Positions 1 through 64,000 of a DNA stretch of 64,000 bases are shown piece after piece. The stretch comes from Deltaproteobacteria bacterium. GTDB taxonomy: Bacteria > Desulfobacterota > Desulfobulbia > Desulfobulbales > SURF-16. The notes beneath the pieces were generated by a model. It did not search any database. It was not told where the DNA came from and saw nothing but the letters and a program-made list of their open reading frames with translations. How positions within the stretch are numbered: position 1 is the first letter of the stretch; every line of letters starts with the position of its first letter. Made by a program: the position numbers and the translations under genes. The DNA is taken from positions 62,001 to 126,000 of the forward strand of contig JACRCD010000076.1 in assembly GCA_016219175.1 (NCBI GenBank), written 5' to 3'.

Positions 1-1
1 C

Positions 2-829
2 CGCAGCGAGATGCGTTTCGCCTACACCCTGGGGCCCCTGTGGGGGCCTTTCCACACCGAGGATGAGCCGGTGCGCGAGGAGCGGCGCGGCGTTTATGCC
101 AACGCCACCTATGGGGCGGGCGACTTTTCCGTCACACCGGGCCTGCGCTATGACTACAACTCCAATTCCGACGAGTTCATTAGCCCCTCCCTGGGGTTGA
201 CCTACCTGCTGGCCCCTGACACCCTGCTCAGGGGCGTTATCGCCAGTGGTTTTTCCGCCCCTTATCTGGCGGCCATCAGCCATTCCCCGGACCTGGAAGC
301 GGAAACCACCTGGACCTACCAGGCTGGGGTGGAAACCTCCCGCCTGCCCCATCTCCGTTGCAAGGCCACCCTCTTTTACCACGACATTGACGATGCCTGG
401 AAAGTCAATGAAACACCGTGGACCAATACCGGCACCAAGCGCATCAACGGCGTGGAGCTTGAAGGCCAGACCGATGCGTTTCACGGCCTTTCTTTTACCG
501 CCAACTTTACCTTGGCCAACGAGGACAGCCAGGATGTGGAAAACGATGAATCCTACACCGCCAACCTGATCTTCGATTACCACCTCAAGGACCTCGGCCT
601 GCGGACCCAGGTGGCGGGCCATTATCACTGGATGAATACGGGTGGGGAAGAGCCGAGTTATGACGATTTCCTCTGGGACCTGCTCATCGGCAAGGATTTT
701 ACCCTCTCCGCCCTTAGCGGCGAGATTTACCTCAAGGCACACAACATCTTCAACGGCAGCCAGTATTGGGATTTAGAATTCCCCAATCCCGAGCGTTGGC
801 TTGAGGCGGGCATCGCCTTTACATTTTAA
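2..829 (+). CDS. TonB-dependent outer-membrane receptor, C-terminal part (5' truncated by window edge)
   Basis: The reading frame is open from the window edge, so the true start lies upstream. About 275 residues are visible. They show the alternating aromatic/polar strands of a 22-strand receptor barrel (for example GLRYDYNSNSDEF and ASGFSAPYLAAIS, the latter a TonB-receptor-like barrel segment) and end in phenylalanine (GIAFTF), the usual recognition signal of outer-membrane barrels. The plug domain and TonB box are outside the window, so the substrate (siderophore, cobalamin, metal or peptide) cannot be told. It is followed by a RiPP-like cassette on the same strand, separated by an inverted repeat. 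A link between receptor and peptide is only a positional suggestion. TonB-receptor family: fairly sure. Substrate: unknown. Confidence 0.85.
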   Translation, partial: RSEMRFAYTLGPLWGPFHTEDEPVREERRGVYANATYGAGDFSVTPGLRYDYNSNSDEFISPSLGLTYLLAPDTLLRGVIASGFSAPYLAAISHSPDLEAETTWTYQAGVETSRLPHLRCKATLFYHDIDDAWKVNETPWTNTGTKRINGVELEGQTDAFHGLSFTANFTLANEDSQDVENDESYTANLIFDYHLKDLGLRTQVAGHYHWMNTGGEEPSYDDFLWDLLIGKDFTLSALSGEIYLKAHNIFNGSQYWDLEFPNPERWLEAGIAFTF

Positions 830-858
830 TGTTGACTTGCCCTTTCCAGGTATGCCAG

Positions 859-894
859 GATAAAAGTGTCACACAAACCTGTTGCACTTTTATC
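859..894. promoter_or_regulatory. 10-bp perfect inverted repeat upstream of the peptide gene
   Basis: GATAAAAGTG at 859-868 is matched exactly by CACTTTTATC at 885-894, with 16 bases between. It lies 23 bases before the precursor start codon and 30 bases after the receptor stop. No long T-run follows, so it is less like an intrinsic terminator and more like an operator or mRNA leader hairpin. The function is inferred only from position. Confidence 0.5.
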
Positions 895-917
895 AATCAC
901 CACAACGGGAGGGAACA

Positions 918-1004
918 ATGAAAATTTTGAGTCCAGGGAAAAGCATCAAGCAAGTGGCTGCCACCATAGATTGTTGTTCAGGCAAACCGTCAACAGCAAG
1001 ATAA
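918..1004 (+). CDS. Putative RiPP precursor peptide (28 aa) for the adjacent radical SAM maturase
   Basis: The gene starts with ATG, preceded five bases upstream by a strong ribosome-binding site (GGGAGG at 909-914), and stops with TAA. The peptide begins MKILSPGKSIKQ and ends in a Cys-Cys pair followed by a short Ser/Gly/Lys/Pro/Thr tail (CCSGKPSTAR). This looks like a leader followed by a Cys-containing core. It sits 66 bases upstream of a radical SAM/SPASM enzyme resembling geopeptide maturases, with an intrinsic terminator between them, a common way to make more substrate than enzyme. The layout and ribosome-binding site are what I see. That this is the enzyme's substrate is inference. 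I cannot confirm membership of a named precursor family; chance translation of a leader RNA is the alternative. Confidence 0.6.
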   Translation: MKILSPGKSIKQVAATIDCCSGKPSTAR

Positions 1005-1025
1005 CCGGGTGTTTTTTAATGATTC

Positions 1026-1054
1026 AGGAGGGCTGCGGCCTTCCTTTTTTTTTT
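1026..1054 (+). terminator. Intrinsic terminator/attenuator between precursor and maturase
   Basis: An 8-bp stem pairs 1026-1033 (AGGAGGGC) with 1038-1045 (GCCTTCCT), with one G-T pair, around a TGCG tetraloop. It is followed directly by ten T residues (1045-1054). It lies after the precursor stop and 17 bases before the maturase start, so partial read-through would set a high precursor-to-enzyme ratio. Confidence 0.8.
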
Positions 1055-1070
1055 ACCATTGAGGAAGACC

Positions 1071-2363
1071 ATGTTGTTATCGCCCTATTGCATCGTCCGC
1101 CGCCACCAGTCAATCCCCGGCCAGGTCCTGCTTTTCACGGCCAAGACCGGGGCCCTGGTCCTGCTGCCCGAGGCGGATTTTCTGGCCCTGCAAAAGGGCA
1201 ACCCCGTCCCGGAGCAGGTTGAAGCGCTTATTGACATGGGTTTTCTGGTTGGAGATGTTAAAGCCGAGCGGAGGGAGGTCCTGGGTTATCTGGATGACAT
1301 CAACCGGCTCAACCCCAACCTGACCGTGGCCATCGTTTTAGGCATGGAGTGCAACTTCGCCTGCCGCTACTGTTTCGAAGGAGAGCAGAAAGGCCGGAAA
1401 TCCATGGATGACGCCACGGCGGACCAGCTCGTCTCCTTTATCAAGAGGTGCTTCACCCCGGACAAAAAAAAGCTGGCCCTGCAATTTTACGGCGGTGAAC
1501 CGCTGCTCTACACCAAGCGCATCGTCTATCTGGCCAAGCATCTTAAACCCTTTGTCGAGGAGAGGGGCGCGCAACTCACCATCGATCTTGTCTCAAACGG
1601 CTCGCTGCTCACCGCAAAGGTGGTGGAGGAGCTGAACCCCTGGGGGCTGGACGGCGTTAAGGTGACCATCGACGGCCCGCCGGACAATCACAATCATTAC
1701 CGGCCGTTCAAGTCCGGGGAAAAGAGTTTCGACATCATTGTCAAAAACCTCAAGGAGGTTTGCGGCAAGACCAAAATACGGCTGGGCGGCAACTTTAACG
1801 AGGAAAATTACCGCGAATTCGCCTCGGTCCTCGACCTGCTGGCCCAAGAAGGGATCGGCCCGGACCAGGTTGAGCGGGTCATTTTCAATATCATCGTGCA
1901 GGTCAGGGATGAACTCACGGGCAACCGGTACCGGGGGGGGTGCGCCACGGTCAATGAGCCATGGCTGCGGGAGGCGGCGTTGCATGTCCGGGCGGAGGTG
2001 TTCCGGCGGGGCTACGTTATCCCGGAGATCGGACCGCAACCCTGCGGGGTGGAAATAGACGACGCCTTCACCGTCCATTACGACGGCAGCCTCTACAAGT
2101 GCGTGACCTGGGTGGGCCACGAGCAGTTTAAAATCGGCGATGTCTGGCAAGGGGTGGATGAATCGTACCACCAGACCCATCACGTGGGCCACTGGCAAAG
2201 GGAAGAAAAATGCAGGCAGTGCGTTTACCTGCCGCTCTGCTTCGGCGGCTGCCGCTTCATGGCCTATCAGCGCGACGGCCACATGGGCCGGGTGGACTGC
2301 CAGTTGGAGTTTTTTGACGCAGCCCTGGGGGATATGCTGCTGCAGGAGGCAACGTCACGTTGA
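1071..2363 (+). CDS. Radical SAM/SPASM peptide maturase (geopeptide-maturase-like)
   Basis: This 430-aa enzyme carries the radical SAM cluster motif CNFACRYC (Cys94, Cys98, Cys101) after an N-terminal domain starting MLLSPYCIVRRHQ. Its middle contains FYGGEPLLY and a VTIDGPPDNHN substrate/SAM-side motif. The C-terminal SPASM region has the expected multiple cysteines (CGVEIDD, YKCVTW, then CRQCVYLPLCFGGC and a final DC) for auxiliary iron-sulfur clusters. SPASM enzymes modify ribosomal peptides through thioether or other C-linked bonds. I chose ATG 1071 because GAGG lies at 1061-1064; a TTG at 1059 is possible but would overlap that site. The immediate neighbour is a 28-aa Cys-Cys peptide. 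The architecture is clear. The geopeptide-type label rests on remembered similarity of the N-terminus and SPASM segment, and the chemistry is unknown. Confidence 0.85.
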   Translation: MLLSPYCIVRRHQSIPGQVLLFTAKTGALVLLPEADFLALQKGNPVPEQVEALIDMGFLVGDVKAERREVLGYLDDINRLNPNLTVAIVLGMECNFACRYCFEGEQKGRKSMDDATADQLVSFIKRCFTPDKKKLALQFYGGEPLLYTKRIVYLAKHLKPFVEERGAQLTIDLVSNGSLLTAKVVEELNPWGLDGVKVTIDGPPDNHNHYRPFKSGEKSFDIIVKNLKEVCGKTKIRLGGNFNEENYREFASVLDLLAQEGIGPDQVERVIFNIIVQVRDELTGNRYRGGCATVNEPWLREAALHVRAEVFRRGYVIPEIGPQPCGVEIDDAFTVHYDGSLYKCVTWVGHEQFKIGDVWQGVDESYHQTHHVGHWQREEKCRQCVYLPLCFGGCRFMAYQRDGHMGRVDCQLEFFDAALGDMLLQEATSR

Positions 2364-2393
2364 TGACGGTGGGCAATGACGAAATGACGATGG

Positions 2394-2480
2394 GGTGCGC
2401 AACGGCCGTTTGTTGCGCACGCGGGATGCAACGGAAACACCACCCAAAACCCCGTGGGCACGATAAAGCCGTGCCCACCC
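2394..2480. repeat. Pair of REP palindromes (type B then type A)
   Basis: Type B: GTGCGCAA at 2395-2402 pairs with TTGCGCAC at 2413-2420. Type A: GTGGGCACG at 2454-2462 pairs with CGTGCCCAC at 2470-2478 around the loop ATAAAGC. The same two palindrome types recur at 3.1, 15.6, 21.3 and 35.2 kb. Here they stand just upstream of a REP-associated transposase gene. Confidence 0.85.
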
Positions 2481-2533
2481 TTGCTGCCTGGGCAATGACG
2501 GCAATGAAAACATTACATAAATCTTGGTGAACC

Positions 2534-3083
2534 ATGTCTCGATACCGGCGCGACCGCACCCCCGGCGCCACCTGGTTTTTCACGGTGGTGACCTGTAACC
2601 GGCAACCTGTCCTGTGCGATGAACCGGTTCGGTACGCCTTGCGGGAGGCTATCGCCCAAACCCGCGAACCACCCCTTTATCATTGACGCCTGGATTCTTC
2701 TGCCCGATCATCTGCACTGCATCTGGACCCTGCCGGCCGGGGATGTTGATTTCGCCACCCGCTGGAATCTGATCAAACGGAGGACCAGCAAGAGGGTAAA
2801 GGACGGCTATTTCACGCCCGCATTGATGACCGCGGCAAAATCATCCCGCCGGGAGCTGACCTTCTGGCAACGCCGCTACTGGGAACACCGCATTCGCGAC
2901 GAGGATGATTTTAAACACCACGTTGAATACATCCATTACAATCCGGTCAAGCACGGCCATGGCTCCGCGCCTTCGGATTGGCGATATTCGAGTTTTCACC
3001 GTTATGTGGAGAATGGCATATATCCGTCCGGTTGGGGCAGCGGGGGACCGATCCGGTTACCGGCCGACATCGGCCACGAGTAA
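2534..3083 (+). pseudogene. REP-associated tyrosine transposase (RAYT, IS200-like Y1), frameshifted
   Basis: Starting at ATG 2534 the frame reads MSRYRRDRTPGATWFFTVV, a typical RAYT N-terminus, but ends at TGA 2684-2686 after 50 codons. The rest of the family sequence continues in another frame from about 2667 (NHPFIIDAWILLPDHLHCIW). That part includes the HxH catalytic motif (DHLHC) and later YIHYNPVKHG, which carries the nucleophilic tyrosine region. One extra base, or two lost bases, near 2666 accounts for the break. RAYTs are single-domain HUH enzymes that mobilise REP palindromes, and REPs flank this gene on both sides, so family and function agree. It is either a genuine recent pseudogene or a sequencing indel. 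The downstream part can also be read as a 154-aa open frame from ATG 2619. Confidence 0.85.
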
Positions 3084-3087
3084 ATCC

Positions 3088-3220
3088 CGGTGGGCACGAT
3101 AAAGCCGGAATGACGATCGGGCGTAGGGTGCGCAACGGTTGTTTTGTTGCGCACGCGGAATGCAATGGATGAATCACCGCGCCAAACCCGGTGGGCACGA
3201 TAAAGCCGTGTCCACCCTAC
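3088..3220. repeat. REP cluster downstream of the RAYT gene
   Basis: Three REP pieces occur here: a truncated type A half (GTGGGCACGATAAAGCCGG) at about 3092-3110; a type B palindrome, GTGCGCAAC at 3128-3136 with GTTGCGCAC at 3146-3154; and a type A palindrome, GTGGGCACG at 3191-3199 with CGTGTCCAC at 3207-3215 (one mismatch). Together with the upstream pair they frame the transposase gene. Confidence 0.85.
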
Positions 3221-3240
3221 GCGACCATCAACCATCCCCC

Positions 3241-3275
3241 ATGAGCCATGAGCCATCAGCCATCAGCCATCAGAC
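3241..3275. repeat. 7-bp-period tandem array at a gene end
   Basis: Five near-identical heptamers run in line: ATGAGCC twice, ATCAGCC twice, then ATCAGAC. The array overlaps the last codons and stop of the HD-GYP gene (3263). It belongs to the same kind of short-period array as those near 6.8, 7.9, 11.4, 13.5 and 15.6 kb, but with a period of 7. Confidence 0.7.
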
Positions 3276-4606
3276 AAAATACGATGCATGTCCAGGGAAA
3301 AGGATTCCAGGGCCTTGCGCAGGGCTGGAGAGATCTTGGAGCCGCCCTTTTCCGCGCAGTCATTGATGGTCTTGTGCAGTTTTTTCATCTGCCAGTAAAG
3401 CTCGTTCTGCATGAGCTCCACCTCGGAAAGATCTTCGATGGAGGCCTGGTCCGGCCCGGCCTCCAGGCTCTTCAGCCAGTGCATCAGCCTCTCTTCCAGC
3501 AGCCCGGAGGAGTTGACCATCTGCGACACCGGCAGGACAATCTTGCCAAGCTTGATGACGCAGTGGTTATTTTTCACGGTTTCCACCATGCGGATCAGCG
3601 GGTCAAGCACCTGTTTGGACTTGTTCAGCTTTTCAGCCCTTCTCACCAGATGTTCGACAAACTTGTGATAGTCGCCGAAGGGATTGCCCTTTGAGCGGGG
3701 CAACCCGGATTTTTTCAGGATCCCGCACATGACCTCGTACACCTTCTGGAAATGGATCCTGGAGTTCATATGCAGATAGGGCAGCGCGTCCCGCAGGTTG
3801 CGGCCATGCCGTTCAAACTGGTTGACCCGGATGGAGTGCATGGAGTCGGCCATGCCGACGATCTGGCCCATGATATCCAGCTCATCCGCCGATTTGCCCG
3901 TCGGGTAGCCGCTGCCGTCGCAGCGCTCGTGGTGCTCGAACACCGCCCGGGCCACGCCGGCATGGAGATCGTGCATATTGTCGAATATCAGCTTGCCCAC
4001 CGCCACATGGCTCTGGATGGCCCGCCATTCATCCGCCGTCAGCTCCCCGCCTTTCTCCAGGGTCTGGGGCGCGACATTGAGCAGGCCGATATCATGGAAG
4101 AAACCGGCCAGAAAAGCGGCCTCGACCAGTTCCTTTTCCAGTCCCATCCTGTGGGAGATCAGGGCGGACAGCCAGCCGCAGAACAGGGATTTGTCGTACT
4201 CCTTGATCAGCTGTTTTTTCAGCACCGTCAGCTTCTGCACCAGAATGGTATTGAATTTTACCGCCTCGACCAGCGCGGCAAAGGGCTCCTCAAAGTTGTT
4301 TTTCAGGTGGATGACCTGCAGATCCTTGTACTTGGCCAGCAGTTTTTGCAGATCATCGAGAATGGTCCGCTTGTCGATGCAATCACTGACCTGAACCTGA
4401 TCCTCCAGGGACTTGATGAGCTTATGGCGGAGAACCTTCCTGGCCACATCCTGACTGATGCGGGTGCCCTTGGGCACAACCATGACGCCGCTGCTGTTAA
4501 AGATATCCTCGGTGGAGATGACATCCGTTTCCTTGTTGACATCCGCCAGATGCGCCACATAATACTTCTGCTTGGCGGCTACATCCTCAATGGTTTCCTC
4601 GGCCAT
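3263..4606 (-). CDS. HD-GYP domain protein (probable c-di-GMP phosphodiesterase)
   Basis: The 447-aa protein has an N-terminal region of about 120 residues without a named domain (MAEETIEDVAAKQ...), then a full HD-GYP domain: HD pair at residues 171-172 (FFHDIGLL), HHE at 225-227, and GYP at 233-235 (GSGYPTG). The C-terminal roughly 150 residues are helical. HD-GYP enzymes hydrolyse c-di-GMP at a di- or tri-iron centre, and all the main metal-binding motifs are present, so activity is likely. I chose ATG 4606 because AAGGGA lies six bases upstream; an ATG at 4627 would add seven residues and bury that site. The gene stands alone. It fits the c-di-GMP theme of this window (two PilZ proteins and a GGDEF protein at 26-34 kb). 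Confidence 0.88.
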   Translation of the reverse strand: MAEETIEDVAAKQKYYVAHLADVNKETDVISTEDIFNSSGVMVVPKGTRISQDVARKVLRHKLIKSLEDQVQVSDCIDKRTILDDLQKLLAKYKDLQVIHLKNNFEEPFAALVEAVKFNTILVQKLTVLKKQLIKEYDKSLFCGWLSALISHRMGLEKELVEAAFLAGFFHDIGLLNVAPQTLEKGGELTADEWRAIQSHVAVGKLIFDNMHDLHAGVARAVFEHHERCDGSGYPTGKSADELDIMGQIVGMADSMHSIRVNQFERHGRNLRDALPYLHMNSRIHFQKVYEVMCGILKKSGLPRSKGNPFGDYHKFVEHLVRRAEKLNKSKQVLDPLIRMVETVKNNHCVIKLGKIVLPVSQMVNSSGLLEERLMHWLKSLEAGPDQASIEDLSEVELMQNELYWQMKKLHKTINDCAEKGGSKISPALRKALESFSLDMHRILSDG

Positions 4607-4749
4607 GACACATCCCTTGCCACGCACATCCTGACAATTGTAACAATATGAATATATTAAATAAATTAAATCAACGTCTTGTGATCATAAATCAGCTTAG
4701 CGGAAACGGCTAGCCATTTCAACTCCATGTTTGATGGCGTCGTAAAAAA

Positions 4750-5337
4750 TCAAACACCCTTCCGCCAGACGGGCAGCTCACCGTGCAGCCTCTCAAAGCG
4801 GGAATCCGTGTCGATGTCCGCGCTCATCTTGCGGTTGGCGATAAGTATCCCGCCGGGCCGCAAGGCATCCTCGATCATTTTTTCAAACCGGCGCTGGGCC
4901 TCGCCGTTGGCCAGGGGCCGGAAGTAGTAGATGACGTCGAAACGGCCGTAGTCGTTATACCGCCACAGATCATCCCGGCTCACCCGCTCCTCGCCCATCA
5001 GCTTGCGGGCGATGGACAGTGGGTACTCATCCTTTTCAAAGCCGTATGCTTCAAAACCCATCTGTTCGGCAAAGAGCATGACATTGCCGATGCCGCAGCC
5101 GATATCGAGCAGGGTGAACGGACCTTTGTCCGGCTTGTTTTTTTGCAGGTAGGCGGCGACAAAATGGAGCTGAGCGAAGAGCTGCCGGGTGTCCATGGGC
5201 ACAAAGGGATATTCGTTGGCCGTGTCATTAGCCGAATGTTTCTGGGAATCCCTGGTATAAAAACCGATAAAACGGTTAATGATGCCGAAATAAATATCGC
5301 GGATCTCTTCCTCTTCCGTGAGTGCTGGAAAATCCAT
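4750..5337 (-). CDS. Class I SAM-dependent methyltransferase
   Basis: This 195-aa protein has a Rossmann-type SAM-binding motif I, LLDIGCGIGNVMLFAEQMG, followed by motif II (GFEKDEYPLSIAR), a motif with RFDVIYYFRPL and the post-motif LRPGGILIANR. The substrate cannot be read from the sequence. It stands alone on the minus strand, followed by an intergenic gap that carries a MITE-like insertion. GTAA-type spacing upstream of ATG 5337 includes AAGGAGTAAC just before the start, a good ribosome-binding site. The family is secure and the function is open. Confidence 0.85.
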   Translation of the reverse strand: MDFPALTEEEEIRDIYFGIINRFIGFYTRDSQKHSANDTANEYPFVPMDTRQLFAQLHFVAAYLQKNKPDKGPFTLLDIGCGIGNVMLFAEQMGFEAYGFEKDEYPLSIARKLMGEERVSRDDLWRYNDYGRFDVIYYFRPLANGEAQRRFEKMIEDALRPGGILIANRKMSADIDTDSRFERLHGELPVWRKGV

Positions 5338-5382
5338 GTGTTACTCCTTGACAGTCATTCGTTGTCTTATTAGTCTTGTTAG

Positions 5383-5514
5383 AGGCTCTTGCAAAATGAA
5401 CTTGCGTGTCATTCCGAACGCAGTGAGGAATCTTTAATTGCCAAGATTTTATTAGATTTCTCCCTTCGGTCGAAATGACAGGAGGCACTCTTTTGCTTAT
5501 TTTGCAAGAGCCTC
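5383..5514. mobile_element. MITE-like element with 16-bp terminal inverted repeats and GTTAG flanks
   Basis: GAGGCTCTTGCAAAAT (5382-5397) is exactly inverted as ATTTTGCAAGAGCCTC (5499-5514). The element is flanked on both sides by GTTAG (5378-5382 and 5515-5519), consistent with a target-site duplication. It has no coding capacity. The interior holds GTCATTCCGAACGCAGTGAG and CGAAATGAC. Its flanks (left TTGTCTTATTAGTCTT, right AGTCAGACCAGTAAGG) look like a 9-bp-period array of the kind found at 7.9 and 13.5 kb, so it may have inserted into such an array. Confidence 0.75.
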
Positions 5515-5623
5515 GTTAGTCAGACCAGTAAGGTTTTTAGCTTGAAGCCTTCAGCCTAACATCATTCAGCCTGCGGCCTATTACTTAATACCTAAGTAGC
5601 TACTAAAACAAAAGGAATAAATC

Positions 5624-6163
5624 ATGACAGCGCAAAATGACATCATCGCCAAAATGGAAACCACCAAGGGCGCCATCAATCTGAAACTTTTCGCCGGCAA
5701 GGCGCCGCTCACCGTGGCAAGTTTCGTCAACCTGGCCAAAAGGGGGTTTTATGACGGTCTGAATTTTCACCGGGTCATCAAGGATTTCATGGTGCAGGGC
5801 GGCTGTCCGTCCGGCACCGGGACCGGAGAGCCGGGCTACCGTTTTGAAGACGAGTTTGACCCGGAGCTTACGCATGACCGGCCGGGCATGCTTTCCATGG
5901 CCAATGCCGGGCCGAAAACCAACGGCAGCCAGTTTTTCATCACCCATGTGCCCTGCCCCTGGCTGGACGGCAAGCACGCCGTGTTCGGCGCCGTGGTAGG
6001 CCAAGCGGACATGGACGTGGTGAATTCCATCGCCCAGGGCGACAAGATCAATCAGGTAACCATTGAAGGCGATGTTTCGGCGCTCTATGAAAAGATGCGG
6101 GAGCGCATCGATAAATGGAACAAGGCCCTTGATCTGAATCATCCCCATCTGAAAAAAGCCTGA
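5624..6163 (+). CDS. Cyclophilin-type peptidyl-prolyl cis-trans isomerase (cytoplasmic)
   Basis: The 179-aa protein has the cyclophilin core: [19 protein letters not shown] with the catalytic arginine, [19 protein letters not shown], and the [12 protein letters not shown] segment. There is no signal peptide, so it acts in the cytoplasm. Roughly the last 30 residues ([17 protein letters not shown]) form a charged helical tail. AAAGGAA precedes ATG 5624. The FmdE-like gene follows four bases after its stop, so the two are probably co-transcribed. A second cyclophilin at 10.8 kb is exported. Enzyme class is secure. Confidence 0.93.
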
Positions 6164-6167
6164 GACC

Positions 6168-6788
6168 ATGACGGTAACCATTGCCAAGCCGGTCACGGAC
6201 CTGAACTTTGACGAGCTGCTGGAACAGTCCACCCGCATCCACGGCCACATCTGCGCGGGCCAGGTGATCGGGGTCAGGATGTCCATGGTGGGCCTGCGGG
6301 AGATCGGCATCACCGATCCCAAGGGCAGCCAGCGCAAGAGTCTGTATGTGCTGGTGGAGATCGACCGCTGCGCCACCGACGCCATCCAGTCCGTCACCGG
6401 CTGCTCACTCGGCAAGCGTTCCCTCAAATGGCTCGACTACGGCATCATGGCCGCCACCTTTGTCAACCTGGCCACCTCCAAGGCGGTGCGGGTCACGGCC
6501 CTGGAGGAAGCCCGCGAGCTGGCCAAAAAATACAGCCCCGGTATCGAGGATAAGTACAGACAGCAGCTTGAGGCCTACCGCGTCATGCCCGAGGAGGAAC
6601 TGTTTAAAATCGAACGGGTGACCCTTACCGTTCCGCCATGCGATATGCCGGGCCGGCCCATGAAGCGGGTGCAGTGCCAGGGGTGCGGGGACTGGGTGCA
6701 GGACTGCCGCGAGGTGGAAAAGGATGGCCGGATTCTCTGCCGGAGCTGCGCCCACGGACGGTATTACAGTACGGGTTCCAGCGTTTGA
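6168..6788 (+). CDS. FmdE family protein with C-terminal zinc ribbon
   Basis: This 206-aa protein matches the FmdE (formylmethanofuran dehydrogenase subunit E) family: HGHICAGQVIGVRM near residue 25 gives the conserved His/Cys pair, followed by DRCATDAIQSVTGC. A four-cysteine zinc ribbon lies near the C-terminus (CQGCGDW, then CRSC). FmdE-family proteins are widespread outside methanogens and are thought to be linked to molybdenum/tungsten enzymes, but a precise reaction is not settled. It lies four bases after a cyclophilin and about 80 bases before a molybdopterin-binding protein on the same strand, which supports a role in molybdoenzyme (perhaps formate dehydrogenase) maturation. That role is inference. 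The stop codon sits in the start of an 8-bp array. Confidence 0.88.
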   Translation: MTVTIAKPVTDLNFDELLEQSTRIHGHICAGQVIGVRMSMVGLREIGITDPKGSQRKSLYVLVEIDRCATDAIQSVTGCSLGKRSLKWLDYGIMAATFVNLATSKAVRVTALEEARELAKKYSPGIEDKYRQQLEAYRVMPEEELFKIERVTLTVPPCDMPGRPMKRVQCQGCGDWVQDCREVEKDGRILCRSCAHGRYYSTGSSV

Positions 6789-6840
6789 ACGTTTAAGCGA
6801 TCAAGCGTTGGATCGTTTAAGCGTTGGAACGTTTGATCGT
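6785..6840. repeat. 8-bp-period degenerate tandem array at the fmdE-like stop codon
   Basis: Seven 8-base units run in line: TTGAACGT, TTAAGCGA, TCAAGCGT, TGGATCGT, TTAAGCGT, TGGAACGT, TTGATCGT. The first unit contains the TGA stop of the preceding gene. A closely similar array (GTTCAAGC units) lies at 11372-11435. Confidence 0.75.
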
Positions 6841-6867
6841 TGAAACATTTATTCGGAAAACAAACCT

Positions 6868-7911
6868 ATGCCGGCGAAAACCATACCAGTTGACCAGGCC
6901 GTGGGCATGGTGCTGCCCCACGATATCACCGAAATCAGAGGCGCGGGCGAGGACGGCCAGGGTTTCAAGGGGCCGGCCTTCAGGAAGGGTCATATCATCA
7001 GGCCGGAGGATGTGGAGCATCTGCGCCGCCTGGGCAAGGAGCATATCTACATCCTGACCCTTGCCGATGGCGAGATCCACGAAAATGAGGCGGCGCGCCT
7101 GATGGCCGACGCCATGACCGGGCCGGGGGTGGTTTGCTCCGGCCGTCCCACCGAGGGCAAAATCAGCCTGCTGGCCGAATATGACGGACTGCTCAAGGTC
7201 AACAGCGAGGCCCTGTACCGCTTTAATCTGCTGGGCGAGGTGATGTGCGCCACCCTGCACGACAACACCCCGGTGAGCAAGGGCGAACAGGTGGCGGCCA
7301 CCCGGCTGATTCCGCTTATCAGTGAACGGCGGCTGGTCGAACGGGCCGCAACCATTGCCAGGGAGGCCGGTGGATTATTTGCGGTCAAACAGCTGAAGCA
7401 GGCCAGGGCCGGGCTGGTCATCACCGGCAACGAGGTCTATTACGGGCGGATCAAGGATTGTTTCGAGCCGGTTCTGCGGGACAAACTGGCCAAGCTCGGC
7501 TCAAAGGTGGCGAGGGTATCCTTCGCCCCGGACGACGTGGAGCAGATTGCTGCCGAGATCACGGCAAGCATAACCGCCGGCGCGGATCTCATCATTACCA
7601 GCGGCGGCATGTCGGTGGACCCGGATGATGTGACCAGGGGTGGCATCATGCGGGCCGGGGCCACGGATATCTGCTACGGCTCGCCGGTGCTGCCGGGCGC
7701 CATGTTTCTGAGCGGCCGCATCGGCGAGGTGGTGGTGCTGGGGCTGCCCGCCTGCGGCATGTTTCACCGCATTACGGTTTTTGATCTGATTCTGCCGCGG
7801 GTGCTGTGCGGCGAGAAAATCACCAGGGAAGAGCTGGCGAAACTCGGTCACGGCGGCCTGTGCCGGGTCTGCAAGGAGTGCCGGTACCCGGTGTGCGGGT
7901 TTGGGAAATGA
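6868..7911 (+). CDS. Molybdopterin-binding (MoCF/MoeA-like) protein with C-terminal Cys cluster
   Basis: The 347-aa protein has a MoaB/Mog-type molybdopterin-binding domain in its second half: LVITGNEVYYGRIKD near residue 190, then DLIITSGGMSVDPDDVTRGG near 255 and VVVLGLPACGMF near 305. The N-terminal half (IPVDQAVGMVLPHDITEI) resembles the MoeA linker region. It ends in a cysteine-rich tail, CRVCKECRYPVCGFGK, that could bind a metal. Such MoeA-like proteins, common in Desulfobacterota, take part in molybdenum cofactor use. Beside an FmdE-like gene it probably helps mature molybdo- or tungsto-enzymes such as the formate dehydrogenase encoded at 51.7-55.8 kb. Its stop codon abuts a 9-bp array. 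Confidence 0.85.
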   Translation: MPAKTIPVDQAVGMVLPHDITEIRGAGEDGQGFKGPAFRKGHIIRPEDVEHLRRLGKEHIYILTLADGEIHENEAARLMADAMTGPGVVCSGRPTEGKISLLAEYDGLLKVNSEALYRFNLLGEVMCATLHDNTPVSKGEQVAATRLIPLISERRLVERAATIAREAGGLFAVKQLKQARAGLVITGNEVYYGRIKDCFEPVLRDKLAKLGSKVARVSFAPDDVEQIAAEITASITAGADLIITSGGMSVDPDDVTRGGIMRAGATDICYGSPVLPGAMFLSGRIGEVVVLGLPACGMFHRITVFDLILPRVLCGEKITREELAKLGHGGLCRVCKECRYPVCGFGK

Positions 7912-8115
7912 ATTGGTCTTGTTTGTCTTATTGGTCCTATTAGCCGGATTAGCTGGACCAGTCGAAATGATGGATTCCGGCTAGCAACATGCCGGAATGA
8001 CGGCAGGGCAATTTCGCAACCGGACAACGCTGCATCAGCCCGCTCGGACCAATCGGACCAGTCAGACCAACCAGACTAATCAGACCAGTAAGACCAGTAA
8101 GACCAATCAGACTAT
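7912..8115. repeat. Paired 9-bp-period arrays, inverted to each other
   Basis: Starting right after the preceding stop codon, five units read ATTGGTCTT, GTTTGTCTT, ATTGGTCCT, ATTAGCCGG, ATTAGCTGG (7912-7956). After about 85 bases, eight units of the approximate reverse complement run from 8044 to 8115 (TCGGACCAA, TCGGACCAG, TCAGACCAA, CCAGACTAA, TCAGACCAG, TAAGACCAG, TAAGACCAA, TCAGACTAT). The two halves could fold into a long hairpin between two convergent genes. A closely similar pair lies at 13431-13583. Confidence 0.8.
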
Positions 8116-9197
8116 TGAATAACCATCCAGCAGCGCATGGCCAGCCGGCCGGTTTTTTTATCCTTACCGCTGATCGTCACCCTGTTGATATGGCTCGACA
8201 GACCTTTGTCATTGTCAATAAAGATGGTACTCCCCTCAAGTTTGGCCCGCTGCCAGCCCAAGCCGGTCACGTAAATCCCCAGGGATTCCCGCTCGTATCT
8301 GTCCGGGTACAGAAGCGTGGCACCGAACCGTTTCACCCGGCCGTCCGCCAGGGGGGCCAGGTCCGGCTGTCTGGCGCTGATCGGCATATCCAGGTGGTTC
8401 AGCACCTCGGCAAAATGACTCATGGTGCTCCACTCCTTGCCGAGAATGGGCTCTCTCGGCATCAAAAACGGATCCGTATCCGCACTGATTACCCCGGGGT
8501 CCTGACTCATGATGGCCTCATAGCCCAGCCCCTTGATCTCCTGCAGGACAACGGAGTTGTACTCGCCATAGGGAATGGAAAATATCCTCGGTTTGTAGCC
8601 GAGCTTCTTGGCCAGCAGCTCCGACCCTTTTTGCAGATCAGCGCGAATCCAGGCCCGGTAAGCAGCGTCATCAAGCCCCTTGGGCCTGTCCGTCAGGCGG
8701 TAATGGGAGTAAGAGTGGTCCTGGAAATCAACCCCGGCCTGTTGCAGCTCCCGCGCCTGATCCCAGGTCATGTAGGCGGAGGTGTTGCCGTCAATGCCGT
8801 TCACCGTGGGGAATATGGTAAAAGGATAACCAAAGGACTTCAGTATCGGCCACGCCTTGTCGTAGATGCTGCGGAAGCCGTCATCAATGGTGATGACCAC
8901 GGCTTTTTCCGGCAGGGGTGTTTTATTTTTGATCGAAGCGACCAGATCGGTCAGGGGGATGACCTGGTAGTGGTTATTTTTAAGATAGTCCAGCTGCTCC
9001 CGGAATCGCTCCGGGCTGACATTGGTGGAGGGATATTTTGTCTCGCCGAAACGGTGATAGATCAGCACCGTGGCCCCGGCGCCATCAGCCGGCGCACCTT
9101 GGCCGGCAACAAGGCAGGCAGGGAAAACAAGAGCAAGAAAGAAGATGAAGTTTAATACACAACATCCCGGAATAATGCTCTTTTTACATCTTGACAT
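8112..9197 (-). CDS. Exported polysaccharide deacetylase (NodB family, PgaB-like)
   Basis: The mature enzyme follows a signal peptide (FIFFLALVFPACLVAG). It has the NodB motifs: VVITIDDGFRS (catalytic Asp-Asp), DHSYSH (metal-binding His pair) and FSIPYGEYN. These are carbohydrate-esterase family 4 marks; members such as PgaB deacetylate poly-N-acetylglucosamine in the periplasm. About 360 residues. I take ATG 9197 (MSRCKKSII) as the start because longer frames run far into the upstream gene and lack a signal peptide at the N-terminus. It overlaps the end of the upstream glucosaminidase gene by 14 bases, so the two are an operon acting on cell-envelope glycans. The exact polysaccharide is unknown. 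Confidence 0.87.
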   Translation of the reverse strand: MSRCKKSIIPGCCVLNFIFFLALVFPACLVAGQGAPADGAGATVLIYHRFGETKYPSTNVSPERFREQLDYLKNNHYQVIPLTDLVASIKNKTPLPEKAVVITIDDGFRSIYDKAWPILKSFGYPFTIFPTVNGIDGNTSAYMTWDQARELQQAGVDFQDHSYSHYRLTDRPKGLDDAAYRAWIRADLQKGSELLAKKLGYKPRIFSIPYGEYNSVVLQEIKGLGYEAIMSQDPGVISADTDPFLMPREPILGKEWSTMSHFAEVLNHLDMPISARQPDLAPLADGRVKRFGATLLYPDRYERESLGIYVTGLGWQRAKLEGSTIFIDNDKGLSSHINRVTISGKDKKTGRLAMRCWMVIQ

Positions 9198-10287
9198 ATT
9201 GAGCGCCCCGCAGGGAAACCACGTTCTGGGGTTCAGGCGGTAGCTGAAAATTTTCAGCCAGCTCCAGGGCATCGAATTTACGCAGTTCATTGGTGACGAT
9301 GATCTGTTTCACATCGGCGATATAGGAATCCCGCCTTTCCGAATAGTTGAGCAGACCGTCGGCCAGGGACATGGAGTTGCCGGTGCGGCTGCGCAGTTGC
9401 CGCAGCTCGGCGTAGGCCGGCAGCCGGTTAATCATCAGCAGGTAGGCGCGCAGGGAATCAAGCAGGGAATCGAACATGGCCACCTTGTGGGAAGCGCCCT
9501 GCTCAAGGCTGGCCGGGATGATGCCCTCTTCGCCCCAGGTCCAGATGCCGAAGAGATTATTACCCTCGGCGGCAAAGCGGGAACTCCCCCAGCAGGATTC
9601 CAGGGCGCCCTGGGCCAGAATAAGGCTGAGCGGCAGCCCTTCCACCCGCAGGAGCAGATCCTCCTTGGAGTTGGTGCGGTATTTCCAGGTAAGACGCTCA
9701 AGGATCTCAATCTCCATCTCGCTCACGGTGCGCGGCCAGACGGTTGTATGGTCAAAGGACAGAAAGTCGCGGCCGTCATCAAGTTTGGCCATGATGGAGT
9801 GCAGGGTCTTCTTTTCCTGCTCTATCTCCTGGAGAGCGATGAGGCTGATGGGCAGCAGGGTGTTGATAAAGGCCTTTTTCTTGGTTTCCACATCCAGGCT
9901 GTTCATATCCTGGGGCAGGTTGGCGAATATGACCGGCGAAACGGGCGCATCCTTGCCGATATCCCAGAGATTTCTGCTGCGCAGATTGTCAAGCAGGTCC
10001 TCGGAGGAATCAACCCGCACGGCGCGCAGGGCGTCCCTGCTGATCTTTTGCGTCATTTTTTTACCGGAAAGGTTTGACGCCGGCGGACGGCGGGCCAGGA
10101 GCACCAGCAGCAGACACAGGCAGCACAGGCCGAAGACGAGGCTGACGGCGATGATTCTGTATTCCGGGCGGACGGGTGGCGCGGAGCGCGCCACTTTTCC
10201 CGGCCTGTTGAACAGCTGGGAGCGGCCGGTCAGGTCAGCTTTGAGATAGCCGTTGCCCGAGAAGCTTATCTTCTGATTGATCTTCAT
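9184..10287 (-). CDS. Membrane-anchored glucosaminidase (Bax-like, GH73-type)
   Basis: The 367-aa protein has one membrane segment near residues 45-65 (AVSLVFGLCCLCLLLVLLA) and a periplasmic part. The glucosaminidase motif is clear in AQGALESCWGSSRF (catalytic glutamate) followed by EGNNLFGIWTW and, near the end, YSERRDSYIADV. This is the layout of Bax/FlgJ-like N-acetylglucosaminidases that cut peptidoglycan or related glycans. I prefer ATG 10287 (MKINQKISFS) over 10350 because the extra 21 residues overlap a repeat-rich intergenic region, although no strong ribosome-binding site is seen at either. It overlaps the deacetylase gene downstream by 14 bases. Confidence 0.85.
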   Translation of the reverse strand: MKINQKISFSGNGYLKADLTGRSQLFNRPGKVARSAPPVRPEYRIIAVSLVFGLCCLCLLLVLLARRPPASNLSGKKMTQKISRDALRAVRVDSSEDLLDNLRSRNLWDIGKDAPVSPVIFANLPQDMNSLDVETKKKAFINTLLPISLIALQEIEQEKKTLHSIMAKLDDGRDFLSFDHTTVWPRTVSEMEIEILERLTWKYRTNSKEDLLLRVEGLPLSLILAQGALESCWGSSRFAAEGNNLFGIWTWGEEGIIPASLEQGASHKVAMFDSLLDSLRAYLLMINRLPAYAELRQLRSRTGNSMSLADGLLNYSERRDSYIADVKQIIVTNELRKFDALELAENFQLPPEPQNVVSLRGAQYVKM

Positions 10288-10301
10288 AAAATCGCTGTCA
10301 A

Positions 10302-10530
10302 ATGAGGTTTCTGCAAAATGACGACAATGGCGTTTCGTCATTCCGGGCAAACGCGGCGCGACCCGGAATCCATTGTGCTTTCCGGATTCCGGCTAACCGC
10401 CATCTCCGCAAGCGGGAACAACGAAGCATGAAAGTCCGGCGCTCCGGCCTGGTCGGTTTCGAGCACCGTCGACTTTCATATAAAAGGCCTGCCGGAATGA
10501 CGGCTTTTTTCGACCCTTGCAAGAGGCTTA
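10302..10530. repeat. Repeat-rich intergenic block, degenerate relative of the 5.4-kb MITE
   Basis: The gap 10288-10755 has no convincing gene. It contains a 10-bp perfect inverted repeat, GTCATTCCGG (10337-10346) with CCGGAATGAC (10492-10501). Outer borders are GAGGTTTCTGCAAAATGACG (from 10303) and CCTTGCAAGAGGCTT (ending about 10530), which resemble the ends of the 5383-5514 element in inverted orientation. I read it as an old copy of that element or a relative. Confidence 0.55.
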
Positions 10531-10755
10531 AACTATTGCCAAAAAGTGTGCGGTACACTGAATTCATACCACAGCGGCCCGGTATTTGAATCTGCAACAC
10601 TATATATTGCGTTACACTAAAAATCAAACCTATTATTTCCCGGTCCGGCCACCCCGGGTTCCATAACGAAAAGTTGTCAAAAAAAAGTGAACAGGGTAAA
10701 AGACAGGAGTCAAACCGGCCGCACATATACCAATTTAATCTCCGGGAGGAAAGAT

Positions 10756-11370
10756 ATGATTTACCGACTGCTTGTTTTTTTTCTGCTGCTCAGTCAGCCC
10801 CTGTTCGCCCAGGCGGCGGATGCACCCGCCCTTGCCCCCGCGCCGGCGGCGCCCGCCGCCTCGGCCGGCAAGGGAAGGATTGTCATGGAGACCACCATGG
10901 GCACCATCAAAATCGAGCTTTTTGACGACAAGGCCCCTATCACCTGCAAAAATTTCCGCCGGTACGTCTTTGAGGGATTTTTCAACGGCCTCATCTTCCA
11001 CCGGGTCATTCCCGGCTTTGTCATCCAGGGCGGCGGTTTTGAACCGGGCATGAAACAGAAGCCCACCCACGAACCCATTGTCAATGAGGCGGACAACGGT
11101 CTGAAAAACACCAGGGGCACCCTGTCCATGGCCCGCACCCAGGACATTTACAGCGCCACCAGCCAGTTCTTCATCAACGTGGTGGACAACAAGTCCCTTG
11201 ATCACCGGGGAAAAACACCGGCCGGTTTCGGCTATGCCGTTTTCGCCAAGGTTGTTGAAGGCATGGAAGTTGCCGACAAGATCGTCGCCACGCCCACCGG
11301 CCAGAAGGGTTTTTACCAGGATGTGCCCAAAACGGACATGGTGATGCTTAAGGTGTACGAGGAGAAGTAG
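10756..11370 (+). CDS. Exported cyclophilin-type peptidyl-prolyl isomerase
   Basis: This 204-aa protein starts with a signal peptide (LLVFFLLLSQPLFAQAA), then an Ala/Pro-rich spacer, then a cyclophilin domain with FHRVIPGFVIQGGGF (catalytic Arg), GTLSMART, SATSQFFINVVDN and GYAVFAKVVEGM. It therefore folds proteins in the periplasm. GGGAGGAAAGAT precedes ATG 10756, a strong ribosome-binding site that rules out a longer start at 10687. No close partner gene is present: an 8-bp array begins after the stop and the next gene is convergent. Confidence 0.95.
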   Translation: MIYRLLVFFLLLSQPLFAQAADAPALAPAPAAPAASAGKGRIVMETTMGTIKIELFDDKAPITCKNFRRYVFEGFFNGLIFHRVIPGFVIQGGGFEPGMKQKPTHEPIVNEADNGLKNTRGTLSMARTQDIYSATSQFFINVVDNKSLDHRGKTPAGFGYAVFAKVVEGMEVADKIVATPTGQKGFYQDVPKTDMVMLKVYEEK

Positions 11371-11371
11371 C

Positions 11372-11435
11372 GTTTCAGCGCTTGAGCGATCCAGCGTTCA
11401 AGCGTTCAAGCGTTCAAGCGTTGGAACGTTCCAAC
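11372..11435. repeat. 8-bp-period tandem array between convergent genes
   Basis: Eight 8-base units follow the cyclophilin stop codon: GTTTCAGC, GCTTGAGC, GATCCAGC, GTTCAAGC three times, GTTGGAAC, GTTCCAAC. It ends one base before the stop codon of the convergent topoisomerase gene. The array resembles the one at 6785-6840. Its last two units form a local palindrome (TTGGAACGTTCCAA). Confidence 0.8.
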
Positions 11436-11436
11436 G

Positions 11437-13422
11437 CTACTTCTTCCCCTCGTCAAACAGGGACAGGATCTTCGGGTCCTGCCCCTCTTCCTCTTTCTTT
11501 TCCTTCATCTCATCTATCCTGCGCACGACCCGGCTCGACACCCGCTTGCCCCTGGCCACCGACCCCTTGATGAGAAATTCGTCGAAACAGAAATCCTCAT
11601 AATTTTTCTTGGCCCTTTTGGACGGCCTGAGGTGGATGCGCACCTTGCTCCCCTCGCCCAGGGAAAGAAACATGATGCGGGATCGCGCGTGCGTGGGGAA
11701 AAGATGATACTCCTTTTCCAGAATGAATTTGGGACAATGAAAACGCTTGATATAGCAGAGGTCTTCTTCCCCATCCAGATAGATGGCGTTGAACACCTGC
11801 TTTTCATCAACCCTGCCCACCCAGTAAAGATCAGGGCCGACAAAAACCTTGTCGGCCACATGAATCACCTTGTAGACCCCGTTTCTGAAAATCAGCAGCA
11901 GCTTGTCGTATTCCGAGCAGGCAAAGAAGCGGTCACAGTCGGTCTTGACCTGATGGCCCAGGAAACCGCTCTCCCGATGATAGCCCACGGTGAGATTGGA
12001 CAGGGCCACGTCCCGGGCCTCAACCTCGGAAAAGGTGGTGATTTCCGTGCAGCGCGGGTAAAGATGGCCATAGGTGGCAAGCAGTTTGTCAAGGTAGCGC
12101 AGGCTGAAGGCGACCATGTCCCGCAGATCCTTTTCCACCTGCCGCATGCGGTCCTGCACCTCTTTGATTTCCTTAAGTTTTTTATCGATGTCATAGCGGG
12201 AGATGCGGCGGATGCGGATCTCAAGCAGCCGCTCGATGTCGTCTTTGCTGACGTCGCGCAGCAATCTGTCCCGGAAAGGGGCCAGGGCCTCGGCCACCGC
12301 GCTGACCACCAGCTTGTAACTGGTGCATTCCTCGATTTTTTTATAGAGCCGCTCCTCGATGAAAATCTGCTCCAGCAGATGGGCGTGCAGTTTTTCCCGC
12401 AAACGGTCCAGCTCGATGGTCAGCTCTGTTTCCAGATCACGCTTGAGCTTGGCCGTGTTGTTGATGAGCAGCTCGGAAAGCGGGATGTTGACCGGCCTGT
12501 TGTCGCGGATGGCCGTCAGATTGGGGCTGATGGGCACCTCGCAGTCCGAGAAGGCGTAGAGCGCCCGGATAGTATCCTCGGCGTAAATGCCGCGGGCCAG
12601 CTTGATCTCGATCTCCACCTCTTCGGCGGTATAATCGTTGATGGAAACGATCTTGATCTTGCCCTGTTTGGCCGCCTTCTCGATGCTTTCCATGAGCGAC
12701 AGGGTAGTGGTGGTGTAGGGGATCTCTTTAATCAGGATGGTCTTGTCGTTTTTTTCGACAATTTTCGCCCGGCACCTGATCTTGCCGTTGCCGTCGTTAT
12801 AGCCCGTGACATCCATGAGCCCGCCCTGGGGAAAATCAGGGAAAAGCTCAAAGGATTCGCCGCGCAAAATCTTTTTCTGGGCCTCGATGAGTTCGCGGAA
12901 ATTATGGGGCATGATCTTGGTGGCCATGCCCACGGCGATACCGTCCGCGCCCTGCAGCAGCAGGAGCGGCAGTTTGGCGGGCAAGGTAACGGGCTCCTGC
13001 ATGCGGCCGTCATAGGAATCGGCGAACTCGGTCAGATCCTTGTTGAACAGGATCTCCCTGGCCAGCGGGGTGAGGCGGCACTCGATATAACGGGCCGCCG
13101 ACGGGCCGTCGCCGGTGAAGATGTTGCCGAAGTTGCCCTGGCGTTCGATGAGATAGCCCTTGTTGGCCAGATTGACCAGGGCCCCGAAGATGGACTGGTC
13201 GCCGTGGGGATGGAGTTTCATGGTCTCGCCCACCACGTTGGCCACCTTGTTGAAGCGGCCGTCATCCATGTTGAACAGGGTCTGCATGATGCGGCGCTGC
13301 ACGGGCTTGAGGCCGTCGGTCACATCGGGGATGGCGCGCTCCTTGATGACGTAGGAGGTGTAGTCCAGGAAATTCTCGTCAAAGAGCTTATGCAGGGAGC
13401 CGTATTCGGTCAGGGTTTCCAT
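11437..13422 (-). CDS. parC: DNA topoisomerase IV subunit A
   Basis: This 661-aa type IIA topoisomerase breakage-reunion subunit has the GDQSIFGALVNLAN region after HPH and the catalytic tyrosine Tyr112 preceded by Arg111 (GPSAARYIE). The N-terminal winged-helix (LKPVQRRIMQTLFN), tower and coiled-coil regions follow. The C-terminal beta-pinwheel is short and ends in a Lys/Glu-rich tail (RIDEMKEKKEEEGQ). The length is nearer the shorter ParC-like forms than GyrA (over 800 aa), and it sits directly downstream of a ParE/GyrB-type gene, so topoisomerase IV (chromosome decatenation) is the better call. The two genes are separated by about 156 bases filled by a 9-bp repeat array. Confidence 0.9.
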   Translation of the reverse strand: METLTEYGSLHKLFDENFLDYTSYVIKERAIPDVTDGLKPVQRRIMQTLFNMDDGRFNKVANVVGETMKLHPHGDQSIFGALVNLANKGYLIERQGNFGNIFTGDGPSAARYIECRLTPLAREILFNKDLTEFADSYDGRMQEPVTLPAKLPLLLLQGADGIAVGMATKIMPHNFRELIEAQKKILRGESFELFPDFPQGGLMDVTGYNDGNGKIRCRAKIVEKNDKTILIKEIPYTTTTLSLMESIEKAAKQGKIKIVSINDYTAEEVEIEIKLARGIYAEDTIRALYAFSDCEVPISPNLTAIRDNRPVNIPLSELLINNTAKLKRDLETELTIELDRLREKLHAHLLEQIFIEERLYKKIEECTSYKLVVSAVAEALAPFRDRLLRDVSKDDIERLLEIRIRRISRYDIDKKLKEIKEVQDRMRQVEKDLRDMVAFSLRYLDKLLATYGHLYPRCTEITTFSEVEARDVALSNLTVGYHRESGFLGHQVKTDCDRFFACSEYDKLLLIFRNGVYKVIHVADKVFVGPDLYWVGRVDEKQVFNAIYLDGEEDLCYIKRFHCPKFILEKEYHLFPTHARSRIMFLSLGEGSKVRIHLRPSKRAKKNYEDFCFDEFLIKGSVARGKRVSSRVVRRIDEMKEKKEEEGQDPKILSLFDEGKK

Positions 13423-13430
13423 ATATTTTG

Positions 13431-13583
13431 TCCAATTAGTCCGATTGGTCTTATTGGTCTTATTGGTCTTATTGGTCTTATTGGTCTTATTGGTCCGACT
13501 GTCAGACCAGTCAGACCAGTTAGACCAGTTAGACCAGTTAGACCAGGCAGACCAGTTAGACCAGTCAGACCAGTCAGACTAAA
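13431..13583. repeat. Two inverted 9-bp arrays between parE and parC
   Basis: Five exact copies of ATTGGTCTT run from 13444 to 13488, with variant units on each side. From 13503 to 13574 eight copies of the near-complementary unit YAGACCAGT follow (one with final G). The halves could pair into a long imperfect hairpin in the parE-parC transcript. The array reaches the last codons of parE. The same arrangement, more degenerate, is at 7912-8115. Confidence 0.85.
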
Positions 13584-15408
13584 CAAGATAATTCATGATG
13601 TACTCTTTGCGCACCGGGGTATTCTTCCCCATGTAAAAGGAGAGGAGCTTCGGCACGTCGCTTAGCCGGTCGATGTTGACCTGCTGCAGCCGGATATTGT
13701 CGCCGATGAACTGCTTGAACTCCCGGGGGGATATCTCGCCCAGCCCCTTGAAGCGGGTAATCTCAACCTGGCTGTCACCCTTGCCCCTGCCTTTTAATTC
13801 CTTTTCCGCCAGCTCTTTTTCCTTTTCCGAATAACAGTATCTGGTTTCCTTTTTGTTGCGCACCCGGAAAAGGGGGGTCTCCAGGATATAGACATGGCCC
13901 CTTTTCACCAGGTTTTCAAAATAGGTGAGAAAGAAGGTGAGCAGCAGGTTTCTGATGTGCAGCCCGTCCACGTCGGCGTCGGTGGCCAGGATCACCTTGT
14001 CGTAGCGGAGCCCGCCCACCGACTCTTCGATGTTCAAGGCCCGCATCATGTTGTACATCTCCTCGTTTTTGTAGAGCAGCGCCATGGACTGGCCGTAGAC
14101 ATTCATCGGCTTACCCTTCAGGGAAAAGACGGCCTGGGTCATGGGATCACGGGAGCTGACAATGGAGCCCGAGGCGGACTGGCCCTCGGTGATGAAAACC
14201 ATGTTCTCGCGGCCCGGCTGGGATGGGTTCTCCTTGGTGGGGTGGTACTTGCAATCCTTGAGCTGGGGCACGCGGATGGCCACCTTCTTGGCCTTGGCCT
14301 TGGCCTCGGTGCGCACATGCTGCAGCTCCTTGCGCACCCTCTCGTTCTGCTGGATCTTGTCGATCAGCACCTCGGCCACTTCTTTTTCCTTGTAGAGGTA
14401 GTCGCAGACAAAATCCTTGACCCGGTTGACGATGGTCCCCCGTATCTCCGTGTTGCCCAGCTTGTTTTTGGTCTGGGACTCGAAGATGGGGTCCTTGATC
14501 TTCACCGCCACCGTGCCGACAATACCCTCCCGCACGTCGTCGCCGGAAAATTTTTTACCGGTAAACTCGTTGACTCCTTTGAGTATCCCCTCCCGGAAGG
14601 CGGAAAGATGGGTGCCGCCTTCGTTGGTATAGGTGCCGTTGACAAAGGAAAAATAGTTTTCGCCGTAACCCTCCGTATGGCAGAAGGCAAATTCCAGGGT
14701 TTCGTCCTTATGGTACAGGGGCTGGTAAAGCCGTCCTTCATCAATCTCGTTATCAAGCAGGTCGAGCAGGCCGTTGGCGGAAAAAAAACATTCCTTATCC
14801 AGGTAAAGTTTGAGACCGGCGTTGAGGTAGGCATAACGCCACAGCCTTTTTCTGACAAAATCGAGATTGAAGACAAATTCCTCGAAATGGTTCCGGTTGG
14901 GCACGAACTCGACCAGGGTGCCGTTCTTTTCCGCGCTCTCCCCTTCCTCCTGCTCTTGCAGGATGCCTTCGGCAAAAGTCGCCCTGGCGAATCTGCCCTC
15001 CCGGTAAGAGGTGACGGTGAAGTCTTCGGACAGGGCATTGACGGCCTTGGTGCCGACCCCGTTTAGGCCCACTGAAAACTGAAAGACATCGGTATTGTAT
15101 TTGGCGCCGGTGTTGATGACCGAAACGCACTCCACCAGCTTGCCGAGCGGGATGCCGCGCCCGAAATCACGAATCCTGACCCGGGTCGTCTCCCCCTCGA
15201 TAATGGTGATCATGACCTTCTTGCCCGCCCCCATGATGAATTCGTCAACGGCGTTATCGATGACCTCTTTAAGCAGGATATAGATGCCGTCATCGGGATG
15301 GGAACCGTTGCCGAGCCGGCCGATATACATACCCGGACGGAGACGGATATGCTCAAGCGAACTTAAGGTTTTTATTTTTGATTCATCGTAAGCGGCTGTT
15401 GCGGACAT
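13579..15408 (-). CDS. parE: DNA topoisomerase IV subunit B
   Basis: This 609-aa ATPase subunit has the GHKL motif VIDNAVDEF, the G2 box RIRDFGRGIP, a G-x-x-G-like segment (GLNGVGTKAVNAL), and the Toprim part with TEGQSASGS (catalytic Glu) and LATDADVDGLHI (Mg-binding DxDxDG). The C-terminus carries RFKGLGEI and the PRxFKQF segment typical of ParE/GyrB. It is shorter than GyrB of many proteobacteria (about 800 aa). It provides ATP-driven strand passage together with ParC encoded just downstream. The start is ATG 15408 (MSATAAYDES). Confidence 0.92.
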   Translation of the reverse strand: MSATAAYDESKIKTLSSLEHIRLRPGMYIGRLGNGSHPDDGIYILLKEVIDNAVDEFIMGAGKKVMITIIEGETTRVRIRDFGRGIPLGKLVECVSVINTGAKYNTDVFQFSVGLNGVGTKAVNALSEDFTVTSYREGRFARATFAEGILQEQEEGESAEKNGTLVEFVPNRNHFEEFVFNLDFVRKRLWRYAYLNAGLKLYLDKECFFSANGLLDLLDNEIDEGRLYQPLYHKDETLEFAFCHTEGYGENYFSFVNGTYTNEGGTHLSAFREGILKGVNEFTGKKFSGDDVREGIVGTVAVKIKDPIFESQTKNKLGNTEIRGTIVNRVKDFVCDYLYKEKEVAEVLIDKIQQNERVRKELQHVRTEAKAKAKKVAIRVPQLKDCKYHPTKENPSQPGRENMVFITEGQSASGSIVSSRDPMTQAVFSLKGKPMNVYGQSMALLYKNEEMYNMMRALNIEESVGGLRYDKVILATDADVDGLHIRNLLLTFFLTYFENLVKRGHVYILETPLFRVRNKKETRYCYSEKEKELAEKELKGRGKGDSQVEITRFKGLGEISPREFKQFIGDNIRLQQVNIDRLSDVPKLLSFYMGKNTPVRKEYIMNYLV

Positions 15409-15592
15409 GATAGGCGTATGACAAAATAAAGGTTAAGGGTTTCCGGGATATTTTGCGTTACATTCTATATCCCTCTTTCCGGCCGGACGCAACCTCAATA
15501 ACAATGATTTTTGCAATGGTTTGAGAAAAATCCTTGCCTCCGTGGCTAGTTACGTTAATGTTATTTTTTTATATCAGTTTGATTAGGTTGTG

Positions 15593-15757
15593 GACTAATA
15601 GACTATTAAACTATTAGGCTATTAGGCGTTAGTCACCGCGTGCGCAACAAAACACCCGTTGCGCCACCCTACGCGTTGCCCTTGGAAAATGTCGTTATTC
15701 CGCTTGATTATGGCGGGATGGCGTAGGGTGGGCACGGCCTCATCGTGCCCACCGGGA
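15593..15757. repeat. 8-bp array followed by two REP palindromes
   Basis: The 419-base gap 15409-15827 holds no convincing gene. At 15593-15632 lie five 8-base units (GACTAATA, GACTATTA, AACTATTA, GGCTATTA, GGCGTTAG). A type B REP follows at 15638-15674 (GCGTGCGCAAC paired with GTTGCGCCACC), and a type A REP at 15728-15752 (GTGGGCACG with CGTGCCCAC). Promoters for the divergent parE and pepF genes must also lie here, but I cannot place them reliably. Confidence 0.75.
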
Positions 15758-15827
15758 TTGGCGTGGCGTTACAACCGGGCTCGTCACCGCGATCGACCAC
15801 CAACATATAAAGAAAGGACTTGTTATC

Positions 15828-17600
15828 ATGTCTGAAAAATTAAATGAAAAACTTGGCAGCACCGCTGTCATCTGGAACCTGAGCGACCTGTACAGTTCCC
15901 CGCGGGACCCCGCCATCAAGGAAGATATTGACTTCTGCCAGGAGGAGGCCACCCTGATCCGCGAATCCTTTGCCGGCAAACTCGATACCCTGGTTCCGGC
16001 CGAGCTGGCCCGCCTGGTGCGCCGTTTTGAAAGAATTGAAACCTTCATCGCCAAGGTGGCGACCTTTGCCTTTCTCAATTTCACCACCCAGATAAAAAAC
16101 CAGGAAGCCGGGGGTTTTCTCCAGCAGGTCAAAGAAACCTCAAGCCGCATTGCCAGGGAAACGGTCTTCTTTGAACTGGAATGGAGCAAGATGGAGCAAA
16201 AGACGGCTGATCCGCTGCTGGCCGCCGGGGAAACCGCCCATTTCCGCCATTATCTGGAGAATATCCGCCGTTACGCCAGCCACATGCTCTCCCAATCCGA
16301 GGAAACGATCCTCATTGAAACAGCCCCGGTGGGCAGAAGCAGCTGGACCAATCTCTTTGAAAAGGTGCTGGGCCACATGCAGTTCGGCCCGTCAAAACGC
16401 ACCGAGGAAGAGGTCTTGTCCGATCTCTACTCCCAGGACAGGGAGGTGCGGCGCATGGCGGCCGAGGAGCTCACCGAGGGGCTGAAAGGCCAGCTGCACA
16501 TCCTCACCCACATCTTCAACACCGTGCTGGCCGACAAGATGATCAGCGACCGGCTGCGCAGCTATCCGTCCTGGATCAACTCCATGAATCTCGCCAATGA
16601 GCTCGAGGACGCAACCGTAGAGGTGCTGATTGGCGCGGCAACATCCCGTTATGACATCGTCAGACGCTATTATAAGGTAAAAAAAGAGCTGCTGGGGCTT
16701 GACGAACTGAAAGACTACGACCGCTATGCCCCCCTGCCGCACCTGCCGTCAGCAACCATCGGCTGGGAGGAATGCAAGGCAATGGTGCTCAGCGGCTTCC
16801 GCAATTTTTCGCCCAAAATGGCGGAAATCGCCTCCTTCTTCTTTGACCGCGACTGGATCCATGCCCCGGTTTTCGACGGCAAACGGGGCGGGGCCTTTGC
16901 CCATCCCTGCGTGCCCGAGGTGCATCCCTACGTTCTGGTGAACTACACGGGCAACATCCGCGATGTTTCCACCGTGGCCCATGAACTGGGCCACGGCGTG
17001 CACCAGTATCTGGCGGCCAAGCAGGGTTACTTTAACAGCAACACCCCCCTGGTCCTGGCCGAGACCGCCTCGGTATTCGCCGAACTGCTCATCTTCCACG
17101 ATCAGCTGACGGCGTTAAGCGATGTGGGACAGCGCAAGGCCTTTATCTGCCAGAAGCTGGAATCCATTTTCGCCACGGTTTTCCGCCAGGTGTCGATGAA
17201 CAGGTTTGAAAACCTTATTCACAACACCAGACGGGATGAGGGGGAACTCTCCGACAGCAGGCTCTCCGAACTGTGGATGACAACCCAGCGGGAGATGTTC
17301 GGCGATTCGGTTACCCTGACGGACAACTACGGAATCTGGTGGTCGTACATCCCCCACTTTCTCCACACCCCTGGCTATGTCTATTCCTATGCCTTCGGCG
17401 AACTGCTGGTGCTGGCGCTCTACAATCTCTACCAGAGCGAAGGCAAGGAGTTCATCCCGAAATATCTGCATCTTCTCAGCCAGGGCGGCAGTCTCTCCCC
17501 CTATGAACTGCTGCGGCCGTTTGGGGTGAATCTCGACGATCCCGCCTTCTGGCAGGGCGGGCTGTCCGTTATTGATCAGATGCTGAAAAGTATCGAGTAG
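15828..17600 (+). CDS. pepF: Oligoendopeptidase F (M3 metallopeptidase)
   Basis: This 590-aa peptidase has the zinc-binding HELGH motif at residues 385-389 (VAHELGHGVHQYLA) and the third-ligand glutamate segment VLAETASVFAEL about 25 residues on. The N-terminal helical part (WNLSDLYSSPRDPAI) is the usual PepF opening. M3B peptidases degrade oligopeptides of roughly 7-17 residues in the cytoplasm, and no signal peptide is present. GAAAGGAC lies upstream of ATG 15828. The AsmA-like gene begins only ten bases after its stop, suggesting co-transcription without an obvious functional link. Confidence 0.93.
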   Translation: MSEKLNEKLGSTAVIWNLSDLYSSPRDPAIKEDIDFCQEEATLIRESFAGKLDTLVPAELARLVRRFERIETFIAKVATFAFLNFTTQIKNQEAGGFLQQVKETSSRIARETVFFELEWSKMEQKTADPLLAAGETAHFRHYLENIRRYASHMLSQSEETILIETAPVGRSSWTNLFEKVLGHMQFGPSKRTEEEVLSDLYSQDREVRRMAAEELTEGLKGQLHILTHIFNTVLADKMISDRLRSYPSWINSMNLANELEDATVEVLIGAATSRYDIVRRYYKVKKELLGLDELKDYDRYAPLPHLPSATIGWEECKAMVLSGFRNFSPKMAEIASFFFDRDWIHAPVFDGKRGGAFAHPCVPEVHPYVLVNYTGNIRDVSTVAHELGHGVHQYLAAKQGYFNSNTPLVLAETASVFAELLIFHDQLTALSDVGQRKAFICQKLESIFATVFRQVSMNRFENLIHNTRRDEGELSDSRLSELWMTTQREMFGDSVTLTDNYGIWWSYIPHFLHTPGYVYSYAFGELLVLALYNLYQSEGKEFIPKYLHLLSQGGSLSPYELLRPFGVNLDDPAFWQGGLSVIDQMLKSIE

Positions 17601-17609
17601 CCATTCTGG

Positions 17610-20600
17610 ATGGGCCGGAAATATAAAATCATCCCGTTTGTTCTGCTGCTTACGGGACTGCTGGTTTACGTCGCTCCCAACCTCCTGTCAGTCAAGGAGA
17701 TCGGGGCAAGACTTGTCGAACAGGCAAGTTCCGCCATGCAGGCAGAGATCATCGTCGGCCGGCTGCACTGGAACTGGGATCCCCTGCCCCACCTGACCCT
17801 GGTTGACACCACGGTCACTCACCGGGATTTTAACCTGCGCTTGCCAGACAGCAGGATTTATCCGGACTGGTGGGCGCTGCTGGCCGGCCGGGTAAACCTG
17901 GGCCACCTCTCGCTGCGCAGCCCCGATATCACGCTTAACCCCTCCTTCTTTTCAGCAGCGGGGGGGGAGGCGCCGCCGCCTTTGCTAAATGTGACGGTGG
18001 AGGGCGGAACCCTGCATACCCCGTCCCTGACCTATGACAACATCACGGTCAAGGGTCAGTCGTTTGCCGATATCAACCTGAAGATCCGCAAAAAATCCGG
18101 GCATCTGGCCGTGACCTGGCTGGCCAGGTCGTCCTTTGCCGGTTTGCTCTCCCTGCAAGGCAAATTTTTCACGGAAAGCTCCTCCTATTCCTGCACCCTG
18201 GAGACTAAAAAATTCCGGCTGAGCGAGCTGATCGACTCCGCCTCCACCGTCATCCGCCCCTTGGCCGGGGGGACCGATTTCAACTGCGATATCATCGGCG
18301 ACGGCAAGCAAAACGTGCAGGTCCTCTTCAGCGGAGGGATTCCCGCCTTTTCCCTGCGGCGCCTGGAGAATCCCGTTGCCTTCACCTTCAATCAGGCCAA
18401 GCTGCTGCTGGAGAAAAACGGTCCGGATCTTTCCGCCAGAATTTTTGAATTGGGCATGATTGACCCGCTGGTCTCCTTCTCCGGCAAGGTCAGCCGTTCT
18501 CTTGCCCCGGATTCCACCACGCCCCTGTACCGGCTTGAACTCGCCGCCCGGGATATCGATTTAAGCGGGATACGCGGCAAACTGCTCACCCTGCTCGGCG
18601 ACGAACACATCACCGGCACGGTCTGCGATATTGTCCGGGCAGGGCGGGCAAAATCGGCAAGTTATGCCTTTAACGGCACGCTGGCGGAGTTTGCCAACCT
18701 GTCGGCCATGACCATTCATGTTGACGTGGACCAGGCCAGCATCCATGTGCCCGAGGTTGATCTCGATCTGGAGCGGGCCTCCGGACCCATCATTATAAAG
18801 GACGGCGTGATCCACGGCTACAACCTGACCTCCTGGCTCGACAGCCACTTCGGCTCAAACGGCTCGTTTTCCCTGGGACTTTCCGATGACAACTGGCTTT
18901 TCAAGCTCGATCTTGATATCGACGCGGACCTGGCCCTGCTGCCCCAAACCCTGCATCACCTCATCAAAAATGACGGCTTCGGAAACGAGGTGGGCAAATT
19001 TTCCGCCCAGGGGCGGAAGATGGGGCATCTGACCATCGGCGACGATCTGCGCGACTTCACGGTGGATGTCCAGGTGCCCGACATGAAGGACACCGAGGTC
19101 AATTATGAGCGGCTGATCTGGCCCGTCACCCTGCAGGCAGGCGCACTGCACATCCACGGCGACGAAATCGCCTGGCGGGAGGTGGCGGCCCAGGCCGGCC
19201 CCCATGTGATTCGTGAATTTTCAGGCAAGCTGTCCTGGGCTGACAGCAGCGCCGTTCCCTTTGGTGTGGAAAATTTCGCCGGCACACTTGATGCCGAGTC
19301 CCTGCTCACCGAACTGAACCGCTACCCATGGATCAACGAAGCCCTTGCCCCCCATGTCTCATCGCTGGCAGGCGCCATTTCCGTCAGCCGGGCCAAGGCG
19401 CAAGGCGCCCTGCTCTCCCCCTCCTCCTGGGGCTATGAGCTTGGAGCGGCCCTGGAAAACATCAGCTGCGACACCCCGTATCTGCCCCAAACCGTGACCA
19501 TCGCCAAGGGCGCCCTGGCATTGGAGACCAAGCGGGTCGCCCTGTCAGGGGCGGAAGTGACATTTCTCGACTCTCCCCTCACCCTGGCCACGGATCTCTC
19601 CCATGACCGTTTTTCAGGCTGGCAGGGGGGTCTGGAACTGACTGGGCCCGTTACCCAGGCCCAAGGCGACTGGCTGGCGGGTAAGGATTGGCTCCCGCAA
19701 CCTTTTTTCCCGAAAATTCCCTGTGAGCTTGACAAATTCAAAATAAACTTCAGCGGAGATGATGTCACCCTGCTTGGCGCCCTGCGGAACAAATCCCCGG
19801 CCGGCCTCCCCGTGACGGCCGGCCTTGACGTCCGGATCAGGGACGGCCGCCATGAGCGTTCGAGTTTTCATTTTGCCGGCGGGGAAAAAGAGGGTCTTAT
19901 CACCATGACCGGCGATTATTCGCTGTCCTTTCCGGAAATCGCCTTTCAGGGCAGCATTGACTGGCAGACGGTGACCACCGTCTTCAACAGCCAGACACTT
20001 CTTGGCGGAGAGCTGCATGGGGAGTTCACCCTCACTCCCCCGGGTCCGGACCAGGAGGGCTTTACCTTCACGGGCCTGGCTGAGGCGCATGACCTGCAAT
20101 GGCTATGGGGAAATTTGGCGCGGCCGGTCTCCATTGCCAGTCTGTCACTGCAAGGGGATGGGGAACATTTAGCCATCAACGACCTGCTCTTCACCTTTGA
20201 AAATGAAACGGTGAGCAGCAGCGGCGAACTCTCTTTTTATCCGCGGCACATCGAAACGGATCTCACCCTGCGCGCTGAAACCTTGTCGCAAAACACCCTC
20301 AGCCATTTCATCGAGGATTTAAACGTTTCTTTGGATAGCATCGGCAGCTCCGGAAACAGGCTCTCCACCTTTTCAAAAAAGATTACCGGCGGCATCGACA
20401 TTGAGGCCAAGGAATTTTCCTTTGCCGAAACAATCAAGGAAGGCAAGAGCGAAAGCTACAAGCTCACGCCCTTACAGGGGAGAATAGACTTTACCGGCCA
20501 GGGAGCAACCACGCTGCTTCTGACGGATTCCGGATTCTGCGGCCTGGCCATTGACGGTACTTTGACCTGGCAGGGAGAACAGAGCAGCAAGGAATTCATC

Positions 20601-21230
20601 CTGAAAAATCCGGATGGCTCCCCGGCGCTTTTTGATGATTTCCTGCCGTGTGCCGGGGTTAAAAAGAGGTTTCTCTCCGGTCCTTTTTCCGTCAACGCTA
20701 CCCTGACTGACGCAAATGGCACCCTGTCAGCAGGCAAGTTCGATTTGAAGGGTGAGGAAGGTGTCCTGGAAAAGATGGAAATCCTGTCCAAGATTTTCAA
20801 GCTCATCAATATTACGGACTATTATCAGGGCCTTTTTTCCGGCGGGTTCCGCTATAAGATGATGGAGATCCATGGTCATGTCGCTGATAATCTGCTTATT
20901 CTGGACAAGGCCGTCATGGAGGGAGAAGGGATGGATGTCATGGCCCAGGGCAACATCAACCTGCATAGCCTGGAAATGGATCTGACCTTTTTCATTGTGC
21001 CGTTCAAGTCACTTGACAAGATCATCAACATGGTGCCGCTGGTGGGCCGTATCGTCGGCGGCAAGAAACGCCACATCGTCACCTACCCGCTGCGGGTGAC
21101 GGGCAAGCTGAAGGAACCCGACATCACGGTGCTTTCACCCACGGCAATCGGCAAGGCAGCAATCGACTTCATCTTTGACACCATTACCTTTCCGCTTGAT
21201 ATCCTGCCCTTGCCGGAGGGGGAGAAGTAG
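17610..21230 (+). CDS. Large AsmA-like / YhdP-type inner-membrane-anchored protein
   Basis: This 1206-aa protein has an N-terminal membrane anchor (IIPFVLLLTGLLVYVAPNLL) followed by the typical AsmA opening (VKEIGARLVEQASSAMQAEIIVG...LHWNWDPLPHLTL) and a very long, repeat-like beta-rich body. Near the C-terminus it has the AsmA_2/YhdP-like stretch with VDGDG-poor beta strands and VPLVGRIVGGKKRHIVTYP. AsmA-family proteins (AsmA, TamB, YhdP) span the periplasm as beta-taco tubes that probably move lipids between membranes. I infer the same here. It follows pepF by ten bases. The start ATG 17610 is the only good one, and the residues after it give the anchor. It is one of the longest genes in the window, with no internal break. 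Confidence 0.83.
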   Translation: MGRKYKIIPFVLLLTGLLVYVAPNLLSVKEIGARLVEQASSAMQAEIIVGRLHWNWDPLPHLTLVDTTVTHRDFNLRLPDSRIYPDWWALLAGRVNLGHLSLRSPDITLNPSFFSAAGGEAPPPLLNVTVEGGTLHTPSLTYDNITVKGQSFADINLKIRKKSGHLAVTWLARSSFAGLLSLQGKFFTESSSYSCTLETKKFRLSELIDSASTVIRPLAGGTDFNCDIIGDGKQNVQVLFSGGIPAFSLRRLENPVAFTFNQAKLLLEKNGPDLSARIFELGMIDPLVSFSGKVSRSLAPDSTTPLYRLELAARDIDLSGIRGKLLTLLGDEHITGTVCDIVRAGRAKSASYAFNGTLAEFANLSAMTIHVDVDQASIHVPEVDLDLERASGPIIIKDGVIHGYNLTSWLDSHFGSNGSFSLGLSDDNWLFKLDLDIDADLALLPQTLHHLIKNDGFGNEVGKFSAQGRKMGHLTIGDDLRDFTVDVQVPDMKDTEVNYERLIWPVTLQAGALHIHGDEIAWREVAAQAGPHVIREFSGKLSWADSSAVPFGVENFAGTLDAESLLTELNRYPWINEALAPHVSSLAGAISVSRAKAQGALLSPSSWGYELGAALENISCDTPYLPQTVTIAKGALALETKRVALSGAEVTFLDSPLTLATDLSHDRFSGWQGGLELTGPVTQAQGDWLAGKDWLPQPFFPKIPCELDKFKINFSGDDVTLLGALRNKSPAGLPVTAGLDVRIRDGRHERSSFHFAGGEKEGLITMTGDYSLSFPEIAFQGSIDWQTVTTVFNSQTLLGGELHGEFTLTPPGPDQEGFTFTGLAEAHDLQWLWGNLARPVSIASLSLQGDGEHLAINDLLFTFENETVSSSGELSFYPRHIETDLTLRAETLSQNTLSHFIEDLNVSLDSIGSSGNRLSTFSKKITGGIDIEAKEFSFAETIKEGKSESYKLTPLQGRIDFTGQGATTLLLTDSGFCGLAIDGTLTWQGEQSSKEFILKNPDGSPALFDDFLPCAGVKKRFLSGPFSVNATLTDANGTLSAGKFDLKGEEGVLEKMEILSKIFKLINITDYYQGLFSGGFRYKMMEIHGHVADNLLILDKAVMEGEGMDVMAQGNINLHSLEMDLTFFIVPFKSLDKIINMVPLVGRIVGGKKRHIVTYPLRVTGKLKEPDITVLSPTAIGKAAIDFIFDTITFPLDILPLPEGEK

Positions 21231-21253
21231 AAACGAAGAAGAGAGAAGCGAAG

Positions 21254-21462
21254 GGTGGGCACGTCTTTATCGTGCCCACCTGGGATGTCCTGTCGGGAAA
21301 GGGTTCCCGACATGCGACTCCTGTAACGCGGCGGTGTCCCTCCCCGCGTGCGCAACAAAACAGCCGTTGCGCACCCTACCCTGCTGCCCTTGGAAAATGT
21401 TGTTATTCCGAAGTGTTACGGTGGCCTGCGTAGGGTGGGCACGGCTTTATCGTGCCCACCGG
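21254..21462. repeat. REP cluster (A-B-A)
   Basis: Type A: GTGGGCACG at 21255-21263 with CGTGCCCAC at 21271-21279. Type B: GCGTGCGCAAC at about 21346-21356 with GTTGCGCACCC at 21366-21376. Type A again: GTGGGCACG at 21435-21443 with CGTGCCCAC at 21451-21459. They fill the 270 bases between convergent genes and may stabilise both transcripts. Confidence 0.85.
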
Positions 21463-21501
21463 CATTCGTTGCGCACCCGCCTTCTGCCTTCGCCCTTCCA
21501 A

Positions 21502-22713
21502 TTACAGCCTGCCCTTCAAGGCCGCCCGCCAGATCCGGCGTGCCGTCTCTTCCTTGGCAAGCAAGGGGAAATCAAGCTGTCCGCCCTGGCGGTCCAGCAA
21601 AATCACCCGGTTGGTATCGACGGCAAAACCGCTGTCTGGGGCCGTGATATCATTAATGACGATAAAATCGAGATTTTTCCTTTCCAGCTTTTCCCGGCCG
21701 TGTTCCAGCAGATTGGTGCTTTCCGCGGCAAAACCGATGAGCAGCGGCGGGATGGCGCGCTGATTTTTTATCTCACCGAGCTTGTGCAGGATATCCCGGT
21801 TCGGCTCAAGTTCGAGTGCGGCCTTTTCTCCGGTCTTCTTTATCTTGTCCGCAGAGAACACGGCAGGCCGGTAATCGGAAACAGCGGCGGCCTTGACGAT
21901 GATATCCGCGGTATCAAAGCGGCTCAGCACTTCCCGGTACATTTCCGCGCCAGTCCGCACCTTGATGCATTCAACGCCTGCCGGCGGGATAAGCTGCGCG
22001 GGGCCGCTGATCAAAATGACCTTGGCCCCCAGCTCCCTGGCCGTGGCGGCCATGGCGTAGCCCATTTTGCCGGATGAGCCGTTACTCAGAAAGCGTACCG
22101 GATCAAGGGGTTCTTCCGTGGGACCGGCGGTAACGATAACGGTTTTGCCGGCAAGATCCTGGGGCGACAGGGCTGCGATTACGGCTTCCCGCACATGCGC
22201 CCATTCCGGCAGCCGGCCCGGCCCTTCCTCGTCACAGGCCATCATGCCGCTCTCAGGGTCGAGCACCCTGTAACCGAATTTTTTCAGCTTTTCTATATTC
22301 TCCTGGGTTGCCGCATGCTGATACATCTTGCTGTTCATGGCCGGACAGACGACAATTTTCGCCTCACTGGCCAAAACGATGGCGGACAGCAGATCATCAG
22401 CCAGACCATGGGCCAGCCTGGCAATGGTCTGGGCCGTGGCCGGGGCGACGAGGATGAGATCACTTTCCCTGGCCAGCCTGATGTGGGGGATCTTTTCTTC
22501 ATCCTGGCTGTCGAACATGGAGCCGTAAACCCGGTTTCCCGTCAAGGCGGCAAAGGTCAGGGGCGTGACGAATTTAGCGGCAGCCCTGGTCATGACCACC
22601 TTGACCTCGGCCTCTTCCCGCCGCAGCGACCGGACCCAGTCGCAGACCTTGTAGGCGGCAATGGAACCCGTGATGCCGCAAAGTATGTTCCTGTTTTCAA
22701 AAATTCCAGTCAT
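21502..22713 (-). CDS. coaBC: Coenzyme A biosynthesis bifunctional protein CoaBC
   Basis: This 403-aa protein joins phosphopantothenoylcysteine decarboxylase and phosphopantothenate-cysteine ligase. The flavin-binding N-terminal half has GITGSIAAYKVCDWVR, the CPAMNSKMYQHAAT substrate-clamp motif and the VLDPESGMMACDEEGPGRL segment with the active-site cysteine region. The C-terminal half starts with VIVTAGPTEEPLDPVRFLSN and SSGKMGYAMA for nucleotide binding. It makes 4'-phosphopantetheine in CoA synthesis, relevant to the acetyl-CoA metabolism encoded downstream. Length and order are standard. The start is ATG 22713 (MTGIFENRNILCG). Confidence 0.95.
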   Translation of the reverse strand: MTGIFENRNILCGITGSIAAYKVCDWVRSLRREEAEVKVVMTRAAAKFVTPLTFAALTGNRVYGSMFDSQDEEKIPHIRLARESDLILVAPATAQTIARLAHGLADDLLSAIVLASEAKIVVCPAMNSKMYQHAATQENIEKLKKFGYRVLDPESGMMACDEEGPGRLPEWAHVREAVIAALSPQDLAGKTVIVTAGPTEEPLDPVRFLSNGSSGKMGYAMAATARELGAKVILISGPAQLIPPAGVECIKVRTGAEMYREVLSRFDTADIIVKAAAVSDYRPAVFSADKIKKTGEKAALELEPNRDILHKLGEIKNQRAIPPLLIGFAAESTNLLEHGREKLERKNLDFIVINDITAPDSGFAVDTNRVILLDRQGGQLDFPLLAKEETARRIWRAALKGRL

Positions 22714-22734
22714 AATTTTTTAATAATCACCCAA

Positions 22735-23253
22735 TTAATTCAAAGGAGATACGGAATAGCTGTCCGAGCTGCCGGAACCGCCACTGCCGGAGCCGGACTC
22801 CTGCGAGATATAAATATTGACCACGGTCTTGAAATTCAATTTATTTTCGGAAATGGTAATCATGCAGGTCTTATCGGGTTTGGTAAAAATGAGAAGATAG
22901 TTTTTCGCCTTGACGATGCCGGAAAGTTTCCAGCCGTTTTTCGGCATTGAACCCTCAAAAAAATCGGAAAGGGAAATGACGTCGATGCGACCTTCGAAAT
23001 TCAAGACCCCGCCGTTAAAGGAATCGGTTTTGACGTACATGGAATTTTCCCGGTTCATGTTCAGTCCGTCAGGAATGAGAACCTCCCGGAAATCAGGCGG
23101 ATAATAAGGCTGGCTGGACGAGGAAATACCCTGTTGCTGCTGGGTATTGTCGCTCCCCATGCCGCCGAAGGAAGTGCATCCCGCCAGCAGGGAAAAAGAG
23201 AAGAGCAGAGCGAGGGAACGAACGGCGATATACTGTTTACTTTTGGAAAACAT
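22735..23253 (-). CDS. Lipoprotein of unknown function
   Basis: This 172-aa protein has an N-terminal signal ending in the lipobox LLAGC (about residues 21-25), so it is a lipid-anchored envelope protein. The body has a beta-rich segment (MYVKTDSFNGGVLNFEGRID) that resembles DUF-type beta domains of small lipoproteins, and it ends with a low-complexity Gly/Ser tail (SGSGSGGSGSSD). GGAGG lies six bases before ATG 23253. Its start overlaps the end of the upstream nitroreductase gene by 17 bases, so translation is probably coupled. I do not recognise a function. Confidence 0.8.
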   Translation of the reverse strand: MFSKSKQYIAVRSLALLFSFSLLAGCTSFGGMGSDNTQQQQGISSSSQPYYPPDFREVLIPDGLNMNRENSMYVKTDSFNGGVLNFEGRIDVISLSDFFEGSMPKNGWKLSGIVKAKNYLLIFTKPDKTCMITISENKLNFKTVVNIYISQESGSGSGGSGSSDSYSVSPLN

Positions 23254-23776
23254 CGGTAGCCTCCTGGGGAAACGTTTTTAATATGAATTCATCAAGCTCT
23301 TTCCGTGATGATTTTTGATTGCGGTGCAGCGGATAGCCGATGGCAAGCACGGCCATGAGATCGTACCGTGCGGAGAGGGCAAAGATGGCGTTTACTTTTT
23401 CCTTGTTTTTCAGGATCTGCCCGAGCCAGACTGCTCCCAGCCCCAGAGCTTCCGCGGCCAGCAGCATATTTTGCAGACAGGCCCCGGCGGCCTGATGATC
23501 CTTCACCGCGTCGTACATGGCCTCGGTGTCCAGATAGACGGCGATCAGCGCACGGGCAGCCAGGACAATGTGACGGTAATGGGTGGTTTCGCTTATTTTT
23601 CCCCGCATCACGTCATCGGTGACAATGACAAAACGCCAGGGCTGGTTATTAAGCCCCGAAGGCGCCCAGGTGCCGGCCCGGACGATCTCGAGCAGGTCCG
23701 GCATGGCCACGGCGCCATCGCTAAACTCCCTGATGCTGCGTCTTGCATAAATGGCAGATAAAACAGACTGTGTCAT
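23237..23776 (-). CDS. Nitroreductase family protein
   Basis: This 179-aa protein is a small FMN-dependent nitroreductase: AIYARRSIREFSDGAV at the N-terminus (phosphate-contacting RRS-R), GTWAPSGLNNQPWRFVIVTD near residue 35, and AAEALGLGAVWLGQI followed by AIGYP near the end. Such enzymes use NAD(P)H and FMN on nitroaromatics, quinones or enones; the real substrate here is unknown. It is followed without a gap by the lipoprotein gene. The start is ATG 23776. Confidence 0.9.
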   Translation of the reverse strand: MTQSVLSAIYARRSIREFSDGAVAMPDLLEIVRAGTWAPSGLNNQPWRFVIVTDDVMRGKISETTHYRHIVLAARALIAVYLDTEAMYDAVKDHQAAGACLQNMLLAAEALGLGAVWLGQILKNKEKVNAIFALSARYDLMAVLAIGYPLHRNQKSSRKELDEFILKTFPQEATDVFQK

Positions 23777-23968
23777 TTACGTGATACCTCGCTTACACCC
23801 TCTCGTGAAAATTTTCATTGTTTAATACCCCTTTGTTGCAGGAATTTCAATAATTTGTTAGATGGTTTGTAACTGTTTCAGAGGATAGAGCGCCATATTG
23901 AAATAAAAACATCCTTTCATTGATAATTGTCAATTTTCAAGTATCAATTGTTAATTGAGTCCCATTCC

Positions 23969-24793
23969 GTGTCGAAAAAGAAAAAACATAGTCCCCTGCC
24001 CGTTCTGGCCGAAGGCTCCATCCTGGTTGACACCCATTGTCATCTTGACATGCTCGCTGACGGCGGAAGGGATGCCGGACAGGTCATTGACCGGGCCTTT
24101 GCCGCCGGGGTGCGGTCCATCATTACCATCGGCATTGACATACAGACCTCCCGGCGGGCGCTGGAGTTCGCCAAAAAAAATTCCGGGGTTTTCGCCGCTG
24201 TCGGGGTGCATCCCCACCATGCCGGGGAAGTAAACGGCAAGACCCTGGCCGAGCTGAAAGAAATGGCTCGGGATGAGCGGGTGGTCGCCTATGGCGAAAT
24301 CGGCATCGACACAGTCAAGGACCATGCCCCCCTTGTTGTCCAGGAAAAGGCCTTTATCAGCCAGCTGTTGCTGGCCCGAGAACTTGGGCTGCCGGTTGTT
24401 GTTCATAACAGGGAGGCCCATGCCGAGATTCATGGGCTGCTCAAACAGCACGGCCCCTTGCCGGCGGGCGGGGTCATCCATTGTTTTTCAGGCGACGGAG
24501 AGATGGCCCTGAAATTTGTCGAACTGGGATTTTATATCTCCATCCCCGGCGTGGTGACCTTTAACAAGGCGGAAATGCTGCAGGAGGCCGTGCGCGCCGT
24601 TCCCTTAAGCGCCCTCCTTATTGAGACGGACGCCCCGTTTCTGGCCCCCGTCCCCTTCCGGGGAAAAACCAATGAGCCGGCTTACTCCCTCTATACGGCC
24701 CAGAAAATCGCCGAATTAAAGGGTTTAAGCCTTGATGAGGTTGCCAGGGCCACCACGGCCAACGCCGCCAAGCTCTTCGGCATATCCGTTTAG
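23969..24793 (+). CDS. TatD family metal-dependent hydrolase (DNase)
   Basis: This protein of about 274 aa has the TatD signature set: VDTHCHLD with two metal-binding histidines, VGVHPHHAGEV, VAYGEIGIDTV (bridging Glu), VVHNREAH, GVIHCFSGDGEMA and LIETDAPFLAP (metal-binding Asp). TatD proteins are TIM-barrel amidohydrolase-fold nucleases. Start choice is uncertain: GTG 23969 (VSKKKKHSPLP) has a weak GAG 8-12 bases upstream, whereas a TTG at 23927 adds 14 residues with no family support. The stop codon TAG is shared with the first base of a MITE-like repeat. Confidence 0.9.
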   Translation: MSKKKKHSPLPVLAEGSILVDTHCHLDMLADGGRDAGQVIDRAFAAGVRSIITIGIDIQTSRRALEFAKKNSGVFAAVGVHPHHAGEVNGKTLAELKEMARDERVVAYGEIGIDTVKDHAPLVVQEKAFISQLLLARELGLPVVVHNREAHAEIHGLLKQHGPLPAGGVIHCFSGDGEMALKFVELGFYISIPGVVTFNKAEMLQEAVRAVPLSALLIETDAPFLAPVPFRGKTNEPAYSLYTAQKIAELKGLSLDEVARATTANAAKLFGISV

Positions 24794-24895
24794 GGTCCGT
24801 TATAAAATAACCATTACAGATTTGATATCACCTATACGGCCCCTTATGCCGTTGCCGCGCATGGTGTGTTACAGTAATTTATTGACAACGGCTTA
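24793..24895. mobile_element. MITE-like repeat, copy 1
   Basis: About 103 bases are nearly identical to 42922-43024. The ends are inverted (GGTCCGTTATAAAATAA against TTTATTGACAACGGC), and the interior reads TATACGGCCCCTTATGCCGT. No coding capacity. It starts in the stop codon of tatD and ends about 30 bases before the yggS gene, so it could supply the terminator of the first and promoter parts of the second. Confidence 0.75.
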
Positions 24896-24924
24896 GTCCA
24901 TAATTTTTATTACCCATATCAGCC

Positions 24925-25629
24925 ATGCCGGATATTAAAGAAAATTTAAAAGAAATCAGGGAACGCATCAGCAAGGCGGCGCTGCGGGCGAGCCGTGACC
25001 CGCAGTCGGTCAGACTGGTGGCGGTGAGTAAAAAAATTGATCTGCCCCGTATCCAGGAGGCCATTCTCGCCGGCCAATTGATATTCGGCGAAAACTACAT
25101 GCAGGAGGCCAGGGAAAAAATCAAGGGGGGCGGCGAGAGGGCGCAGTGGCATTTTATCGGCCATATTCAGTCGAAAAAGGCCAAGGATGCCGCCACCCTG
25201 TTTGATATGGTTCACACGGTGGACCGCCTGAAACTGGCCAGGGCCCTTGACCAGTACGCCGGCCGGGAATACCGGGTCCTGCCGGTTCTCGTCCAGGTCA
25301 ATGTGGGGGAGGAAGAGCAGAAGGAGGGCGTGTTGCCGGAGCGGGCCGAAGAGCTCCTGCAGTCAATGCTGGACCTGCCGAGCCTGCGGGTAAAAGGGTT
25401 GATGACCATGCCTCCGTTTATGGCTAATGCCGAGGAGGTCCGTCCCTATTTCCGGCGGTTACGGGAAATGGCCGAGTATTTCGCGGGCAAGGGCTACTTC
25501 GGAGACCAGGAAGGTTTCGAGCTTTCCATGGGCATGTCGGGCGACTTTGAAGTAGCCGTTGAGGAGGGCGCCACCCTGGTGCGGGTGGGCACGGCCCTGT
25601 TCGGAGCCCGTCCCCCTGGCCGGCAGTAA
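24925..25629 (+). CDS. YggS/PROSC family PLP-binding protein (PLP homeostasis)
   Basis: This 234-aa protein is an alanine-racemase-fold PLP protein: LVAVSKKIDL with the PLP lysine at residue 36, FGENYMQEA, WHFIGHIQSKKAKDA, VLVQVNVGEEEQKEG, LRVKGLMTMPPF, ELSMGMSGDFEVAVEEGATLVRVGTALFG. These are all the YggS landmarks. The family lacks racemase activity and buffers vitamin B6 pools. Gene length matches the family. It starts at ATG 24925 after a MITE-like repeat, and no partner gene is coupled. Confidence 0.95.
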   Translation: MPDIKENLKEIRERISKAALRASRDPQSVRLVAVSKKIDLPRIQEAILAGQLIFGENYMQEAREKIKGGGERAQWHFIGHIQSKKAKDAATLFDMVHTVDRLKLARALDQYAGREYRVLPVLVQVNVGEEEQKEGVLPERAEELLQSMLDLPSLRVKGLMTMPPFMANAEEVRPYFRRLREMAEYFAGKGYFGDQEGFELSMGMSGDFEVAVEEGATLVRVGTALFGARPPGRQ

Positions 25630-25712
25630 AAAAAACGGGTAACGATCCAGTTGTCTGGAGCGGGCCATGGCCGTGATCGGCTTCCCACCGGTTTTCGCCT
25701 TGATCCGGATCG

Positions 25713-25934
25713 TTACTTCATGGTGAGCAGTTTGACAATTTCCCCCTCTTCGGGAAATCGTTTCTGTTCCGCCTTGGAGAAAATTTTCCTTCCATCCAGC
25801 TCCACCTCGAAAACGCCGCCTGAAGCGGCAATCAGCTCCACTTCGGCGCCCAGCCTTTCAACCAGCTCCGCTTCCAGCCTGGAAGCGCGGGGTTTATAGT
25901 TTCATTTTCCACAATAGGTAATCGACACCTTCAT
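25713..25934 (-). CDS. SelW-like (Rdx family) selenoprotein, CxxU motif, UGA at codon 11
   Basis: Read with UGA as selenocysteine, this 73-aa protein begins MKVSITYCGKUNYKPRAS. That is the SelW/SelT/Rdx signature (YCxxUxYxPRA) with the redox CxxU at residues 8-11. It continues with LEAELVERLG, ELIAASGGVFEVELDGRKIFSK, the GGxFEVxxxGxxIFSK segment of the family, and PEEGEIVKLL. The UGA (25902-25904) is followed by an 8-bp hairpin with a three-base loop at SECIS distance. GGAGAGA stands before the ATG. Family members are thioredoxin-fold redox proteins that may interact with peroxiredoxin or glutathione systems. Without UGA read-through the gene is missed because the frame has no other long open part. 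I am confident in family and Sec; the partner is unknown. Confidence 0.93.
25869..25887 (-). promoter_or_regulatory. Bacterial SECIS-like hairpin of the SelW-like gene
   Basis: On the coding strand CGCTTCCA pairs perfectly with TGGAAGCG around a GGC loop. The stem begins 14 bases after the UGA, the distance expected for bacterial SECIS elements recognised by SelB. Confidence 0.8.
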
Positions 25935-26130
25935 ATTCTCTCCTTTTTCCGCTTTTCACTGATTCTCTGTTTGCTGGTACCACAAAACTATGATATTATT
26001 TCAAATAGAGTCTTTCTGGTTGAAATTACTCTTTTTTTCAACAATAATAGAAAAAAATGAAACGGCTCGTACCATTATATATAACGATATGAGCCTGATT
26101 GGTAGAGCATACCTGAAAATTATATTAGGG

Positions 26131-26290
26131 GTTGTTACGAAAAAAATCATTACATTTCCAAGCACCTCGTTACAACATGGCCAGGGACGGCCTGTGTCGC
26201 CGCCCGCTGTATGACCGGACAAGGGGCGGCCACCTCCTTAGGTAGGCCACGGCATTGAGAATTACGGTTATTTTTTGACAACGGCTCAGC
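26131..26290. mobile_element. Degenerate relative of the MITE-like repeat
   Basis: The gap 25935-26310 holds no clear gene and is AT-rich at its left. From 26131 it begins GTTGTTACGAAAAAAATCAT and ends TTATTTTTTGACAACGGCTC, ends inverted to each other and similar to those of the 24793 and 42922 copies (CGTTGTAAAATAACCATTAC / TTATTGACAACGGC). The interior is different. The PilZ gene starts about 20 bases after it. Confidence 0.55.
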
Positions 26291-26310
26291 AAATTTCATG
26301 GGGAACATCA

Positions 26311-26691
26311 ATGAAGGGGACAGGGGAAAAACAACCGGATAAGGCAAAGAGTAAAATCACCCGTCATGTATTCCGGCTGCCGGTTGACGAGGAGGATAAC
26401 ATCTCCGTTGAATTAAACGGATCAACGTATGAGGTCATCAATATCGGCACCAACGGTGTCGGCATTCTGGTCGATGAGGAAAATTCCTTCGCGGTTGAGC
26501 AAAACATCGGGTCAATACGTCTGAATCTTTCCACCGGTCTTCTTCACCTGCAGGGCAGAGTGGTCCATGTTTCACCCAGGGATTTTCAACTCATCTGCGG
26601 CATTGAGTTCGTGCAAATGGACCCGGAGACTGAAGAAAAAATCTTGAGTTTTCTGCGCAGGCACAGAGAAACCCTCTTTGGCGGGAAATAG
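26311..26691 (+). CDS. PilZ domain protein (degenerate N-terminal RxxxR)
   Basis: This 126-aa protein has a PilZ beta-barrel: YEVINIGTNGVGILVDEEN (the D/N-x-S-x-x-G position reads N-I-G-T-N-G) and LHLQGRVVHVSPRDFQLICGIEF near the C-terminus. A basic stretch before the barrel (KSKITRHVFRLP) could contact c-di-GMP, but a clear RxxxR is not present (R-H-V-F-R fits the spacing). I start it at ATG 26311 with GGGGAA upstream; the TTG at 26275 lies inside a repeat end. PilZ proteins bind c-di-GMP and alter motility or secretion. The RHH gene lies downstream with about 60 bases between. PilZ fold likely; c-di-GMP binding uncertain. Confidence 0.78.
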   Translation: MKGTGEKQPDKAKSKITRHVFRLPVDEEDNISVELNGSTYEVINIGTNGVGILVDEENSFAVEQNIGSIRLNLSTGLLHLQGRVVHVSPRDFQLICGIEFVQMDPETEEKILSFLRRHRETLFGGK

Positions 26692-26749
26692 AGCCTCTCT
26701 CCCCGGCAAAGTTGCTGAACCCGTAAAAAAAACCGGTGACAAAGGCAAG

Positions 26750-27184
26750 ATGGAGACACGGATGGCACAGGACCACGGACACAAAAAAGATGTGCTGGGT
26801 AATATTCTGCAGGGGCAGCAGCATGGCGGGAGTATCCAGGGGCTCGATGAGTTGACCATGATGATTGAACGTTACGCCAGCCATTACATCAACAAGGAAA
26901 ACAATCCGTCTTCACCACCCCATACCCCGCCTTTGCCGAACAAAACAGAGGGCAAGCGCTCTCCGGTCAAAAGAAAATCCACCCACTACCTGACTAAGGA
27001 AGTCTTCAGGGAACTTAATGACGCCAACCTTTTTTTACGAGGGTTGCTCCCCGCCGGGTCAAAGCTTAAGGCCTCGAAATCAAAAATTGTCAACTATGCG
27101 GTGAAAACGCTGCTGGCTGATTTTGACGCCAAGGGAAAAGAAAGCGAACTGGTAAAAAATATGCTGAAAGATAATCCTAAATGA
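26750..27184 (+). CDS. Probable ribbon-helix-helix DNA-binding protein next to a ParA-like gene
   Basis: About 144 residues. The C-terminal 65 residues (STHYLTKEVFRELNDANLFL, then LKASKSKIVNYAVKTLLADF) resemble a ribbon-helix-helix domain of the sort seen in partition or antitoxin repressors: a short strand, then two helices with SKSKIVNYAVK. The N-terminal part is low in structure and basic (RSPVKRKS). It is followed after 100 bases by a ParA-type ATPase, so it could be the centromere-binding partner of a ParA/ParB-like pair, or an autorepressor. The start is chosen at ATG 26750 (AAAGG upstream); the TTG at 26678 would overlap the PilZ gene. Function inferred. Confidence 0.62.
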   Translation: METRMAQDHGHKKDVLGNILQGQQHGGSIQGLDELTMMIERYASHYINKENNPSSPPHTPPLPNKTEGKRSPVKRKSTHYLTKEVFRELNDANLFLRGLLPAGSKLKASKSKIVNYAVKTLLADFDAKGKESELVKNMLKDNPK

Positions 27185-27284
27185 TCTCAAGAGGACGATG
27201 TCATCGTTTCCATTTTTATGAAGCTGTCAATTTTCATGGATAATCAGCGATGATTTCTTTTGTTTTTTTATTCCGGAGACCCAC

Positions 27285-28214
27285 ATGGTTATAATCTGCC
27301 CGCACTGTCAAAAAGAACACTCCATTGACGAAAACCGCCTTCCCGCCAATGTCGTTAAGGTCCGTTGTAAATATTGCAAGGAGCAGTTTGACATCACCAG
27401 GCCCAAGGCAACCCCTGCCAGCCGCAATATGCCGGCCGCGGAGGAGAAAAAAAACGAACCGAGACGAATTGCCGTGACGCTTTCCAAGGGAGGGGTGGGC
27501 AAGACAACCACTGCCGTTAATCTTGCCGCCGGTCTGGCCCTGGCCGGTTTCAAGGTGCTGCTGGTGGATACGGATACCCAGGGCCAATCAAGCTTTATGC
27601 TCGGGCTGAAGCCCAAGGCCGGCTTGACTGAATTCGTCAATAATGAGCTGTCACTTGATGAAATCATAATACCGGCCAGGGACCGGCTGTGGCTTTTGGC
27701 CGGAGGCAAATCATTGGCAGGCTTGAAGCGGGTGATTGACCGCAAGGACTTCGGCGGGGAAATGACTCTGCGGGAAAAATTAACCGCCTTTGACAGCAAA
27801 TTCGATTATGTGATTGTTGATACCTCTCCCGGCTGGGACCCTCTGATAGTGAACGTGCTTTTTTATGTCAAGGAAGTGCTTACCCCGGTTTCCCTGGAAG
27901 TGATGACCCTGCAGGGACTGGTGGAATTTCTGAAAAGCATGTCATCCATTCAGAAATACAACAAGGATGTCGCCCTCAAATATATACTGCCGACCTTTCA
28001 CGACCAAAGGGTGAAGAAATCAAACGGCATCCTGAGCAAACTTGAAGAGCTTTACGGCAACCATGTCTGCACACCGATTAGATACAATGTGAGGCTTTCC
28101 GAGGCCCCGGCTTACGGACAGACCATTTACGAGTTCGCCCCTGGCTCCCCCGGCGCCCAGGACTACCGGGAATTGATCAGAAAAGTCACCAACAACCCGA
28201 AACTCTTTACCTGA
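27285..28214 (+). CDS. ParA/MinD-family ATPase with N-terminal zinc ribbon
   Basis: This 309-aa protein begins with an MJ0042-type zinc ribbon (CPHCQKEHSIDENRLP, then VRCKYCKEQF). From residue 65 it has a ParA domain: deviant Walker A TLSKGGVGKTTTAVNLA, switch I LLVDTDTQGQSSF and Walker B FDYVIVDTSPGWDP. ParA ATPases position DNA, chemoreceptor arrays or other cargo. The zinc ribbon suggests a cargo or partner-binding role rather than plain plasmid partition. It sits between an RHH-like gene upstream and a PRPP synthetase homologue three bases after its stop. CheZ and c-di-GMP proteins are within 7 kb, so a polar-localisation role is possible, but this is speculation. Confidence 0.85.
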   Translation: MVIICPHCQKEHSIDENRLPANVVKVRCKYCKEQFDITRPKATPASRNMPAAEEKKNEPRRIAVTLSKGGVGKTTTAVNLAAGLALAGFKVLLVDTDTQGQSSFMLGLKPKAGLTEFVNNELSLDEIIIPARDRLWLLAGGKSLAGLKRVIDRKDFGGEMTLREKLTAFDSKFDYVIVDTSPGWDPLIVNVLFYVKEVLTPVSLEVMTLQGLVEFLKSMSSIQKYNKDVALKYILPTFHDQRVKKSNGILSKLEELYGNHVCTPIRYNVRLSEAPAYGQTIYEFAPGSPGAQDYRELIRKVTNNPKLFT

Positions 28215-28228
28215 CCTTGACTGCCGAC

Positions 28229-29146
28229 ATGGATGACGACAAAATAATTCTTGCCAATGAGGCGTCCGAGGCCTTGGGCCGCAAGATTGCCCACTGCCTG
28301 GAAATCCCCTTTACCACCGCGCAGAAAAAATCTTTTGCCGACGGGGAAATTTACCACGCCTTTCCGGATGACATGTCGAGCCGTGATGTGATCATCATCG
28401 GCGCCACCCATAATGACAGATCTCACCAGGAGCTCATCGATCTGATTGACGGCTGCCACTATTACCGGGCCAAGTCGGTAAATGTCGTTATTCCCTATCT
28501 CGGCTATTCCACCATGGAGCAGGCCAAGCCGGACAGAAACGAGATACCGAAAGGCATTACCCGCACCAGACAGATTTTCCGGGCCAGACCGGATTTCGTC
28601 GCCTTCATCGACCTCCACTCCGAGGCCGTGTTGCACGCCCATCGCGGAGACGTGCAGACCCTGCATATCCACACCAACGAGCTGATTGTTAAAAAAATCA
28701 ACGAGCTGCGGCTTGACAGCTTTGTCCTGGTTTCACCGGATTATGGACGCAGCAAATGGGTGGCCAGGCTGGCGGGTCAGCTCCATGCCCCCCATACCGC
28801 GGCTGACAAGGACCGCTATGCCATGGACAAGACCATGGTGAGTCAGGTGGCAAGTGTGGTGGGCGGCAAGATCGCCATTATCTGCGACGACATGATCCGC
28901 ACCGGCGGCTCGATTATTCAGACGGCCATACGTTGCCGGGAGGCGGGGGCGAAGGATACCATACTGTTTGCCACCCATCTGGTTCTGGCCGGACAGGCGC
29001 GGGAAAAATTCAAGGAGCACGGCATCCGTAAAATAATCGGGGCCGACACCTATCCTGGTGTTGAAAATGATGAACTGCTGGATGTTTTCTCAGTGGCGCC
29101 GCTGGTAGCGACAGCCTTGAAACGCCATTTCCGGGCCGGCCGCTGA
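28229..29146 (+). CDS. Ribose-phosphate pyrophosphokinase homologue
   Basis: About 305 residues of PRPP-synthetase fold: FADGEIYHAFPDDMSSRDV (ribose 5-phosphate/ATP side), VVIPYLGYSTMEQAKPDRNE, FVAFIDLHSEAV (DLH metal site), LVSPDYGRSKWVARLAGQL and the PRPP loop IICDDMIRTGGSIIQTA. The PRPP loop reads MIRTGG rather than the usual MIDTGG (one Asp replaced by Arg), and the flexible ATP loop is divergent (QAKPDRNEIPKGI). The protein may be a paralogue with altered activity rather than the housekeeping Prs. The start is ATG 28229 or TTG 28217 (four residues longer). It follows the ParA-type gene closely. Confidence 0.82.
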   Translation: MDDDKIILANEASEALGRKIAHCLEIPFTTAQKKSFADGEIYHAFPDDMSSRDVIIIGATHNDRSHQELIDLIDGCHYYRAKSVNVVIPYLGYSTMEQAKPDRNEIPKGITRTRQIFRARPDFVAFIDLHSEAVLHAHRGDVQTLHIHTNELIVKKINELRLDSFVLVSPDYGRSKWVARLAGQLHAPHTAADKDRYAMDKTMVSQVASVVGGKIAIICDDMIRTGGSIIQTAIRCREAGAKDTILFATHLVLAGQAREKFKEHGIRKIIGADTYPGVENDELLDVFSVAPLVATALKRHFRAGR

Positions 29147-29181
29147 GTCCGCCTCCTCCTTAAACGGGATATTTTGCTTAT

Positions 29182-29571
29182 ATGGCAACGGAAAGACGTA
29201 TTTTTCAACGACACCCTCTGGCGATGGACGGTTTGCTGTATCTGTGCCGGGGTGTAAACGGCGACAGACTGAGCAGGCCGGTCAAATGCAGCATTACTGA
29301 TTTATCCAGGAAAGGCGCGGGGCTCATCACCCCGCAGATCATTGTCGATAACCATCATCTTTTTTTTGCCGCCCTGGAGTCCGATCAACACATCCTCCAT
29401 CTGGAAATCGAGGCTGGTGATGACAACACGGCACCCATTACCATTCCCGTGCGCCCCCTCTGGTTTGACCGTCTTTTGCACGATGATCAGAAACCCTTCA
29501 AAATAGGGATAGCTTTCTTCGCAAAAATTTCCGAGGAAAACTATCAGTTCATCAAAAGCCGCTCCAGGTAA
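29182..29571 (+). CDS. PilZ domain protein with canonical c-di-GMP motifs
   Basis: This 129-aa protein is a single PilZ domain. It has an N-terminal RRIFQRHP (RRxxxR motif) and ITDLSRKGAGL (D/NxSxxG motif), the two determinants that bind c-di-GMP. It probably reports c-di-GMP levels to a partner protein. It lies 35 bases after the PRPP synthetase homologue on the same strand and 300 bases before the TPR-methyltransferase gene. Confidence 0.88.
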   Translation: MATERRIFQRHPLAMDGLLYLCRGVNGDRLSRPVKCSITDLSRKGAGLITPQIIVDNHHLFFAALESDQHILHLEIEAGDDNTAPITIPVRPLWFDRLLHDDQKPFKIGIAFFAKISEENYQFIKSRSR

Positions 29572-29875
29572 TCTTTCCGCTTTTATACTGCAATTTTTTC
29601 CCTACCGGGTCAGACAAACAGGCATTATTTTCCTGACGTTCTCACCTTGCCGGCGCCCTCTGTTCTTTTTTATTCTATAATAACGGGCAATTAACAAGCA
29701 TCTGTCCTCGTGGTCCCGTTTTTGCTCTCCCTCAAAAAAATACAACTACCTCCAGCGGCAAATAAACGGATTTTCCGCCCGAAAATTCGGGAGCGCATCG
29801 AGATTGCCCCGAGATACAGGCATGTTCCTGTAAAGATGCGAGTTTATCCTTGAGGGACGAGAGAGGAATGGTCTT
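29572..29875. other. 304-base intergenic region with two hairpins, no gene seen
   Basis: No credible open frame. Two small palindromes are visible: CCCGAA/TTCGGG at 29778-29791 and ACAGG/CCTGT near 29817-29832. I looked for a c-di-GMP riboswitch core because of the neighbouring genes and did not find one. GGGACGAGAGAGG lies before the next start codon and includes its ribosome-binding site. Confidence 0.5.
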
Positions 29876-31681
29876 ATGAGTACGAACCCCACACCACAGG
29901 TGCGCATCGATGCTGTTTTGCAGAAAGCCCTGCAATATCATCAGGCAAACGACCTGTTGCGGGCAAAGGAATTGTATCAGCATATCCTCGGCGAAGATCC
30001 CGGCCAGGCAATACCCCTGTATCTGCTTGGCATGATTGCCTTTGATGAGGGGGATGCCCAAAAGGCTGTTGCCCTGATCCGAAAATCACTGGCCAGGGAT
30101 AGCCGCAACATTGAGGCCTATGTCCATCTCGCGCTCATTTACCAGCAATGCGGAGAGACGGAGTGGGCCCTGCGTTTGTTGCGGCAGGGGGCGGCGCATA
30201 ACCCCGCCTCCGTGGAAATTCTCTACAATTTAAGTAAGGTATACATAGCCTGCGAACAAACGGAGGAGGCAATCGACTGCTTATGCCGGATCAATGCTCT
30301 GCATTCCGGCATCGCTGAAATTCATCATACCCTGGGTCTTCTTTATTTTAAAAAAAACAGGATCAGGAAATCCATCGAATCCTTCCGAAACGCCATCGCC
30401 ATAAAACCGGAGGACTCCCATATTTATAAAAACCTGGCCATGGCCTTTCTGGAACTGCCGGATCAGGGTGAGGCCATCGACGCGCTGCATAAGGCTATTG
30501 AACTCACACCCGTTTATGCGGAGGCCCATGCCCTGCTCGGCACCACCTATCGCAGGCAGGGACAGTTTGCCAAGGCCCTTGAGGTGTTTAATAGACTGCG
30601 GGAAATTTGCCCCCTGGAAGTCCAGCATCTGAACGATATCGGCTTGATCCATCTGGCCCAGGGAAAACTTGAGGAAGCAGCGGCGTATTTCCTGCGGCTC
30701 GTGTCGGCAAACAAAGATACGGCCGCCGCCTATTTCAACCTCGGTCTGGTGTACCAGAAACAGCAGCGGCTGACGGAGTCGATCAAGGCTTACCGCCAGG
30801 CGCTCAACCTGGACCCTGACAATGGCGCGGCCTATAACAACCTCGGCATGGTCTACTCACTGCTTGACGAGAGAGAACTGTCACGGCAGTGCTATGAGAA
30901 AACCGTGGAACTGGACCCGGACAATCAGGCTGCCCGGCATATCCTGGATGCCCTAAACGGTACGACAACCCAGACCGCCCCAAAGGATTATGTCGTTTCC
31001 CTTTTTGACCAGTATTCAGCGCAATTCGAACACGATCTGGTCAACAACCTGGATTATTTTGTGCCGTCCAAGTTGAAACAGGCCTTTGTTGACTATATCG
31101 GCCAGGACGTCAATTTTGATAACGCCATTGACCTGGGATGCGGCACCGGCATGTGCGGTGAGGAATTCCGTGAGCTTACCCAGCGCATAACAGGGGTGGA
31201 CCTGTCCGGGAAGATGCTGGAGAAGGCGCAAGGCAAGAAGGTTTATGACAAACTTATTCAGGCTGATGTCGTTGAATTTCTAGCCAATAGCGATGAGAAG
31301 TTCGATCTGTTTATTTCAACCGATGTCTTTATTTACATAGGAAAACTTGAACCTGTTTTTGACATGGTGAGACAGCGCTCCCTGCCGGGAGGGTACTTTA
31401 TTTTCTCGGTGGAAAGCTGTGAAAATGATTTCGATTATATCCTGTGCTTTTCGGGCCGTTATGCCCAGAGCAGCTCATATATTGAGGCCATGGCCAGACG
31501 CTACGGATTTACCGTGGAGGCCAGCCAGCCAACCGGGATCAGAAAGGAAAATGAACAGTGGGTCATGGGGGAACTGTATATCCTCAGATTTGCCGGCATC
31601 CAGGATGTCAGAAAAGCTGTTGCCCCCCTGGCCACAAAGATCATCCCGCCCCAGACCGTTCCCTATTGGGATGCGAGCTAA
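29876..31681 (+). CDS. TPR repeat protein fused to a C-terminal SAM methyltransferase
   Basis: This 601-aa protein has about ten TPR repeats in residues 15-350 (for example AYFNLGLVYQKQQRLTESIK and AYNNLGMVYSLLDERELSRQ). A class I methyltransferase domain follows from about residue 380: FDNAIDLGCGTGMCGEEFRE, TGVDLSGKMLEKAQ, FDLFISTDVFIYIGKLEP and LPGGYFIFSVES. This fusion is known in proteins that methylate protein or lipid partners recognised by the TPR part; the substrate here is unknown. It starts at ATG 29876 with GAGAGGAA upstream. It stands alone, facing the convergent DUF2799 lipoprotein gene. Confidence 0.87.
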   Translation: MSTNPTPQVRIDAVLQKALQYHQANDLLRAKELYQHILGEDPGQAIPLYLLGMIAFDEGDAQKAVALIRKSLARDSRNIEAYVHLALIYQQCGETEWALRLLRQGAAHNPASVEILYNLSKVYIACEQTEEAIDCLCRINALHSGIAEIHHTLGLLYFKKNRIRKSIESFRNAIAIKPEDSHIYKNLAMAFLELPDQGEAIDALHKAIELTPVYAEAHALLGTTYRRQGQFAKALEVFNRLREICPLEVQHLNDIGLIHLAQGKLEEAAAYFLRLVSANKDTAAAYFNLGLVYQKQQRLTESIKAYRQALNLDPDNGAAYNNLGMVYSLLDERELSRQCYEKTVELDPDNQAARHILDALNGTTTQTAPKDYVVSLFDQYSAQFEHDLVNNLDYFVPSKLKQAFVDYIGQDVNFDNAIDLGCGTGMCGEEFRELTQRITGVDLSGKMLEKAQGKKVYDKLIQADVVEFLANSDEKFDLFISTDVFIYIGKLEPVFDMVRQRSLPGGYFIFSVESCENDFDYILCFSGRYAQSSSYIEAMARRYGFTVEASQPTGIRKENEQWVMGELYILRFAGIQDVRKAVAPLATKIIPPQTVPYWDAS

Positions 31682-31749
31682 GGAGAGACCTGGACCGGTT
31701 TCTCCTGCAAGGTCATGGACTTTACGACAACTGCCTGTTTTATTTTTTT

Positions 31750-31800
31750 GCCCCGGACCCCACGGAAAGCAAAGAATTTTTTTTCTTCATTTTCCGGGGC
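31750..31800. terminator. Possible bidirectional terminator between convergent genes
   Basis: GCCCCGG at 31750-31756 is exactly inverted as CCGGGGC at 31794-31800, with a long AT-rich loop. It lies between the stops of the TPR-methyltransferase gene (31681) and the lipoprotein gene (31816). T- and A-runs flank it. The large loop makes it a weak candidate. Confidence 0.45.
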
Positions 31801-31815
31801 CGGCTGCTTACCGGC

Positions 31816-32361
31816 TTAACGTATCAAGTCGATCACATCCAGGAGGCGCAACTCATCACGAACGTCATCCCGCTCATCAAAAATTTCCTCGCGCTCACGG
31901 CGTAAGGCGCGGCGTTTGTCTTCTTCAAGATCTTTCTTTTCAAGATTTTTATCGATCTCTTCGATTCGCGCATCAAGGCTTGTAATTTCTTGTTCCAGTT
32001 GCCAGATCCTGTGGCCGATCTTATAAGCCCTGAGGAAATTTTCCTCGCTTTCCTCAGGGCAGACATTGGCATAGACTCCGCCCTGCCGGCCAAATCGCGC
32101 GCCGTTTTCCGCCGTACAGAATTGCCGCAGCCCCCTTTCCCGGCCAGCCCGGTATTCATCACCGTTAATGGCTATGCCGTACTCACCGCAGGCGTCATGA
32201 TGCTCGACCAGCCGCGACAGAGGCAAACCATCGGCCCCGTCCCGCAGCCCTACGCCATACCAGTCACCAGTGCGGCAATCATTCTCGGACAGCGTGGCGC
32301 AGCCTGTCAAGAAAAGCAAAGCGATGCTTATTATTTTTTTCTTATTAAATGAACTATTCAT
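31816..32361 (-). CDS. DUF2799-family lipoprotein
   Basis: About 181 residues. It has a signal with a lipobox (FLTGC, residues 17-21), then the DUF2799 pattern: DWYGVGLRDGADGLPLSRL, HHDACGEYG, AGRERGLRQFCTAENGARFG, and a long charged coiled-coil tail (EQEITSLDARIEEIDKNLEK onwards). These lipoproteins sit in the envelope and are of unknown function. I take ATG 32361 (MNSSFNKKK) because the upstream part of the longer frame has no family content and the signal starts here. Confidence 0.85.
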   Translation of the reverse strand: MNSSFNKKKIISIALLFLTGCATLSENDCRTGDWYGVGLRDGADGLPLSRLVEHHDACGEYGIAINGDEYRAGRERGLRQFCTAENGARFGRQGGVYANVCPEESEENFLRAYKIGHRIWQLEQEITSLDARIEEIDKNLEKKDLEEDKRRALRREREEIFDERDDVRDELRLLDVIDLIR

Positions 32362-32597
32362 GTGCGTGCAAGTCCTGCTGTGCATGAAAATGACAAACTC
32401 CTCCGCGAGGCTGCTTGGGCGGCCGGCCGGATCCTTCGGTTCCGCGTAGTTTATCATATTAAGCGGAGTTGGAAATGTCAAAGTTTCGGTAATCACCTGA
32501 TCAACGCCTCTGTCACTATAATTAGTTGTTATAACAGCCACTTTTGCTTTGCATTTGATCTTGACACTTCGGAATATGCCGTGCTACTTGATAAAGC

Positions 32598-34319
32598 ATG
32601 ACTGTCACTTTGGAAAAATTCTCGAACATACAGGATGTTCTGCAGGTTATTAAGACAGGCATCCTGATTATTGGCATTGATTACCGGCTGTTGTTTGTCA
32701 ATCAGGCGGCCATGGAGATCATTGACAAAAAATGGCCGGCCGCCGCGCACGAGACGAATTGTTTCAGTTTCATTTTCGGCAGGACGGAGCCATGTGAGGA
32801 ATGTCTGCTGCGGATCGATCCCCTTCTTACCGCCCAGCAGAAATCCACCATTATAAAAAAGAAGGACGGAAGTGATGTTTTCATCAGACTGCAGATAGCG
32901 CCCTATGCCCAATATCGCATCATCACCCTGCTTGATATTACCAGGGAAGTGTCTCTCCTGCGGCGTATCGATTTGACCAGAAAGGAGCAACAGGCCAGAA
33001 ATGTGCTGCTGGAGCGGCGCAGACAGGAAGCTTTTGACAAGCAGCACCAGCTGCAGGAATTGTTTGACCACTTGCCTGAAGCGCTGCTTACCGTGGATGA
33101 GGAATTTACCATTGAGCAGAGAAACAGGGCTGTCACTGAGGTGCTGACGGAAAATGCCGAGCAGAAATGTTACCAGCTCCTTGGCCACGACGTCCCATGT
33201 GATGAGTGCCCGGCCGCCAACGGCTTTACCAATCTTGATGACGTAAAAAAGGTTCACCAGCTTGGAGAGCGCTATGTCACGGAGAGTATCTGCCATGCGC
33301 CCTTTGGGGCTGGGGGCTTGCTTCTTTTTCGCGACACCACCCGCCAGATTAAGCTGATAGAAAAGATCAGACAGCAGCGCCAGACATTGACCAGTCTTGC
33401 GGAGCTGGGCACCTTGATGCAAAAGGAGTCGGACCTGGAGTCCGTTATCGACCATTTCTGGAATCTTTTTCTGCAAGTCCTGCAGAGAAAAAAAGGGATA
33501 CTCGTGGTCAACGATATCCGTCCGGGCAATATCTGGCTGGTTTCCCACCGGCAAGTTGATTCCGAAGAGACCTTGAAAAAGATAACAAGAACCTACATGT
33601 CCCGTGAATTCCAGAGTTTGCTGCAATGTGAACTTCCCTGGGACATACTCCCCTGGCCGGAAACCGCCCAGATTGCCTTGATGGGCAGAAACGAGAGGCT
33701 TGCGGGCCTTCTGCTCTTTGAAGGCGAAGTCAAGGACCGTGAAGAAAAAGAACTGGTCGATCTGTTTACCGAACCATTGGGCGCTTACATTGACAACCGT
33801 TTATTGTCCAGAAAACTTGAGGAAAAGGCCAATACCGATCCTCTAACCGGTCTTTACAATCGCGGCTATCTGGAGCAGGCGCTGCTTGAGGAAAAGGAAA
33901 AGCTGGAAAAATTTCATATGGATTTCGCCCTCATCGTGGCAGACGTCAATCGTCTGAAAAAAGCCAATGACGAATATGGGCATGAGGCTGGGGATCGTCT
34001 CATCATGACAGTCAGCGAACTTCTCCATAAAACCGTTAGAACTACCGATATTCTGGCGCGGACAGGCGGTGATGAATTCGTTATCCTTCTTTCAGACTGT
34101 AATGCCGACAGGATGCGGAACTTTATTGAACGCTTGACCGATAAGGTGTTTCACGAAATTTTTCTGGAGGTGGGAGACAACGAGCGGTTCCCCGTCACAG
34201 TCAGCTTCGGCGGATCCGCCACCGATGTCTGTGCCTTTGAGCTGCTCATGCAGGAAGCCGATAAGGCCATGTATGCCGCAAAAGAGGCCTACTATCAAAG
34301 AGAAAAACGCTATCGCTAG
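32598..34319 (+). CDS. PAS-PAS-GAF-like diguanylate cyclase (GGDEF) with Cys-pair sensor motifs
   Basis: This 573-aa protein has two PAS-like segments: residues 12-115 (TGILIIGIDYRLLFVNQAA) and 155-250 (LPEALLTVDEEFTIEQRNRA). Each contains a Cys-x-x-Cys (EPCEECLLR and VPCDECPA), a recurring pattern in PAS domains of this phylum that suggests metal or redox sensing. A GAF-like region follows (about 275-400). The GGDEF domain lies at 410-573 with DPLTGLYNRGYLEQ and RTGGDEFVILL (intact catalytic GGDEF). It should make c-di-GMP. The gene starts at ATG 32598, and CheZ follows about 170 bases downstream. Confidence 0.87.
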   Translation: MTVTLEKFSNIQDVLQVIKTGILIIGIDYRLLFVNQAAMEIIDKKWPAAAHETNCFSFIFGRTEPCEECLLRIDPLLTAQQKSTIIKKKDGSDVFIRLQIAPYAQYRIITLLDITREVSLLRRIDLTRKEQQARNVLLERRRQEAFDKQHQLQELFDHLPEALLTVDEEFTIEQRNRAVTEVLTENAEQKCYQLLGHDVPCDECPAANGFTNLDDVKKVHQLGERYVTESICHAPFGAGGLLLFRDTTRQIKLIEKIRQQRQTLTSLAELGTLMQKESDLESVIDHFWNLFLQVLQRKKGILVVNDIRPGNIWLVSHRQVDSEETLKKITRTYMSREFQSLLQCELPWDILPWPETAQIALMGRNERLAGLLLFEGEVKDREEKELVDLFTEPLGAYIDNRLLSRKLEEKANTDPLTGLYNRGYLEQALLEEKEKLEKFHMDFALIVADVNRLKKANDEYGHEAGDRLIMTVSELLHKTVRTTDILARTGGDEFVILLSDCNADRMRNFIERLTDKVFHEIFLEVGDNERFPVTVSFGGSATDVCAFELLMQEADKAMYAAKEAYYQREKRYR

Positions 34320-34488
34320 ATTTGCTCCCTGATAAACCGACCACATTCCGCCGGGTAAAACGGAAAATATTGATTTTACTGATTTGTCTCAGTATATTGA
34401 TTATATGATAAATACAACCCAAGGTTCTACCCTGATCACTGGCCGCAAAGGCCCATAGGCAAACTAATTGAAGAACGAAAGGCAATCT

Positions 34489-35121
34489 ATGACGGCTTCT
34501 GAAGTTGATGAGAAAATAGCTTCCCTGGTGGAAATAACGGACGCCATATTACGCGGCGAGTTTGACAAGGAAGCCGCGGAAGTTCTGGACGCGCAGGGGG
34601 TATTGGCTTCCCTGGCCCAGAAGATAAATAAAATGGTTGTCAATATGAGAACCGTGGAGGCGCCCCTCAGCAGCGCCGGCGAACATGCCCCTTCCGTGGT
34701 AAGCAGCGCCCACAATGTCATTGAGCTTATGAGTCAGTCCACCGGCGAGGTGCTAAATAAAGCCGATAGGCTGACGGAGCTGGCGGATCAGCTGGAACAC
34801 GTTCTGACGGATGCCGAGGGCGGCAATACCGCACTGGCTCGGGGCATGGTTCTTACCATGAAGGCCTCCATCTTTGATATCATTGCCTCGCAGTCCTATC
34901 AGGATGTTGCCCGGCAAAAAATGGAAGCATTGATCGGCGAGTTGAATCAGATGCGGGATTGGCTGGTGGAGGCCCTGGTTGTTCTTAACATCGGCAAAAG
35001 CAGCACTTCGGAAAATCTCCAGAAAAAGAAAGAACTTTTGAAAGAGGCGAAGAAAACAATTCCTGATGGCCCATTGAGTCAGGATCTTGTCGATGATCTA
35101 CTGGCCGAGTTCGGTTTTTAG
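34489..35121 (+). CDS. cheZ: Chemotaxis CheY phosphatase CheZ
   Basis: This 210-aa helical protein has the CheZ active motif SQSYQDVARQKM, with Asp139 and Gln143 at the spacing of the E. coli catalytic pair (Asp143/Gln147). It ends with the amphipathic CheY-binding peptide QDLVDDLLAEFGF, as in E. coli CheZ. CheZ dephosphorylates CheY-P and ends flagellar switching. I start it at ATG 34489, where AAAGG precedes by six bases, rather than TTG 34468. No CheY or CheA is in the window. Confidence 0.93.
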   Translation: MTASEVDEKIASLVEITDAILRGEFDKEAAEVLDAQGVLASLAQKINKMVVNMRTVEAPLSSAGEHAPSVVSSAHNVIELMSQSTGEVLNKADRLTELADQLEHVLTDAEGGNTALARGMVLTMKASIFDIIASQSYQDVARQKMEALIGELNQMRDWLVEALVVLNIGKSSTSENLQKKKELLKEAKKTIPDGPLSQDLVDDLLAEFGF

Positions 35122-35153
35122 CCGAGAAGAGAAAACAGATCGCCAGCTTCAAC

Positions 35154-35188
35154 CGCGTGCGCAACATAACAACCGTTGCGCACCCTAC
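35154..35188. repeat. REP palindrome (type B)
   Basis: GCGTGCGCAAC (35155-35165) and GTTGCGCACCC (35175-35185) form the same type B palindrome as at 2.4, 3.1, 15.6 and 21.3 kb. It lies just after cheZ. Confidence 0.85.
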
Positions 35189-35214
35189 CAAAAAACACCC
35201 GTTACAGCGTGCTA

Positions 35215-35312
35215 AGCCGCTGAAAAAAATAACATGGCCAGTGAATTTACCGGAGCGGCATAAGGAGCCGTAACGGAATGAGTATAATTGGCCATGTTAT
35301 TTCGTAACGGCT
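35215..35312. mobile_element. MITE-like element with 23-bp imperfect inverted ends
   Basis: AGCCGCTGAAAAAAATAACATGGCC at the left (25 bases, summarised) and GGCCATGTTATTTCGTAACGGCT at the right are inverted to each other with few mismatches. The ends resemble the other MITE-like copies (AGCCGTT...AAATAA). The interior is short and non-coding. It sits between cheZ and the convergent EF-hand gene. Confidence 0.65.
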
Positions 35313-35313
35313 C

Positions 35314-36390
35314 CTAAACAACCAGATCGAGTTCCTGAATTGAAGCAACAGCGCCATTCTCGAAAAAAGCAAGGGATGTCTGCCTGATCTGCCCGAGTGG
35401 TGAATTGGTGCTGTCGGCAAGGGTGAATTCCGTATCCAGAGGAGTCAGCAGCAGCGCGCCGACCTGGACCTCGGCCAGGGACAGGAGCCTTTGTTGTCCG
35501 GCCTGATCCGCCATCCACACCTTCAGTTTATCAAAAACCGGATCATTTTCATCCAGCCAGCCGTTTGCATCCGCATCAAAGCCGGCAAGCTCTGCAAAGC
35601 CGTGCCCGCTGGCCGGCCCGAAAAGTTCCGTACCGTCGTTTATCCGCCCGTCGCCATTGCGGTCAAGGGCCAAAAAGCCGCTGTCAGGGGCGACAAAAGA
35701 GATCTCCTCCGCCAGTCCGTCCCCGTCCAGATCAAAATTGAACCTGACATCGCCGAGCCGGCTCCCCTGCCCTGAAAAATTAATGACCAGCGGATCGACC
35801 AGACGCCGCTCATCGCCGGCCTGGATATGCAGCTCTGATTCCACGGAAAACAGGCGCTCCATCCGCAGTCCATGGGAAAAGTTAATTTCTCTGCCGTCCG
35901 CCGTGATGATAAAGCCATCCGCGGAAAAATTCAGGCTCTCCTGTTCAGTGTGGGAGTTGTGATAATCGTATTCCATTCCCCAACCTGCCCGTTCCCCGGC
36001 CTGGTCCGCCGAGGTTGTGGGCGCTTTGCCTTGGGCGGGGATATTAAAAGTGTTGTTTTCCTGTGCGGCGGGATGAAAGGAGGCGACATGCAATTTATGA
36101 CCGGTGAGCAGCTCCAAAGTGAGGCGCATGGCGCGGAGTTCCGGGTCTTCGGCCATGGCGTCGTCAGACAGCGCGGTCTCGTCCCCGCTCACCGGTAAAG
36201 CGGGGGTGGATTGCCATAAGCGGATTAAGCCCTCCCTGGAAAAGGAGGCCCGGTCACCAATCCCTGCCTGGCCGGAGGGTAACTCCTGCCCGTCATCATC
36301 CCTCCAGAAGGCAAGGGAGCTTGTCGTTACATCTTCCTGGTAAAAAGAATGTGCCGCTGTCAGACTGATCGCGGAAGAAATGATCTTCAT
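35314..36390 (-). CDS. EF-hand-like calcium-binding protein of unknown function
   Basis: This 358-aa protein has several calcium-loop motifs in its second half: FDLDGDGLAEE, LDRNGDGRINDGTELFG and FDADANGWLDENDPVFDKLK. This DxDxDG-rich pattern (GDGRINDGTELFGP...GFAELAGFDADANGWLDENDP) is known in bacterial EF-hand/hemolysin-like secreted proteins. The N-terminus (MKIISSAISLTAAHSF) has no strong signal peptide, so export may be by another route (type I or unusual). It is the last gene of the minus-strand block that includes the dockerin-like proteins and shares a calcium theme with them. Start ATG 36390 is followed by a plausible frame; upstream GGAGGGG is present. Confidence 0.75.
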   Translation of the reverse strand: MKIISSAISLTAAHSFYQEDVTTSSLAFWRDDDGQELPSGQAGIGDRASFSREGLIRLWQSTPALPVSGDETALSDDAMAEDPELRAMRLTLELLTGHKLHVASFHPAAQENNTFNIPAQGKAPTTSADQAGERAGWGMEYDYHNSHTEQESLNFSADGFIITADGREINFSHGLRMERLFSVESELHIQAGDERRLVDPLVINFSGQGSRLGDVRFNFDLDGDGLAEEISFVAPDSGFLALDRNGDGRINDGTELFGPASGHGFAELAGFDADANGWLDENDPVFDKLKVWMADQAGQQRLLSLAEVQVGALLLTPLDTEFTLADSTNSPLGQIRQTSLAFFENGAVASIQELDLVV

Positions 36391-36459
36391 TTTCCCCTCC
36401 CTTTTCGAGCGTATACAACACGTATCGGAGAAGATATCCGGAAGATGAATTTTTTTTTA

Positions 36460-38010
36460 TCAGCGGCACTGTTTACCTCCCGTGTTGGTGAAGGCGGCGG
36501 TCAGTAAGCGGGCGTCCGCCATGGTAAGCATACCGTCATCATCAAGATCATAGGCCAGCCGGTCGAGGTCGGACAACTGCCGGTTACGCAGGGTTGTCAT
36601 GAGAGCGACCAGGTCAGCGCGGTCCACGCAGCCGTTGCGGTCGATATCAGGGGTATGCCGGTCGACATCGGTCAGGGTGGCCATGAACCTGACCAGGGCC
36701 ATGCCCTCCATCGGGGCAAGTCCCAGATCGCCCATGTCAGCGGTGTTGACGTTCTCCGCCACTTCCGGGGCCGGGAAGGGAGGCTGCATGGTGCACTGCG
36801 CTTCAAAGGGCACATCCCGGCAGTTGTAAAAGTGAACGACCATCATCAGGTCTTTAAAGTAACCGTTGTGGCCGTATGCCTTGACGAACTGGGGAGAGGG
36901 ACGTTTGTCCACGTTCCTGAGGGTTGGGGTCCGGTGCTTGCCGTCATTTTCCGGGGCGTACGCCGTGTAATCCCGCGCATTGCCCAGCGTATCCCGCGCA
37001 TCAATCGTGGTGGCCAGAAAACCGCCAAGACCCGTATCCACCCACTCCGGGCCGGCGGGATTCCACTCAGGGGCCATGGTGTAGAAGGGATTTTCCGGGT
37101 TGGCGGGGATGCCCAGATTGTGATACATGAAGTCGGTAAACAGCGGGTACTGGCTGCCGTGCCGGGGCTCAAGCAGGTGGCAGACCGAGCACTTCCCCTT
37201 GGTGTTGAAAACCACCAGACCCATGAGTTCCGTATCGTCCAGGCCGAATTTCTTGAACTTGGCCATGTTCATCATATTAATCGCGGCCACCGGCGGAATC
37301 TGCTGCCCATTCATCCTGGCCCTCTGCAACCCCCGCCAGAAGGAATCGAACTTGGAACTGAAGGGATTCACCTCGGCCGACCGTTCGTAGGCCGCAATCG
37401 AGCGGGCAATGCGTTCATAGACCGCATCCACCTCTCTCTCACACTCCATGGACTCCTCCCCCCACACCTCTTCGAAGAGATCGGCGTAAATGGATTCGCT
37501 GACCTTGAGACACACGCTCATGGCATTCTCGTTGTTCATCTCCAGGGGATTGAGAAACGGCCCCATGGCCTGTTCCGCCAGAGGATCATCAAGGGTCCAG
37601 CCTGTGGCCCTGCCGTCCCAGAAGAGGCCGCCGCCGAAGCCGTTAGCGCATGTCCCCTGCCCGCCCATGCCGCCGCCTCCCATCCCGTCGCCGTTCAGTT
37701 CACCACACATATGAAGGATGGGGTTGAACCCCGCGTAGGCGGCCGAGGGCGGCTTGCGGTTGCCGAACCGGCCGGGCGCCGCACCCTCAACGACCGCGCC
37801 TGCACCGTTGATCGCGGCATCCGGCCCTGTCCATCCCGTCTGCGGATCATGGCAGTCGGCGCAGGACTGACCGGACGGAGCGGAAAGATTCGGGTCGAAA
37901 AAAAGCATCTTGCCCAGGGATTCAACCGGGGAAAGCTCCCCGGCCGCTGCCGCTGTCCCATTGGCAAGCACCAGCAGACAGGCCCAGGTACACATTTTTT
38001 TTACACTCAT
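36460..38010 (-). CDS. Di-haem cytochrome c peroxidase family protein with C-terminal dockerin-like domain
   Basis: This 516-aa protein has a signal peptide (CLLVLANGTAAAAG), then two haem c sites (CADCH near residue 52 and CSVCH near 275) of the CcpA/MauG family, with LGKMLFFDPNLS, FWDGRA and RTPTLRNVDKRPSPQF as family marks. Methionine-rich glycine loops (GMGGGGMGGQG) interrupt the first half. The last 65 residues carry a duplicated calcium-loop domain: DIDRNGCVDRADLVALMTTL, then AYDLDDDGMLTMADARLL, ending GGKQC. This matches the C-terminus of the multicopper oxidase at 40-42.6 kb. The haem sites predict extracytoplasmic redox activity. The C-terminal module suggests anchoring to a cohesin-type partner. 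AAGGAG stands upstream of ATG 38010. Confidence 0.88.
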   Translation of the reverse strand: MSVKKMCTWACLLVLANGTAAAAGELSPVESLGKMLFFDPNLSAPSGQSCADCHDPQTGWTGPDAAINGAGAVVEGAAPGRFGNRKPPSAAYAGFNPILHMCGELNGDGMGGGGMGGQGTCANGFGGGLFWDGRATGWTLDDPLAEQAMGPFLNPLEMNNENAMSVCLKVSESIYADLFEEVWGEESMECEREVDAVYERIARSIAAYERSAEVNPFSSKFDSFWRGLQRARMNGQQIPPVAAINMMNMAKFKKFGLDDTELMGLVVFNTKGKCSVCHLLEPRHGSQYPLFTDFMYHNLGIPANPENPFYTMAPEWNPAGPEWVDTGLGGFLATTIDARDTLGNARDYTAYAPENDGKHRTPTLRNVDKRPSPQFVKAYGHNGYFKDLMMVVHFYNCRDVPFEAQCTMQPPFPAPEVAENVNTADMGDLGLAPMEGMALVRFMATLTDVDRHTPDIDRNGCVDRADLVALMTTLRNRQLSDLDRLAYDLDDDGMLTMADARLLTAAFTNTGGKQCR

Positions 38011-38036
38011 TTTGCTATCTCCTTATCAATGATTCG

Positions 38037-38561
38037 TTACCGTTTTATTTGAAAAGTTACAGTGGTCACGCCGGTTGATTTGGCGGGTGAAGCCTGGTAC
38101 ATGTTGGAGAAGGCGGCTATCTCAGGAGTGGCATCGTTGTAAAGGTCAGCCAGAAAGGCAAAAGAGAGGGGCTGATACACGAGCTCCGCCGTCACCGTAT
38201 AACGTGCGCCCTTCATGCCTGCCAAACGGAAGTTGATCACATCGCTGCCGCCGGTAAAATCCGGGTCCGTCAGGGCTCCGCCAGCCACCTTGATGTCCGG
38301 GGAAACCGTTGTCTTGTGGAAGCCCGCGGGCAGCAGTCGATTGTCCTTCATCATATCAACGGCGCGGAGCAAGGTATAGGTGACTTCGCCGAGATTGTCG
38401 CCCATGACCGCCTCATAGGCCTGAACCTGGTCCGGCGCGGTGATCAGTTCGTAATGAGGCTCAAAGGTGGCGGGATTTACGTCACTGTCCAGTCCAACCA
38501 CACTGCCGTCCGCATTAACGCGGCCCGATTCGAAGACGGTCCGGCCGCGGGCGTCGTTCAC
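38037..38561 (-). pseudogene. C-terminal relic of a multihaem cytochrome c
   Basis: The 174 residues read like the C-terminal domain of large multihaem cytochromes of this phylum: RGRTVFESGRVNADGSVVGLD, then FEPHYELITAPDQVQAYEAV and GDNLGEVTYTLLRAVDMMKD. No CxxCH haem motif is present, and the frame opens only at a GTG (38561) that lies nine bases before the stop of the upstream FKBP gene. There is no clean ribosome-binding site. I read it as the 3' remainder of a cytochrome gene whose haem part was deleted, perhaps when the FKBP gene was placed here. It could still be translated by coupling from the FKBP gene. The similarity to cytochrome C-termini is from family knowledge; the truncation is seen. 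Confidence 0.65.
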
Positions 38562-38569
38562 CTTGTAAT

Positions 38570-39268
38570 TTATTTGTTGTCCGCTGCCACGATTTCAAGA
38601 AGCTCGAGGTCAAAGATGACGGGCCGGTCAGCCATGGGTCCCTGTTCGCCAAAGGCCAGGGTGGCAGGCAGAAAAAGCTGCCAGTGGCTGCCCGTTTCCA
38701 TGAGCAGCAGCCCCTCCCGCAGACCGGCGATGACGCTGTCGAGCCGGAAGGTTGCCGGTTTGTTATCCCGGTAGGAGCTGTCAAACTCCGTGCCGTCAAG
38801 GAAGGTGGCCCGGTAGTTGACGCTGACCGTATCACTGGCCAGCGGTTTGCTCCCTGCTCCTGATTTGCTGACCTTGTACTGTAAACCGCTGGGCAGGGTG
38901 ACGACCCCCTCTTTTTTGGCATTTGCCGTGAAAAAGGAACGCCCTTCCTCCAGATAACGCTCCCTGGCCAGCTGCCTGGTCTCCTCCTGCCCGGCGACTA
39001 CCCGTTTCTTGAGCTCGACGAGGGTATTCTGCATTTCTGGCGAGGTCATGAGCGGCTGCCCTTCCGCCAAGGCATCCTCAATGCCTTTGATCAAGGCGGC
39101 GGCATTGATATCAATCTTCTGGCGCTTGAAGTCGCCACCCATCTGATAACCGACACTGTAGCTGATGCGGTCCTTCTCATCCCGCAGCTCAAATGCGGCA
39201 GCCGGCGCGCCGGTAAAGGCCAAGACAAGCAGACAGCAGAAAACGTTTCTCATGGAAGAGGACATCAT
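38570..39268 (-). CDS. Exported FKBP-type peptidyl-prolyl isomerase (FkpA/Mip-like)
   Basis: The 232-aa protein has a signal peptide (LLVLAFTGAPAAA), an N-terminal dimerisation segment (ISYSVGYQMGGDFKRQKIDIN...) and an FKBP domain (LPSGLQYKVSKSGAGSKP, VSVNYRATFLDGTEFDSS, LFLPATLAFGEQGP). This is the Mip/FkpA layout for a periplasmic chaperone and isomerase. GAGGGAATAA precedes ATG 39268. It lies among the secreted redox proteins and may aid their folding. Its stop is only nine bases from the cytochrome relic. Confidence 0.92.
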   Translation of the reverse strand: MMSSSMRNVFCCLLVLAFTGAPAAAFELRDEKDRISYSVGYQMGGDFKRQKIDINAAALIKGIEDALAEGQPLMTSPEMQNTLVELKKRVVAGQEETRQLARERYLEEGRSFFTANAKKEGVVTLPSGLQYKVSKSGAGSKPLASDTVSVNYRATFLDGTEFDSSYRDNKPATFRLDSVIAGLREGLLLMETGSHWQLFLPATLAFGEQGPMADRPVIFDLELLEIVAADNK

Positions 39269-39315
39269 TTATTCCCTCATTTTTTCGGCTATTTTTTCAC
39301 CACAAAGCGCATGAA

Positions 39316-39357
39316 GAATAGAGCAGGGGCAGTTCGCGAACCGCCCCTGCTTTATTC
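39316..39357 (-). terminator. Strong intrinsic terminator downstream of the VPLPA-CTERM gene
   Basis: The arms GCAGGGGC (39323-39330) and GCCCCTGC (39343-39350) enclose an inner palindrome GTTCGCGAAC. Flanking AGAATA and TATTCT extend the stem. It lies 34 bases past the stop of the minus-strand gene 39392-40018 and before the FKBP gene. Confidence 0.75.
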
Positions 39358-39391
39358 TCCGCGGTGAATTTCCATTTTTTTTGCGCGGGGA

Positions 39392-40018
39392 TCAAATCCG
39401 GTTCCGCCGTTTCCGGGTCTGATTGCCGAGCAGGCCGAGCAAGCCCGAGCCGAGCAACCAGACCGCCGCGGGCAGCGGCACCGCATCAACCGCCACAAAG
39501 GAGTCGCCGAAGATATCAGGATCAAGCGACAGGCCGGTGGCGTCGTTTAACGACACGTTGACCAGATTCATCTCGCCGAAACCCATACCAAGACCGGTAA
39601 AGGTCAGACTGGCCAGGCTGAAGGGCATATTCGGCTGCAGAAGATCGAGCTCTCCATCCGTCAGCATGGAAAAACTGCCGATCATCACGATATGCTGCGG
39701 CAGAGCGGCGTAATAGTTAACCACCTCACCGGCGGCCTCGTTGCCCAGGTAAGGACTAAAAGCAATGGTGTTAAAGGCCAGGAAGTTCGGAAAAAACAGA
39801 TCAAAGCCGAAGGAACCGACATTGGCCATACCCAGATCCGAAACCATGACATCAAAGGTAACCGCGCCCCCCACCATGGTCTCGCCAAGCATCGGGGTGA
39901 GTTCAATGAGGGGAGTCGCGGCGGCGCCAGGCGGTGGCGGCATGGTCATGGCGGCTGGGGCTCGGTCAACCAGAGCTACAAGCAACAGAAGCAGCAGAAC
40001 GAGTGTTGTTTTCTTCAT
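39392..40018 (-). CDS. VPLPA-CTERM surface protein with a cohesin-like domain
   Basis: This 208-aa protein has a signal peptide (LVLLLLLLVALVDRAPAA), a body resembling the cohesin beta-sandwich (LTPMLGETMVGGAVTFDVMV, SFGFDLFFPNFLAFN, ... MPFSLASLTFTGLGMGFGEM), and the VPLPA-CTERM sorting tail: VPLPAAVWLLGSGLLGL followed by basic KRRNRI. VPLPA-CTERM tails are processed by exosortase-type systems and the protein ends up at the cell surface. Together with dockerin-like domains on the two neighbours it could act as a small scaffold. The cohesin assignment is from the strand pattern only and needs a profile search; the CTERM signal is clear. Confidence 0.75.
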   Translation of the reverse strand: MKKTTLVLLLLLLVALVDRAPAAMTMPPPPGAAATPLIELTPMLGETMVGGAVTFDVMVSDLGMANVGSFGFDLFFPNFLAFNTIAFSPYLGNEAAGEVVNYYAALPQHIVMIGSFSMLTDGELDLLQPNMPFSLASLTFTGLGMGFGEMNLVNVSLNDATGLSLDPDIFGDSFVAVDAVPLPAAVWLLGSGLLGLLGNQTRKRRNRI

Positions 40019-40052
40019 TATTTTTTCTCAAGAATTGTTATTAAGGACTACT

Positions 40053-40098
40053 TTTCCGCACCGGCAAACCTGATGGGGGTTTGTTCCCGGTGCGGAAA
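40053..40098 (-). terminator. Stable hairpin after the multicopper oxidase gene
   Basis: TTTCCGCACCGG (40053-40064) is exactly inverted at 40087-40098, and CAAACC/GGTTTG pair within it. It is 16 bases after the minus-strand stop at 40114, so it most likely ends that transcript, though no long T-run follows. Confidence 0.6.
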
Positions 40099-40113
40099 TC
40101 TTCATTTTGTCAA

Positions 40114-42579
40114 TCAAGGGCAGCGTTTTCCGTTGGCCCTGGTAAAGTTGGCCACCAGGAAGCGGACGTCACCTGTATTCACCTTGCCGTCATTATTCAG
40201 ATCATAGGCCAGCTTGGTGATATCGGCCATCCCCCGGTCGCGGATAACCGTCATGAGAGCGGTCAGGTCGGTGCGGTCCACGCAGCCACTGCTGTTGATG
40301 TCGGGCGTATGGCGCACCACATAGGGCCGCATCATTTCATTGTCCTCATGTTCGACGATGTGGCAGTGCCAGACATAGAGGCCGGCTCGGTCAAAGGTCG
40401 CCTTGATGCGGGTCACCTCGCCGGGATAGGCGATGACCGTATCCTTGTAACCGGTCTCGTTTGCCAGGGCCGGGACCGCGGTGGCGGCGGGATCGGCCAC
40501 CGGCATCGGCATCATCATCATGGGATCAGCCGGGTTCGGCATCATGAGCAGCGGTTGCCGGTCAATGAGCTCAAAACGGACCAGATGCAGATGGATGGGA
40601 TGGGCGTCCATGGTCAGGTTGTAGAGTTCCCACGTTTCCGTGTCCCCCATGAGCGGGGTCTCGCTGACATTATCCATGAACATCATAGGCATACCCATGC
40701 CGGCCATGACCGTGCCGAGAAAGGCGGCCCTGGGGCCGAACGGCATGGCGCCGGGGGTAACGCAGGGCGGGACTTCACCCGGCACCGCGTTCATGGCGCC
40801 GGTGATGGCGTCAACCGTGACGCAGATCAGGGCGGATTCCGCTTCGTTTAAAGACAACTGGCGGACATTAACCTCTGCGCCCAGGTTCCCTTCCGCAGGC
40901 AGCAGCAGATTTTCAGGCGCCGTGGTGGTCGCGTCAGCAGGTTGGGTCAGGCCTGAGTTGACGACAAACTCCATGACCTGGCCGGTGGTGGCCGGATCGG
41001 CTATCTCGGCCGGGGCAATGGGGAAGCCGCCAAAGGGGACGTCAGGTCCGCTGTTGACCATACGGATGCGGGTGCCGTCCGGCAGATTGCCGAAGTCGAC
41101 AATGACGTCGGCCCGTTCGGCCGGCGACATCAACAGGGCCTGATCAGGGCTTACGCCGATGGCTGCCGGAACCCACTGGTTGCCTTGAAAAACGCTCTGG
41201 GAACCGGTCTGGATCCGGACAACCTCGGGCAGAAAACCCTGTTCAGCGCCGATCTGATGAAAGGGTACTTCTATCCCTGAGGTCTGATTAACCAGGGCGA
41301 GGTTCAGGAAGCGGGAATTGCAGCCGTTCAGCAGGCGGAAGCGATATTTGGCCGGGGCCACTTCCAGCACGGGCCACACCGCGCCATTGACCACCATGGT
41401 GTTGAAAAATGCCTCGGGATTCCAGATCGGGGCGATATCAGAATTCGGAGCAGGTAGAAAAGGAATATTCAGACTCGACGGCATGATGTTTTCAAAAAAG
41501 GCGCGGTTGCTCGGATAAAAAAGAGAGCCGTCCGCATTAAAGGAACGGTCCTGGATGGCGATGGGGATCTCGCGGATGGTGGTGCGGAAAACGGAATCGA
41601 AATTCGGATCCCCCGCCCCCAGCGCCGGAGCCGGGCCGGGCAGCTGGGCCGCCAGACCGGTGGAAATATCCAGGGCTGCACCATCGCCATGAGTGCCGCC
41701 GCGGATCAGCCAGAAGCCGGCCGGACCGGCGTAGACATTCAGCCGGGTCATGCCCAGGGCATGGTCATGATACCAGATGGTTGAGGCCGGCTGGTCATTC
41801 TCGTAGGCATAAAAAGCGGAACCAGGCACGGTGTTGGTCCGGTCATACTGATCAAAGAGCGATCCCCTGGTGGCATAGCCTGCCGGGATGTTCACCGCGT
41901 CCGGCAGCCACCAGGCCTCGGGATAGCCGTCGCTCTCCGCATTGACATGGGCTCCGTGGACATGGCCGACGATGGGCACCGGCCCGGTATAGGGCAGAGC
42001 GCTCATGCCGGCGCAGTCGGTCCGCATCATTCCGTCCAGGCATTCCATGGGAGGATTGGCCCAGTGCACGGTTTGGTCCACGGCAAAAAGGTGAGGCAGA
42101 TAGTTGCCGTTTCCGTCCACCAGATCGTTGATCCAACGCACGCTGGTAAGCTGCATGGAGGTGGCCTCCACGGTGAAGGCCGGATAATTGAAGGTGGAAT
42201 TGGGGGCCGGCGCCACGCCGAGGCCACCGCCGAAGGCTGAGGAATCGGGGGGGCCGTCCTCGGCCCGGCCGTAACTCCAGACCGTGGTAGGGGGCAGGTT
42301 ATAGACACCGGCCGGGTCCCAGATGCCGCCGGGCAGGATCTGCTGCTGGAACTGCCTGACCGCGATATTGTAATCCGCGGCCGGTGCGCCGGGCTGCATG
42401 GTGCTTTTCGGCATCTCCGGCGGAATGACCAGCGGAATGACATACTTGGGGATGGTGAGCGGGTCCAGGGTGCCTCCCGGCAAGGCCGCCCCGGCCAGAT
42501 GAGCGCCGATTCCCTGGGCCACAAGCGCCAGCCCCGCCCCTAACAGAATTCGCTGCATTTTCCTTTTTTTTGTTTTCAT
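40114..42579 (-). CDS. Multicopper oxidase with C-terminal dockerin-like domain
   Basis: The 821-aa protein has a signal peptide (LLGAGLALVAQGIGAHLAGAA in part) and a three-domain multicopper oxidase core with all four copper motifs: GHVHGAH, WYHDHALG, HPIHLHL and HCHIVEHEDNEMM. The last motif holds the T1 Cys, His and Met ligands. The overall plan resembles CotA/bilirubin-oxidase and OmpB-type oxidases, some of which oxidise Mn(II) or Fe(II). After the core, about 65 residues hold two calcium-loop repeats, DINSSGCVDRTDLTALMTVI and AYDLNNDGKVNTGDVRFLVA, ending NGKRC, closely like the end of the di-haem protein at 36.5-38.0 kb. AAGGAG precedes ATG 42579. It is the first gene of the secreted block on this strand. 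Confidence 0.92.
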   Translation of the reverse strand: MKTKKRKMQRILLGAGLALVAQGIGAHLAGAALPGGTLDPLTIPKYVIPLVIPPEMPKSTMQPGAPAADYNIAVRQFQQQILPGGIWDPAGVYNLPPTTVWSYGRAEDGPPDSSAFGGGLGVAPAPNSTFNYPAFTVEATSMQLTSVRWINDLVDGNGNYLPHLFAVDQTVHWANPPMECLDGMMRTDCAGMSALPYTGPVPIVGHVHGAHVNAESDGYPEAWWLPDAVNIPAGYATRGSLFDQYDRTNTVPGSAFYAYENDQPASTIWYHDHALGMTRLNVYAGPAGFWLIRGGTHGDGAALDISTGLAAQLPGPAPALGAGDPNFDSVFRTTIREIPIAIQDRSFNADGSLFYPSNRAFFENIMPSSLNIPFLPAPNSDIAPIWNPEAFFNTMVVNGAVWPVLEVAPAKYRFRLLNGCNSRFLNLALVNQTSGIEVPFHQIGAEQGFLPEVVRIQTGSQSVFQGNQWVPAAIGVSPDQALLMSPAERADVIVDFGNLPDGTRIRMVNSGPDVPFGGFPIAPAEIADPATTGQVMEFVVNSGLTQPADATTTAPENLLLPAEGNLGAEVNVRQLSLNEAESALICVTVDAITGAMNAVPGEVPPCVTPGAMPFGPRAAFLGTVMAGMGMPMMFMDNVSETPLMGDTETWELYNLTMDAHPIHLHLVRFELIDRQPLLMMPNPADPMMMMPMPVADPAATAVPALANETGYKDTVIAYPGEVTRIKATFDRAGLYVWHCHIVEHEDNEMMRPYVVRHTPDINSSGCVDRTDLTALMTVIRDRGMADITKLAYDLNNDGKVNTGDVRFLVANFTRANGKRCP

Positions 42580-42633
42580 AATTTTCTCCTTGCCGCATTT
42601 ATCGTTTAGACTTCTTGCTGCAAAATACAAAAA

Positions 42634-42674
42634 TGGGTCAAATAGCCCAATTGCGTTATTGGTTATTTAACCCA
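42634..42674. promoter_or_regulatory. Inverted repeat upstream of the multicopper oxidase gene
   Basis: TGGGTCAAATA (42634-42644) is inverted as TATTTAACCCA (42664-42674) with one mismatch and 19 bases between. It lies 55-95 bases upstream of the oxidase start, a normal operator position. No other gene is near, so it may control the secreted block. Confidence 0.5.
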
Positions 42675-42921
42675 CTGCTTTTACGTGCTTTTTACTCCTC
42701 TCCATCAGGCTGATTTTGTCAAAAAGCAATACCCGTGCCAGGCAAAAAAAAGTGTACCTCAGCAGGGATCAGCATGGGACAGGCCGGGAAATGGTGGAGG
42801 ATGCGAGGACAAAGGTTAGAATACGTAGAGATGGGGGGAGGGAGGAAAAGGGTGGGACCCAATAAAATATGTCGCATCGAGCAGGACACAGTCCACTTTC
42901 ACCGGACACTTATTGATGATT

Positions 42922-43024
42922 AAGGGCCGTTGTAAAATAACCATTACAGATTTAATCTTGCATATACGGCCCTTTATGCCGTTGCCACGCATGGCGTGTT
43001 ACAGTAATTTATTGACAACGGCTT
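42922..43024. mobile_element. MITE-like repeat, copy 2
   Basis: It is about 90% identical over its length to 24793-24895, with ends GGGCCGTTGTAAAATAA and TTATTGACAACGGC inverted, and the interior TATACGGCCCTTTATGCCG. It occupies part of the 613-base gap 42580-43192, in which I see no gene. The gap also contains the operator-like repeat upstream of the oxidase gene. Confidence 0.78.
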
Positions 43025-43192
43025 AGCAAAAAGCGCCAGGTACCACAATGTAAACTCTCCGCCTGGAGCGGATTTAGGCCTGGATTCAAAAGAGGTGATC
43101 CGGACAACACCTAAAGCTCTTCAGGCGTTTAGACGCGGTTAAGATGGCTGGACGTCTGCGTAAAAAGTGAAAGTTCTCCCTGGCGGCAACAA

Positions 43193-45712
43193 TCAGGGGG
43201 TAAAGAAACGCAGACGCAAGGCGTTGCTGACCACGGAGACGGAGCTCAAGGCCATGGCGGCGCCGGCAATCATCGGATTTAAGGTGGGGCCGCCGAAGAT
43301 AAAAAGCAGACCGGCTGCCACCGGAATGCCGATGACATTATAGGCAAAGGCCCAGAACAGGTTCTGCTTGATGTTGCGCATGGTGGCGCGGCTTAGTTTC
43401 AGGGCGGTCAGCACCTGGGCCAGGTTGCCCTGCATCAGCACGATGTCCCCGCTTTCAATGGCCACATCAATGCCGGTGCCCATGGCAATGCCCAAGTCCG
43501 CCGTGGCCAGGGCCGGGGCGTCATTGATGCCGTCCCCCACCATGGCCACCACCCTGCCCCTTTTTTTAATCCTCTCAATTTCCTCTGCCTTATGATCAGG
43601 CAGGACCCGGGCAATGACCTCGGTGATGCCGGCCTGTCCGGCAATGGCCCGGGCGGTTTTTTCGTGATCGCCGGTGAGCATCACCACTTCGATGCCCATC
43701 TCCCTGAGTTTACTGACTGTTGCCGGCGCCTCATCCTTGATTTTATCGGCAATGGCGACAAGCGCCGCAAATCCGCCGTCTATGGCCGCAAACAGCGGGG
43801 TCTTACCCGCATCAGCAAGCTCGTCCGCCCCCCTGTAGATCTCACCTGCCACCCCAATGTTTTTTTCCTGCATCAGCTCAAAGTTGCCGATCAGCACCTG
43901 CAGCAGCGGTTGCCTGCTGTTCCGCGGATCATGGACAGCCGCGCTGATTCCACGGCCGGGCAAAGCGGTAAAGTCAGCCGGGGCAACCGGCTGCATGTTC
44001 CTGTTCCTGGCCGCCTGAACAATGGCCTCGGCCAGGGGATGCTCGGAGCCCGTTTCCGCGCAGGCCATCAGCAAGAGAAGCTCATCATCGCTGAAGGACG
44101 AATAATTGCCCAGGTCGGTAAGTCCCGGCTTGCCGTGGGTCAGGGTGCCTGTCTTATCAAACACGATGGTTTCCACCTTCTGGGCCATCTCCAGGGCCTC
44201 CCCGTTTTTCACCAGCACCCCGAGCTGGGCGCCGCGGCCGGTGCCCACCATGATCGAGGTCGGGGTGGCCAGTCCCATGGCGCATGGGCAGGCGATAACC
44301 ATCACGGCGATAAAGATGCGCAGGGCAAAGGTAAATTCCGCCTGACCGATGAAATACCAGGAAAGCCCGGCCAGCGTGGCGATAACCATGACCGCGGGCA
44401 CAAAATAGAGACTGATGCGGTCGGCAAGATTGGCAATGGGCGCCTTTGACCCCTGGGCGTCCTGCACCATGCTGATAATGCGATTCAACATGGTATCCTT
44501 GCCGACCTTTGCGGCCCGCACGTGCAGGATGCCGTTTTTGTTCAAGGTGCCGCTCACCACCTCGTCCCCCTGCCCCTTCTGCACGGCCAGACTCTCACCG
44601 GTGAGCATCGATTCATCCACACTGGAGGCGCCCTGCTCGATGACGCCGTCAATGGGCAGCCGCTCACCGGGCCGGATAAAGAGCAGGTCCCCTACCTCGA
44701 TCTCATCAACCAGAATCTCCTCCTGGCTGTCGCCTTTAATCAGGGTCGCCCTGTCCGGGGCGAGCTGCATCAGCTGCCTGATGGCATCCGAGGTACGCGC
44801 CTTGGAACGGGCCTCCAGGTATTTGCCGAGAGAAACCAGGGCAATCAGCATGGCCGCGCTCTCAAAATAGAGATCATGGGCCCGGGCCGCGGCTTCAAAC
44901 CCTAGCCCGATCTCCACCAGATTCCAGGTGGAATAGACAAAGGCTGCCCCCGTGCCAACCGCGATGAGGGAATCCATGTTGGGGGCGCCGCGCAGCAGAC
45001 TGGGGAAGCCGATGATATAAAAGCCGCGGCCAAACCAGAGCACGGGCAGCACCAGGACAAACTGCAGCAGGGCAAAGTGCAGCGGCTCGGTGACCGGATT
45101 GATCAGATCAGGCAGCGACAGACCGGCCATATGGCCCATGGACACCACCATGACCAGCATGGCCAGGATAAACAGGGGGATAAGCCGTTGTCGTAACACC
45201 AGCAGCCGGGCATGCAGATCCTGCTGCTGGCCGGACAGAAAATCGGTCGACGAGGTCAGGGGCTCGGCCTTGAACCCGAGTCCATCAATGGTTTCCCGCA
45301 CCTGGCGCTGGCTGATCAGGTCCGGATCCAGCGTCACCCTGGCCAGACCGGTGGCCAGATTCACCTCGCAGCTTTTCACCCCGGGGAGCCCCCCCACCAC
45401 CTTTTCAATGCGGCTGGAGCAGGAGGCGCAGTGCATGCCGCTCACCCCCAGCGATATCCGCGCTTCCGCCCCGGGGGTGACAAGTTCAAAGCCAAGACCG
45501 GCTATGCGCTCGGCAATCCCCGGCAAATCCACCCGGTTCGAGTCCCAGCTCAGGTCGATTTTTTCAGTGGCCAGATTCACCGCGACCCTGGTTACGCCCG
45601 CCATGGCGCCGACCACCTTCTCAATGCGGCTGGAGCAGGAGGCGCAGTGCATGCCCTTGATATCCGCCCGCAGGGTGGCATGTTCGTTTGTTATATTTTC
45701 CCGTTCTTTCAT
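43193..45712 (-). CDS. copA: Copper-translocating P1B-type ATPase CopA (two N-terminal HMA domains)
   Basis: This 839-aa pump has two HMA metal-binding domains, each with MHCASC (first pair Cys23/Cys26; the second about 75 residues later), eight membrane segments, the CPC permeation motif (IACPCAMGLATPTS), DKTGTLTHGKP with the phosphorylated Asp, SEHPLAEAI (HP motif), TGDH and GDGINDAPALATADLG. These are the marks of Cu(I) exporters (P1B-1). It moves copper out of the cytoplasm. copZ diverges from it across a shared 146-base promoter region with two palindromes. The multicopper oxidase gene lies downstream, so copper supply and defence are grouped here. Confidence 0.95.
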   Translation of the reverse strand: MKERENITNEHATLRADIKGMHCASCSSRIEKVVGAMAGVTRVAVNLATEKIDLSWDSNRVDLPGIAERIAGLGFELVTPGAEARISLGVSGMHCASCSSRIEKVVGGLPGVKSCEVNLATGLARVTLDPDLISQRQVRETIDGLGFKAEPLTSSTDFLSGQQQDLHARLLVLRQRLIPLFILAMLVMVVSMGHMAGLSLPDLINPVTEPLHFALLQFVLVLPVLWFGRGFYIIGFPSLLRGAPNMDSLIAVGTGAAFVYSTWNLVEIGLGFEAAARAHDLYFESAAMLIALVSLGKYLEARSKARTSDAIRQLMQLAPDRATLIKGDSQEEILVDEIEVGDLLFIRPGERLPIDGVIEQGASSVDESMLTGESLAVQKGQGDEVVSGTLNKNGILHVRAAKVGKDTMLNRIISMVQDAQGSKAPIANLADRISLYFVPAVMVIATLAGLSWYFIGQAEFTFALRIFIAVMVIACPCAMGLATPTSIMVGTGRGAQLGVLVKNGEALEMAQKVETIVFDKTGTLTHGKPGLTDLGNYSSFSDDELLLLMACAETGSEHPLAEAIVQAARNRNMQPVAPADFTALPGRGISAAVHDPRNSRQPLLQVLIGNFELMQEKNIGVAGEIYRGADELADAGKTPLFAAIDGGFAALVAIADKIKDEAPATVSKLREMGIEVVMLTGDHEKTARAIAGQAGITEVIARVLPDHKAEEIERIKKRGRVVAMVGDGINDAPALATADLGIAMGTGIDVAIESGDIVLMQGNLAQVLTALKLSRATMRNIKQNLFWAFAYNVIGIPVAAGLLFIFGGPTLNPMIAGAAMALSSVSVVSNALRLRFFTP

Positions 45713-45776
45713 GTCGCATCCAACATAGAATAATTATTGTTAAAAAGCGCTTAACTTTTAGATCAAAAAGAATTAT

Positions 45777-45835
45777 CTGTTTGTTCAGGCAAACAGGTAA
45801 GCATTGTAACCTTGGTCTGACAACCTCGGACCAAG
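45777..45835. promoter_or_regulatory. Two palindromes in the copA-copZ divergent promoter region
   Basis: CTGTTTG (45777-45783) pairs with CAAACAG (45790-45796), and CTTGGTC (45811-45817) pairs with GACCAAG (45829-45835). Both stand between the divergent starts at 45712 and 45859. They are candidate operator sites for a copper regulator (CueR-, CsoR- or other type); no regulator gene is in the window. The second has an 11-base centre and resembles MerR-family operators in spacing. Confidence 0.5.
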
Positions 45836-45858
45836 CAAATAATTCAGGAGAAATAGAT

Positions 45859-46056
45859 ATGGCAACGGTAAAAATCAACGGCATGCGGTGCCCTCACTGT
45901 TCAAGCGCCGTAACCAAGGCGCTGGAAAATATTGACGGCATCGGCAATGTCAAGGTCGATCTAGAGCAAGGGGAAGCCACCTACACGGAGACTCATCCCG
46001 TGCCTTTGGCAGCCATCAAAGAGGCAATCAGTAAAATAGGTTTTGAGGTGGCCTGA
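45859..46056 (+). CDS. copZ: Heavy-metal-associated (HMA) domain protein, CopZ-like copper chaperone
   Basis: This 65-aa protein is a single HMA domain: MATVKINGMRCPHCSSAVTK with the metal motif CPHC (a form of CxxC), then VKVDLEQGEATY and AIKEAISKIGFEVA. It would carry Cu(I) to CopA, whose gene diverges 146 bases upstream. CAGGAGAAATAG precedes ATG 45859. The histidine between the cysteines is unusual for copper chaperones and could alter affinity or favour another metal. The name is by context and family. Confidence 0.88.
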   Translation: MATVKINGMRCPHCSSAVTKALENIDGIGNVKVDLEQGEATYTETHPVPLAAIKEAISKIGFEVA

Positions 46057-46075
46057 TAAGAGCCTGCAAAGGGGT

Positions 46076-47230
46076 TCACCCCTTTTTGTTCTGTTGCAAG
46101 GGAAGAACGACAATGAATTCCGCACCCTGGCCGGAGGCTGAACGGGCGGAAATTGACCCGCCGTGCCGTTCAACGATCTTTTTACAGATGGCAAGCCCGA
46201 GACCCGTGCCGTTATATTCATCCCTGCCATGCAAGCGCTGAAACAGACCGAATATCTTTTCCTGAAAGCGCGAATCAAAGCCGATGCCGTTATCCTTAAC
46301 CACCACCTGGCAGATATTTCCCCTGTCCGCATTTTCAGGCACGGGCAGGGGAAAAACCTCGACACGCGGTGCCTGGCCGCAGGAAGAGTATTTCAAGGCG
46401 TTGGAGACAAGATTCTGAAATAATTGACGCATCTGCAGGGGGTCCGCTTCAATGATGCCGAGCTCTCCGATGATTATCTTCGCCTTCTGGCGGTCAATCC
46501 TTACTTCAAGATCGGAAATAACCTCGCGCACGATATCGGTTAAATCAACGGGAACAAATTCCTGGGCCTGGGTGGTCAGGCGCGAATACTGGAGAAGACC
46601 GTCGATGAGGCTTTGCATGCGGCCCGCGGCCATCTCGATGCGCTGCAGGTACATGGCGCCCTGCTCGTCCAGCACGGAATGGGATTTTCCGGTGATTCTC
46701 TCCGCAAAGGCGCGGATCAGATGCAGCGGCTCCTGCAGATCGTGGGAGACCACATAGGTAAAATCCTTCAGCTCACGGTTGGTCTGCTCCAGACGGCCCG
46801 CAAAATCACTGAGTTCAAGCTCGGCCTTTCTTTTCTGAATGAGAAAATTGATACGGTAATAGAGAAGATTCCAGTGGATCGGCTCACTGATGTATTCATC
46901 AGCTCCCGCGGCAAAGGCCTGATCGACCAGATCATCGTCAGGCGGACCAAAGATCATGACAGAGGCAGGCCGCCGTTTAAACAGATTTTTTTGCAGTTTT
47001 TCGCAGACATCCAGACCATTACAGTCCTTATGTGACGACATGAGAATCAGATCCGGGAAATGACAGGCATCAAGCCCGATAACGTCCGGGCAGTATTCAA
47101 CATGGATAACGTTAAATTCCTTTGTGGCCAGAAACGACCGCATTTCATGGCAGACAGCCGCACCGCCACATCCCAGCAGGATAATGGGTCTGCCCGCATT
47201 TCCTGATAAGGACGATGAGTCATTATGCAT
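46076..47230 (-). CDS. Sensor histidine kinase with degenerate N-terminal receiver domain
   Basis: This 384-aa protein opens with a receiver-like domain (IILLGCGGAAVCHEMRSFLA to GADEYISEPIHWNLL). The phosphorylated Asp position is replaced: PDLILMSSHKDCNGLDVC has Ser-Ser where PDLILMD would be expected, so it is a pseudo-receiver. A coiled stretch then leads into the HisKA box FTYVVSHDLQEPLHLIRAF (phospho-His) and an HATPase domain with NLVSNALKYSS, VVKDNGIGFD and NGTGLGLAICKKIVERHGG. It resembles light-independent bacteriophytochrome-type kinases (SHDLQEPL). The gene lies convergent to copZ with 19 bases between stops, so a link with copper sensing is possible but unproved. Confidence 0.87.
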   Translation of the reverse strand: MHNDSSSLSGNAGRPIILLGCGGAAVCHEMRSFLATKEFNVIHVEYCPDVIGLDACHFPDLILMSSHKDCNGLDVCEKLQKNLFKRRPASVMIFGPPDDDLVDQAFAAGADEYISEPIHWNLLYYRINFLIQKRKAELELSDFAGRLEQTNRELKDFTYVVSHDLQEPLHLIRAFAERITGKSHSVLDEQGAMYLQRIEMAAGRMQSLIDGLLQYSRLTTQAQEFVPVDLTDIVREVISDLEVRIDRQKAKIIIGELGIIEADPLQMRQLFQNLVSNALKYSSCGQAPRVEVFPLPVPENADRGNICQVVVKDNGIGFDSRFQEKIFGLFQRLHGRDEYNGTGLGLAICKKIVERHGGSISARSASGQGAEFIVVLPLQQNKKG

Positions 47231-47336
47231 AATTCACCCTGAAATTGCAGAAAGGCATGGTTTGAGCCGGGTCCCTCTGACAAATCGGAGAAAAGCATCA
47301 CTTCAGTCCATCTACCTGAACGGTTACCTCTCTTTT

Positions 47337-47663
47337 CTACTTATAGAACTTATGACACTCCCTGGTCAAATGGTTTACCTCTGAAATTTTTTCCCTGGCT
47401 GCGGAGAAATCTCCCCGTTCCGCGGCCAGGAGGCACAATTTAACCTGCTCCCCGCATTGCCTCCAGGCGTCAAACCACTCACTATGGGCGCAAAGATTGT
47501 AATCCTCGCACATCCCGAGCAGCTGAACGCATGACTCCCTGGCGGGAACCAGGTCCCTGCTTATCAGGCCTGCCACCTCCCGCCAGAGACGGCTGATCTC
47601 TTTTTTTAGTTTTTTCCCGCCGGAGGCCCGGCAGTTCCGGGATTGTTCGTTTGGCTTCTTCAC
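47337..47663 (-). CDS. Hypothetical helical protein with six cysteines
   Basis: This 108-aa protein has no recognised domain. It is mostly helical (EISRLWREVAGLISRDLVPA, AWRQCGEQVKLCLLAAERG, EKISEVNHLTRECHKFYK) and has several Cys and His residues (CRAS, CVQLLGMCEDYNLCAH, RQCGEQ, LCLL, RECHK) that could bind a metal. No signal peptide. It is read from ATG 47663 and ends before the histidine kinase start. I cannot assign a function; it could be a small regulatory or metal-binding protein. Confidence 0.6.
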   Translation of the reverse strand: MKKPNEQSRNCRASGGKKLKKEISRLWREVAGLISRDLVPARESCVQLLGMCEDYNLCAHSEWFDAWRQCGEQVKLCLLAAERGDFSAAREKISEVNHLTRECHKFYK

Positions 47664-47856
47664 GGTGAAAACGTTCGTCTCCTTTTATTTTGTTCTTTTG
47701 ATGGCCGGGTTTGCCGGCTGAAACGGGAGACAGGCAATGTTAAGAACCAGGGAAGGAGGTTAACCGGCATCAGGATCGGTTTGACTGAAAAAAAGAAAGG
47801 AGGTCCGGTTCATCGGCAAACAGAGGCGATGAACCGGATACGGGAAATCGCAAGGC

Positions 47857-48456
47857 TTACAGGCCGGAATTGATCGCCTTGCTCAACTTGGCTGCAAAAA
47901 CCTCGGCCAGATGGGCGTCACTGTAATCATTATCCTTGCGCAACGATTTGGTAGTAGTGCCAAAGGTCATGCGCAGCTTCTGGCTGTTGACCAAGTCAAG
48001 GGCCTTGTCTATTCTGACTCGCAGCTCTTCGGGCTTTATGCCCTCTGCCTGGCCGAGAGGCCCCAGTTGCCTGATCTTGGCCGTGAATTCCGTAATAAGC
48101 TTGACAAAACGGGGCGCCTCGGCGGCGGAGGCCCACTGCAGATTATAACGTTCCGGATTAATGCCGATTCCTTCCAGAACTTTTTTAACAAGCACATTCA
48201 CTCCCATTGCATCGTAATTACCAACCTGGTAATGGCACTCGCCAAGTTGTCAGCCGCCGGTGAAGATACCGGCCGCCCCTTCGGCAAAGCCCTGCAGAAT
48301 AAAGGAGGGGTCAATGCGTCCGGTACACATGACGCGGATGGTGCGCAGATTCGGCGGATACTGGTAGCGGGAAACACCGGCGGCGTCCGCCGCGGCATAA
48401 CAGCACCAGTTGCAGAGAAACCCCAGAATTTTAGGGTTGAATTCTTCCTTGGTCAT
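47857..48456 (-). CDS. mvhD: MvhD (hydrogenase/Hdr-associated iron-sulfur protein), UGA-encoded selenocysteine at residue 69
   Basis: Read through UGA (48250-48252) this is a 199-aa protein: ILGFLCNWCCYAAADAAGVS, RVMCTGRIDPSFILQGFAEG and GIFTGGUQLGECHYQVGNYD. That is the complete MvhD fold (two Cys pairs, CTGRID, then GC-x-x-GECHY with Sec at the Cys position), then KKVLEGIGINPERYNLQWAS. The C-terminal 60 residues (GIKPEELRVRIDKALDLVNS) are longer than in typical MvhD. MvhD is the [2Fe-2S] electron transfer link that passes electrons from hydrogenase or formate dehydrogenase to HdrA. A 7-bp hairpin follows the UGA. The gene is last in the fdhA-hdrA-mvhD group, 85 bases after hdrA. Confidence 0.93.
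48217..48233 (-). promoter_or_regulatory. Bacterial SECIS-like hairpin of mvhD
   Basis: On the coding strand ATTACCA pairs perfectly with TGGTAAT around a GGT loop. The stem starts 16 bases after the UGA. This is a good match to the bacterial SECIS plan. Confidence 0.8.
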
Positions 48457-48541
48457 TTTCCATGCCTCTATAAATAGCTGTTTAGCAGTTTAGTCTGTAG
48501 GGTTTTAGATGTTTAAAATTATATGGAAGTCTCTTAACAGA

Positions 48542-51500
48542 CTATTGTCCGATTTCGCCAAAGGCCCTGATCTGCGCGCCGATCTGCTCACGGGTGAATC
48601 CGCCCATGGAGATGGCGAAGGTGGGACACCGTGAAGCGCAGATGCCGCAGCCTTTACATGAGGCGGCAATCGTTTCCGCCTTTTTCTTGCCGTCCTCCTG
48701 CTTGACCATGCTGATCGCCTGGTACGGGCACAGGCTGGCGCAGATGCTGCAGCCGATACACATGTCCTTGTCGACATTGGAAACGATCGGCTCGACGGAG
48801 ACACACCCCTTGACCAAGGGGATGGAAGCCTTGGCGGCGGCGGCCTGGGCCTGCACGATGATCTCATCAAGGGGTTTCGGAGAATGGGCCAGACCGCAGA
48901 CATAGACGCCGTCCACCGCCAGTTCCACCGGCCGCAGTTTTACATGGGCTTCCAGATAGAATTTGTTTTCATTAATGGGAATCTTCAGCAACTTGCTCAA
49001 ATTTTCCGTATCCTCCGGCACGATGCCCACACTCAAGACAATCAGTTCCGGACTCAGGGAGATCTCTTCCCGCAGAATGGGATCAAAGAAATTGACATTG
49101 ACCTTGCCGCCTTTCTTTTCCACCTCGGGCTTGTGGTCAACCTCATAGGGAATGAAAACCACCCCTTTCTCCCTGGCCTGCCGGTAGGCATCCTCGCTAT
49201 AGCCGTAGGTGCGCATATCCCGGTACAGGACGATCACCTGGGATTCAGGGTTGATTTCCTTGATCCTCAAGGCATTTTTCACGGCCGTGTTGCAGCAGAC
49301 CTTGCTGCAGTATTTGAGATCATCGCCCCGGGAACCGGCGCACTGGATCATGACCACCGAGTCGGGCGCCCGATCCTTGGCCTTGCCGGCCAACTGGCTT
49401 TCCAGTTCCTTCTGGGTCACAACCTTTTTCACCTGGCCGAGCAGGTACTTATCAGGCCGATGCTCCCTGCCGCCGGTCGCCACAATGACAACGCCATGAT
49501 CGACAGTCAGTTCGCTTTCCTTTTTCCCCTTCACTGTCTTGATGACGGAAGAAAAATTACCGACAAAACCGTTGACCGCCACCAGTTCGGAACCGGTCAT
49601 CACCTCGATTTTCTCATGTGCTTCCACCCGGGAGATCAGCTCTCTCATCATCTTGCCGGTATTTTCACCCTGCAGGGTATCCTGCATATTGGTGGCATGG
49701 CCTCCCACCCTGTCATTTTTTTCGACGAGATAACAGTGGAAACCCTGATTGGCCAGGTTCTCGGCGGCGGTAAGACCGGCGACGCCGCCGCCGATGATCA
49801 GGGCCTGGGGCATGACGGGAACGGTCTGTTCCGGCAGTGGCCTGCTAAGGCGGGCCTTGGCCACCCCCATGCGCACCAGATCCCTGGATTTTCTTGTGGC
49901 CTCTTCCGGCTCATTGGCGTGAACCCAGGAGCATTGATCGCGGATATTGACCATCTCGAAAAGGGAACGATTCAGCCCGGCATCCTTCAGGGTTTCCTGG
50001 AAAAGCGGCTCATGGGTCCTTGGTGAGCAGGCCGCCATGACAATGCGGTTCAACTTGTGCTTCTTGATCTTATCCTTGATGACTTCCTGGGCATCCTGGG
50101 AACAGCTGTAAAGACTGTCGCTGAAAAAGACGACATTTTCCATGTTGCCCGCGTAATCAACAACATTGGGCACATCAACCGTGCTGGCGATATTGATGCC
50201 GCAGCGGCAGACAAAGACGCCGATGCGGACTTCGTCCTCGGAGCCTACCTGCTGCTCTTCCGGATATGACTTATGAACAACACCGGCTCCACGCTGCTGT
50301 TTGATCAGGGCCGAGGCAATGCCGGCCGCGGCGCTGGACTGGGTGACGCTTTCCGGGATGTCTTTCGGCCCCTGAAAGGCGCCGGCGACAAAGACACCAT
50401 CCCTGCTGGTCTTTAACGGAGCAAAGGAATCGGTTTTACAGAATTCGTAGTTATTAAGTTCAATATCAGCGATCCGGGCGAACTCCTTGGCGTTTTTCGG
50501 CGAATCAAGGCCAACGGAAAGGACAACCATGTCAAAGGCTTCGAAATGATGGCTCTCGCCCAGGGTGGAGTAAGTCAGCTTGAGGTTTTTGCCCCAGGGC
50601 ATGACATCGGCAACCCTGGCCCGGACAAACTTGATGCCGAACTGTTCTTCGGCCCGGATGCGGGCCGCATCAAAATCCTTGCCCTGGGTGCGCATGTCCA
50701 TATAGAAAATGGTAATCTCGCAATCAGGATCATGCTCCTTGGCCACCATGGCCTCCTTGATGGCGTACATGCAGCAGACGGAGGAACAGTAACCGTTATT
50801 GCAGCCGATATCCCGCGAACCGACACACTGAATAAAGGCGATCTTATGGGGATGGCGCTTGTCGGACAGACAGCGGACCTCGCCCTGAAATGGCCCGGAG
50901 GGATTGAGCAGCCTTTCAAATTCAATGCTGGTGACAATATCGGGATGCTTGCCGTAATTGTATTTCAGCATGGCCTCCTCCGGGATCTTGCCAAAGCCGG
51001 GGGACAGGATAACAGCGCCTATATGCAGGTTGCGTTCAATGGGTTGCTGGCTGAAATCAATGGCATGACTGCGGCAGACCGGCACACAGATCTTGCATGT
51101 GCCATGCTTCAAATGCAGGCAGGCGTTCGGATCAATAAAATAGGTGGCGGGCACGGCCTGGGGATAATCAATATGAATGGGCCGGGTGATGGCCAGACCT
51201 TCATTGTAGGCATCCACCATATGGCGCGGGCAGTATTTCGTGCAGAGCCCGCAGGCCGTGCATTTGTCCGCATCGATATAACGGGGGTTCAGACGGACCC
51301 TGGCCTGGAAATCACCGGGTTTCCCCTCCAGGGAAAGGAAATCGGCGTTGCTTAATATTTCAATATTGGGAGACCGACCGGCCTCTACCAGCTTCGGCGC
51401 CAGGATTCAGAGCGAACAGTCGTTGGTTGGAAAAGTTTTGTCCAGCTGGGCCATGGCGCCGCCCACAGCCGCTGACTTTTCAACCAGATAAACATAATAG

Positions 51501-51595
51501 CCGAGCTCGGTCAGGTCGAGGGCAGCCTGGACGCCGGCGACACCGCCGCCGACAACCATTACTGCTCCCGATTTATTATCATCCGCGTGACCCAT
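48542..51595 (-). CDS. hdrA: HdrA-like flavoprotein, two-module form, UGA-encoded selenocysteine at residue 63
   Basis: Read through UGA (51407-51409) this is a 1017-aa protein. Module 1 has [20 protein letters not shown] (FAD), the cluster motif NDCSLU (usually NDCSxC) with Sec63 replacing Cys, then ferredoxin cysteines ([11 protein letters not shown]). Module 2 starts near residue 477 with a second FAD motif, [20 protein letters not shown], with VGGHATNM. The C-terminus holds two [4Fe-4S] motifs ([12 protein letters not shown] and [12 protein letters not shown]). HdrA is the flavin-based bifurcation subunit of heterodisulfide reductase complexes; here HdrB/HdrC are absent. With FdhA upstream and MvhD downstream it probably links formate, ferredoxin and NAD(P)H. 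The UGA split makes it look like two ORFs, of which the short one (62 codons) would be missed. Confidence 0.95.
51374..51397 (-). promoter_or_regulatory. SECIS-like hairpin of hdrA
   Basis: On the coding strand CCGA-AG-CTGG-TAGAGG-CCGG-TCGG can fold: outer CCGA/TCGG, inner CTGG/CCGG (one G-T pair), a two-base bulge and a six-base loop. It starts about 9 bases after the UGA. It is weaker than the hairpins of the SelW, FdhA and MvhD genes. Confidence 0.6.
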
Positions 51596-51671
51596 GGTAC
51601 ACTCCGTTTGTGATTTCGTATTACGGTTGCTGGTCTAAAAAAAGACGGCAAGCCAATTAATTAACAGCAAG

Positions 51672-54600
51672 TCAGTTCGGTAAAACATCTACCTTTATGG
51701 CGCACACCTTGTACTCAGGGCTTCTTGACAGCCGGTCAAGGCTATTCAAGGTAAGCAGATTCACCGGCGCCTCGGCAAAATGGTAAGGCACAAAGACGGT
51801 GCCTTCCTGTGACCGTTCGGTGATTTTGGCTCTTATTTTTATCGCCCCCCTGCGGGAGGTCAGCGTAAGCCAGGTCATATCCCTGATATCGAGACGTTTG
51901 GCGTCCTCGGGATTGATCTCGGCAAAGGCCTCCGGGCATATCTCCTCTATTGCCGCGGTTTTGCGGGTCATGCTGCCGAAATTGTACTGGGCGAGCTCAC
52001 GTCCCGTGGTGAGTATCAGAGGATATTCACCGTCAGGAAGTTCATTTGGTCCGGTATAATCCTCGGGCAGAAAAAGCCCCCTGCCCCGCACAAAGGCGCC
52101 GATATGCAGCACCGGGGTGCCGGGATGGCTGCTGTCGGGGCAGGGCCACTGCAGCCCTTCCTTTTCTATCCGGCCATAGCTGATGCCGGCATACTGGGGC
52201 AGGAGCGCGCTGATTTCGGCAAAGACCTTTTCAGCGGAAGGATAGCGCATCATGTAACCCATCTTCTGGGCCAGATCGCAGAAGATCTTCCAGTCCGGCT
52301 TTGCCTCGCCGGGGGGATCGACCGCCTTGCGCACCCGCTGCACCCGACGCTCCGAGCAGGTAAAGGTGCCGTCTTTTTCCGCAAAACAGGCGGCGGGGAG
52401 CACCACATCGGCCATTTTGGCCGTATCGGTCAGGAAGATATCCTGGACCAGCAGAAAATCAAGCTTCTCTATGGCCTTGATGGCATGACCGGCGTTGGGA
52501 TCGGCCAGGACCGGATCCTCACCCATGATATACACGCCCTTGATATTGCCGCCCAGGATGTTATCCCACACCTCGGTCGCGGGTTTTCCCGGCCGGCGCG
52601 GCAGTTTCACCCCCCACATCTCCTCATAGCGGGCAAATACCTCTTCAGCCGTCAGACCGGAATAGCCGGGCAAGGTGTTGAACAGAGCGCCCATATCGCA
52701 GGCCCCCTGCACGTTGTTCTGACCGCGCAGCGGGTTCACGCCGCCGCCGGCCACCCCCAGCTTGCCGCAGAGCATGGCAAGATTGGCGATTGATTTGACA
52801 TTGTCGGTGCCGGCGGCGTAATGGGCCAGACCCATGCCGTAAAAGATAGAGCATTTCTTGCCGGGGCTGGCGTAAAGCCGGGCGACCTGGCGAAGTTGCT
52901 CTTCAGGTACTCCGGTGATCTTGGCCACGTAGGAAGGAGGATATTTTTTGACGATGATCTCAAGGTGTTCAAAATCCTCGGTCCGTTCCTTGACAAATTC
53001 CTTGTCCCATAGATCCTCTTCAAGGATGATATGGCACAGGCAGTTCAGCAGCGCCACATCCGTGCCGGGTTTCAGGCGGAGCCAGTGGTCGGCCCGATAG
53101 GCGAAATCGGTGCCTCGCGGGTCTATGACGATGAGCTTGGCGCCCTTTTCAACCGCCTGATGAAGACGCAGGCCGATGGTCGGGTGACCGGTATCGGCAT
53201 TGGAGCCGATCATCAGGATGACATCGGATTCCCGGATATCGTCAATGGAATTGGTCATTGCCCCGCTGCCGAATGAGATGGCCAGACTGGCCACGGTGGG
53301 AGCGTGTCAGAGCCGGGCGCAGTGATCGATATTGTTGGTGCCGATCACCGTCCGCATGAACTTCTGCATCAGGAAATTTTCTTCGTTGGTCGCCCTGGCG
53401 CAGGAAAAGGCGGCAATGGAATCCGCGCCGTACATGGCCTTCAGATCAAAGAAATTCCTGGCCACCACCTCCAGGGCGTCATCCCAGCTCGTCTCCACCA
53501 GATGGCCATGGCGTCTGACCAGGGGTTTGGTCAGCCGGTCCTTATGGCGGACAAAATCATGGGCAAAGCGGCCCTTGACACACAAGGCGCCGAAATTAGG
53601 GGCCTGGCCGGGATCGGCGGTGACTTCCATGATGGTGTTGCCCTTGACCCTCAGAATAATCTGACAGCCGGCCCCGCAGTAGGGACAGGTCGTACGGACA
53701 TCACGCACCGTCTCATTGATGACCGGCACGAAGGACGCCTTTTTGGTTAGTGAGCCGGTGGGACAATTTTCAGCGCATTTCCCACAGGCAACACACCTGT
53801 CGTTGAAGAGGAGTTTCAGCCCGGAAGCAATATTGTCCTTGTCAACGGCCGCGGCGGTAACTTCCAGGGCGTTATATTCACAGGCATGCATGCAGCGCTG
53901 GCAGAACACACATTTATTGAGATCAACCTTGAGGACGGGATGAGACTCATCCTTTTTGTAAACCGGTTTCTCGCCCATGCCTGTTTTATTGATATTGACG
54001 TTCAAGTCGATATCCAATTTCTTCAACTCACAACGTTCAAAGGCGTTGCAGCCGCAGGAGAGGCAGCGTTCCGCCTCCTTGCGCGCCATCTGCTCATTGA
54101 AGCCGAGCTTGATCACGTCAAAATCCTGCACCGCCGTCTGCGGAGGCCTGGTGGGCATTTTTTCCCGCAATTTGATGTTGATGCCGTCAAAGTTGCTGAG
54201 ATGCACCTGATCAAAGGACTTGCCCCGGCTGAAATTAAACCGGTTTTCCCCGGGATCCTTGGCGACATCCATGACAAATGAATGAATATTGTCAGCCGCC
54301 CTCCTGGCCCCGACCACCGACTGGATGACCGTGCGGGGGCCGGTTGCCACATCACCGGCCGCGTATACCCCGGGCACGGAGGTGGTAAAATCCCTGGGGG
54401 AGGCATTGATCGTGTTGTTGGGTGCAAGTTCAAGCTGTTCCTCAAGTTCCCCGCCGGTAAATCCGTCAGCACATGCCATCTGACCAAGGGAGGAGACAAG
54501 GGTGTCTATACTCATCAGGTTTGTGCTGCCGGGGATGGCTTCGGGCTGACGGCTCCCTCTGGCATCCGGTTCGCCAAGCCTCATCCTGACCAATTCAACA

Positions 54601-55790
54601 CTTAATCCGCCATTTTCCGCCTCAAAAATCTGCACAGGGGACGCCATAAGCAGGAACTGCACCCCTTCCCTTTCCGCCTCCCGGATGACACGCTGATTGG
54701 CCACCATCTCTTCCTGGGATCTGGGATAGATGATGGTGACCTGTTCAACGTTCTGGCGCAGCAGGGTGCGGGCTACCTCCATGGCGATGTTGTTGCCGCC
54801 GATAACCGCGGCGCGGCGGCCGTAGTTGATCTTTTTGCCCTCCGCCGCATCACGGAGAACTTTTGTGGCGGTGAGAACACTGCGCAGTCTGCCCCCCGGA
54901 ATTTCCAGGGGTTTATCAATGCCGGCGCCTGTCGCCACAAGTATGGCTTGATAGCCCTGATCCTTCAGATCCCGCAGGGTGAAGTCCACCCCCCATTTCT
55001 GGCTCAGCTTGACGGAAATGCCCATGCGCAGGATCATGTTGGTCTCGTAATCAAGGACGTCACGGGCAATCTTATAGGTGGGGATGCCGTAGCGCAGCAT
55101 GCCGCCCAGTTTGGGATTGGCCTCATACAGGGTGACATCGTGCCCTTTACGGGCAAGGTAATACGCCCCGGTGAGGCCGGCCGGCCCGCCGCCGATGACG
55201 GCAATCCGTTTGCCCGTGGCTTTTTCCCTGGGAATCTTCAAATCAATATGATTGGTCATGCACCAGTCTGCCACAAATCGCTTCAGGTGGTTGATGGACA
55301 CGGGCTCATCAACCAAAATCCTGCGGCAGCGTGTTTCGCAGAAACGGGGGCAGACACGGCCCACGGAAAAGGGGAAGGGATTGCGCTCCATGATGAGACG
55401 CATGGCCTCTTCATATTCTCCCTTGCTTATATGGGCGATGTAGCCCTGGACATTGATCTGGCCGGGACAGGTCATATTGCAGGGGGCCTTGCAGTCACCG
55501 AAATGAACCGAGGAGAGCTTGGCCAGTCTGTCCTGCCTGATCTTCATAAGAGCAGGAGAATCGGTTTTCACCTTCATGCCGTCCTTGGCCAGGGCGACAC
55601 ACGAACGGACCGGGTCATTCATGCCCTCTATCTCGACGACGCACAAGCCGCAGGGCACCTTACCGCTCTTGCCGCCAACAAAGCAAAGAGATGGGATGTT
55701 GATCTCAGAGCGCCTGGCGATTTCCAGAATGGTCAGGCCCGGCTCGGCAACAACCGCCATGCCGTTTATTTCAAGATTTATTGTCGACAT
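51672..55790 (-). CDS. fdhA: Selenocysteine formate dehydrogenase fused to an NAD(P)H-oxidoreductase (GltD-like) module
   Basis: Reading UGA at 53307-53309 as Sec828 gives one frame of 1372 residues. Order: a [2Fe-2S] domain (Cys36, Cys47, Cys50, Cys64); a GltD-type Fe-S region with VGRVCPRFCETRCRR; FAD/NAD(P) domains (RIAVIGGGPAGLTGAYYLAR, later AAVIGGNNIAMEVARTLL and VPGVYAAGDVATG); a Cys-rich linker (CLSCGCNAFERC); two [4Fe-4S] ferredoxin motifs (CVFCQRCMHAC, CVACGKCAENC); then a molybdopterin domain with its [4Fe-4S] cysteines 702, 705, 709, 737 and the NIDHCARLUHAPTV site, where Sec is the Mo/W ligand. The C-terminal MoCo part ends LDRLSRSPEYKV. It probably oxidises formate or reduces CO2 and also contacts NAD(P)H. 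It lies between acsC and hdrA. Confidence 0.95.
53279..53293 (-). promoter_or_regulatory. SECIS-like hairpin of fdhA
   Basis: On the coding strand TGGCCA pairs with TGGCCA (self-complementary halves) around the loop GTC, starting 13 bases after the UGA. The loop with preceding A and following U gives AGUCU, comparable with the GGUCU loop of the E. coli fdhF SECIS. Confidence 0.75.
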
Positions 55791-55820
55791 AGTTTTCCAG
55801 ATAAATACATCATTGTTACA

Positions 55821-57176
55821 TTACGCGGCGGGCTTCCATTCCTTCAGGAAGGCGGGAAGATGCCCTGCTTCACGGGGCCCGATGGTAATGGTCCACTCAG
55901 GAAGTTCTTCTTCAAGCTCGCCCTTGATACTGGCCAGATAACCCGGAATAATCAGGTCGCGATGTTTGACCTTGTCCAGTATGCCGGATTTCTTGATAAA
56001 GTTGGCGATAAGATCGGCGCCGAACTTGCCCGCGGCCCAGGCGGTGAGCACGGACAAACCTTCCGTATCCTTGATCAGGAGCCAGGACGGCACCTTGCTG
56101 CCCTCGATCTCGCCCGAGACGATAAAATAGGTAAGCGAGAAGTTGCAGGTGATGAGAACCGGAGAGTTCTCGGCCGGACCGTTAATACTGTAAACATCTT
56201 CCTGCACGACCATGGGCCGCTGGGGATCGGTAAAGATGTTGAGCTGCTCAAGCAGCAGGGGAAAGAGGATATCTCCCTGCAGATCAGAAAGCACAACGAT
56301 ACCTGAATATTTGGCAATGAGGACCGAGGCGATCATGGCCTCCATCATGGGGTCATCCGTCATCTCGCAGGGAAAGGAAATGGTCGGGAATCCCAGAGGC
56401 TTGAACTTGGATTTGATGGCCGAGCGCCGTGAGGCGACATTATCTTCCAGGGCGGCCTTCATGGTCCGGGCGCCGGTGTCCAGGATAATATCCTTCAGGC
56501 CGTCCGCCATGAGCTTTTCGGAAAGCTCGACGGTGTTGTCCAGACTAACGCCGCGGATGCCCAGGGGACAAGCGGCTTCCTTGGCCATGGCCGCCATCTC
56601 GGCAACATTATCGGCCGTGGCGCCGTAAAGCAGGGGTTTACGTTCACCGCAAACCTTGGCGCCTTCGGCAAGCAAAGCGGCTTTGCTGCTCATGAGAATA
56701 AGGCTTGCGTCCTCGGCGCCGTCAAGAACCTTCTTGACCAGGGCCGTAAATTTGCCCTGATCGCCGTCCGCATCCTTGACCGCGATCAGTCCGGCCTTCA
56801 TCAAAACCCCGACCCGCTCATAGCGCAGGGATTTGAAGCGGCTGATACGGCCGTCAACGTCCGCACCCGCCATATCCGTGCTGACAAGGACCGCGATACC
56901 GGTCGGATTTTCAAACCTTTTTTCATGGCGGAACATGCAGGTCTCTCCACCGGTGGTGAAAGAGGCACTCCCTGCGCCAAGCTTGATTGTTCTGATCGGC
57001 GGGGCAGACGCCTCACCGATTGTCGCCTTGGCTTCCTCGGAAACATAAGGGCATTTTTCAATTTCAGCCTGCCCGGCTGCAACCTTCATGGCAAAGGCAA
57101 GACAGGTGGGAATCCCGCACTCTCCGCAGTTCTTTTTAGGGAGCATTTTAAGGATTTGTATACCGGTAAGAGCCAT
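55821..57176 (-). CDS. acsC: Corrinoid iron-sulfur protein large subunit AcsC (CdhE)
   Basis: This 451-aa protein begins with the [4Fe-4S] domain CGECGIPTCLAFAMKVAAGQ with a fourth Cys in EKCPY, followed by a TIM-barrel-like and a C-terminal cobalamin-binding domain (YFIVSGEIEGSKVPSWLLI, LTAWAAGKFGADLI). It is the large subunit of the corrinoid protein that carries the methyl group between methyl-tetrahydrofolate and acetyl-CoA synthase. Its small subunit is the AcsD half of the fusion at 59.5-62.2 kb. It lies 121 bases after acsB and 30 bases before the fdhA gene, so it is co-transcribed with them. Confidence 0.93.
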   Translation of the reverse strand: MALTGIQILKMLPKKNCGECGIPTCLAFAMKVAAGQAEIEKCPYVSEEAKATIGEASAPPIRTIKLGAGSASFTTGGETCMFRHEKRFENPTGIAVLVSTDMAGADVDGRISRFKSLRYERVGVLMKAGLIAVKDADGDQGKFTALVKKVLDGAEDASLILMSSKAALLAEGAKVCGERKPLLYGATADNVAEMAAMAKEAACPLGIRGVSLDNTVELSEKLMADGLKDIILDTGARTMKAALEDNVASRRSAIKSKFKPLGFPTISFPCEMTDDPMMEAMIASVLIAKYSGIVVLSDLQGDILFPLLLEQLNIFTDPQRPMVVQEDVYSINGPAENSPVLITCNFSLTYFIVSGEIEGSKVPSWLLIKDTEGLSVLTAWAAGKFGADLIANFIKKSGILDKVKHRDLIIPGYLASIKGELEEELPEWTITIGPREAGHLPAFLKEWKPAA

Positions 57177-57297
57177 TGTTTATCTCCTCGTTAGCATATA
57201 ATAATAGGTGTTTAGGCTGTAGACTGTTGAAGCGGCTGGTCAAAACATTATCAAGTTAAGTCGGCACCTTCAGCCTTCAGTCTATCTTCCCGAGCAG

Positions 57298-59502
57298 TTA
57301 CATAACTGTTTCCATCTTAAGAGCGGGATGCCCCTTCTCCTTCAAAAAGGCAAGAACTTCTTCTTCCGTGGTGCCCACGGTCTCGTCAGCAATCATGTCG
57401 TAAAGTTCCGGCTTGCCGAGGGCCTCGCAGCGGGCCATCAGTTTGTCCTTCAACTCTTCCTTGAGCATTTTGGGCAGCCAGACCACCCGTTCTAAACCGC
57501 CTTCAGCCAGAAACAGTTTCGGACTGGTGAGAAAATGCTTGCTGACCCCCATGAAACCGGGGGTCTGGGCGCCGCCGCCGGCCATGCCCGCCAGGGAGGT
57601 AAACTTCATGCCGCTGGGGGTCATGCCCATATAGTCACGATTGACAACCATGATGCCGTTGCACTGGGGCAGCATGGCGGCAATGGCCTCGAAACAGCCG
57701 CAGGCCGTCATGGGATTATTCATCAGGGAATAGCAGCTTACCGCCGGCACCGCGCCGCGGGAGGCCTGATTGACGAAGTCGTTGATGCCGGCAAAATCCC
57801 CCATCACCGGATCGGTGCACTCACCCTTCTGGATCGGCTGGTTCGGACCGGTCGGATTGATCTGAAACGAGGCCTTGCCGTCCAGCCAGTTGTAGGCGCC
57901 GCACATGCCGACCCTTTCCGGGGTGATGACGCAGACATGGCTAGGGGCAAAAGACTGGCAGAGGGTACAGGAGTAAAAAATCTCCTCGGTTTCATCCGTC
58001 ATGTTGCCCAGCCGCAGATCGCGTTCGGCATAGACTTTCTTGGCCAGCTCCTGCACCTCTTCAACCTTCTCCTGCACGGTATAGATTTTCACCTGCACCT
58101 TGTCGAGAATGGCGCCGAATTCCTGATGCAGCTTGCCGTGCAGCACCTTGCCGATGTGTTTGAAGGAAAAGCCCTTCTCCACCGCGGCCTTGCCGATGCG
58201 AACCCACATGATATTACGCTGGCCGATGTGCATGATCCCCTGGATATAGTTGGTCAGATGATGAAACTGGCGCTCGAGGATCGGTTCAAAATCGGACTGC
58301 ATCTCACGGCCGGCCACCTCGACCAGGATGGCGATGGGCAGGTTCTGGCCCTGGGTGATATCACAGATGTCCTTGCCGATCAGGGTGACTTCGCCGTCGG
58401 TTACCTCGGACATATCCTTGGAGATAAGCACCTCAACGCCGCTGGTTCTGCCGCCGCCGCACTCCATGTAGAGATCGTCCTTCCTGATTCTTTCACCTTC
58501 AAAGGCCGGGCCGAAGGCCATGGGAATATCAATCTTGGCGATATTGACTTTCAGTCCGCGCACCTCGATGGCCTTCTGGACAATCTCCTCGTGGGGAACA
58601 TTGCTTACCACGTGCTCGTAAGTGCAGATACCGGTGGGCAGGACCTCGGGAATATCGTAATCGGAAATGGTCGGGAAGCCCCAATTGATGGCCCCGGCCG
58701 CATTGGCGTACCACTCGTCGCTGACAGGACCGAAGGCCATGACAAAGGCGAATGTCCTGTCTTTGTTGTAGATCAGGTTGCCCCGGTAATCACCGGGTTT
58801 GATGCCGCCGAAGGCCATGGCCACCCGGCAGGCGAAACCGATGGCGAAAACAGCGGTGGTATAACTGTCGCCGAAAGGAACAAGACGGGTGTTCCACCCC
58901 ACCTGGACATTGTTTTTCACCAGCTGCTCAGGCATGCGGATGCCGTTTGAATGGTCATGCATGAAAATGTAGAGATTTTTTTCCTGCAGTTCCAGGGCAA
59001 TCCTGCTGGCCACCTCTTTGTCCGCGGGAGAACCCATGATGGCGGCAAAGCCGGGGGCCGTGCCGTCAACAAATTCCACCCCGCGTTTGCGGAAGATAAC
59101 ATCATCGGCTGCGCCGAGCCAGATGTTGGCGCCGGTGGGATCTTCCGTTTTCGTGTAATATTCAGGCTGTTCCAGGTAGCGAATCGACTCATACATCTCT
59201 TCGGCAAAGAAAGTGGCCATGCCGGCGTCTAAAGCCGGGGCCAGGTAGGGCAGCCAGATATGGTCGCTTACCAGGGCAGGCAGAAGCTTGCGGCACTCCT
59301 GAAAGATATCCTTCATGTCTCCCAGTTTTTCAACCTTGGCGCCCAGCATACTGTAAATAACCGGCAGAAAATATGCGGTATTGGGAAAAGAGACTGCCTG
59401 TTCAGGACCATATTTTTTTAAAGCCGCCTCAAAGTTTTCCTCGGCCATATCAACGATCTTATGCGCGCCTCGGATAGCAGCTGAACAGATTATTTTTGAC
59501 AT
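57298..59502 (-). CDS. acsB: Acetyl-CoA synthase (CO-methylating) AcsB
   Basis: The 734-aa protein is the acetyl-CoA synthase subunit. Its A-cluster cysteines lie in CTLCQSFAPSHVC (about residue 510), then GMCGAYNWLDGKAS and, near residue 600, the diagnostic CGC (MTACGCFEAI). These ligands hold the [4Fe-4S]-Ni-Ni cluster that joins CO, a methyl group and CoA. Other parts fit AcsB (LGAADDVIFRKRG, FAFVMAFGPVSDEWY, MAFGPAFEGERIRK). It lacks the extra N-terminal domain of some archaeal forms. It lies 37 bases after the MetF-AcsD fusion and ahead of acsC. Confidence 0.95.
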   Translation of the reverse strand: MSKIICSAAIRGAHKIVDMAEENFEAALKKYGPEQAVSFPNTAYFLPVIYSMLGAKVEKLGDMKDIFQECRKLLPALVSDHIWLPYLAPALDAGMATFFAEEMYESIRYLEQPEYYTKTEDPTGANIWLGAADDVIFRKRGVEFVDGTAPGFAAIMGSPADKEVASRIALELQEKNLYIFMHDHSNGIRMPEQLVKNNVQVGWNTRLVPFGDSYTTAVFAIGFACRVAMAFGGIKPGDYRGNLIYNKDRTFAFVMAFGPVSDEWYANAAGAINWGFPTISDYDIPEVLPTGICTYEHVVSNVPHEEIVQKAIEVRGLKVNIAKIDIPMAFGPAFEGERIRKDDLYMECGGGRTSGVEVLISKDMSEVTDGEVTLIGKDICDITQGQNLPIAILVEVAGREMQSDFEPILERQFHHLTNYIQGIMHIGQRNIMWVRIGKAAVEKGFSFKHIGKVLHGKLHQEFGAILDKVQVKIYTVQEKVEEVQELAKKVYAERDLRLGNMTDETEEIFYSCTLCQSFAPSHVCVITPERVGMCGAYNWLDGKASFQINPTGPNQPIQKGECTDPVMGDFAGINDFVNQASRGAVPAVSCYSLMNNPMTACGCFEAIAAMLPQCNGIMVVNRDYMGMTPSGMKFTSLAGMAGGGAQTPGFMGVSKHFLTSPKLFLAEGGLERVVWLPKMLKEELKDKLMARCEALGKPELYDMIADETVGTTEEEVLAFLKEKGHPALKMETVM

Positions 59503-59539
59503 TAAATCGCTCCTCTCAGATTATCTAATAATTTTATCG

Positions 59540-62176
59540 TTAGCTTATCAGGCTATTGATCAGAGACTTGGTAAGGTTGATGGCTTTGGGGTGTCTCATA
59601 ATCAGCACCTCACCACCGGCAAGCAGCATACAGGTGGCGGTGATGGCCTCCATCATAATGCCTCGTCTTTCCTTATCGCCGATCAAATCATCAGAGGGAA
59701 GGCGGCACTCTTTTGCCTTCCAGACCTCCCGGCCGAGATTGCAGATGATCGGCACCTGCAGCTTTTCGTCCTGCTGGGTAAGGGCGGCTAATCTGATACG
59801 CTCCATGACCGAATAGGTATACTCGATACCGTATCCCAAGGCGCCGATGGAGGGATCCATCATGACGGAGTTCAGGGATACCCCGAGGTTTTCGAGAAGG
59901 ATATTCAGCTGTTTGGCGAGGTTGACGTCGATTGGAGAAGCAGCGACCATGGGACTCTGGAATGCCATGGCCGTGGCGCCGAGAGAACGGTAATTGCCGT
60001 CGCCAAGAGGGGCAAGACATACCTTCCTGTCGCCGGTAAGCGTGGTGATTTCCCTCAAGGTCTCGGTGTCTTTGTCCGCATTGCCGCAACCCCAGACAAT
60101 GGTCGGCACCTCGATATTATTAATGACTTCCGCGGCAATCTTGGCCGCTTCGGCGGCATTTCTGTTCAGGCCGTTGGGATCCGTGCTGACAAGCGAGATA
60201 CAGATGGCCTCTGCCTGGTAATCGTTTATGCATTTTCTGGCCCAGGCCAGGGGATTATCCAGCACGCCCTCAAAATGGCGGGTCAGGGTTTCCGGCCATT
60301 CATCCGGCTTCACATCAAGAATATCCATGGCGATCAGCGGCTTGTTCGGCATGACGCCTTCAAAGAGATGGAAGGGCAGTGATGTCTCTCCGCCGATTTT
60401 TATGGCCGTCTTGCCGCTGCCAAGGACTGCTTCCTTGATTTTGCCCGTATATTTGATCTTGCAGGAGTCAGCCGGCACCTTTTTGGCGCGTTCGGCAAAA
60501 GCAACCTTTTCAATGGCCAATTCGGCAACAGCCATGTCTCCGGAGGCTGGCGGAGCTTGAGTTGCGGCCGCTTTGGCCGGCTCCTGAGAGGGTTTGGCCG
60601 CGGCTGCCTTTTTGGCCTCGTCCGCGGCTTTCGCTTCGGCCGCCTTACGGGCCTCGTCCGCGGCTTTCACCTCGGCCGTCTTTCTGGCCTCGTCCGCCGC
60701 CTTGGCCTCGGCCGCTTTTCTGGCCTCTTCCGCAGCCTTGGCCTCGGCTGCCTTGCGGGCCTCGGCCGCCGCCTTAGCCTCGGCCGCCTTGCGGGTCTCG
60801 TCCGCAGCCTTAACCTCCGGCGCAACCTTTCTCGTCTCTTCCTTTGCTGAAGGGGCAACGGCTGGGGCGGTTTCAGGCGGCTCGCGTTTCAAAACCGCTT
60901 CGGCCCCGGCAAAGCTTGCCAATGCTTCAAATTGCTCATCGCTGAGATTAAAGGCTTTTTTCAAGGCATTCAGACCTATCTGCACGGACTGCAACGCCAT
61001 CTGACGTTCTTTTTCGTTCATCTCATGCTCTCCTGCATCTTCATATTCTGGGGCTGAGCCGGCTGCAGCCAACGGTACAGCTTCAGCTCGCATTTTTTCA
61101 ACTTCCGCACGGGCGGAGGCAATTATTTTTGCAGCCTCTGCCTTGGCTTCAACAAGAAGCTTCTCGGCATCCGCGGCCGCTTCCGGAGCCTTCACCGCGG
61201 GTGTGGCAACGGTAATGACCTCTTCAACCCGCGCTGCCGGCATCCTCGCGTCATCCTCCAAAACGGGTCGCGGTTCAAGCTTGGCGCGTTTGACGATCTC
61301 GGCTACGGCCTCCTCCCACTCAATGGCCATGATGTGCACACCGGACACACCCTTGATTTCCTTAACCCTGTTGATGATATCAACACAGATATTGATGCCC
61401 TCTTCCTGTTTGTCGGCCGCACCCTTCATGCGGTTGATCACTTCATCCGTGACATCCATGCCGGGAACGGACGTTTTCATGTAGCGGGCCATGCCGAGGG
61501 ATTTTGGCGGGGTGACACCGGCGAGAATATAAACTTTTTCATGCAGCCCGAGGTCACGGACCATTTCCATGAAACGGGCGAATTTTTCCACATTATAGAT
61601 AATCTGGGTCTGCACGAAATCCGCCCCGTTACTAACCTTTTTCGCCAGCCTCGGGGCGCGGAATTCAAAGGGATTGGCAAAGGGATTGGCGGCGCAACCC
61701 AGGAAAAGTCTCGGTTCGGCGGACTTTATATCTTCCCCGCATTGGAACTTCCTTTCATCCCGCATGGCCCGGACCATGCCGAGCAGCTGGATTGAATCCA
61801 TGTCGAAAACACCCTTGCTGCCGGGATGATTACCGAACTTCTGGTGATCCCCGGTCAGACAGAGGAGGTTTTTCAGGCCAAGGGCGGCAGCCCCCAGAAT
61901 ATCGCTCTGCATGCCTATTCTGTTGCGGTCGCGGCAAGTCATCTGAATGACCGGCTCCACTCCCTCCTGCAGGGTAATGAGCCCCGCGGCGATGCTCGAC
62001 ATGCGGACAATGGCGGTCTGGCAGTCCGTGATATTGACCGCATCAACATGTCCCTTGAGTATGCGGGCTTTTTTTCTGACCACCTCGGGATCGCTGCTCT
62101 TGGGCGGCCCCAGTTCTCCGGTGACGGCAAATCCTCCGGAGGTCAGAATTTTTTCTAAACGGCTTCCCGATTTCAT
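59540..62176 (-). CDS. Fusion of methylenetetrahydrofolate reductase (MetF) and corrinoid protein small subunit (AcsD)
   Basis: One frame of 878 residues. Residues 1-300 are a MetF-type methylene-THF reductase (FAVTGELGPPKSSDPEVVRK, VNITDCQTAIVRMSS, NLLCLTGDHQKFGNHPGSKG, FVQTQIIYNVEKFARF). Residues 300-385 hold a helical linker (VEAKAEAAKIIASARAEVEK). Residues 385-430 form a short helical segment, and 445-545 a TolA-like Ala/Lys/Glu repeat (AEAKAADEARKA type). Residues 548-878 are AcsD/CdhD (KIGGETSLPFHLFEGVMPNK, DPNGLNRNAAEAAKIAA, VWGCGNADKDTETLREITTL, MMDPSIGALGYGIEYTYS). The protein would join the last reduction of the methyl branch to the methyl carrier. No frameshift or internal stop separates the halves, and the linker codes for a long flexible helix. 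I see no reason to call it an assembly artefact. Confidence 0.9.
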   Translation of the reverse strand: MKSGSRLEKILTSGGFAVTGELGPPKSSDPEVVRKKARILKGHVDAVNITDCQTAIVRMSSIAAGLITLQEGVEPVIQMTCRDRNRIGMQSDILGAAALGLKNLLCLTGDHQKFGNHPGSKGVFDMDSIQLLGMVRAMRDERKFQCGEDIKSAEPRLFLGCAANPFANPFEFRAPRLAKKVSNGADFVQTQIIYNVEKFARFMEMVRDLGLHEKVYILAGVTPPKSLGMARYMKTSVPGMDVTDEVINRMKGAADKQEEGINICVDIINRVKEIKGVSGVHIMAIEWEEAVAEIVKRAKLEPRPVLEDDARMPAARVEEVITVATPAVKAPEAAADAEKLLVEAKAEAAKIIASARAEVEKMRAEAVPLAAAGSAPEYEDAGEHEMNEKERQMALQSVQIGLNALKKAFNLSDEQFEALASFAGAEAVLKREPPETAPAVAPSAKEETRKVAPEVKAADETRKAAEAKAAAEARKAAEAKAAEEARKAAEAKAADEARKTAEVKAADEARKAAEAKAADEAKKAAAAKPSQEPAKAAATQAPPASGDMAVAELAIEKVAFAERAKKVPADSCKIKYTGKIKEAVLGSGKTAIKIGGETSLPFHLFEGVMPNKPLIAMDILDVKPDEWPETLTRHFEGVLDNPLAWARKCINDYQAEAICISLVSTDPNGLNRNAAEAAKIAAEVINNIEVPTIVWGCGNADKDTETLREITTLTGDRKVCLAPLGDGNYRSLGATAMAFQSPMVAASPIDVNLAKQLNILLENLGVSLNSVMMDPSIGALGYGIEYTYSVMERIRLAALTQQDEKLQVPIICNLGREVWKAKECRLPSDDLIGDKERRGIMMEAITATCMLLAGGEVLIMRHPKAINLTKSLINSLIS
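60587..60844 (-). repeat. Ala/Lys/Glu-coding tandem repeat inside the MetF-AcsD fusion
   Basis: The segment encodes a TolA-like chain, about residues 445-530, built from units such as AEAKAADEARKA repeated several times. It would form a long single helix or coiled coil joining two folded parts. Length may vary between strains. Confidence 0.85.
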
Positions 62177-62309
62177 TCGGTTGTATCCTTATATTCTAGA
62201 ATTTAAAGAAAACAGCGAACAGCTTAGGCTCATAGACTTAAAGACGATCAGGCCCCAATGCCCGCGGCGTTTTCAACCGCAAAGGTACGGATCAGACACG
62301 CGCGAACTT

Positions 62310-64000
62310 TCAGGGTCTGGAGGGACCATGACAGCCGACATCCTTGAGACCGCCGCCGGTGCCCAGATCACGCCGCATCTCCATGTCAAAGAGAACCCTC
62401 TCACGCTTCTTGTCTATGCCGAGTTCCTTGCGTTTGAGATCGATGCGGGCAATCATCTTTTGGGCCAGCTTCAGCGGATCTTCTTCAATATCCCAGCGCC
62501 CGCCATAGATCTCGTCCATTTCCTCGGTCATGAATTTGGTAAATTTCTTGGAACCGGTCATCGGCAGGTTCTGAAAGATAACATAGACGCCGCTGGAGAC
62601 AAAGTACTGACCGATGGCCACCGCCTTCTCGCTCATCCAGAGGGGGGCCGTGCCGGCAAGGGGCAGACTGGACATATCGTCTCCCAAGCCTCCCTCCCGG
62701 ACCATTTCGGTGGCGGCAATGAGCAGACGGCTGTTGTCCACGCAGGAACCGCAGTGCAGAACAGGGGGCATGCCGACCGTTTCACAGACCTCGCGCAGAC
62801 CCGGACCGGCGAACTCGGCCGCCTCGGGACGGACCAGCCCGACCCGGCCAAGGGCCGTGGCCGCGCAGCCGGTGGCCAGCACCAGTACATCGTTTTTAAT
62901 GAGTTCCCTGGCGATGATTTCATGGTTGTTGTCGCTGTACTTGTAATTATCACAACCAACAATCGCCGCAACTCCGCGGATTCTACCGTTGATGATATTG
63001 TCGTTTAAGGGCCTGTAGCTGGCCCTGAAACGGCCGCCGAGCATATAATTGATAGTCTCATGGCTGAAACCGACCACCACGTCAAGCTTATTGTCCTCGG
63101 GAATAAAGAAATCACCGCGTTTTTTATAGTTGGCAATGGCCTTCTTCAAAATCTCCTTGGCGCTGCCCATGGCGTCTTCTTCATTGAACTGGATGTGAAT
63201 GGCGCCGGGCATCTTGGCCCGGTAATTGGTGGTAATGACGTCGGTATGAAATGATTTGGCCACCTCGGCCACGGACTGCATGACACACTGCACATCCACC
63301 ACCATGGCCTCAATGGCGCCGGTGGCGATGGCCATCTCCTGCTGAATAAAACCAGCGGCCACCGGGATGCCGCGGCGCATGAGGATTTCATTGCCGGTGC
63401 AGCAGACCCCGGCGAGATTGACCCCCTGAGCGCCTGCTTTTTTAGCCAGGGCAATGATGTCCTCGTCCTGGGCGGCCAGACAGAGAGCTTCGGCCAGGAG
63501 CGGCTCATGTCCGTGCACCGTTACATTCACCTGATCTTTTTTGAGCACCCCGAGATCGACAATGGCCCGCCGGGGAACAGGGGTGCCGAACATGATGTCC
63601 GTCAGTTCGGTGGACAGCATGGAGGCGCCCCAGCCGTCGCTCAGCGCGCAACGGGAGCCCTGCAGCATGAGGTTTGCGTAATCCTGGTCAACTCCCATAT
63701 GGGTGCGGTGCATCATCTCAACCACTTCGCGGTCAACACCCCGGGGTTCCACCCCGAGACGTTTCCAGAGTTCCTGCCGTTTTTTCGGCGCCCTTTTCAG
63801 CATGGTGACGGGGGTATCGTCCTGTTTGCCGAAATCAGCCAGGGCCAGTTCGCCAATGGCCAGGGCAATCTCGTTTTTATTCTTGCCCTCGGTTTCCACC
63901 CCGAAAACGGCGGCCAGCATCATCAGCTTGTTTTCATCCTTGATCTCGTGGGGAGTTTCCCCCTTGGCCGTGGCGATAAAACCCTTGACCATTTCCCGGG
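62310..64000 (-). CDS. cooS: Anaerobic carbon monoxide dehydrogenase catalytic subunit (CooS/AcsA), 5' truncated by window edge
   Basis: About 562 residues are visible from the window edge to the stop. The C-cluster ligands are recognisable: His in VTVHGHEPLLAEA, Cys in LAGVCCTGNEILM, in VAAIVGCDNYKYSDN, in LATGCAATALG and in LHCGSCVDNSRLL. Also typical are QCVMQSVAEVAKSFHTD and NNIINGRIRGVAA-like segments. The N-terminal B- and D-cluster cysteines lie outside the window. It interconverts CO and CO2 at the Ni-Fe-S C-cluster and feeds CO to AcsB. It lies 133 bases upstream of the MetF-AcsD fusion in the same direction. Name: CooS versus AcsA cannot be separated from this part; with acsB downstream, AcsA-type use is likely. 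Confidence 0.95.
   Translation of the reverse strand, partial: REMVKGFIATAKGETPHEIKDENKLMMLAAVFGVETEGKNKNEIALAIGELALADFGKQDDTPVTMLKRAPKKRQELWKRLGVEPRGVDREVVEMMHRTHMGVDQDYANLMLQGSRCALSDGWGASMLSTELTDIMFGTPVPRRAIVDLGVLKKDQVNVTVHGHEPLLAEALCLAAQDEDIIALAKKAGAQGVNLAGVCCTGNEILMRRGIPVAAGFIQQEMAIATGAIEAMVVDVQCVMQSVAEVAKSFHTDVITTNYRAKMPGAIHIQFNEEDAMGSAKEILKKAIANYKKRGDFFIPEDNKLDVVVGFSHETINYMLGGRFRASYRPLNDNIINGRIRGVAAIVGCDNYKYSDNNHEIIARELIKNDVLVLATGCAATALGRVGLVRPEAAEFAGPGLREVCETVGMPPVLHCGSCVDNSRLLIAATEMVREGGLGDDMSSLPLAGTAPLWMSEKAVAIGQYFVSSGVYVIFQNLPMTGSKKFTKFMTEEMDEIYGGRWDIEEDPLKLAQKMIARIDLKRKELGIDKKRERVLFDMEMRRDLGTGGGLKDVGCHGPSRP

Follow-up and report, generated by a model that had tools for sequence, protein, structure and literature searches.

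The 28-residue peptide gene and the radical SAM/SPASM maturase gene near the start of the window, the 64,000-nucleotide stretch of DNA analysed here, form part of a larger conserved locus that also holds a TonB-dependent receptor and a binding-protein/kinase operon. On balance, we read this region as a RiPP locus of the geopeptide type that brings along genes for uptake and sensing, and whose product would be re-imported in a metallophore-like manner. The maturase is a member of the known family TIGR04280, and what is new here is the larger locus to which the peptide–maturase pair belongs. The original prediction was confined to the peptide–maturase pair and the terminator between them; it missed the TonB receptor as well as the operon for binding protein and kinase, and the MFS exporter that some loci carry. 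The features of the locus within the window are as follows.

1–829, + strand: TonB-dependent receptor gene, 3' part (beta-barrel PF00593, 7e-27; plug PF07715, 3e-19, upstream)
859–894, unstranded: operator-like dyad GATAAAAGTG-N16-CACTTTTATC upstream of the peptide (single genomic copy; recurs in one relative, L066)
907–913, + strand: ribosome-binding site of the peptide, GGGAGGG, ahead of the ATG (from the sequence)
918–1004, + strand: geopeptide precursor, 28 residues, CC at residues 19–20 (conserved family)
1026–1054, + strand: intrinsic terminator/attenuator between precursor and maturase (stem-loop 1026–1045, T-run to 1054)
1071–2363, + strand: radical SAM/SPASM maturase, 430 residues (TIGR04280, 476 bits; alignment; AlphaFold2 model)

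The precursor peptide is conserved together with its maturase

The open reading frame at 918–1004 encodes MKILSPGKSIKQVAATIDCCSGKPSTAR, and both the CC-containing peptide and the ribosome-binding site anticipated by the original prediction were recovered. A small reading frame of the pattern IVLxxGxxxxEVAxxxxCC, preceded by a ribosome-binding site, lies upstream in nearly all of the 40 loci read closely, and precursors of 28–48 residues were identified at nearly all loci across the Desulfobacterota and Nitrospirota records. In a 32-row peptide alignment the second cysteine is invariant and the first is at least 90% conserved; the first is not invariant because the geopeptides of loci L067 and L068, whose neighbouring genes are normal, carry GC and NC in place of CC. 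Substitutions between close pairs are mostly synonymous, with pN/pS of 0.18–0.56 for eight of the nine pairs compared; the ninth has a value of 1.1. No NCBIfam model matched the window precursor or the precursors of six relatives.

The original prediction would have been undermined by the lack of a conserved small reading frame in relatives. That outcome did not occur: a six-frame search of 97 relative whole genomes with a precursor profile found the peptide in 49, 48 of which also encode the maturase (itself found in 49 of the 97). The peptide is thus more than a chance reading frame, since the profile-matched genomes are almost exactly the maturase genomes and the window peptide is the sole significant match in its home genome (E = 1e-10). 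As the profile was built from such loci, the informative part of this result is the lack of matches in maturase-free genomes together with the nine matched genomes outside the profile-building loci (G008, G013, G016, G020, G027, G029, G030, G038 and G048). The 49th genome, G020, keeps the peptide and its terminator with the TonB, binding-protein and kinase genes, and a search for the maturase there found none. The RiPP-like pairing of precursor and SPASM maturase put forward at the outset is supported by the TIGR04280 score, the conserved peptides and the genome-wide co-distribution, and the two almost certainly form a pair.

Two further arrangements were seen among the relatives. In G058 the first part of the peptide gene is fused by a deletion to the last part of the maturase gene, and the TonB gene is intact. 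In four loci from Omnitrophota and Auribacterota records (L105, L106, L108 and L109), a CC peptide stands upstream of a more distant SPASM enzyme, with a TonB homologue 2–4 kb upstream.

The maturase belongs to TIGR04280 and is structurally closest to CteB

The maturase gene runs from an ATG at 1071 to a stop at 2363. Its product scores 476.2 bits against the NCBIfam model of geopeptide maturases, TIGR04280, above the curated cut-off of 400 and below the 600–679 bits of the best members, in agreement with the resemblance to geopeptide enzymes noted earlier. The small CC peptide beside the maturase adds to this likeness; judging by the family name, a small peptide gene next to the maturase is presumably a geopeptide trait. 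The protein combines an N-terminal RRE-like domain, a radical SAM CX3CX2C motif at C94/C98/C101 and a seven-cysteine SPASM domain (C325, C344, C381, C384, C390, C394 and C410), and all radical SAM and SPASM cysteines are invariant across 35 aligned sequences. An additional cysteine outside the canonical SPASM seven, C291 (GGC; window 1941–1943), is likewise invariant in this alignment.

An AlphaFold2 model of the maturase has a mean pLDDT of 93.9, and its nearest solved structure is CteB, followed by the anaerobic sulfatase-maturating enzyme (anSME). The latter has a similar core and SPASM domain. The sulfatase motif for anSME is C-x-P/A-x-R, and the geopeptide precursor differs in lacking it at the right spacing. 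CteB, the SCIFF/ranthipeptide maturase (PDB 5WHY, 5WGG), also ranks first among solved structures in a search with the maturase-family profile (E = 2e-31), and shares the RRE-like N-terminus, the radical SAM core and the SPASM domain at about 19% identity. In CteB the leader is bound to the N-terminal RRE as a beta-strand (PMC8326336), and by analogy the IVVL segment of the geopeptide is likely the counterpart of this strand. The maturase probably modifies the cysteine region. Ranthipeptides are characterised by a thioether to a non-alpha carbon, and those of the SCIFF type by six cysteines in about 45 residues, whereas the precursor here has two cysteines, or one in L067 and L068.

A conserved hairpin separates the precursor from the maturase

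The predicted terminator was found at 1026–1054 as described, with a stem of eight pairs (five G-C and one G-T), a TGCG loop and ten Ts ending at 1054. Of 40 loci, 36 have a stem-loop 3' of the peptide, where shuffled sequences would give 3.9, and in 22 of the 40 it is followed by a U-tract (0.8 expected). An attenuating role agrees with the conserved position of the hairpin, but a clear U-tract is missing from about half of the relatives. Since the place of the hairpin is conserved even without the U-tract, it may act differently between lineages: in some it may terminate transcription and so hold down maturase expression, and in others form an mRNA 3' end or a translation barrier.

The dyad at 859–894 recurs in L066 with paired substitutions, which suggests an operator or an RNA hairpin; it was not seen in the other relatives. 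A genome-wide operator was rejected because the genome holds one copy only. No consistent sigma-54 promoter was found ahead of the genes for the peptide, the TonB receptor or the binding protein despite the linked NtrC-like regulator, a sigma-70 consensus scan over 780–2500 gave no match, and neither did Rfam.

A TonB receptor and a sensor operon accompany the pair

The TonB gene starts at contig C49:60934, some 1.07 kb ahead of window position 1. All 66 loci with enough upstream sequence have a TonB-dependent receptor no more than 5 kb from the maturase, and such a dedicated receptor beside precursor and maturase is the arrangement expected of a peptide metallophore. Across the 97 relatives, receptor and maturase occur together in 45 genomes, the receptor alone in two, the maturase alone in four and neither in 46; some of the exceptions are contig ends. 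The Fisher value of 2e-20 for this co-occurrence is too strong because of shared ancestry among the relatives. The receptor is very probably a functional partner of the precursor–maturase pair.

The receptor gene of the window itself carries an in-frame TAG just upstream of the window (C49:61543–61545; L032:7544–7546), at a tyrosine conserved in 38 of the aligned relatives. Pyrrolysine decoding was rejected, as no PylB scored over the cut-off, so the TAG represents a nonsense change or an assembly error.

An ABC_sub_bind periplasmic binding protein is encoded within 7.5 kb of the maturase in 62 of the 66 loci, and in most cases a histidine kinase accompanies it (51 of 66). At none of 20 other SPASM loci, a control from varied taxa of which several are Gram-positive, was a TonB or a binding-protein gene present. 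On the home contig, a divergent operon encodes the binding protein, the kinase, a response-regulator/GAF/kinase protein and an NtrC-like regulator. Changes of gene orientation have not broken the linkage: among Desulfuromonadales loci, receptor and binding protein are reversed in direction, yet still adjacent.

An EntS-related MFS pump is found at the locus in three lineages. In L046, L049 and L198 an MFS gene, kin to EntS and H+ antiporters, sits on the opposite strand between peptide and maturase, which are up to 1.7 kb apart; L078 has a related gene immediately ahead of the maturase, at a contig end, and L196 has one downstream of it. Most loci lack a conserved exporter or leader peptidase.

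A second set of TonB, binding-protein and kinase genes is present in the same genome (L202; contig C82:12310–15091), with neither geopeptide nor maturase, so this module can exist without a geopeptide.

Possible function of the geopeptide product

The occurrence of peptide and maturase beside an import receptor and a sensor system in many anaerobes suggests export followed by re-uptake. The hairpin would probably keep the precursor mRNA in excess, and the N-terminal RRE-like domain of the maturase may hold the leader strand (IVVLxxG) while a radical cross-link is formed at the invariant second cysteine. This cross-link would most plausibly be a thioether, to which we give an even chance; fold and sequence are closest to the thioether-forming CteB, and all Fe-S cysteines are invariant. 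The product would then leave the cell, in some lineages through the MFS pump and in the rest through an exporter encoded away from the locus. As a carrier of the metallophore kind it could be recovered by its dedicated TonB receptor, while binding protein, kinase and response regulator may sense the ligand and set expression. Re-import of the modified product is somewhat better than an even bet, and a metal carrier, as opposed to a signal or cofactor, is a tentative choice, preferred in view of the TonB receptor, the CC core and the pump related to EntS that some lineages carry. Several observations count against this reading, namely the TAG in the window's TonB gene, the geopeptide-free set on C82, the lack, at most loci, of a conserved exporter or leader peptidase, the shared ancestry behind the co-occurrence counts, and the absence of a conserved thioether acceptor residue.

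The main rival is that the modified peptide serves as a cell–cell signal: once exported, it would be detected by the binding protein together with the histidine kinase, and enter through TonB for turnover. We regard this as unlikely, though worth weighing. Peptide signalling does not usually involve a TonB receptor, and conservation of the peptide extends over orders and phyla, beyond expectation for a strain-specific signal; in its favour are the binding-protein and kinase linkage and the report, as cited in PMC8326336, of SCIFF-type ranthipeptides in clostridial quorum sensing (Chen 2020). The same conservation across orders and phyla weighs on the proposal of an antimicrobial whose target or immunity part is the TonB receptor, as does the lack of conserved immunity or peptidase-exporter genes in the neighbourhoods. 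Many sactipeptides are bacteriocins (PMC8172795, PMC8326336), and this role nonetheless seems very improbable here.

A redox cofactor precursor resembling PQQ or mycofactocin and taken up via the TonB receptor would suit a SPASM maturase, as such enzymes make these cofactors, and PQQ has a TonB receptor, PqqU, although the similarity is weak. No partner oxidoreductase is conserved beside the locus and the core lacks a conserved Glu/Tyr pair, which leaves the cofactor improbable. The CC codons followed by a terminator could also mean that the reading frame is merely a leader peptide through which the maturase gene undergoes Cys-responsive attenuation. This is the least credible alternative: amino acids far from the CC are conserved, L067 and L068 have a single cysteine, in L046, L049 and L198 the peptide is separated from the maturase by as much as 1.7 kb and by an MFS gene on the other strand, and G020 keeps the peptide with TonB where no maturase was found.

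The metallophore-like reading invites comparison with the methanobactin operons (MbnA/MbnB/MbnT), which share a short cysteine-containing precursor, a TonB transporter and, in some loci, an exporter (PMC3621798). The geopeptide locus differs in having a radical SAM maturase instead of MbnB/MbnC, and a binding-protein/kinase operon instead of FecIR-type regulation; among the locus genes scanned there was no MbnB-type maturase, the radical SAM enzyme being the only one. The annotation of TIGR04280 is that of a hypothetical system. A search of the open literature, outside which most subscription journals fall, found neither 'geopeptide' nor 'TIGR04280' in any paper, and a linkage of TonB, binding-protein or exporter genes to geopeptides was not found. 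With the receptor at every locus with enough sequence, the sensor operon and, in some lineages, the exporter related to EntS, what was an orphan maturase becomes a testable system for uptake or signalling in anaerobes. It is conceivable, if doubtful, that geopeptides are a class not previously described: widespread peptide metallophores (or nutrient carriers) made by radical SAM enzymes in anaerobic Desulfobacterota and Nitrospirota, each with a TonB receptor and a binding-protein/kinase sensor.

Downstream of the maturase, window positions 2375–3218 hold two reading frames in different frames (2534–2686 and 2619–3083). They look like a broken REP-associated transposase, with no Pfam match in support, and direct repeats, GTGGGCACGATAAAGCCG and GGGTGCGCAACGG, lie on both flanks.

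Follow-up and report, generated by a model that had tools for sequence, protein, structure and literature searches.

The window, which is the whole 64,000-nt stretch of DNA analyzed here, almost certainly contains a genuine bacterial SelW-like selenoprotein gene in which selenocysteine (Sec) would be inserted at codon 11 in a SelB-dependent manner. The gene, its SECIS element, the Sec machinery of the genome, and the protein family were all identified computationally, and the features of the gene are listed in Table 1. In the proposed mechanism, SelB together with Sec-tRNA(Sec) would bind the hairpin immediately 3' of the UGA, Sec would be inserted at codon 11, and translation would run on to the TAA. 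The product would be a 73-residue thioredoxin-like protein whose first strand ends with the Cys-x-x-Sec redox motif, most likely a small thiol/selenol oxidoreductase with a presumed redox activity and a presumed partner.

Table 1. Features of the selW-like gene, numbered by position in the window.
Feature	Coordinates	Strand	Details
SelW-like (Rdx family) selenoprotein gene	25713..25934	minus	73 codons plus TAA stop; UGA = Sec at codon 11
Selenocysteine codon (codon 11, in-frame UGA)	25902..25904	minus	Column conserved in related loci
Shine-Dalgarno-like AAGGAG	25940..25945	minus	5 nt 5' of ATG; read directly from the sequence
Bacterial SECIS upper hairpin	25869..25887	minus	8-bp stem CGCUUCCA/UGGAAGCG; GGC loop at 25877-25879

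With the UGA read as Sec, the minus strand is translated into MKVSITYCGK-U-NYKPRASRLEAELVERLGAEVELIAASGGVFEVELDGRKIFSKAEQKRFPEEGEIVKLLTMK (73 residues), in which the Cys-x-x-Sec motif is C8-G-K-U11 (CGKU, of the CxxU type). The closest in-frame stop 5' of the ATG is 8 codons away, and the ATG is preceded by a good ribosome-binding site. A plus-strand reading of the same interval (25713-25934) was rejected; its translation shows no SelW-like protein. The gene is on the minus strand. The preliminary description of this DNA had given both ends of the gene exactly and had left the strand unstated; the interval comprises 73 codons plus the TAA. When a second SelW copy was sought in the same genome, the gene itself was alone at a meaningful E-value, the other matches having E-values of 0.53 and 0.79.

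The read-through protein matched the Pfam family Rdx (PF10262) over residues 2 to 70 with an E-value of 7.9e-21 (74.5 bits versus a cut-off of 22.6), the NCBIfam SelT/SelW/SelH (seleno)protein equivalog NF041051 with 101.7 bits versus a cut-off of 88 when the UGA was read through, and TIGR02174 with 63.4 bits versus a cut-off of 34.2. The profile matches span nearly the entire models and support membership in the SelW/Rdx family, in agreement with the preliminary description, which had assigned the 73-residue protein to this family with the UGA as Sec. The same description had called the gene unannotatable, which holds in that ordinary ORF callers would miss or shorten it and is too strong because the curated NF041051 profile finds it above the cut-off when the UGA is read. 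Both motif columns (C8 and U11) do not vary across 19 sequences in which U was represented by C, and a fold model from 19 sequences reached a pLDDT of 90.4 and a pTM of 0.76. The predicted fold is thioredoxin-like, as in SelW structures. Bacterial SelW-related crystals came first among the structure matches (2fa8, 2obk, 2p0g, and others; TM up to 0.92), followed by MIEN1 and mouse SelW. All 23 PDB chains with E <= 0.001 are bacterial SelW-related proteins, MIEN1, or mouse SelW, some of the bacterial chains being titled by accession only and called SelW-related here by their sequence match. The bacterial structures 2fa8, 2obk, 2p0g, 2ojl, 2oka, and 3dex share fold and family with the window protein, are longer (103 to 108 residues as deposited versus 73 here), and presumably carry Cys instead of Sec. 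Mouse SelW (2npb) belongs to the same fold family with a weaker match (sequence E-value of 0.04 and fold TM of 0.70).

In total, 42 of 297 genomes sampled from the phylum contained the NF041051 family at E <= 0.001. A UGA was crossed in 39 of the 42 family matches, including that of the window's own genome, and one of the 39 (G112) also crossed a TAG; no stop was crossed in the other 3. A scan of GTDB contigs added 29 loci, with near relatives coming from Desulfobulbaceae and Desulfocapsa contigs, so that the host probably belongs to this group. The comparison used 59 loci, 30 from the phylum sample and 29 from the GTDB contigs, with the window copy among the 59. The Sec column was reached in 58 of them; one (L083) was left out because its alignment stopped short of that column. 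The partner Cys is present in all 58 placed loci. The Sec column is TGA in 57 of them, which cross it in frame, where the preliminary description had considered that homologues might avoid the UGA, and is TGC in one (L081). Four loci (L081 and L084 to L086) are of the Cys form. The Cys-form genome G092 has TGT at the Sec column, and the same TGT is found in two other Cys-form loci. One SelW relative (L052) has an in-frame TAG 14 codons past the UGA column; it may be a broken gene or an assembly error and was retained in the counts.

The window gene was also compared with ten related loci picked by hand from the 58. Downstream of the UGA, third-codon-position differences exceed those at the first or second position in all ten comparisons, and dN is 0.17 to 0.36, with dS of 1.2 to 4.0 in eight pairs and inestimable in two. 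To judge from these substitutions, the frame 3' of the UGA is under purifying selection. These data bear on the possibility that the gene is a SelW pseudogene, its former Cys codon having become a stop and its product being limited to a 10-residue peptide. Translation with table 11 does end at codon 11, as a pseudogene would have it. However, the UGA is common to nearly all placed loci, purifying selection persists below it, compensatory synonymous changes keep the hairpin, and the genome has the complete Sec machinery (see below). Because the UGA is conserved and dN is far below dS downstream, the pseudogene explanation is regarded as refuted, with a negligible residual probability, and the reading of the UGA as Sec is supported.

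Bacterial SECIS criteria, as worded in the consulted excerpt of a 2026 review (PMC13188914), comprise an apical loop of 3 to 9 nt, an upper stem of 4 to 16 bp, a G in the first two loop positions, a spacing of 16 to 37 nt, and a minimum free energy of -7.5 or below. The window hairpin has a loop of 3 nt (GGC) at a spacing of 22 nt from the UGA, a stem of 8 bp, and a folding energy of -14.5 kcal/mol, all within these ranges. The eight pairs are perfect, as the preliminary description had read them, and its suggestion that the hairpin is SECIS-like is borne out by the fit to the published bacterial model, which supports the identification as a SECIS element. Of the 2,377 TGA triplets in the window, counted over both strands, only 2 are followed at SECIS spacing by a perfect Watson-Crick stem of at least 8 bp with a 3-nt loop that has G in its first two positions. 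An Rfam scan of the window gave no matches, so the SECIS is not called by Rfam. The folding energy of the 54-nt fold is ordinary (z = -1.03; 28 of 200 shuffles fold equally well or better), and the energy of this single hairpin was rejected as proof of a SECIS. The strong case for the hairpin lies in its conservation and compensatory change, not in its energy.

The best stem contains the spacing-22 loop in 51 of the 57 UGA loci; a different stem is best in the other six (L030, L036, L039, L043, L046, and L082). Five of the 57 loci were removed as identical 45-mers, which left 52 distinct 45-nt sequences for covariation analysis. Each of the inner pairs from 20-34 to 25-29 shows standard pairing in 49 to 52 of the 52 sequences. 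The outer pairs of the window stem, 18-36 and 19-35, are unconserved (17 and 19 of 52, respectively), and the shared element is therefore a 6-bp stem, which is extended in the window copy. In pair 21-33, the third base of an Ala codon faces the third base of a Glu, Ala, or Gly codon, both being wobble positions, and the pair is Watson-Crick (U-A, C-G, or G-C) in 48 of the 52 sequences. None of 2,000 amino-acid-preserving shuffles, which ignore shared ancestry, reached this number (mean, 26.7; maximum, 37). Among the 91 wobble pairs in the stretch, only 21-33 behaves in this way, ranking first in both mutual information and Watson-Crick excess. Where the amino acids are fixed as Ala and Glu (n = 25), the pair is U-A in 13 sequences, C-G in 11, and U-G in 1. 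Base composition could explain part of the 21-33 signal, since GC3 in the rest of the gene is 0.61 in the C-G group versus 0.46 in the U-A group, with widely overlapping ranges. These comparisons clearly point to a hairpin that is selected as RNA and kept by synonymous compensatory changes, which offer a clean, reusable demonstration of RNA-level selection on a hairpin.

The same data weigh on a second alternative, in which conservation of the protein sequence (RASRLE) yields the hairpin as a by-product, no SECIS exists, and the UGA is read otherwise. The hairpin codons do lie within a conserved protein stretch, the single-sequence energy is unexceptional, and two of the four Cys-form loci, the GC-rich L081 and L084, also fold stably at this place, but with another loop. 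Against this, wobble positions 21 and 33 covary with the amino acids fixed, and the computed folds of all four Cys-form loci lack a hairpin at spacing 22 whose loop is GGN or GUN. We consider the by-product explanation very improbable, only slightly less so than a pseudogene, and prefer the SECIS element.

The stem may also leave a trace in the protein. Stem pair 22-32 is U-A in 25 and G-C in 22 of the 52 distinct sequences, and residues 18 and 21 seem to change in concert, Ser occurring with Glu and Ala with Ala. A tentative reading, which we find plausible yet somewhat doubtful, is that protein evolution in the SelW-like family is guided by the SECIS stem, the two residues changing jointly because pair 22-32 must be U-A or G-C. 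If true, RNA pairing, not protein function, would impose part of the protein covariation.

All four of selA, selB, selC, and selD are present in the genome above their cut-offs, so that the absence of Sec machinery, which the preliminary description had named as an argument against the gene, does not apply. The tRNA-Sec scored 68.9 bits versus a cut-off of 47 and was called by ARAGORN as tRNA-SeC with anticodon tca, and SelA, SelB, and SelD scored 619, 364.9, and 375.6 versus cut-offs of 268, 242, and 125, respectively. The SelD frame (L018, G000:C88:161448-162374) crosses one UGA, and SelD is therefore probably a selenoprotein itself. Among 44 genomes hand-picked from the 297, SelA is present in 27 of 27 UGA-form, 2 of 3 Cys-form, and 14 of 14 family-free genomes; the sole SelA-free genome is G092, a Cys-form genome. 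This pattern is consistent with the Sec reading but small. It is weak evidence alone and was weighed low instead of being taken as proof, because SelA also occurs in every sampled genome without the gene.

SelW-like proteins have long been described in bacteria. According to excerpts of a 2005 study of Sargasso Sea data (PMC1088965), they were the most abundant bacterial selenoprotein family there, carried a CxxU motif and bacterial SECIS elements, and were suggested to have a redox role. A 2006 survey (PMC1794560, in the portion consulted) lists 12 selenoproteins for Desulfotalea psychrophila, one of them SelW-like, and describes Cys forms as few or absent in Sec-using organisms. An excerpt of a 2015 epsilonproteobacterial study (PMC4607533) states that genome annotation completely missed SelW genes, and the 2026 review, as excerpted, includes a SELENOW-like protein with PF10262 and CxxU along with the SECIS model (PMC13188914). 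The SECIS of the window gene lies inside the coding sequence, whereas eukaryotic SECIS elements are located in the 3' UTR (PMC1088965, in the same excerpts). No paper linking SelW, Desulfobacter, and UGA came up in a literature search. The window gene has the same CxxU in the N-terminal region and the same immediately downstream SECIS as the known SelW-like bacterial selenoproteins (PF10262, NF041051, and TIGR02174), from which it shows no substantive difference, being a relative carried by a different genome. As an ordinary member, it adds one well-supported case to this long-known family, and the general picture of selenoproteins is unchanged. It also confirms that recoded genes can be spotted from raw sequence, as was done in the preliminary description.

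The gene is convergent with a neighboring YggS-like gene and is flanked on the opposite side by a PilZ-like gene, a short gene with no name, and a ParA-like gene, the names being putative assignments from the translations. In L055, L062, and L026, the selW relative likewise has YggS, PilZ-like, and ParA-like genes nearby, and YggS is found near it in L031, L032, and L045 as well. A 107-nt direct repeat with 90% identity occurs at 24790-24896, between a TatD-like gene and the YggS-like gene, and at 42920-43026.

Elsewhere in the window, three adjoining genes on the minus strand (47857-55820) each contain one in-frame UGA (48252, 51409, and 53309) followed by a SECIS-like stem. They comprise an FlpD/MvhD-like gene (PF02662), an HdrA-like gene (best match, NF040770) in which the UGA falls at CSL-U, and a gene for a GltD-like protein fused to a formate dehydrogenase alpha chain (TIGR01591, 843 bits) with the UGA before HAPT. 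The three resemble a known kind of Hdr/Fdh cluster that contains Sec. Dispersed, partly inverted, mostly intergenic repeats of about 35 to 70 nt lie at 2409-3222, 15633-15776, 21248-21466, and 35150-35219; they have the forms GCGTAGGGTGGGCACG..CGTGCCCACC and CGCGTGCGCAACAAAACA..GTTGCGCACCCTAC with palindromic halves and resemble a family of mobile intergenic repeats. Tandem arrays of short units are of two kinds, one with units of 9 nt such as CAGACCAGT and the other with units of 8 nt such as AGCGTTCA, and occur in two places each (8026-8121 and 13484-13597; 6775-6857 and 11364-11446).
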